Origin: a virus
Reading direction: 5' to 3' (one strand)
Length of the DNA: 20,204 nt
Virus record (IMG/VR): IMGVR_UViG_3300026292_000045
Location: 1-20,204 of that record
The notes beneath the pieces are model-generated. The model was not told the origin of the DNA. It saw only the letters and a program-made list of their open reading frames with translations, and made no database searches. Shown here piece after piece: positions 1 to 20,204 of this stretch; position 1 is the first letter of the stretch, and each line of letters starts with the position of its first letter. Made by a program: the position numbers and the translations under genes.

Positions 1-274
1 GGTCACAGTCTTTAGACTTCTTATCCCAAGGAGAAAATCGCTTAGATTTCCTAACACTATGTATATAATATTGATACTGAAGGTCGTTATCTAAATGTGC
101 TGATGCATTCATATAATTAGCAAGCATTACTGTGTCTACAAATCCACTGAGACACTTGTTAATTACATAAGCAGGGTACTTCTTCATTGCCCTCTCATCC
201 TCAGACATATCCATTGTCTTAAGGTTGATACTATTGAGGTAATCCTTTAAAGGATATTCATGTTTAGATGTCAT
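1..274 (-). CDS. 62: Clamp-loader small subunit gp62, N-terminal part (cut by window edge)
   Basis: This is the N-terminal 91 residues of a protein that continues past the left edge. In T4, gp62 is the single small subunit that joins four gp44 subunits to form the loader that opens the gp45 ring at primer ends. The visible protein begins MTSKHEYPLKDYLNSINLK and contains a YPAYVINKCLSGF segment, an ANYMNAS segment and a basic stretch (VRKSKRFSPWDKK) near residues 75-87, a pattern I recognise from cyanophage gp62. The start ATG is at 274-272 and lies inside the end of the upstream oxygenase gene (11-base overlap). T4 gp62 is about 187 residues, so roughly half is visible. The identification rests on sequence memory and on the nearby gp44/gp45; no catalytic motif is expected in this subunit. 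Confidence 0.85.
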   Translation of the reverse strand, partial: MTSKHEYPLKDYLNSINLKTMDMSEDERAMKKYPAYVINKCLSGFVDTVMLANYMNASAHLDNDLQYQYYIHSVRKSKRFSPWDKKSKDCD

Positions 275-863
275 AGGAGTAGCACCTCTTAGAAGCAATT
301 CTTTCATCAACAGAGAAGGTTTGGACAAAGAAAACTTGTGTTAACCTGTCTTCTCCCTCTTGGTATCGACTTGTATGTCCATGCCATTCCATAGCATCAT
401 ACACGATACATCTATTATACACGTTTTTAATCTCTACGCTAGTTTTAAACTGTGCATTGTGTGCTTCATATGACTGATTCTCTTCAAACTCATCTGGTAC
501 TAATTTATAAAGAGAGGTACCACTCCCATCATCAGGGTTAGGATTAAGGTATACCACGCCAGCACAGAAACAACCAGTGTCATTATGAATTAAACCTCTA
601 TCAAATGGACTACCTTTATCTATAGGTGGTATCTTTTGAAACTGAGTGAGAATTGTGCCAGTAAATCCAGTAGTAACATCCGTCATGAGGGATAGAAACT
701 TCAGACTCATCTGCTCAAACATTCCTTGGTCTAGTTCATTAAGAGGTTTAGTCCTAGATCCAGGGTAATGACCCTTAACATCGTAGTCTAAACTCAATGC
801 ATACTCCCTAATCTTATCAGGGTCTTTATAGAAATTGTCAAACATTATGAGTGGTACATTCAT
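264..863 (-). CDS. Putative 2OG-Fe(II) oxygenase, DUF6445-like
   Basis: A 199-residue protein that resembles small phage dioxygenase-like proteins (DUF6445 type). It begins with a FDNFYKDPDKIREYAL segment near residues 8-23, typical of that group. A canonical metal pair H93-x-D95 sits in LIHNDTGCFCAGVVYLNP, then GSGTSLY, then a distal histidine in MEWHGH (H161 or H163) and R173 as a possible 2-oxoglutarate binder. Such enzymes hydroxylate or otherwise oxidise a substrate with 2OG, O2 and Fe(II); the substrate here is unknown. I chose the ATG at 863 because the family-like sequence begins there. An in-frame ATG at 911 would add 16 residues and overlap dam by 11 bases, so it is the main alternative. 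It lies between dam and gp62, as the last gene of the oxygenase island. Confidence 0.72.
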   Translation of the reverse strand: MNVPLIMFDNFYKDPDKIREYALSLDYDVKGHYPGSRTKPLNELDQGMFEQMSLKFLSLMTDVTTGFTGTILTQFQKIPPIDKGSPFDRGLIHNDTGCFCAGVVYLNPNPDDGSGTSLYKLVPDEFEENQSYEAHNAQFKTSVEIKNVYNRCIVYDAMEWHGHTSRYQEGEDRLTQVFFVQTFSVDERIASKRCYSYDI

Positions 864-900
864 GACACCACCCTTAACCCCACACTCTTGTGTTAGATTA

Positions 901-1743
901 TCATGTCCCATATAATGCTTCCAAAGGAGTGCGATTAATATCGTAGTTACATACAAGTAACTCCTTCTTCATTTTATTATCTGGCCTATGCTTCATACCA
1001 TAGGTAATTTTAAATTCTTCTTGATGGAAGTTACTATACGCTTCCTTTAAGGTATCAGAGTTATTGTAAGTTACAAACCAATCATGTTTGCAATCCTCAC
1101 ATGCCTTAACAAACTCCTCATGGTTGAATGACTTATGCAATTCAGCATTACTACCATAGAGATACACACCAATCTGATATGGTGGGTCTAGGTAGATGAA
1201 TGTGCCATCACCAGGAGCACTCATCACCTCAGAGTAATCAAGGTTAGTAATCTTCCAGTCTTGAATCAGACTAGAGATAAACTTAAGACCTGATGCTCCA
1301 CGAGTAGTAAAATTCTGACGTGATGCAGTAGCACTGAAGGAACTATTCTCTGTCAGTCCAGAGTAACTACACTTATTCAGAATCCAGAAGAGACATGCTC
1401 TCTCGAAATCATCTTCCTCTGTCTTAATATTCTCCTTAGATGCCTTAAACAACTCCTTGGCCTTATCCTCTGAGCTATGGTCTATCTTATACTCACGCAA
1501 TGCCTCACTCAGGTCATCACCTCTCTTCTGTAGTTGCACCCAGAAGTTATAGAGGTAAGTATACTTGTCATTAATCCACACAGGTACATCAGGATACTTC
1601 TGAGTGAATAGAAGTGCTACCGAAGCACCACCCACGAATGGTTCACGATACTCTTTAATATCATTAGGGAAACGTGGAATAAAATCTTTTGCTACCCTTG
1701 ATTTTCCACCAGGATAACGGAGTGGTGTCTTCAAATACTTCAT
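901..1743 (-). CDS. dam: DNA N6-adenine methyltransferase, Dam (D12) class
   Basis: A 280-residue enzyme that would transfer a methyl group from S-adenosylmethionine to N6 of adenine in DNA. The class hallmarks are present in order: the N-terminal TPLRYPGGKSR segment (residues 6-16), the AdoMet-binding motif EPFVGGASV (34-42), NKCSYSG (123-129) and the catalytic IYLDPPY with DPPY at 186-189. The length is normal for Dam/D12 enzymes. The ATG at 1743 overlaps the stop of the upstream oxygenase by ATGA, so the two are probably translationally coupled. No restriction endonuclease is visible beside it, so it looks like an orphan methylase, perhaps for protection or marking of phage DNA. The recognition site cannot be read from the sequence; GATC would be only a guess from the family name. 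Confidence 0.93.
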   Translation of the reverse strand: MKYLKTPLRYPGGKSRVAKDFIPRFPNDIKEYREPFVGGASVALLFTQKYPDVPVWINDKYTYLYNFWVQLQKRGDDLSEALREYKIDHSSEDKAKELFKASKENIKTEEDDFERACLFWILNKCSYSGLTENSSFSATASRQNFTTRGASGLKFISSLIQDWKITNLDYSEVMSAPGDGTFIYLDPPYQIGVYLYGSNAELHKSFNHEEFVKACEDCKHDWFVTYNNSDTLKEAYSNFHQEEFKITYGMKHRPDNKMKKELLVCNYDINRTPLEALYGT

Positions 1744-2399
1744 AATACTTCTAAGTTAAGTTGTGGCATGCCATGTGGACCTTGATTAATCTTTCCAGAA
1801 GGAAATGCATTGAAACTAATAGTCCATCTATCAAAATCCTCTAGTTGTCTACCAGAGAAATGTTTCAACCAACTGGGAAACAATATAAGTTTACCAGGAT
1901 TGGCTTCATACTTTTCATTGATGCCTAGATTCCATCCATCCATCTTCATCTTATCATCTTCCCAGATATCCAAGACATTATATGTCCTAGGAATACATGG
2001 GTCATCAAAGATTGTAGGAGCACCATCAGTAATGTAGTATACAGCACTGAGATATGCCATAGGATGACGGTGTAATGGATGTCCCCATCCAGTCCGTGCA
2101 GGTGCGTGATTGAACCATGATAGACTAATGTCTAACTTTTCGCAATCAAGTTTAAACTTCTCGACATATTGGTCGAGACAGTCCTCAAAGAATAACATGA
2201 TGCGATCTACACAATCATGCATCCTTTCTTTGTGTAGCGTAGGTTTGGATGTGATAACACCCTCAGGAAAATTATCCTGACCAGCAGGGAAACCCCTAGC
2301 CCACTCAGTAAATTCCTTTACCCACTCAGGAGAGTGACCGATGTCGGTATACTCCATGATTTTAACAGGGAAATAATGTAGTTCTTTCTCTTCAATCAT
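1740..2399 (-). CDS. Putative 2OG-Fe(II) oxygenase of the PF13759-like phage family, paralogue A
   Basis: A 219-residue protein, one of three tandemly placed paralogues. The conserved core reads HPLHRHPMAYLSAVYY near residues 107-122, then GAPTIFDDP, then GKLILFPSWLKH (H180), then R191 and the ISFNAFPSG strand. This is the double-stranded beta-helix layout of the small phage putative 2OG-Fe(II) oxygenases. At the usual HxD position I see HRH (H110, H112), so the facial triad is either atypical or supplied by a different acidic residue such as those in FDDP. Substrate unknown. The ATG at 2399 overlaps the upstream membrane-protein gene by 8 bases, and the stop overlaps the dam start by ATGA. 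Confidence 0.75.
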   Translation of the reverse strand: MIEEKELHYFPVKIMEYTDIGHSPEWVKEFTEWARGFPAGQDNFPEGVITSKPTLHKERMHDCVDRIMLFFEDCLDQYVEKFKLDCEKLDISLSWFNHAPARTGWGHPLHRHPMAYLSAVYYITDGAPTIFDDPCIPRTYNVLDIWEDDKMKMDGWNLGINEKYEANPGKLILFPSWLKHFSGRQLEDFDRWTISFNAFPSGKINQGPHGMPQLNLEVL

Positions 2400-2679
2400 T
2401 TTTAGTAATCCACCGAGGTAAATAAAATATCAACCAGGCGAGTGTCCAGAAGGTTGCTAATACCATTATATGTAAAACTCTATGAGAGTTGACTATTAGT
2501 CCACAAGTTACTAATGATATCCATAACCAATCTAAAGTGCCATGCAGTCTCCACCACAACTTATCACCTAACTTCTTCATCACCTTATCTCTAAGTCTAG
2601 CAAAGAATGGTGATACATGTCGCATCATCACAAATCCCTCATTAAAAAACATGAGGGTGAATCCAATCCAAAAAATCAT
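2392..2679 (-). CDS. Small membrane protein of unknown function
   Basis: I do not recognise a family for this 95-residue protein. It has a hydrophobic N-terminus (IFWIGFTLMFF, residues 2-12), a basic middle (RLRDKVMKKLGDK), and two further hydrophobic stretches around residues 50-63 (LWISLVTCGLIV) and 70-86 (HIMVLATFWTLAWLIFY), followed by a short charged tail. The most likely layout is two or three membrane segments in the host inner or thylakoid membrane. It is tightly packed between two oxygenase paralogues: its start overlaps the upstream stop by ATGA (2676-2679), and its stop overlaps the next start by 8 bases. This supports it as a real gene in the same transcription unit. Function cannot be inferred beyond membrane location. 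Confidence 0.75.
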   Translation of the reverse strand: MIFWIGFTLMFFNEGFVMMRHVSPFFARLRDKVMKKLGDKLWWRLHGTLDWLWISLVTCGLIVNSHRVLHIMVLATFWTLAWLIFYLPRWITKND

Positions 2680-3356
2680 TTTTTATAATCCTTCAAGGGT
2701 AATGGACCTAAGATGTCCCAACCACGTACCTTTGGTATGTTAACCATAGGTCGTTGCCAACCACCCATATTAACATCACCTTGTGGGAATGTATTAAATG
2801 CAATAGAAAATCTATCAACAGGATCTACATTCTCTATACTAGCATGGACTAACCAACTAGGAAAAATAATAAGTCCTCCAGGTCCTCCATGATAGAAGAA
2901 TCTACAATCGGATCCAGGTCCTCCGTCAAGATGTAATGATGACCACTCTCTCTTATCCACAGGGTCTAAGAAAATAGTAGGAGCACCTTCAGTCATGTAG
3001 TAGATACCACTAAGGTAAGACATTGGGTGTCTGTGAGCGTCATGATGGTGACCTGAACCACCTCTTGACTGATTACACCACGCTTTATTAACTATTATTC
3101 TATCACAACACCAGCCATTGTCAAAGTGTAGTGTGTCCACACACTGTTGAAACCAACGCATGATGTCTCTAAACTCAGGTAGTGTTTGAATATCATCAGT
3201 AGTACCAACACCACCACGTCCATTTGCATCGAGATTATAATTCCTATAATCTACATTCTGTGCTGCCTCCAGAGTCTTATTATTCAACTCAGGTTCTGCC
3301 TTAAAGGAGAAGCATCTGATAGGAAATAAATTCTCAGTAGTATACCTCTGTCTCAT
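2676..3356 (-). CDS. Putative 2OG-Fe(II) oxygenase of the PF13759-like phage family, paralogue B
   Basis: A 226-residue paralogue of the neighbouring oxygenases. The core is HHHDAHRHPMSYLSGIYY (residues 103-120), GAPTIFLDP, a glycine-rich insertion around 145-161, GLIIFPSWLVH (H171), R182 and SIAFNTFPQG. As in the other two paralogues, HRH (H108, H110) stands where HxD is usual. This copy also has an upstream HHD that could serve instead, which the other two lack. The N-terminal 90 residues are poorly conserved between the paralogues, which may point to different substrates. The start ATG at 3356 overlaps the upstream oxygenase stop by ATGA, and its own stop overlaps the membrane-protein start by ATGA. 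No substrate can be assigned. Confidence 0.77.
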   Translation of the reverse strand: MRQRYTTENLFPIRCFSFKAEPELNNKTLEAAQNVDYRNYNLDANGRGGVGTTDDIQTLPEFRDIMRWFQQCVDTLHFDNGWCCDRIIVNKAWCNQSRGGSGHHHDAHRHPMSYLSGIYYMTEGAPTIFLDPVDKREWSSLHLDGGPGSDCRFFYHGGPGGLIIFPSWLVHASIENVDPVDRFSIAFNTFPQGDVNMGGWQRPMVNIPKVRGWDILGPLPLKDYKK

Positions 3357-3955
3357 AATACATCTATATTCGCAATGCCTTGATTAATCTTTCCATATGG
3401 AAGAGCATTAAAGCTTATACTATATCTATCTATATCGGCCACACATGTGTCGTGAACCAACCATGAAGGGAAGATGATAAGTTTACCCTGCTTTGCATCC
3501 GATTGATAGACTTGAGGTCCATTGTCATCTACTGCACCATCAGGTGCGATGATAGGTAGGGTATGTATATCCCACTGACCTAATGCCCTCTGCATAAGAG
3601 GGTCATAAAATACTGTAGGAGCACCACCTGTAAGATAATATACTGCTGACCAATATGAATTAGCATGTCTGTGTGCTTCTTGTTGAGTACCAGGTCTATA
3701 ATGGTTAGCCCACATAGATGATATCTTAAACCCACCACAGTCATAATTTTTCTGCCTATGTAAATCAGTTAGACACTCATTAAACCACCGTGTCAATGAA
3801 TCAAACATAGGCATCTTATGCAGGTCAGGTCCTGCATTACGTACACCTGACCCTCTTTCTTTCCAAACCAACTGATTACATGTATGCACCCAATCATGCA
3901 ACCATGAATCATTCCATTCATATATTTCTATAGGATATATCTTCTTAACTTTCAT
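3353..3955 (-). CDS. Putative 2OG-Fe(II) oxygenase of the PF13759-like phage family, paralogue C
   Basis: A 200-residue paralogue. The core is QEAHRHANSYWSAVYY (residues 92-107) with HRH at 95-97, GAPTVFYDP, GKLIIFPSWLVH (H168), R177 and SISFNALPYG, ending with KINQG as in paralogue A. I chose the ATG at 3955 because the protein then starts MKVKKIYPIEIYEW, similar to the EKELHYFPVKIMEY start of paralogue A. Longer in-frame starts (up to 4003) would lie wholly inside the 57-residue gene upstream. With the chosen start the two genes overlap by 11 bases. The enzyme class is inferred from the fold signature, and the substrate is unknown. Confidence 0.77.
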   Translation of the reverse strand: MKVKKIYPIEIYEWNDSWLHDWVHTCNQLVWKERGSGVRNAGPDLHKMPMFDSLTRWFNECLTDLHRQKNYDCGGFKISSMWANHYRPGTQQEAHRHANSYWSAVYYLTGGAPTVFYDPLMQRALGQWDIHTLPIIAPDGAVDDNGPQVYQSDAKQGKLIIFPSWLVHDTCVADIDRYSISFNALPYGKINQGIANIDVL

Positions 3956-4118
3956 ATTTCTCTTTCCATTCAGCATACATGCGTCCATAGACCATGCCTT
4001 CATGGGATTTCAATGGGGATCCTTCTAGGATTTCCCTCTCACGTTTGTTGATAACGTTGTATGCATCAGAGAGGTAATCATTTTCCCAATTTTCAATCAT
4101 TTCTTTACTTGGATTCAT
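3945..4118 (-). CDS. Conserved-looking 57-residue hypothetical protein
   Basis: A short gene lying between gp44 and the oxygenase paralogues. It begins MNPSKEMIENWENDYLSD, continues with a charged helical middle (NVINKREREIL), and ends GRMYAEWKEKYES. There are no membrane segments, cysteines or recognisable motifs; the composition suggests a small soluble helical protein. Support for it being real: the ATG at 4118 overlaps the gp44 stop by ATGA, as at most junctions here, its reading frame is open over exactly the gap between gp44 and paralogue C, and it ends 11 bases inside the next gene. Function unknown. Confidence 0.72.
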   Translation of the reverse strand: MNPSKEMIENWENDYLSDAYNVINKREREILEGSPLKSHEGMVYGRMYAEWKEKYES

Positions 4119-5059
4119 TTGAATTCACACCTCATCATTAACTCTGTCATGAATGCAACCATATTAATCTCTTGGTCAACTACAAATGCAGATTTGTATT
4201 GATACTCAGATATAATAATGACTGCTTCGGGAATAGATCCTGCGTTAAGATAGTTATAAAGATTATCATACAACTTACGCATGATAACTTTAGGTTCGTT
4301 ATCCATATTCTGAGCAACCCACTTCTTCATGTTGGTAAACTCTTTCTTCCTAAGATAACCTACTACCTTTTCAATACTAAAATCATTTGATGACCCTAGA
4401 ATACCTGCATCAATCTTACCAGTTGCAGCATACCTTTGTAACTCATTAAGAGTCCTTCTAAAGTCTGGGAAGTGCTTCATTACAACTTCGGCCACAACCT
4501 TATCCTCGTAGGAAATCATTTCCATCTCAAGGATAACCTTAACTGCTTTAAAGAATTGCTCCGCTAGTGCTTTCTTCTCTGCTCCTTTGACCGAAAAATC
4601 GACCACTGAGCACCTACTATGGAGGGGTTCTATGACCTTATTTTTATAATTACACGTGAATATGAACCTGCAATTCTTCTGGAATTCCTCGATGGATGCT
4701 CTAAGTAATAGTTGTACGTCGGGGGTGGTATTATCTGCTTCATCAATAATGATAACCTTGTGACGAGCCCCAGATGTAAGAGAAACAGTACTAGCAAAGG
4801 TCTTTGCCTGATTGCGTACAGTGTCCAGGAATCTACCTTCATCAGACCCATTAATGACATAGAAATCTGCTCCTAATTCTTTACATAATGCTTTAGCAAT
4901 CGTAGTTTTACCCACACCTGCCGACCCTGACAGTAAAAGATTAGGACATTCACCTTGGTCAATGAATCCTTGAAACAATTTCTTCGTATGCTCAGGGAGA
5001 ATGCACTCCGCTACTGTCTGTGGTCGATACTTTTCTACCCAGAGAAACAGTTTATCCAT
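4115..5059 (-). CDS. 44: Clamp-loader large subunit gp44 (AAA+ ATPase)
   Basis: A 314-residue ATPase subunit of the sliding-clamp loader, close to T4 gp44 (about 319 residues). With gp62 it uses ATP to load the gp45 ring onto primed DNA for the phage polymerase. Visible motifs are the N-terminal WVEKYRPQTV (residues 7-16) of RFC-type loaders, Walker A GSAGVGKT (45-52), Walker B IIIDEAD (103-109), a sensor-1 region (FIFTCNY) and the SRC motif (148-150) that carries the trans-acting arginine. The start at 5059 overlaps the upstream oxygenase gene by 8 bases. In T4 gene 62 follows directly; here the 57-residue gene, oxygenases and dam intervene. Confidence 0.96.
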   Translation of the reverse strand: MDKLFLWVEKYRPQTVAECILPEHTKKLFQGFIDQGECPNLLLSGSAGVGKTTIAKALCKELGADFYVINGSDEGRFLDTVRNQAKTFASTVSLTSGARHKVIIIDEADNTTPDVQLLLRASIEEFQKNCRFIFTCNYKNKVIEPLHSRCSVVDFSVKGAEKKALAEQFFKAVKVILEMEMISYEDKVVAEVVMKHFPDFRRTLNELQRYAATGKIDAGILGSSNDFSIEKVVGYLRKKEFTNMKKWVAQNMDNEPKVIMRKLYDNLYNYLNAGSIPEAVIIISEYQYKSAFVVDQEINMVAFMTELMMRCEFK

Positions 5060-5624
5060 AATCAGTGTTAATAATAATGCGGTTGGGATGTTCCTTAGGT
5101 GAGTGCCCTGTATGTAGGTGACTACCTTGGAATACTAGGAGTCTGTTTGCTTTAGGTTTAATCCTTGCCATCTCAGTAAAAGTTCCTAACCCTTGTTGGT
5201 CACCTTGCTCATTGAAGAGAATAGTATCACCATCAGAGTCATTAACATAATAGATAGATGCCATGTGTGGGTGCTCAAAGTCTACATGTGGATGATGGAC
5301 AATCCCATTAGGATTATACATGGTCATGTCTGCTCTGCATCTAATACGTGCATTACTGCACCCAATTAAATCTTGAATCTGGAATACCAGTGGCATGATT
5401 AGAGAGGTAGCAGGATTGGGTTGAATTTGTACATCATCCCTAATAAAATTATGACTAAATCCTTGCTTACCTAACTCAGGATCTGCCAGAGCTCCTCTGC
5501 TGATATCCGCTTGATAAAACCACTCCATCTCATTACCACCAAGATAGTTTAAGAGTTCTCGGTGGTAACTAGGAGTTAGAAAATCGTCCTTAAGGCTCCA
5601 AGGCAATGTAGTAAGAGAGGTCAT
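5052..5624 (-). CDS. Putative 2OG-Fe(II) oxygenase with canonical HxD...H triad
   Basis: A 190-residue protein with a complete oxygenase signature: H113-x-D115 in HPHVDFEHPHMASIYYVND, then DGDTILFNE, then KANRLLVFQGSHLHTGHSP with a distal metal histidine (probably H171) and R182 in NRIIINTDY as the likely 2-oxoglutarate binder. It is clearly divergent from the three HRH paralogues downstream. Similar proteins are frequent in marine T4-like phages, with unknown substrates. The start at 5624 overlaps the end of gp45 by 35 bases, longer than other overlaps here. No good Shine-Dalgarno sequence is visible and the next ATG is at residue 33, so the exact start is uncertain. It sits between gp45 and gp44 in the replication block. 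Confidence 0.82.
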   Translation of the reverse strand: MTSLTTLPWSLKDDFLTPSYHRELLNYLGGNEMEWFYQADISRGALADPELGKQGFSHNFIRDDVQIQPNPATSLIMPLVFQIQDLIGCSNARIRCRADMTMYNPNGIVHHPHVDFEHPHMASIYYVNDSDGDTILFNEQGDQQGLGTFTEMARIKPKANRLLVFQGSHLHTGHSPKEHPNRIIINTDYG

Positions 5625-6309
5625 TATGAGTCAATGAAATAAACGCTGCAATATTCTTCTTACTTATTGTAACATGGTAACTACCATCACTTAGTTTCAA
5701 GTTTTCAACTTTGAAACAATAGCAGAAGTTACGACGCTCATCATTCATCTCCGAAGGTCTTTCAAACGTGACTTTCTTCAGTGGTAGTGAGAAGACATTA
5801 GAAGTATCATTCTTCTTGTCCTTAACACATACACTATACTCACCTTCAAATCCATAGACACACAAATCTTCTACCCCATACACCTTCGCTGCTTGCAACA
5901 GTTGTTGAATGTCCTGTTGAGGAAGGTCAAAGTGAAGTTCCTTATCAGGAAGGTCACCATTAAAATCTGGTGGGGTTACAATGATCTCAGGGTCACTGTA
6001 ATAGAATACTGTCTTACCCTTAGTCTCCTCATCAAAGATGATTACCCTCTTATCATCAGGGAAATTAAGGACTGGTTCCTTAAACAGAGACAATGCTCCA
6101 AGGAACAAAGGCAAATCATAGATTGCCATCTGCTCAGGAATAAATTCTTGAATAGATGTCATAGCAATGATATTCTTGTTGACTGAAATAGTCTCAAGAA
6201 GTTTACCTTGTGGGATAAGGACAGACTTATTGATTGTGCTGAAGTTACGCAGCAAATCAACAGTCTTCTTACTCAATTTTACTGTTCTAAAATTCTGTAG
6301 TTGTGTCAT
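5590..6309 (-). CDS. 45: Sliding clamp gp45 (DNA polymerase processivity factor)
   Basis: A 239-residue protein matching T4 gp45 (228 residues) in layout: LSKKTVDLLRNFSTIN near the N-terminus (T4 has LSKDTTALLKNFATIN), MAIYDLPLFLGALSLF near residues 61-76 (T4 AIYDLNGFLGILSL), a DIQQLLQAAKVYGV helix in the second domain, and YYIALEP at the C-terminus (T4 YVVALE). Three copies form a ring that tethers the polymerase to DNA; in T4 the DNA-bound clamp also activates late transcription with gp55 and gp33. The N-terminus is about 10 residues longer than in T4. The ATG at 6309 overlaps the DUF3310-like stop by ATGA. Confidence 0.96.
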   Translation of the reverse strand: MTQLQNFRTVKLSKKTVDLLRNFSTINKSVLIPQGKLLETISVNKNIIAMTSIQEFIPEQMAIYDLPLFLGALSLFKEPVLNFPDDKRVIIFDEETKGKTVFYYSDPEIIVTPPDFNGDLPDKELHFDLPQQDIQQLLQAAKVYGVEDLCVYGFEGEYSVCVKDKKNDTSNVFSLPLKKVTFERPSEMNDERRNFCYCFKVENLKLSDGSYHVTISKKNIAAFISLTHNDLSYYIALEP

Positions 6310-6620
6310 TCGTAATCAATCAAAGACGGAGGGGTGCCAATTTGGACTGGTTTGTCATCAGGGTACGACGTACCTGAGAAATAATACAATAGTATAGCAT
6401 AGTGAATGATTTTTAGCACATCACTCTTATGCTGACTCTTCTTTTTGTACCGAGATGCATACTTAATGATATTGGACTGACAGAATTGCTCTGCTGTCCC
6501 GATTGATTCAAGGAGATCCAAAGTTTGAATCCCCTTTTCATCATTAGAGTAATGACTTCGATATGTCTGAGAGATATAATCTGATACGACTTTAATCGTA
6601 TCATCTTCTCTGTATTTCAT
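6306..6620 (-). CDS. DUF3310-like (SaV-like) small phage protein
   Basis: A 104-residue protein resembling DUF3310, a small helical family common in phages and of unsettled function, sometimes labelled nucleotide kinase-like without strong evidence. The visible pattern is SHYSNDEKGIQTLDLLESI (residues 22-40), FCQSNIIKYASRYKKK (46-61) and DVLKIIHYAILLYYF (67-81). These correspond to the family's HY.....IE..., GN.IKY..R...K and DL.KA..Y blocks. The family's usual GN is SN here. The start at 6620 lies 4 bases after the end of cobS, and the stop overlaps the gp45 start by ATGA. It is probably co-transcribed with gp45. Confidence 0.72.
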   Translation of the reverse strand: MKYREDDTIKVVSDYISQTYRSHYSNDEKGIQTLDLLESIGTAEQFCQSNIIKYASRYKKKSQHKSDVLKIIHYAILLYYFSGTSYPDDKPVQIGTPPSLIDYE

Positions 6621-6624
6621 GATA

Positions 6625-7719
6625 TCACGTGGCTAGAATGTTGTCAAGGTTTTCGATGTCTACCTCATTGTCTATCTTATCATACAACTCAAGGAATGAC
6701 TGCTTTGTCTCGTCATCAAAACGATTCAAGCACACCTTGATTGCCTTAACTCTATCTTTAAAGATAGCAAAGGCACGGATGATATGCACAAGACGACGTG
6801 TAGAGATAACTTCATCCACTCCACCCTCATTAAAGGTCTTACGGATGATGTCTGCCCATGATGTCAAGTTAGAAATGTACTTTTCATCACAGCAATTCAA
6901 CTCTTTACAGTAGTTGTTGAGCATTCTTGTCTCTGTCTTAGGAGATGCATACTCTTGCTCGAAAGTTATGGGGAATCTTTCAAGGAAGGCTTCATTGAGC
7001 ACGTTAGTTCCAATAAATCTTCCGTCGTCTGAACCCTTACCTTTAGTATTTGCGGTTGCGATGACGGTAAATCCGTCTCTTGGCTTAACGAATCTTCCAA
7101 CCTTTTTAAGAAAAACTCCATTTCCTTCAAGGATACTCTGAAGGCAGAGAATTTTGTTAGAGGCAAGGTCGATCTCGTCAAGGAGCAAGACTGAACCTCG
7201 CTCAAGGGCTTCGATGACTGGGCCGTTATGCCAGACGGTGTTGCCATCAACAAGACGGAAACCACCAATAAGATCGTCTTCATCAGTCTCCACTGTAATG
7301 TTTACACGTATTAAATCTCTCTTTGTTTGAGCACATGCTTGCTCCACAGAGAAAGTCTTTCCATTACCAGATAATCCAGTAACGAAAATAGGATAGAAGA
7401 TTTTACTATTAATAATCTTCTTCAAGTCATTGAAGTTTCCGAATGGTACGTAGTTTGGATCTTTCTCTGGTACCAAATTCTTAACCTCAGGTGATACAAG
7501 GGTCACTGTCTGCTCAAGTTGCTGACGTGCTTCTTCTACTGTCAAATTCCAGACTCCTCGCTTCACCTTATATTGTAGCAAATATTTTGTTACCGTTTGG
7601 TATGCAAGACCGAAATGGTCACAGGCTTTTAGTAGTTGCTCGGTCTTAACATCAGTACCGAACTCACCTACTAGATAATCTCTCAAGTCTTCTGGGGTGA
7701 CTGATACTTTAACTGGCAT
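6625..7719 (-). CDS. cobS: CobS-like MoxR-type AAA+ ATPase
   Basis: A 364-residue AAA+ ATPase of the CobS/MoxR branch. CobS with CobT and CobN forms cobaltochelatase in aerobic B12 synthesis; cyanophages carry cobS widely and usually without the rest of the complex. Motifs: Walker A GLSGNGKT (115-122), the conserved TDEDDLIGGFRLVDG block (145-159), Walker B VLLLDEID (177-184), sensor-1 VIATANT (219-225) and a FLERFP segment with a likely arginine finger (R248). The N-terminal 85 residues look like a small helical domain. I chose the ATG at 7719; the frame extends to a GTG at 7755, but that GTG lies inside the shared 23-base upstream motif and lacks a ribosome site. A vWA-domain gene lies two genes upstream, a typical MoxR partner. 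Confidence 0.9.
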   Translation of the reverse strand: MPVKVSVTPEDLRDYLVGEFGTDVKTEQLLKACDHFGLAYQTVTKYLLQYKVKRGVWNLTVEEARQQLEQTVTLVSPEVKNLVPEKDPNYVPFGNFNDLKKIINSKIFYPIFVTGLSGNGKTFSVEQACAQTKRDLIRVNITVETDEDDLIGGFRLVDGNTVWHNGPVIEALERGSVLLLDEIDLASNKILCLQSILEGNGVFLKKVGRFVKPRDGFTVIATANTKGKGSDDGRFIGTNVLNEAFLERFPITFEQEYASPKTETRMLNNYCKELNCCDEKYISNLTSWADIIRKTFNEGGVDEVISTRRLVHIIRAFAIFKDRVKAIKVCLNRFDDETKQSFLELYDKIDNEVDIENLDNILAT

Positions 7720-7735
7720 TGAATCGTTTAATTTG

Positions 7736-7758
7736 TTTATACTATTATTATACACAGG
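7736..7758 (+). promoter_or_regulatory. 23-base imperfect palindrome upstream of cobS (copy 1)
   Basis: The plus strand reads TTTATACTATTA, then T, then TATACACAGG. It matches the minus strand at 10548-10526, upstream of the vWA gene, at 20 of 23 positions. The core TATAyTAwTArTATA is an imperfect dyad. On the minus strand it contains a TATAAT hexamer (7752-7747), so it could be a -10 element, an operator, or both. It ends 16 bases before the cobS ATG and occupies most of the gap between cobS and the upstream gene. No matching -35 is visible. Confidence 0.4.
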
Positions 7759-7759
7759 T

Positions 7760-8284
7760 TTAGACTAAAGTGGTGGACAACCATGACGGTTTCTTTTCTG
7801 GCACACGCTTGTAATTATCGTGAACCCATGGCTTACTTGCAACATATAATCTATATGCTTCAACAGTACTACATTTAAGAGTCTGAAACTCTAAAGGCAT
7901 TGCCCTAACGAATGGACTATGTTTCTCTGGACAACCTGATTCCATCTGTATCAGACCTGCTAGTCTAATACTTGTTTCACATGCGTGTTTCTTACCATAC
8001 CGAGACTCATACTCATTACATAACGAGATACCATGCTGCAACAACCATTGAAAGTTATGGTCATTCTTTGCTGCCCATTTGGTACATGGGTGATTACGGA
8101 AGGCACCCTTCTCTGTCTTATAAGGAGTGCCATCCTTCTTCAATACAGGTCCTATATTCCAATACCACTTAGAAAAGACCAACGCAATCATTTGCGTGGT
8201 CTCTAATGGCATCTTAACAATGTGTTTGTCTGGTAGAGAGAATGCTGCTAGTGCAGGATCCTCATCTACAGCAAAGATATTCAT
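7760..8284 (-). CDS. Small phage protein of the MNIFxxDxDPxxAA/DKHxVKM family (pyrimidine-dimer glycosylase-like)
   Basis: A 174-residue protein starting MNIFAVDEDPALAAFSLPDK followed by HIVKMPLETTQM (residues 21-32). This opening matches a widespread phage family (MNIF.LD.DP..AA....DKH.VKM..E..QM) that databases often link to pyrimidine-dimer DNA glycosylases. It is not like T4 DenV in sequence, so a repair function is only suggested. A second conserved-looking block is FRNHPCTKWAAKND (62-75) with N, H, C and W. The ATG at 8284 overlaps the stop of the vWA gene by ATGA and its stop is followed by the cobS leader. Its fixed place between the vWA and CobS genes may be functional or simply positional. 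Confidence 0.65.
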   Translation of the reverse strand: MNIFAVDEDPALAAFSLPDKHIVKMPLETTQMIALVFSKWYWNIGPVLKKDGTPYKTEKGAFRNHPCTKWAAKNDHNFQWLLQHGISLCNEYESRYGKKHACETSIRLAGLIQMESGCPEKHSPFVRAMPLEFQTLKCSTVEAYRLYVASKPWVHDNYKRVPEKKPSWLSTTLV

Positions 8285-10518
8285 GCAATTTGTGTGATAA
8301 AGGAAGAAAGAATCTTCTTGTTGTTTGCTTTTGCTTTTAGGGATTTCTTAAATGCATTTTTAATCTGTCCCTTAGTTGCATCTTCATCAACTTCAAACTC
8401 AACGTCAGTATTTAGAATCTTATGGGAGAAAAAGTAAATCTCTTGATACCCTAATATACTAGCACCAACAGTTTTGTTTTTAGTCCACTCCTTATACTTC
8501 TTAACATACTCACTACGCTCAAGTTCTCTACCCAAGTAGTTGGTAACCTCACGTGGATTAGCGATACGGAAACCTAAGAAGTTACAGTGAGGAAACTTAC
8601 CCTTCATATACATGAGAAGTTGCTTAGTAATATCCCTATCGTCACCATTACCATTACCATAGACTCTACCTTTCTTACGATCTCTCAACTGAGTTGAGTA
8701 ACCGATAGATGCACGATGTACCATTTCCTCCTCTTCACCAGTAGCGTAGTTCTTTTGAATGGATTTTCTCCACATATTAGACCACTGTGCTTCACCATCA
8801 GATAGGATACTTACATGGCACTTCTCAAGATTATATTCCTGTTGGAATTTTGGAATGATAGTCTGGAAACATGCAATTGCTTCATTCAATGGAGTGCCAC
8901 CGAGTGACATATGCTGAGGAATTCTGTCAGGAATATCAGGCCACTTCTCTAGGAGTCCATCTTGCATCTGTCTACGGAATAGTTTGAAACTTTGACCGTA
9001 ACGACTGTCGATTGACATACAAACTCTCCAGATATCCTTAGCATAAGTATCAAAATCTTGGTTGTTAAGTTTACTACTCAAGAAGTTAAGGAGATGGAAG
9101 TGTTGGTCTATATGTAATGTATTTTCACGTCCTTCATAGTTTTCCTTGTAACCTTCAGACCAGTGACCATCATTTACGAATGCATATACCTCGAAAGGAA
9201 TCTGTGTTTTCCTACAGAAGAAGCATAGTGCTAGTAGTTGCTTGTATGTGTCAAGGATACACTCAGACATACTACCTGACCAGTCTAGTAGGAATAGAAG
9301 ACCATGATTCTTACCATCAGGAATGGTAGTAACCTTCTTAAAGATGTCGTTATTCCACTTATATGTGTGAAGTTTACTTGTGTCGAGGATACCAGTCCTA
9401 GAAACAGATGCACGTGCATATGCAGCAGCAGACTTCTTCATTTCAAACTCTTTAGTGAGGTAGTTTACTTCACGATTAGAGTCACGTTTGAATTTGTTAA
9501 ACTCACCGTCCACATATGAGAAGTCATTACATGTGTGGTAGTAGTGACTAGGGTTAGTGAATTGCTCTGACTGATAGAATTTTTCAGTCTCTTCATGAAT
9601 CCTCTGAGGACTAACAACTACTTGATTGATATCAATGTTATCAATCTCCATGTAAACTGGTTGGTATCCAGAATTATTTTGCTGCATCATATCTTTTAGT
9701 GCAGACTCAAGATTCTGAGCAGTCAATGATTCACTTGACTCACCACCTTGTCTCTGTTGAGTCTCCTCGTTTTCTTGCTCGTAAGAAGGAGTCTCTAGGT
9801 CAGCAGGTTCTTGATTAGGACGTTGCTGAGGTGTTGCAGGTTGGTCTGCATCATCAGACTCTTCCTCACCTTCCTGTCCTTCCTTACCACCAACCAAATC
9901 GTTGAGTGAGAAGTCTTCTGTATCACCTGATTCAGCAGTGCCTAGAGATTCTTGCTCTTTCTGCTGCTCATTTTCATATTGATATATTGCTAGTGCTGCC
10001 TTCAATGCTTCATCAAAGGTCTCAGCAGCACCTGTAAGGTCTCTGAGGGGTATCTCAGAGTCATCGAAGGGGATAAGTGCATATGCACCAATTTTAAAGT
10101 AAAGATTGATTCTATCAATCAACTTGAGGGTATTAGGATCCTCATCTCTGATACCAAAGAAATCTTTTTGGTCTAGTTGTTGATAACCTTGATAGAAATC
10201 CTTCTGAAGACCAGGAAACTTCCTCTTCATTAGTTTTTCGATACGTGCGTCTTCAGTTACGTTAACGTATGACTTAGGAAGGGATTTTGCTACATCAGTC
10301 CAGTCCTCAGTGGGTGTAAACAGTGCATGCCCGACCTCATGTCCAACCAACATGTTGTATACACGGTCTGAGCAGTCCCACAATGGTAATGTTAGTACTC
10401 TTGTGTCAACATTGAATGATGCAGTCTCGCAATCCCTATGTTCGACGAGGAGGTTTTCTGTTGCAAGCAACTTTGCTAGTGCTCCCTTGACCTCGTTATA
10501 TTGAAAGCGATTTGTCAT
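8281..10518 (-). CDS. CobT-like vWA-domain protein with N-terminal HEVGH metalloprotease motif
   Basis: A 745-residue protein with three parts. Residues 1-180 contain HEVGHALFTP with H60, E61 and H64, and NVTED with N86 and E89 about 25 residues later, an arrangement like zinc gluzincin sites. Residues about 185-285 are a low-complexity acidic, Q/E/S-rich linker. Residues about 400-700 form a von Willebrand A domain with a complete MIDAS: DWSGSMS (D412, S414, S416), GGTPL (T542) and LSDGE (D574). The acidic linker plus vWA resembles CobT and other MoxR partners. A CobS/MoxR ATPase follows two genes later. A role as metal-dependent adaptor or protease worked by that ATPase is an inference; a cobalamin role is not shown. 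ATG at 10518, preceded by GAG six bases upstream. Confidence 0.82.
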   Translation of the reverse strand: MTNRFQYNEVKGALAKLLATENLLVEHRDCETASFNVDTRVLTLPLWDCSDRVYNMLVGHEVGHALFTPTEDWTDVAKSLPKSYVNVTEDARIEKLMKRKFPGLQKDFYQGYQQLDQKDFFGIRDEDPNTLKLIDRINLYFKIGAYALIPFDDSEIPLRDLTGAAETFDEALKAALAIYQYENEQQKEQESLGTAESGDTEDFSLNDLVGGKEGQEGEEESDDADQPATPQQRPNQEPADLETPSYEQENEETQQRQGGESSESLTAQNLESALKDMMQQNNSGYQPVYMEIDNIDINQVVVSPQRIHEETEKFYQSEQFTNPSHYYHTCNDFSYVDGEFNKFKRDSNREVNYLTKEFEMKKSAAAYARASVSRTGILDTSKLHTYKWNNDIFKKVTTIPDGKNHGLLFLLDWSGSMSECILDTYKQLLALCFFCRKTQIPFEVYAFVNDGHWSEGYKENYEGRENTLHIDQHFHLLNFLSSKLNNQDFDTYAKDIWRVCMSIDSRYGQSFKLFRRQMQDGLLEKWPDIPDRIPQHMSLGGTPLNEAIACFQTIIPKFQQEYNLEKCHVSILSDGEAQWSNMWRKSIQKNYATGEEEEMVHRASIGYSTQLRDRKKGRVYGNGNGDDRDITKQLLMYMKGKFPHCNFLGFRIANPREVTNYLGRELERSEYVKKYKEWTKNKTVGASILGYQEIYFFSHKILNTDVEFEVDEDATKGQIKNAFKKSLKAKANNKKILSSFITQIA

Positions 10519-10687
10519 GTAATCTCGTGTGTATATTAATAGTATAATAGGAAACCCTCCGCTTGGGAGGGTTTAGTAGACACTTCTTCAAGTGTCTTCG
10601 CCTCTCTCGTGCAGACCGTAGTGCCTGCGGCTTGAGATGACGTTTAGCATCCTTCTTACTATGATGCTGCCAGTTTGGAAAAATCAT
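10496..10687 (-). CDS. Possible 63-residue highly basic protein
   Basis: An open frame from an ATG at 10687, inside the 3' end of gp46, to a TAA at 10496, inside the start of the vWA gene. The ATG follows AGAAGGTCA, a fair Shine-Dalgarno with good spacing. The product starts MIFPNWQHHSKKDAKRH and is rich in Lys and Arg (for example LRSARERRRHLKK), so it could be a nucleic-acid-binding helix. Against it: the same DNA holds two clean stem-loops, uses CGG, CGA and AGG arginine codons, and carries the palindrome before the vWA gene, all of which fit a non-coding terminator or leader. I cannot decide between the two. Confidence 0.3.
   Translation of the reverse strand: MIFPNWQHHSKKDAKRHLKPQALRSARERRRHLKKCLLNPPKRRVSYYTINIHTRLHDKSLSI
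10526..10548 (-). promoter_or_regulatory. 23-base imperfect palindrome upstream of the vWA gene (copy 2)
   Basis: The minus strand reads ATTATACTATTA, then A, then TATACACACG, matching copy 1 before cobS at 20 of 23 positions but in the opposite orientation. It ends 7 bases before the vWA ATG at 10518. TATTAT and TATACT within and beside it could act as a -10. Its placement directly after a stem-loop suggests a terminator-then-promoter junction. A shared operator for the CobS/vWA pair is an inference from the two copies. Confidence 0.4.
10552..10574 (-). terminator. Stem-loop downstream of gp46
   Basis: Perfect 9-base-pair stem AAACCCTCC / GGAGGGTTT around a 5-base loop. On the minus strand it is followed by TTT and then CC, so the T-run is short and comes mostly from the stem. 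It lies between gp46 and the vWA gene and immediately precedes the promoter-like palindrome. It may be a weak intrinsic terminator or an RNA processing/stability element. Confidence 0.5.
10578..10597 (-). other. Second stem-loop between gp46 and the vWA gene
   Basis: An 8-base-pair perfect stem AGACACTT / AAGTGTCT around a 4-base loop (GAAG on the minus strand), three bases from the neighbouring stem-loop. No T-run follows, so it is not a terminator by itself. Tandem hairpins of this kind are typical of structured intergenic RNA. Confidence 0.4.
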
Positions 10688-12320
10688 TGACCTTCTCAAA
10701 ACGTAGGGTTTTCTCAAATTTATCAAGAAGTAGCTCACCTTTGTGAGAAATGACAAATAAATTAACATTCTTACCCAGACTCTTAAGAATCTTGAGTAAT
10801 TCATCAGTACTAGCGTCATCTAGGGATGAATCAAAGACCTCATCCAGTATAAGAAGGTTAGTAGCAGAAGAATTCTTGAGTCTTGCTATCTCTCTCCATG
10901 TAAAGAGGAGTGCTAGGTCAATTTTCTGCTTCTCTCCCTCTGAGAAGGACGCATAAGAGAATTCATCACGAAATCTACTCTTAATAACCTCATTAAACTC
11001 CTCATCAAGGGTGAAATTGATGTAGAAGTCCATCGACTGTAGATATTTATTGATTAATTGGTTAATTATAGGGATAAACTTAGATATAATCTTAGATTTA
11101 ATGCCACTGTCCTTTAATAGTGACCCAACTACCTGTAAATCACCGTAATCTTCATTAACTTTAGCACATCTCTGCTCTGTATCCCCTAAAAGATTCTTAA
11201 ATTCAAGTAACTGTAACTTTTCACTGTCAATATCAGGTGTATCTTCTTCAACTTGCTTAGTGAGTCTCTTCATTTCCTTCTTTAGACTCTTATTTTCGTG
11301 TGTGATACCGTTTATTTCCTCTACTACACCTTTAAATTCTTCTATAGTTGTATTAGCACGGTTAAGTGCGTCTGTAATAGTTGCTAGACCATTCTTAAAC
11401 CTCTCTTGTCTACCAGTAGCACCATCAATTAACTCACTCTTGTCCATTAACACCTGATTACAAGTAGGACAGTTATCATTCTCCCAATAGAATTTTAAAT
11501 CTTTCTCTGCTTTGTCTAGGTTATGCTTAATCTTGACACGCATATCCTTCATCTCATCATATCTGAATTGAATCTCTTGCATACCTACAAGTTTATCAGT
11601 CAATCTAGTATGCTGTGCCTCATTACCTGACATCGTTTTCTTGATGTCAGACATTCGATTCCATGCTACTTGCTTATTCTCTGAGTTAATCTTCTCCATA
11701 CTAAGGATAGACTTCTCTTGCATCTCTACCTGTTGTCCTGCAAGTTTCAACTCATGCTCACAGTCTTTAATAATATCTCTTGCTCCTTTAACTCTGTCTT
11801 TCAACAGGTTATTCATTCTTGAGAAGACCTGGATGTCGAGTAAATCTTCGATAACTTCTCTACGGACAGGTGCGTTGAGTTGCATGAAGGGGACAAATGT
11901 GGATGAACCAAGGATGACAACCTGTGTGAATGACTTGAAGTTGAGTTTGAGTATGTTTGTTTCAAGGTACTTCTGGTAGTCTTTTGTTGCAGCATCTTGG
12001 TCAAGTAATGTACCGTTTCTATAAATTTCAAATACATTTGGTTTTCTACCTCGGATAATCTTATAGTATGTACTCCCAATAGTAAATTCAATCTCCACTA
12101 TAGTGTCACGTTCATTAATACTGTTAACTAACTGTGACTTTGTGATTTTACGAAAGGGTCTATCGAACAAAACAAAGCACAGGGCATCCAACATCGTGGA
12201 CTTACCTGCACCATTAGCACCCACTACAAGATGGGATGAAGACTCGGTAATATTTACTTGTGTAAATGTATTGCCAGTGGCAAGGAAATTCTTCCAACGA
12301 ATCTTTTCAAAAGTGATCAT
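10659..12320 (-). CDS. 46: Recombination nuclease subunit gp46 (Rad50/SbcC-like)
   Basis: A 553-residue SMC-type ATPase, the same size as T4 gp46 (560). With gp47 it forms the Mre11-Rad50-like complex that resects DNA ends for recombination-dependent replication. Seen in order: Walker A GANGAGKST (34-42), a coiled coil from about residue 165, the zinc-hook CPTC (284-287) at its apex, a return coiled coil to about 395, the ABC signature SFSEGEKQK (458-466) and Walker B LLILDE (489-494), followed by a VISHKGE segment as the switch histidine. The ATG at 12320 overlaps the DUF3110-like gene by 14 bases. The stop is TAG at 10659. Confidence 0.97.
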   Translation of the reverse strand: MITFEKIRWKNFLATGNTFTQVNITESSSHLVVGANGAGKSTMLDALCFVLFDRPFRKITKSQLVNSINERDTIVEIEFTIGSTYYKIIRGRKPNVFEIYRNGTLLDQDAATKDYQKYLETNILKLNFKSFTQVVILGSSTFVPFMQLNAPVRREVIEDLLDIQVFSRMNNLLKDRVKGARDIIKDCEHELKLAGQQVEMQEKSILSMEKINSENKQVAWNRMSDIKKTMSGNEAQHTRLTDKLVGMQEIQFRYDEMKDMRVKIKHNLDKAEKDLKFYWENDNCPTCNQVLMDKSELIDGATGRQERFKNGLATITDALNRANTTIEEFKGVVEEINGITHENKSLKKEMKRLTKQVEEDTPDIDSEKLQLLEFKNLLGDTEQRCAKVNEDYGDLQVVGSLLKDSGIKSKIISKFIPIINQLINKYLQSMDFYINFTLDEEFNEVIKSRFRDEFSYASFSEGEKQKIDLALLFTWREIARLKNSSATNLLILDEVFDSSLDDASTDELLKILKSLGKNVNLFVISHKGELLLDKFEKTLRFEKVNDFSKLAAS

Positions 12321-12582
12321 TCTTAGTTTGTGGCGGTACTACAACTTCATCAGGTGAGATGATTGTAAAGGCATACCCATGCAATTTACAATTCTCTTTT
12401 ACTTGGTCTTCTTCAACCTCAGTTACATCGAGCAGTCGAGGATAATCGATTGCCTTCAACATATCATAATAACGTGTAGCATCGTCTTTGTCAAGGAATA
12501 TCTGAACAACACGCTCCACAGTCTTGTCATCCCTGACAGCATATACTCCATTAGTTTTATTATCTGTCAGGATAAACATCAT
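12307..12582 (-). CDS. DUF3110-like small protein
   Basis: A 91-residue protein lying between gp47 and gp46, where T4 has small unrelated genes. It resembles DUF3110, a family of unknown function common in cyanobacteria: an N-terminal strand with a NGVYAV segment, DKDDATRYYDMLKAIDYP (residues 31-48), a VTEVEED block, C65, GYAFTII and VVPPQ near the end. The acidic DDA...Y helix and the terminal PP are the family-like traits. No catalytic motif is visible. The ATG at 12582 overlaps the gp47 stop by ATGA; a second ATG directly after it is equally possible. A cyanobacterial origin of the gene is plausible but unproven. Confidence 0.72.
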   Translation of the reverse strand: MMFILTDNKTNGVYAVRDDKTVERVVQIFLDKDDATRYYDMLKAIDYPRLLDVTEVEEDQVKENCKLHGYAFTIISPDEVVVPPQTKNDHF

Positions 12583-13616
12583 ACCTCTTGTGCTTCCATG
12601 TATAACGACTTGAGTATTCCAAATATCTTATCTTTGTTTTCAAATTCTGCTACACATGCTTCAAGTATGGTCAGTGTATCTTCTACCTCAGCATCCCAAC
12701 CAGAATCATCTGCCAAATCATATGACATGTCCTCGATAATTTTAAGGTCTGCTAAGTCTACTGCTTGTAATCTTCTGCATACTTGGTCAAATTTAACTTG
12801 ATCCTCTTTCTGTTCTACAATAAGTTTAACATAAGTACCCTCCAACTTCTTAAGCATGTGTGGAGTTAATTTAATATCGTCTTTATAATAGATTTTCTGG
12901 AAAGTATCGTATGGATTCCTATAAAATTTTAACTTTTGTGTAGAAGTATTTAGGATGTGGAATCCTCTATCACTACCAAAGTCATTCCAGTACAACTGAC
13001 ATGGATTACCTAGGTAAGTAACGTTTCCTTTCTGACTTTTACAGTGGAAATGTCCTGAGCATACCATATCAAACTTAGAAAAATCAGAAGCATCATCACC
13101 ATGTGTCATAGTGACACCAGGAATAGGATTAAATCCTTTTAATTCCAGATGACCCATACAATACTTGGCATCTGTATCTGCAATTGCTTCAAATGTTGCT
13201 TCCCTATTCTCATCACAAATCCAAGGGACAAGCATCATCTTCTCACCTGCTATAAGCCTCTCACCTGGACAATAAATGATCTCAATATTATCAAACTCCC
13301 CAAGAAGAAGCTCAGGGGAATTAACACGGAGAGTATTTTTGAAATAAATGTCATGGTTACCTATCAACATGGTCATTTTTATACCCCTATCTTGTAGAGG
13401 TCTAAACCACATCTCCTTTGCTGCTTCAAGAGAGTGGAAGTTAACACCCTTCCTTCTATCAAAGGTGTCACCTAAACACAGTATCTCAGTAATACCTTCT
13501 TTATCAATGGTGGGTAGTACCTTCTCTGTATAAAATTTTCTATATCTCTCAACGTAGTGTTGGTTATCATTACGGACTCCGAAGTGTTGATCCGTGATTA
13601 TAAGGACACTGCTCAT
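12579..13616 (-). CDS. 47: Recombination nuclease subunit gp47 (Mre11/SbcD-like)
   Basis: A 345-residue metallophosphoesterase, close in size to T4 gp47 (339). It is the nuclease partner of gp46 in end resection and replication restart. The phosphodiesterase motifs appear in order: I with D9 and H11 (ITDQHFG), II GDTFDRR (49-55), III GNHD (86-89), IV a histidine in MGHLELKG (H156), and V SGHFH (187-191). The remaining C-terminal region is the capping and gp46-binding part. The ATG at 13616 overlaps the gp55 stop by one base (TGATG), so the two genes are probably translationally coupled. Confidence 0.97.
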   Translation of the reverse strand: MSSVLIITDQHFGVRNDNQHYVERYRKFYTEKVLPTIDKEGITEILCLGDTFDRRKGVNFHSLEAAKEMWFRPLQDRGIKMTMLIGNHDIYFKNTLRVNSPELLLGEFDNIEIIYCPGERLIAGEKMMLVPWICDENREATFEAIADTDAKYCMGHLELKGFNPIPGVTMTHGDDASDFSKFDMVCSGHFHCKSQKGNVTYLGNPCQLYWNDFGSDRGFHILNTSTQKLKFYRNPYDTFQKIYYKDDIKLTPHMLKKLEGTYVKLIVEQKEDQVKFDQVCRRLQAVDLADLKIIEDMSYDLADDSGWDAEVEDTLTILEACVAEFENKDKIFGILKSLYMEAQEV

Positions 13617-14083
13617 CAGTTCCTCATACTTGTTTCAATACGTCCTTTGATGCTGTTCATTTCAGCATGGTCATCATTGGTATCGCTATGGAACACTTGA
13701 TCATATCCTGACTTCTCAATTATCTTATCACGTATGTCCATCTGTCTCTTCTCTTTCGCTATCCTTCTTAAGAAAGCGTAATAAATTATCTGTGTGAAGT
13801 ATGCGAATGGATTCTTGCTCTTCTCTGGATTAAAATTATCAATATACTGAACACAATTCTCGACACCATCGGATATCATATCCTCCTTAAACATATAGTT
13901 AATAAAGTTAGGTCTATATGATAAGTGTGTTGCTATCTTTAAGAAACACTCTGCCAAGTAGTGTGTTATCCTTGGTTTTGGTTTGTCTAAACGTTTAGCT
14001 TCTTCTACATCTTGACGATACTTAGTTATCTCTGCGAGAAACTTTTTATTATCAACGTAGTGTTGTTTTCTTTTAGGTGACAT
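13616..14083 (-). CDS. 55: Late-transcription sigma factor gp55
   Basis: A 155-residue minimal sigma factor. In T4, gp55 directs host RNA polymerase to TATAAATA late promoters, coupled to the gp45 clamp. The region-2-like block FKEDMISDGVENCVQYIDNF followed by NPFAYFTQIIYYAFLRRIAKEK is typical of gp55 and of sigma70 region 2. I chose the ATG at 14083 (MSPKRKQHYVDNKKF) over the frame-open extension to 14203, because the upstream extension overlaps the neighbouring gene and covers a clear promoter. A GAG lies a few bases before this ATG. T4 gp55 is 185 residues, so this is a short form, as in other cyanophages. Confidence 0.93.
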   Translation of the reverse strand: MSPKRKQHYVDNKKFLAEITKYRQDVEEAKRLDKPKPRITHYLAECFLKIATHLSYRPNFINYMFKEDMISDGVENCVQYIDNFNPEKSKNPFAYFTQIIYYAFLRRIAKEKRQMDIRDKIIEKSGYDQVFHSDTNDDHAEMNSIKGRIETSMRN

Positions 14084-14116
14084 TTTTCTCACAGTTATCC
14101 TTTTCGCATATTTTAT

Positions 14117-14145
14117 ATTATAAGATATATTAAGTCGCTCGTCAA
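14117..14145 (-). promoter_or_regulatory. Sigma70-type promoter for gp55 and downstream genes
   Basis: On the minus strand TTGACG (14145-14140) is followed after exactly 17 bases by TATAAT (14122-14117). This is five of six bases at -35 and six of six at -10 with optimal spacing, about 33 bases before the gp55 ATG. The -35 overlaps the stop codon of the upstream gene. It suggests that host sigma factor drives gp55-gp47-gp46 before late transcription begins. Confidence 0.75.
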
Positions 14146-14579
14146 CCCGAAGACATTTTCCAGATGTCTTCCAACTTCTTTCTAGCGTCTGATACCTTAC
14201 CAACTAGACCCATATTCTTATTAACATCTACTGCATTATCATTCTTTTCCCCACCACATTCCTTACGCAACCACATCTTGTACATAAGTATGGACTCCAT
14301 AGACATAGGAGCAACAGTGAGTATATCTTTCTCTTCAATTATATAAAAATCCTCACTAGACCACATCATCCACTTAATAAATCCAACTGCCATACCCATC
14401 TGTCCATCCTTCTCAACAGAATGTTGCTGTGCAACAGCAGGATCTGAGACATATAGGAGAGTAACACCTGGTTCATTATCTTCTTCGGTTGCAATCATTG
14501 AACCGATGATTGTTTCTCCAGAGATGAGTTTACATACTCCGTAGAATTCTTGTTCGTGTTTGATGTAATTGATACTCAT
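14142..14579 (-). CDS. Hypothetical protein with Sm-like (LSm/Hfq-type) appearance
   Basis: A 145-residue protein between uvsW and gp55. The first 95 residues look like a small five-strand barrel: EFYGVCKLISGETIIGSMIA (residues 11-30) resembles an Sm1 motif (strand, loop with SGE, strand with IIG). VTLLYVSDP follows as the next strand, then a hydrophobic W-rich segment (GFIKWMMWSS), and IIEEKDILTVAPMS as the Sm2-like end. The C-terminal 45 residues are charged and probably helical. The Sm relation is my reading of the pattern, not a proven match. The start overlaps the uvsW stop by ATGA. The gene's end carries the -35 of the gp55 promoter. Confidence 0.7.
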   Translation of the reverse strand: MSINYIKHEQEFYGVCKLISGETIIGSMIATEEDNEPGVTLLYVSDPAVAQQHSVEKDGQMGMAVGFIKWMMWSSEDFYIIEEKDILTVAPMSMESILMYKMWLRKECGGEKNDNAVDVNKNMGLVGKVSDARKKLEDIWKMSSG

Positions 14580-16033
14580 TTAAGATTTACCTTAATTACT
14601 TCATAGTCAAAACCTTCTTCATCATAGATTTTCATTCTCTCAACTAAGTGTCTGAAAGTATAATTATATGATGAACCTCTATGACAGTCATCAGCAATAT
14701 CATATAGGACAGCTTGAGATTTATTCTCACCCTTCCTTAATACCCTACCGATAGACTGTAGATTCCTCACCCTAGACTTACTAGGTGATGCGAAGATTAC
14801 ATTATGTAGATTACGGATGTTGATACCAGTTGAGAAGGTTCCATATGATGCCAATATTATAGCATCCTTTTGAGTTTCGCAAATCTTACGAGCCTCTTCC
14901 CTTTCTACTGCATCTACTCCTCCGTGTATAAAGAAAATCTTACGATTCTCCTCTACTCTATTATTTATGATCTCCCATAAGGGATCACCATGCTTTTCTA
15001 TGTAATTAAATAAGACTAAAGTGTTACCTTCTAGGTCTAGTGCCAACTTAGCAATGAAGTTGCTACGTCTGGTGTGTGAGCAGATGTAATCCATCTCCTG
15101 TTGATAAGAATCAAAAGGAACATACCCATGCTTGAGTAGTAGTACCCGCACCTTAAGGTCTGACAGTTGTCCTTTCTCCATCAAGTCAATGGTTTTAGTT
15201 ACCCTATCAACCCTACCAAACAATCCTTCTAGGACAAGTTGGTGACTCTCAAGACCATCTAAGGTACCAGTTAGACCAACCTTATACTTCGCATCACGGC
15301 ACTTCGTAAGGATGCTCGTGAGTGATTTAGCTTTATACAGATGTGCTTCATCCCCGATAATGACATCAAAACGTTCAAAGAACTTACTGGGTTCCTTGTA
15401 AATGCTCTGCCAAGTTGATATAATGACTGGATTACTGACATATTTTTCTGTACCTCCTTTAATCTTATGAACAATATCCTCGACATACCAACCATACTCT
15501 ATAAAATCCTTATACAACTGTTCTACAAGAGAGACAGTAGGAACAATGATTAGTACCTCCCTATTGAATTGAAGGTGCCAACGTACCAAGGTATAGATTA
15601 TGAGTGATTTTCCAGATCCTGTGGGCGATAGTAGTAGTTTGCGATGAAATTTAATTGCTTGGTAAAGTCCTCGCAATTGGTAATCACGTATCCTGAATGG
15701 TAATTGAAGAGCACGAACAAAAGTCGCAACGCTTTCAGGTGTAACATTGTCATTTACCTCATTAGGGTGTCCATATATCTCATCAGTCTCTACATTATAA
15801 TGGTACCCTTTATCTTCTAGGTAGTGAAGTAGATACTCATAGAGACCAACGTAGATTTCACCAGTGCCAGGAGAGTATAGACGAATCTTACCGTCCCAAT
15901 ACCTCCGTTTGACTGCTGGCATATACTTTGCACCAGGAACTTCAAAGCAGAAGTGCTCAGACAATTCTTTATGAAGGTGAGCTTCCGCTTCTACCTTCAA
16001 AAAGACTTCATTCTTTTTTGTTATAGTAGTCAC
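14576..16033 (-). CDS. uvsW: ATP-dependent DNA/RNA helicase UvsW
   Basis: A 485-residue superfamily 2 helicase, near T4 UvsW in length. UvsW unwinds R-loops and branched DNA and helps switch replication from origins to recombination. Motifs: a Q-motif-like RIRDYQLRGLYQAI (114-127), Walker A SPTGSGKS (136-143), motif Ia VPTVSLVEQ, DEAH (228-231), motif III LTGT (254-257), and in domain 2 the TGINIRNLHNVIFASP and QSIGRVLRKG segments of motifs V and VI. The N-terminal 95 residues form the UvsW-specific DNA-binding domain, with a RRYWDGKIRLY segment. The start is GTG at 16033, overlapping the uvsY stop as GTGA. Confidence 0.96.
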   Translation of the reverse strand: MTTITKKNEVFLKVEAEAHLHKELSEHFCFEVPGAKYMPAVKRRYWDGKIRLYSPGTGEIYVGLYEYLLHYLEDKGYHYNVETDEIYGHPNEVNDNVTPESVATFVRALQLPFRIRDYQLRGLYQAIKFHRKLLLSPTGSGKSLIIYTLVRWHLQFNREVLIIVPTVSLVEQLYKDFIEYGWYVEDIVHKIKGGTEKYVSNPVIISTWQSIYKEPSKFFERFDVIIGDEAHLYKAKSLTSILTKCRDAKYKVGLTGTLDGLESHQLVLEGLFGRVDRVTKTIDLMEKGQLSDLKVRVLLLKHGYVPFDSYQQEMDYICSHTRRSNFIAKLALDLEGNTLVLFNYIEKHGDPLWEIINNRVEENRKIFFIHGGVDAVEREEARKICETQKDAIILASYGTFSTGINIRNLHNVIFASPSKSRVRNLQSIGRVLRKGENKSQAVLYDIADDCHRGSSYNYTFRHLVERMKIYDEEGFDYEVIKVNLK

Positions 16034-16473
16034 CTGATGCCATAATACTTTACAATTTCGATAGTGTTCTTGATAGCAAATCCACGTGAGTCAATCTGCT
16101 TGAGAATCCTATCAATACAATTTATACAAGTTTCTAAGTAATCTTTTTTCTGTTTCACCTTGGCCACTTCAGGGTCGCTGTCTATGAACATGTCAAGGTC
16201 ACCTTTTAGTACCTTAAGGTCAAAAGGTTTCTCTGCATATACAGATGCAGGTGCTTTACCGTTGTAATATAACCACTTCTCTTTATATGTCTTACTGTAT
16301 TTAACCTCAGCATCAGAGAGCATGAGTTTAAATTCATTATATAATTGCAAATATTTTGCATGAAGTCTTGGGGTTTCCATACTATCGTTGGCAAGCAACT
16401 CAGGTAACTCCCTGTGGTCAAAGAATGCCTCAGCATCTTTTGCCCACAACTCCTCAATTTTCTCCAGATTCAT
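16030..16473 (-). CDS. uvsY: Recombination mediator UvsY
   Basis: A 147-residue protein matching T4 UvsY (137 residues). It loads the UvsX recombinase onto gp32-covered single-stranded DNA. Supporting matches are EKWLYYNGKAP (T4 LDYYSGRG), FDLKVLKGDLDMFIDSDPEV (T4 KTVLSADKDV), and the near-identical IDSRGFAIKN at the C-terminus (T4 IKSRGFAIKH). It lies directly upstream of uvsW, and UvsY and UvsW act in the same recombination pathway. The ATG at 16473 overlaps the previous gene by ATGA. Confidence 0.9.
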   Translation of the reverse strand: MNLEKIEELWAKDAEAFFDHRELPELLANDSMETPRLHAKYLQLYNEFKLMLSDAEVKYSKTYKEKWLYYNGKAPASVYAEKPFDLKVLKGDLDMFIDSDPEVAKVKQKKDYLETCINCIDRILKQIDSRGFAIKNTIEIVKYYGIR

Positions 16474-16754
16474 GATACTTTGTTTCCATAACTACTTGCT
16501 TCAGTTGAATCAGGATTATCTCTTAAGTAATCAGTATACCTAAAACCTGACCCTTCTGGGTAAATGTATTTACCATTCTCATCAAAGTTGGGACCAGTTT
16601 TCTTTGCCCCATATACAGGGTATGGTCTCAACCCTGCTCTCATCTCTCTACCCTTCCTCTTTCTCATTTCATTACCAGTCTCATGGTCTTCAGGCATAGT
16701 AGGCCATGAGGATCCTAAGATCCTTTTGATGTCCTCCTTAGTATAACCACTCAT
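16470..16754 (-). CDS. Hypothetical protein, 94 residues
   Basis: I do not recognise this protein. It starts MSGYTKEDIKRILGSSWP, is strongly charged in the middle (EMRKRKGREMR, residues 29-39), and then turns proline-, glycine- and tyrosine-rich (PYPVYGAKKTGPNFDENG, then YIYPEGSGFRYTDYLRDNPD). No membrane segment or cysteine is present, and the second half looks extended rather than globular. It joins its neighbours by ATGA overlaps on both sides, between the gp19-like structural gene and uvsY, so it is very probably translated. Its place next to a virion gene allows a structural role, but nothing in the sequence proves it. Confidence 0.75.
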   Translation of the reverse strand: MSGYTKEDIKRILGSSWPTMPEDHETGNEMRKRKGREMRAGLRPYPVYGAKKTGPNFDENGKYIYPEGSGFRYTDYLRDNPDSTEASSYGNKVS

Positions 16755-17311
16755 GATAATTTAGTAACTGTCTCGCTAGTATCTGCTGTCCTTACTTCGT
16801 ATCCAGTATATTTAAAGGATACCTGACCCATTGCATACTCTGTGCCATCAACTGAAGCATTAAACTCCAGTGCTGAGATAGACATGGGATACAAATCCTT
16901 AAATACTACCTCAAAGTTTGCTTTGAAGTTACTATTAAGGACTATTAGAGTAGCATCACCATACTTATCTTGGTCTGGCATATTAAGTACTGCCTTCATC
17001 TTATCATTATAGCGTACTCTGTCTGCATATCCATCGGGTGTACCTAAACCACGTATCCAGTTATGGATAATCATAAAGTTTTCTAGGTCTTCATCGATTA
17101 AGAATGATATATTTAAAGGGTCATACTCAATAAAACCTTCCAATGGCAGTGACCTAAATGGTGTAGGTTGCTGCTGAATGTTTAAATTCATTGAAGGAAT
17201 ATTAGCAGCCTGACAGAAGTAACTCACCTTTGGAAATTTTGCCAATGTGAATTTGAAACCTATCGGTGACAGGAAATTCCTATTCTCTATTTGTTTATTC
17301 CAAGTGGTCAT
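16751..17311 (-). CDS. gp19-like tail-tube-family structural protein
   Basis: A 186-residue protein that looks like the T4 tail-tube gp19 family: SPIGFKFTLAKFPKVSYFCQ (residues 15-34) followed by ANIPSMNLNIQQQ, then EYDPLNISFLIDEDLEN (63-79), HNWIRGLG, and near the end SALEFNASVDGTEYAMGQVS then FKYTGYEV. The pattern of a protein that finds its partner through early strands and ends in a paired beta-sandwich strand is typical of tube and tube-completion proteins. The main gp19 of T4-like phages lies beside gp18 and gp20, so this is probably a paralogue or a different structural protein. The ATG at 17311 follows a late-promoter-like ACTAAATA by 22 bases. Confidence 0.68.
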   Translation of the reverse strand: MTTWNKQIENRNFLSPIGFKFTLAKFPKVSYFCQAANIPSMNLNIQQQPTPFRSLPLEGFIEYDPLNISFLIDEDLENFMIIHNWIRGLGTPDGYADRVRYNDKMKAVLNMPDQDKYGDATLIVLNSNFKANFEVVFKDLYPMSISALEFNASVDGTEYAMGQVSFKYTGYEVRTADTSETVTKLS

Positions 17312-17328
17312 TAGTTCACGCAGGTCTC

Positions 17329-17664
17329 CTACCTATTTAGTATTGCTGGGACATCTCCGTCACCATCATCCTCTTCATCATCATCATCCCAAGGATCATT
17401 TAACTCATTAATCCTATCCTGTAGTGAAGCATGGAGAGGGTCTTTAGCTACAGGTTTATTAAAACTTACTATAAGTAACTCATCTCCTGGTTTGACATCT
17501 ACTAACTCAGGATGTACTGGTCTAGTTATTTGTTTACTACTAACAGATGGCACAGAAGTATCCTTCTCAACAGGGTCACCTTGCCAACGATAAACCATCA
17601 CGAGATACCTTACAGTACTCACCGTAAGAAATAACATCGCTGCTAATAGTAACCATGCTGTCAT
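17329..17664 (-). CDS. Small membrane-anchored protein with acidic tail
   Basis: A 111-residue protein with an N-terminal membrane segment (WLLLAAMLFLTVSTVRYLVM, residues 4-23), then an extended linker and a short ordered stretch (GDELLIVSFNKPVA, around 60-73). It ends in a very acidic cluster (DPWDDDDEEDDGDGD, about residues 90-104) before a short PAILNR end. The single N-terminal segment could be a signal anchor. No family is recognised. It overlaps the upstream 60-residue gene by ATGA, and its TAG stop overlaps the late-promoter-like element of the gp19-like gene. Confidence 0.72.
   Translation of the reverse strand: MTAWLLLAAMLFLTVSTVRYLVMVYRWQGDPVEKDTSVPSVSSKQITRPVHPELVDVKPGDELLIVSFNKPVAKDPLHASLQDRINELNDPWDDDDEEDDGDGDVPAILNR
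17334..17341 (-). promoter_or_regulatory. Late-promoter-like element before the gp19-like gene
   Basis: The minus strand reads ACTAAATA, resembling the T4 late -10 consensus TATAAATA, and lies 22 bases before the ATG at 17311. Such octamers occur by chance in AT-rich DNA, so the position before a structural gene is the main support. Confidence 0.4.
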
Positions 17665-17843
17665 CCTACTGTTACTTCTATTGAATAATCATCCATTTCC
17701 CACTCCTCAATCAAAGTCATACCTTGCTGCTCAATGGTTTCATGTAAGACTTCCCTAGCATGCTGTTGTGAGACAGATGACTGGTATATAGCAGTACCTT
17801 TTTCATCTTCAATCAAACCACTAGGGTATACTGTTAGTTTCAT
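17661..17843 (-). CDS. Hypothetical protein, 60 residues
   Basis: A small soluble-looking protein starting MKLTVYPSGLIEDEKGTAIY, with a helical middle (QQHAREVLHETIEQQGM) and a C-terminal strand (DYSIEVTVG). Two strands, a helix and a strand would make a compact fold, but I recognise no family. Overlaps of ATGA with both the 42-residue gene before it and the membrane-protein gene after it support translation as part of one operon. Confidence 0.65.
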   Translation of the reverse strand: MKLTVYPSGLIEDEKGTAIYQSSVSQQHAREVLHETIEQQGMTLIEEWEMDDYSIEVTVG

Positions 17844-17968
17844 CCTTTATAATCCTTAAACTCCAATTTCATAACAGGATCCTCTTCAAAAAGAATATCA
17901 CCACCTTCCTCTTGGACTTTGGCAAGTTCCTTCTCGTCAGTCTCCCACAATTCTTCTATCTCTTTCAT
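17840..17968 (-). CDS. Hypothetical acidic protein, 42 residues
   Basis: A short open frame starting MKEIEELWETDEKELAKV and ending LEFKDYKG, strongly acidic, with no motif. Its TGA overlaps the next ATG as ATGA, as at most junctions here. The start overlaps the end of pcyA by 32 bases and lacks a Shine-Dalgarno, which weakens the call. A late-promoter-like CATAAATA lies 21 bases before this ATG. Confidence 0.55.
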   Translation of the reverse strand: MKEIEELWETDEKELAKVQEEGGDILFEEDPVMKLEFKDYKG

Positions 17969-18626
17969 CAGGGGTACAGAATAAAATATTATTTATGTAA
18001 GACATAGCCCATTCCTTATCGAACCATGCAGACAAAGTAGCAATGGTTTTCTGATTCTTTCTCTGTTGCTTACTATAATGTATCTGGTCATCTAATGCAA
18101 TCATTGCATCGATCCAATCTGTCTTCTCTGCCTTATCAATAGCATCACGATAGATCTCAAGATACTCACGTAGTACCAAATAGAAATCAATACACTCCTT
18201 CTCTGTCCTAAGACGTTGAAACTTCATATAATCAGAGAAGATATCACCCCACTCTGGTCTCAACTGTGGTTCTTTAAACCTATACTTATTACTTGCTTTA
18301 GCAATGTTTGGATATACCCACTCCGTACCTCTAACAGGTGACACATCAACGATAGTAATCTTTCTATACTTACTAGCAATAACATCACACCCAAATATAG
18401 GTAGGTTATATTCAAAGTCAGGGAAGAATACACAGTGTAGTACATCTAATCCCTTTACATAGCAAGTCTCCAGATGAATCTTCCTGAGACCTGGTGCTTT
18501 CCACATCTCATTCTTAATCCAAAAGTCCTCACCCTTTTCAATTAATTCAAATTCACAGTCGATTTTCTCATACCCTGTAATGCTCTCAGCAACGGTACGA
18601 ATCAACCTCGCAATGTCATCTACCAC
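17937..18626 (-). CDS. pcyA: Phycocyanobilin:ferredoxin oxidoreductase-like bilin reductase
   Basis: A 229-residue ferredoxin-dependent bilin reductase that would reduce biliverdin IXalpha to phycocyanobilin in the host cell. The PcyA-like features are RKIHLE with E53, LDVLHCVFFPDFEYNLPIFG with H64, and GCDV with D81. These are spaced like Glu76, His88 and Asp105 of Synechocystis PcyA, although one residue is missing between the first two. Further PcyA-like blocks are VDVSPVRG, LRPEWGDIFSDYMKF and WAMSYINNILF. It fits PcyA better than the phage PebS enzyme. The start is GTG at 18626, preceded by AGGGA and one base after the previous stop. It lies in the region downstream of gp23. Confidence 0.87.
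   Translation of the reverse strand: MVDDIARLIRTVAESITGYEKIDCEFELIEKGEDFWIKNEMWKAPGLRKIHLETCYVKGLDVLHCVFFPDFEYNLPIFGCDVIASKYRKITIVDVSPVRGTEWVYPNIAKASNKYRFKEPQLRPEWGDIFSDYMKFQRLRTEKECIDFYLVLREYLEIYRDAIDKAEKTDWIDAMIALDDQIHYSKQQRKNQKTIATLSAWFDKEWAMSYINNILFCTPDERDRRIVGD
17990..17997 (-). promoter_or_regulatory. Late-promoter-like element inside the pcyA end
   Basis: The minus strand reads CATAAATA, seven of eight bases of the T4 late consensus, 21 bases before the ATG of the 42-residue gene. It lies inside pcyA codons, so it may be chance. Confidence 0.3.
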
Positions 18627-18627
18627 T

Positions 18628-18900
18628 TTATCCCTGCCAAATCATATCAGGCATTTGTGATGCCTGTCTTCCAATTGTAATATTTAGTATAGCATAACCA
18701 AGGAACCATAGCACATTTACTATGACTGCCTGTCTATAAAAGAATTTTCTTAGTCTCCTAGTGCCCATAATCAATCCTTGGTATCTTCCCTCATCTATCC
18801 TCATAACTATCTGCTCTGCTGCTACAGCAAATAGAGTAGCAAAGATAGTTGGATAGAATAAAAAATCCAAGAATGACATGAGAATAATTAATGCTTGCAT
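18628..18900 (-). CDS. Small membrane protein, 90 residues
   Basis: A hydrophobic protein with two likely membrane segments: residues 3-28 (ALIILMSFLDFLFYPTIFAT and following) and 58-77 (AVIVNVLWFLGYAILNITIG), separated by a basic loop (GTRRLRKFFYRQ). No family is recognised. It is preceded by GAGGATATAA, a clear Shine-Dalgarno before the ATG at 18900, and is directly followed by the GTG of pcyA. It may be part of the same membrane or pigment-related unit, but no functional motif is present. Confidence 0.72.
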   Translation of the reverse strand: MQALIILMSFLDFLFYPTIFATLFAVAAEQIVMRIDEGRYQGLIMGTRRLRKFFYRQAVIVNVLWFLGYAILNITIGRQASQMPDMIWQG

Positions 18901-19215
18901 TTATATCCTCGGTATATATCCTTTATACTTCTCAACCTGTGGTATAACTTCCATCTTTACCTTCTCCACAATCTGATCGATGATATTAACATCAAGACCT
19001 GCGAATGGTGGAATGATACCAAGTATACGAAGTAATCCATCTACAAATAATGCTAAACAAATAAACCCAAGTATCATGCTGATGATAGTAGCATCTCTGT
19101 TATGCTTACGCATGGACTCTTCATCAATAGCACGTGCTTCTGCGACAGCAGCTGCAATCATTGCATCAACTTCTGCTTTAGTATAACATAGTGATTTAAT
19201 TGTTTCCTCTGTCAT
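18901..19215 (-). CDS. Small membrane protein with N-terminal helix, 104 residues
   Basis: The first 40 residues form a likely soluble helix (YTKAEVDAMIAAAVAEARAI, residues 11-30). They are followed by one strong membrane segment (TIISMILGFICLALFVDGLL, residues 43-62), an IPPFAG turn and an amphipathic C-terminal helix (IIDQIVEKVKMEVIPQVEKY). No family is recognised. It is adjacent, without a gap, to the next membrane-protein gene and overlaps the upstream 54-residue gene by ATGA, so the three genes are probably co-translated. Confidence 0.72.
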   Translation of the reverse strand: MTEETIKSLCYTKAEVDAMIAAAVAEARAIDEESMRKHNRDATIISMILGFICLALFVDGLLRILGIIPPFAGLDVNIIDQIVEKVKMEVIPQVEKYKGYIPRI

Positions 19216-19376
19216 TGCCAGTATTCGTCTAATCTTTCTAACACGTTTGTTAGAATGCGTTGTGCAGCACCACGCTGCCTGTCATCCCATTCGGGATACC
19301 ATTGCTTATTATCGAGACCTGTCTTCATTCTCATAATATAAGCTGTCATCGCTACTTTGTCAAGTCTACCGTTCAT
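19212..19376 (-). CDS. Hypothetical protein, 54 residues
   Basis: A short protein beginning MNGRLDKVAMTAYIMRMKTG and ending QRILTNVLERLDEYWQ, probably helical, with a central WYPEWDDRQRG. No family is recognised. I chose the ATG at 19376; the frame remains open to a GTG at 19421, but that lies inside the gp23 terminator. A late-promoter-like TCTAAATA lies 17 bases before this ATG, making it the first gene of a unit that starts after gp23. Confidence 0.65.
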   Translation of the reverse strand: MNGRLDKVAMTAYIMRMKTGLDNKQWYPEWDDRQRGAAQRILTNVLERLDEYWQ

Positions 19377-19393
19377 ACTGCAACTCTTTTCAG

Positions 19394-19401
19394 TATTTAG
19401 A
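19394..19401 (-). promoter_or_regulatory. Late-promoter-like element after the gp23 terminator
   Basis: The minus strand reads TCTAAATA, close to TATAAATA, 17 bases before the ATG at 19376 and directly after the terminator of gp23. The terminator-promoter order makes this the best placed of the three such elements. Confidence 0.42.
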
Positions 19402-19408
19402 GTATACA

Positions 19409-19436
19409 ATAAAAAAGGCACCTCGTGAGAGGTGCC
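19409..19436 (-). terminator. Intrinsic terminator of gp23
   Basis: On the minus strand GGCACCTC, loop TCAC, GAGGTGCC, a perfect 8-base-pair GC-rich stem, followed by TTTTTTAT. It begins 26 bases after the gp23 stop codon. This is the clearest Rho-independent terminator in the window. Confidence 0.93.
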
Positions 19437-19462
19437 CCTGTGTTTGTATCGTGACCGATATA

Positions 19463-20204
19463 TTACATTAGGTTTGTTACCTTAACACGTCTATAGTAGC
19501 GGTTAGCATTAGCTGTCAGAGCACCTACACCTTGTGTAAGACCTTCAGCAAATGGGTTAGCAACCATTCCGTAACGAGTCTTAAACCCGATTTTTGGTTG
19601 GAATGTGTCTTGACCTACGGCTCTGACCATTTGTAGAGGCACGTAAGGACAATAGAATAGACCTGCATCATAAGCAGAAGAACCTTTGTATCCAGAAACA
19701 TAGAAGTGATTGTCACTTACGTTAGCTGAATAAGGGTCAACATAAACTTTAATGCGTCCATTAAGGGTACCAACTAGAGTAGAAGAGTTGTCATCTACGT
19801 TTCCTAGTGGGTTAACAGCACTAGCAAGTCCAGAAGAGTAGTCAAGGACACCAGCCATTGAGAGAGCAGACGCTACATCAGCAGAGCAGATGAGAATGTT
19901 GCCCTTTCCACGACGAGTTTCATGCCCGATGGCATTCATGTCTCTTTCAATCTGGAAAAGAAGTCCCTTAAATTTTTCAACTGACCATCTACCATTGGAG
20001 TCAACATCTAAGTCGAATGTTCCAGCAGTAGCTGTGTTGTTTTGTGCACCTGGGCGAGCAATTTTGTAGACTGTTCTTACAACTTCACGGTTGATCTCAG
20101 CAAGTACCTCTGTTGAGAGGATGTTTGCCAATTCAGACTCAGCGTCTAGTCCGTGAACTGCCTTCAAGTCTTGAGCAAGCTCTAAACTGTACTCAGCTTT
20201 CAAA
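19463..20204 (-). CDS. 23: Major capsid protein gp23, C-terminal part (cut by window edge)
   Basis: The last 247 residues of the major head protein; the gene continues past the right edge, and the first visible TTG codon (20203) is an internal leucine, not a start. Typical gp23 blocks are KAEYSLELAQDLKAVHGLDA, ELANILSTEVLAEINREVVR, ICSADVASALSMAGVLDYSS, FYVSGYKGSSAYDAGLFYCP YVPLQM, and GFKTRYGMVANPFAEG near the C-terminus. In T4, gp23 forms the hexameric capsid lattice after proteolytic maturation near its N-terminus, which is outside the window. A strong terminator follows, consistent with high expression of the gene. Confidence 0.96.
   Translation of the reverse strand, partial: LKAEYSLELAQDLKAVHGLDAESELANILSTEVLAEINREVVRTVYKIARPGAQNNTATAGTFDLDVDSNGRWSVEKFKGLLFQIERDMNAIGHETRRGKGNILICSADVASALSMAGVLDYSSGLASAVNPLGNVDDNSSTLVGTLNGRIKVYVDPYSANVSDNHFYVSGYKGSSAYDAGLFYCPYVPLQMVRAVGQDTFQPKIGFKTRYGMVANPFAEGLTQGVGALTANANRYYRRVKVTNLM

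What the first reader, a model, noticed from the sequence alone, without database searches (positions are those of the whole stretch)
6625..10518. CobS-type ATPase paired with an HExxH-vWA protein may be a MoxR-vWA machine rather than B12 synthesis
The vWA protein has a full MIDAS (D412, S414, S416, T542, D574), an acidic CobT-like linker, and an N-terminal HEVGH with a downstream NVTED as in zinc proteases. The AAA+ ATPase follows two genes later with all motifs intact. No CobN-like chelatase is in the window. The combination fits an ATPase-driven, metal-dependent remodelling or proteolytic system on a host or virion target better than a partial cobaltochelatase.
Basis: partly seen in the sequence, partly recalled or inferred. 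Interest (0 to 1): 0.75.

Follow-up and report, generated by a model that had tools for sequence, protein, structure and literature searches.

The report
Phage CobT-like ATPase-linked metalloprotease machine
Nearly all sequenced T4-like cyanophages carry a gene pair filed as 'vitamin B12 synthesis' (cobS) plus 'peptidase'; the sequences show instead an ATP-driven protein-remodelling ring whose partner protein keeps an intact zinc-protease-like site that true B12-making CobT has lost, so the usual vitamin-B12 reading of these ocean phage genes is doubtful and testable.

Summary
The 745-aa vWA protein (8281-10518, -) has HEVGH(60-64), N86..E89-D90.R92, an acidic linker and a complete MIDAS. A MoxR/CobS-type AAA+ protein with intact motifs follows; one gene lies between them. 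In viral contigs fetched by CobS alone, 67 of 67 loci with room carry the vWA gene, and 58 of 58 full-length copies keep HExxH, NxxEDxR and MIDAS. The predicted N-domain (pLDDT 92) most resembles gluzincin metallopeptidases (weak E-values); the full model's best PDB match is NorD's vWA domain from the NorQD machine. The protein is in fact a distant CobT homologue, linked through phage CobTs (SSU5, RHph_X66). Yet 0 of 45 cellular CobTs checked keep HExxH, while most phage CobT lineages do. Neither window protein passes a cobaltochelatase model; only 2 of 50,697 phage records hold a CobN match, neither a cyanophage. Best reading: a MoxR AAA+ ring driving a metallopeptidase-vWA adaptor, encoded in the replication module. 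Proteolysis, substrate and complex formation are inferred. A similar architecture was proposed in 2021 for other jumbo phages: a new member of a known kind.

The parts
8281..10518 (-). CobT-like protein, 745 aa: gluzincin-like N-domain, acidic linker, helical 'finger', vWA/MIDAS domain (phrog_459 'peptidase')
   Evidence: (phrog_459 E 5.5e-246)
9958..10518 (-). N-terminal domain, residues 1-187, predicted metallopeptidase fold
   Evidence: AF2 pLDDT 92.3; Foldseek PDB top hits abylysin, jannalysin/selecase, then ArdC, IrrE (best E 0.042, prob 0.98)
10327..10341 (-). HEVGH, residues 60-64, predicted zinc ligands H60/H64 and general base E61
   Evidence: invariant in 55 sequences; HExxH in 58 of 58 CobS-anchored loci
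10237..10263 (-). NVTEDARIE, residues 86-94; E89 or D90 the likely third metal ligand
   Evidence: N86, E89, D90, R92 invariant; D90 changed in cellular CobT together with H60/H64
9739..9936 (-). acidic disordered linker, residues 195-260
   Evidence: pLDDT below 50
8284..9519 (-). long helix (334-368, conserved K[EQ]FE[MC]KK) plus vWA domain and C-terminal helix
   Evidence: best Foldseek PDB hit NorD vWA in NorQD, 9qh6_G, E 2.3e-4
9271..9285 (-). MIDAS motif 1, DWSGS 412-416
   Evidence: D412, S414, S416, T542 and D574 invariant in 51 sequences
7760..8284 (-). intervening gene, pyrimidine-dimer DNA glycosylase family (PF03013), overlaps the vWA gene by 4 bases
   Evidence: E 9.9e-12; absent between the pair in many relatives
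6625..7755 (-). CobS/MoxR-type AAA+ ATPase (phrog_249); probable start at base 7719
   Evidence: AAA_5 8.8e-17; TIGR01650 74.5 bits against cut-off 558.55
7354..7377 (-). Walker A GLSGNGKT, residues 127-134
   Evidence: invariant or nearly invariant
7168..7191 (-). Walker B, residues 189-196 (VLLLDEID)
   Evidence: D193, E194, D196 invariant
4115..6620 (-). replication neighbours on one side: DUF3310 protein (6306-6620), sliding clamp (5590-6309), 2OG oxygenase (5052-5624), clamp loader (4115-5059)
   Evidence: clamp and loader named by synteny with annotated relatives
10659..13616 (-). recombination neighbours on the other side: gp46-like (10659-12320) and gp47-like (12579-13616)
   Evidence: named by synteny with annotated relatives

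Best explanation
The pair is a MoxR-type AAA+ machine. The CobS-like protein forms the ATPase ring. The CobT-like protein is its adaptor: the long helix before the vWA domain enters the ring pore, as in NorQD; the MIDAS and linker hold a client protein; and the N-terminal gluzincin-like domain, joined by a flexible acidic linker, binds zinc and cleaves the client or a partner peptide. ATP turnover twists vWA against the N-domain and presents the client. Because the genes sit among phage replication and recombination genes, the client is most likely a phage replication or host DNA-associated protein rather than a corrin ring or a virion protein. Shown here: homology, intact sites, obligate pairing, fold class, location. 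Inferred: ring-adaptor assembly, zinc binding, proteolysis, client identity. Origin: CobT of the cobaltochelatase is a relative whose N-domain has lost this metal site.
For: Metal-site residues invariant in 55 diverged N-domains; HExxH, NxxEDxR and MIDAS in 58 of 58 loci chosen without reference to them, including the non-ligand base E61, which a purely structural metal site would not need. Predicted N-domain fold nearest gluzincins and other zincins. Full model nearest NorD's vWA from the NorQD complex; the NorQD pore-finger mechanism is in PMC13036017. Cellular CobT: 0 of 45 keep HExxH; H60/E61/H64/D90 are replaced while P45, E89, R92, E94 and G103 persist. Phage CobTs from enterobacterial, rhizobial, roseobacter, Vibrio and Gordonia phages mostly keep HExxH. 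Low scores to cobaltochelatase models. CobN matches in only 2 of 50,697 phage records, neither a cyanophage. Replication-gene neighbours in unrelated phages too.
Against: No biochemistry. Foldseek hits to peptidases are individually weak (best E 0.042). Two phage lineages (nickie, ANB28) lost the HExxH yet keep the pair, so catalysis is not always needed. Cyanobacterial hosts do have CobN and lack CobT, so cooperation with host CobN is not excluded. Proximity to replication genes is only circumstantial for the client.
Confidence: 0.62

Rival explanations
1. Viral cobaltochelatase module: phage CobS and CobT join the host CobN and raise cobalamin or pseudocobalamin production for nucleotide synthesis (the published auxiliary-gene view).
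For: Liu et al. 2021 (PMC8651126) state that the cyanophage 'peptidase' is a misannotated cobT and propose hijacking of host CobN. Host-lineage genomes carry CobN and lack CobT. Remote N-domain and architecture homology to CobT.
Against: CobS scores 74.5 bits against a 558.55 cut-off and the vWA protein has no hit to the CobT model TIGR01651. The invariant zinc site is absent from all 45 cellular CobTs checked. The same kind of pair, with HExxH, occurs in phages of Salmonella, E. coli, Klebsiella and V. cholerae, which by general knowledge lack CobN, and in a Pelagibacter phage.
Confidence: 0.13
2. MoxR-vWA metallopeptidase acting in virion assembly, cleaving or folding structural proteins.
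For: Proposed by Iyer et al. 2021 (PMC7824862) for a MoxR plus metallopeptidase-vWA pair in group 2.2 jumbo phages, by analogy with the Acidianus two-tailed virus.
Against: In cyanophages and in several unrelated phages the genes lie with replication, recombination, primase, ligase or polymerase genes, not structural genes. Small non-T4 phages carry relatives too.
Confidence: 0.12
3. Metal-insertion chaperone: the HExxH site holds a metal for delivery to a phage metalloenzyme (ribonucleotide reductase or the neighbouring 2OG-Fe(II) oxygenases), as NorQD inserts iron.
For: Best structural analogue is NorQD; several 2OG-Fe(II) oxygenase genes lie nearby.
Against: E61 of HExxH is invariant although it is not expected to be a ligand. 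The pair occurs in phages whose neighbouring genes include no such oxygenases.
Confidence: 0.1

Closest known systems
phrog_459 'peptidase' plus phrog_249 cobS, core genes of T4-like cyanophages
   Same: This is that pair: E 5.5e-246 and 3.6e-133; same gene order as P-SSM2, P-HM2, P-TIM40
   Different: Nothing essential; function not assigned experimentally in anything read here
MoxR plus metallopeptidase-vWA pair of group 2.2 jumbo phages (Iyer et al. 2021, PMC7824862)
   Same: Same architecture and pairing as described in the text
   Different: Cyanophages are group 2.1 there and are not mentioned for this pair in the passages read; the link to CobT/CobS is not made there; sequence homology not tested here
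Cobaltochelatase CobS/CobT (TIGR01650, TIGR01651, PF06213, PF11775)
   Same: AAA+ and vWA-MIDAS pair, acidic linker, homologous N-domain via phage intermediates
   Different: Far below equivalog cut-offs; zinc site intact; no CobN in cyanophages
NorQ/NorD (MoxR AAA+ with vWA adaptor)
   Same: Best PDB structural match of the vWA part
   Different: About 10% identity; NorD's N-domain was not compared for a metal site here
Minigluzincins (abylysin, selecase), ArdC, IrrE
   Same: Predicted fold class and HExxH
   Different: Weak Foldseek E-values; those are separate proteins without vWA

Membership tests
Aerobic cobaltochelatase CobST | CobS equivalog TIGR01650 at or above cut-off | tested here: not met
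   74.5 bits against 558.55
Aerobic cobaltochelatase CobST | CobT equivalog TIGR01651 at or above cut-off | tested here: not met
   no hit at E up to 1; no match in the window
Aerobic cobaltochelatase CobST | CobN large subunit available | tested here: inconclusive
   not in cyanophages; present in picocyanobacterial genomes
Aerobic cobaltochelatase CobST | Co2+ insertion activity | not testable with these tools
   needs biochemistry
Aerobic cobaltochelatase CobST | CobT N-domain homology (PF06213) | tested here: inconclusive
   no direct Pfam hit and hhalign weak; linked through phage CobTs: N-domain profile 38-44 bits to SSU5 and Klebsiella phage, which hit PF06213 at 2.1e-37 and 2.6e-23
MoxR AAA+/vWA pair | AAA_5/MoxR-type ATPase with intact Walker A/B, sensor 1, arginines | tested here: met
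MoxR AAA+/vWA pair | vWA domain with complete MIDAS | tested here: met
   D412, S414, S416, T542, D574 invariant; NorD vWA match
MoxR AAA+/vWA pair | conserved gene pairing | tested here: met
   67 of 67 loci with room; equal Synechococcus, Cyanophage and Prochlorococcus record counts
MoxR AAA+/vWA pair | physical complex, finger in pore | not testable with these tools
Zincin (gluzincin) metallopeptidase | HExxH plus downstream acidic ligand | tested here: met
Zincin (gluzincin) metallopeptidase | zincin fold | tested here: inconclusive
   confident model; top hits are metallopeptidases but E at least 0.042
Zincin (gluzincin) metallopeptidase | peptidase activity | not testable with these tools
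   needs biochemistry
Group 2.2 jumbo-phage MoxR/metallopeptidase-vWA pair | sequence homology to ASV44728/ASV44729 | not tested
   architecture compared from the text only

The most novel reading that the evidence does not exclude
The cyanophage cobS/'peptidase' pair is not a B12 auxiliary metabolic gene set but an ATP-driven metalloprotease of the replication module, and the cobaltochelatase subunit CobT is itself descended from such a machine, its N-terminal domain being a dead gluzincin.
Probability: 0.5. Interest if true: 0.75.

Novelty: new member of a known kind. Interest (0 to 1): 0.55.

Why it matters
cobS is counted in viral ecology as a marker of phage-driven vitamin B12 metabolism and is a core gene of abundant ocean cyanomyophages. 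If the pair is a protein-processing machine, those inferences are wrong, and a widespread host-takeover or replication factor has been overlooked. The two published readings ('cobT mistakenly called peptidase' and 'MoxR plus metallopeptidase-vWA') are reconciled by one testable idea: CobT's N-domain is a dead version of the phage metallopeptidase domain.

Tried and rejected
Direct profile-profile comparison of the cyanophage vWA protein and Rhodobacteraceae CobT gave only a weak local match, though it covers the right motif; the link rests on intermediates instead. phmmer and profile searches of PDB sequences found no relative of the vWA protein. Pfam and PADLOC gave nothing useful for it; PF13203 (metallopeptidase-vWA, DUF2201_N) does not match the window. 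CobN negatives from TIGR02257 are not used as evidence, since the control Caulobacter, which has CobT, was also missed. Most genome-collection hits (L099-L125) look like phage contigs binned with bacteria, so they are not used as cellular homologues. Motif counts from the genome scan are biased, because HEVGHAL was a search pattern; the CobS-anchored count avoids that. A ring-adaptor co-fold was not possible.
Full report
What is there. The window is a 20.2-kb viral record from a T4-like cyanophage or close relative, with gp23, a bilin reductase and D12-class methyltransferase genes by profile, and gp46/gp47, clamp and clamp-loader genes by synteny. They match phrog_459 'peptidase' and phrog_249 'porphyrin biosynthesis'.

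Is the motif meaningful? In 13 phage proteins sharing as little as 21% identity with the window protein, H60, E61, H64, N86, E89, D90, R92 and all five MIDAS residues are invariant. In 55 N-domains the metal-site residues make up most of the ten invariant columns. To avoid selection bias, loci were fetched with the AAA+ protein alone. Sixty-seven of 76 carried the vWA gene. The nine that did not have CobS within 700 bases of the contig end. All 58 full-length vWA proteins had HExxH, NxxEDxR and MIDAS. Isolate phages agree: both genes are found in 365 Synechococcus, 61 Cyanophage and 24 Prochlorococcus records; these are counts by name, not a record-by-record match.

Fold. The N-domain model is confident (pLDDT 92.3). 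Its top PDB matches are small gluzincins (abylysin, jannalysin/selecase), then ArdC, IrrE, MATCAP, M61 and M1 peptidases, although each E-value is weak (best 0.042). Among viral models it matches phage and haloarchaeal-virus proteins named CobT or vWA. The full-length model (pLDDT 81.5) has a disordered linker at 195-260 and a 35-residue helix before the vWA domain. Its best PDB match is the NorD vWA domain bound to NorQ, a machine reported to work by a finger in the AAA+ pore and twisting of the linker (PMC13036017).

Relation to CobT. Liu et al. 2021 (PMC8651126) call the cyanophage 'peptidase' a misannotated cobT; Iyer et al. 2021 (PMC7824862) describe a MoxR plus metallopeptidase-vWA pair in other jumbo phages. 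Both fit. The cyanophage N-domain profile scores 38-44 bits against CobTs of Salmonella, E. coli, Klebsiella and Rhizobium phages. Those proteins match Pfam CobT_C strongly and Pfam CobT N-terminal to varying degree (2.1e-37 for SSU5, 0.0029 for RHph_X66). Phage CobTs keep HEVGH, HEVAH, HEAGH, HECYH, HEIGH or HELAH; nickie and ANB28 have lost it. Of 45 cellular CobTs none keeps it. The aligned stretch reads RG..DS.AL in place of ..LDHEVAHIL, with H60, E61, H64 and D90 replaced while P45, E89, R92, E94 and G103 persist. Two low-scoring bacterial proteins with HExxH (L195, L196) look phage-like. Independent gain of the same site in many phage lineages is less parsimonious than loss in CobT; that step is inference. 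Since D90 changes together with the histidines, D90 as well as E89 is a candidate third ligand.

Is it a cobaltochelatase? CobS scores 74.5 bits against a cut-off of 558.55, and the vWA protein does not match TIGR01651. CobN is found in 2 of 50,697 phage records, neither a cyanophage. Host-lineage genomes have CobN and no CobT, so a role with host CobN cannot be excluded. But related HExxH pairs occur in phages of enterobacteria and V. cholerae and in a Pelagibacter phage. By general knowledge, not tested here, these hosts lack CobN.

Context. The pair lies between gp46/gp47 and the clamp and clamp loader in cyanophages, Pelagibacter and Ochrobactrum phages. In nickie, ANB28, RHph_X66 and SSU5 it lies next to primase, ligase or DNA polymerase genes. 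This argues for a replication-stage role over a structural one, weakly.

Verdict. The proposed mechanism (ATP-driven ring plus metallopeptidase-vWA adaptor) is the best explanation at about 0.62, with proteolysis, zinc binding, client and assembly untested. Membership in the cobaltochelatase equivalogs fails; remote homology to CobT stands on intermediates.

Noticed in passing
window 1740-2399, 2676-3356, 3353-4003, 5052-5624: Four 2OG-Fe(II)-oxygenase-like genes in under 4 kb beside the clamp genes; three were confirmed by Pfam, 3353-4003 only by resemblance to its neighbours.
   Followed up: partly
window 7760-8284; L155:4256-4750: A pyrimidine-dimer DNA glycosylase gene sits between the pair here and close beside cobS-cobT in the unrelated Roseobacter phage CRP-810.
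   Followed up: no
L006:5902-9454: In Pseudoalteromonas phage XG4 the vWA domain and the HEVSH domain are separate ORFs and CobS is split over two frames.
   Followed up: partly
L016:3442-5526 and L150:3983-5968: Phages nickie and ANB28 keep the CobT/CobS pair but have lost both histidines of HExxH while keeping the Glu.
   Followed up: yes
L129:1714-4988 and L130:2656-5756: Two Chloroflexota genomes have an HExxH-vWA ORF directly after a P-loop ORF: possible cellular relatives of the machine.
   Followed up: partly
L104: A 188-kb contig filed as Nonlabens xiamenensis resembles cyanophages in this region; several other bacterial assemblies seem to hold phage contigs.
   Followed up: no
OQ572414.1:16457-19957: A Pseudomonas phage record (Y13) carries a CobN-like protein, possibly host contamination.
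   Followed up: no
L017:5941-6825: Staphylococcus phage 812 has a CobS-like ATPase; no vWA partner was recognised within 6 kb by the vWA profile.
   Followed up: partly
window 17937-18626 and 19463-20203: Ferredoxin-dependent bilin reductase and the C-terminal part of gp23 at the window end.
   Followed up: no
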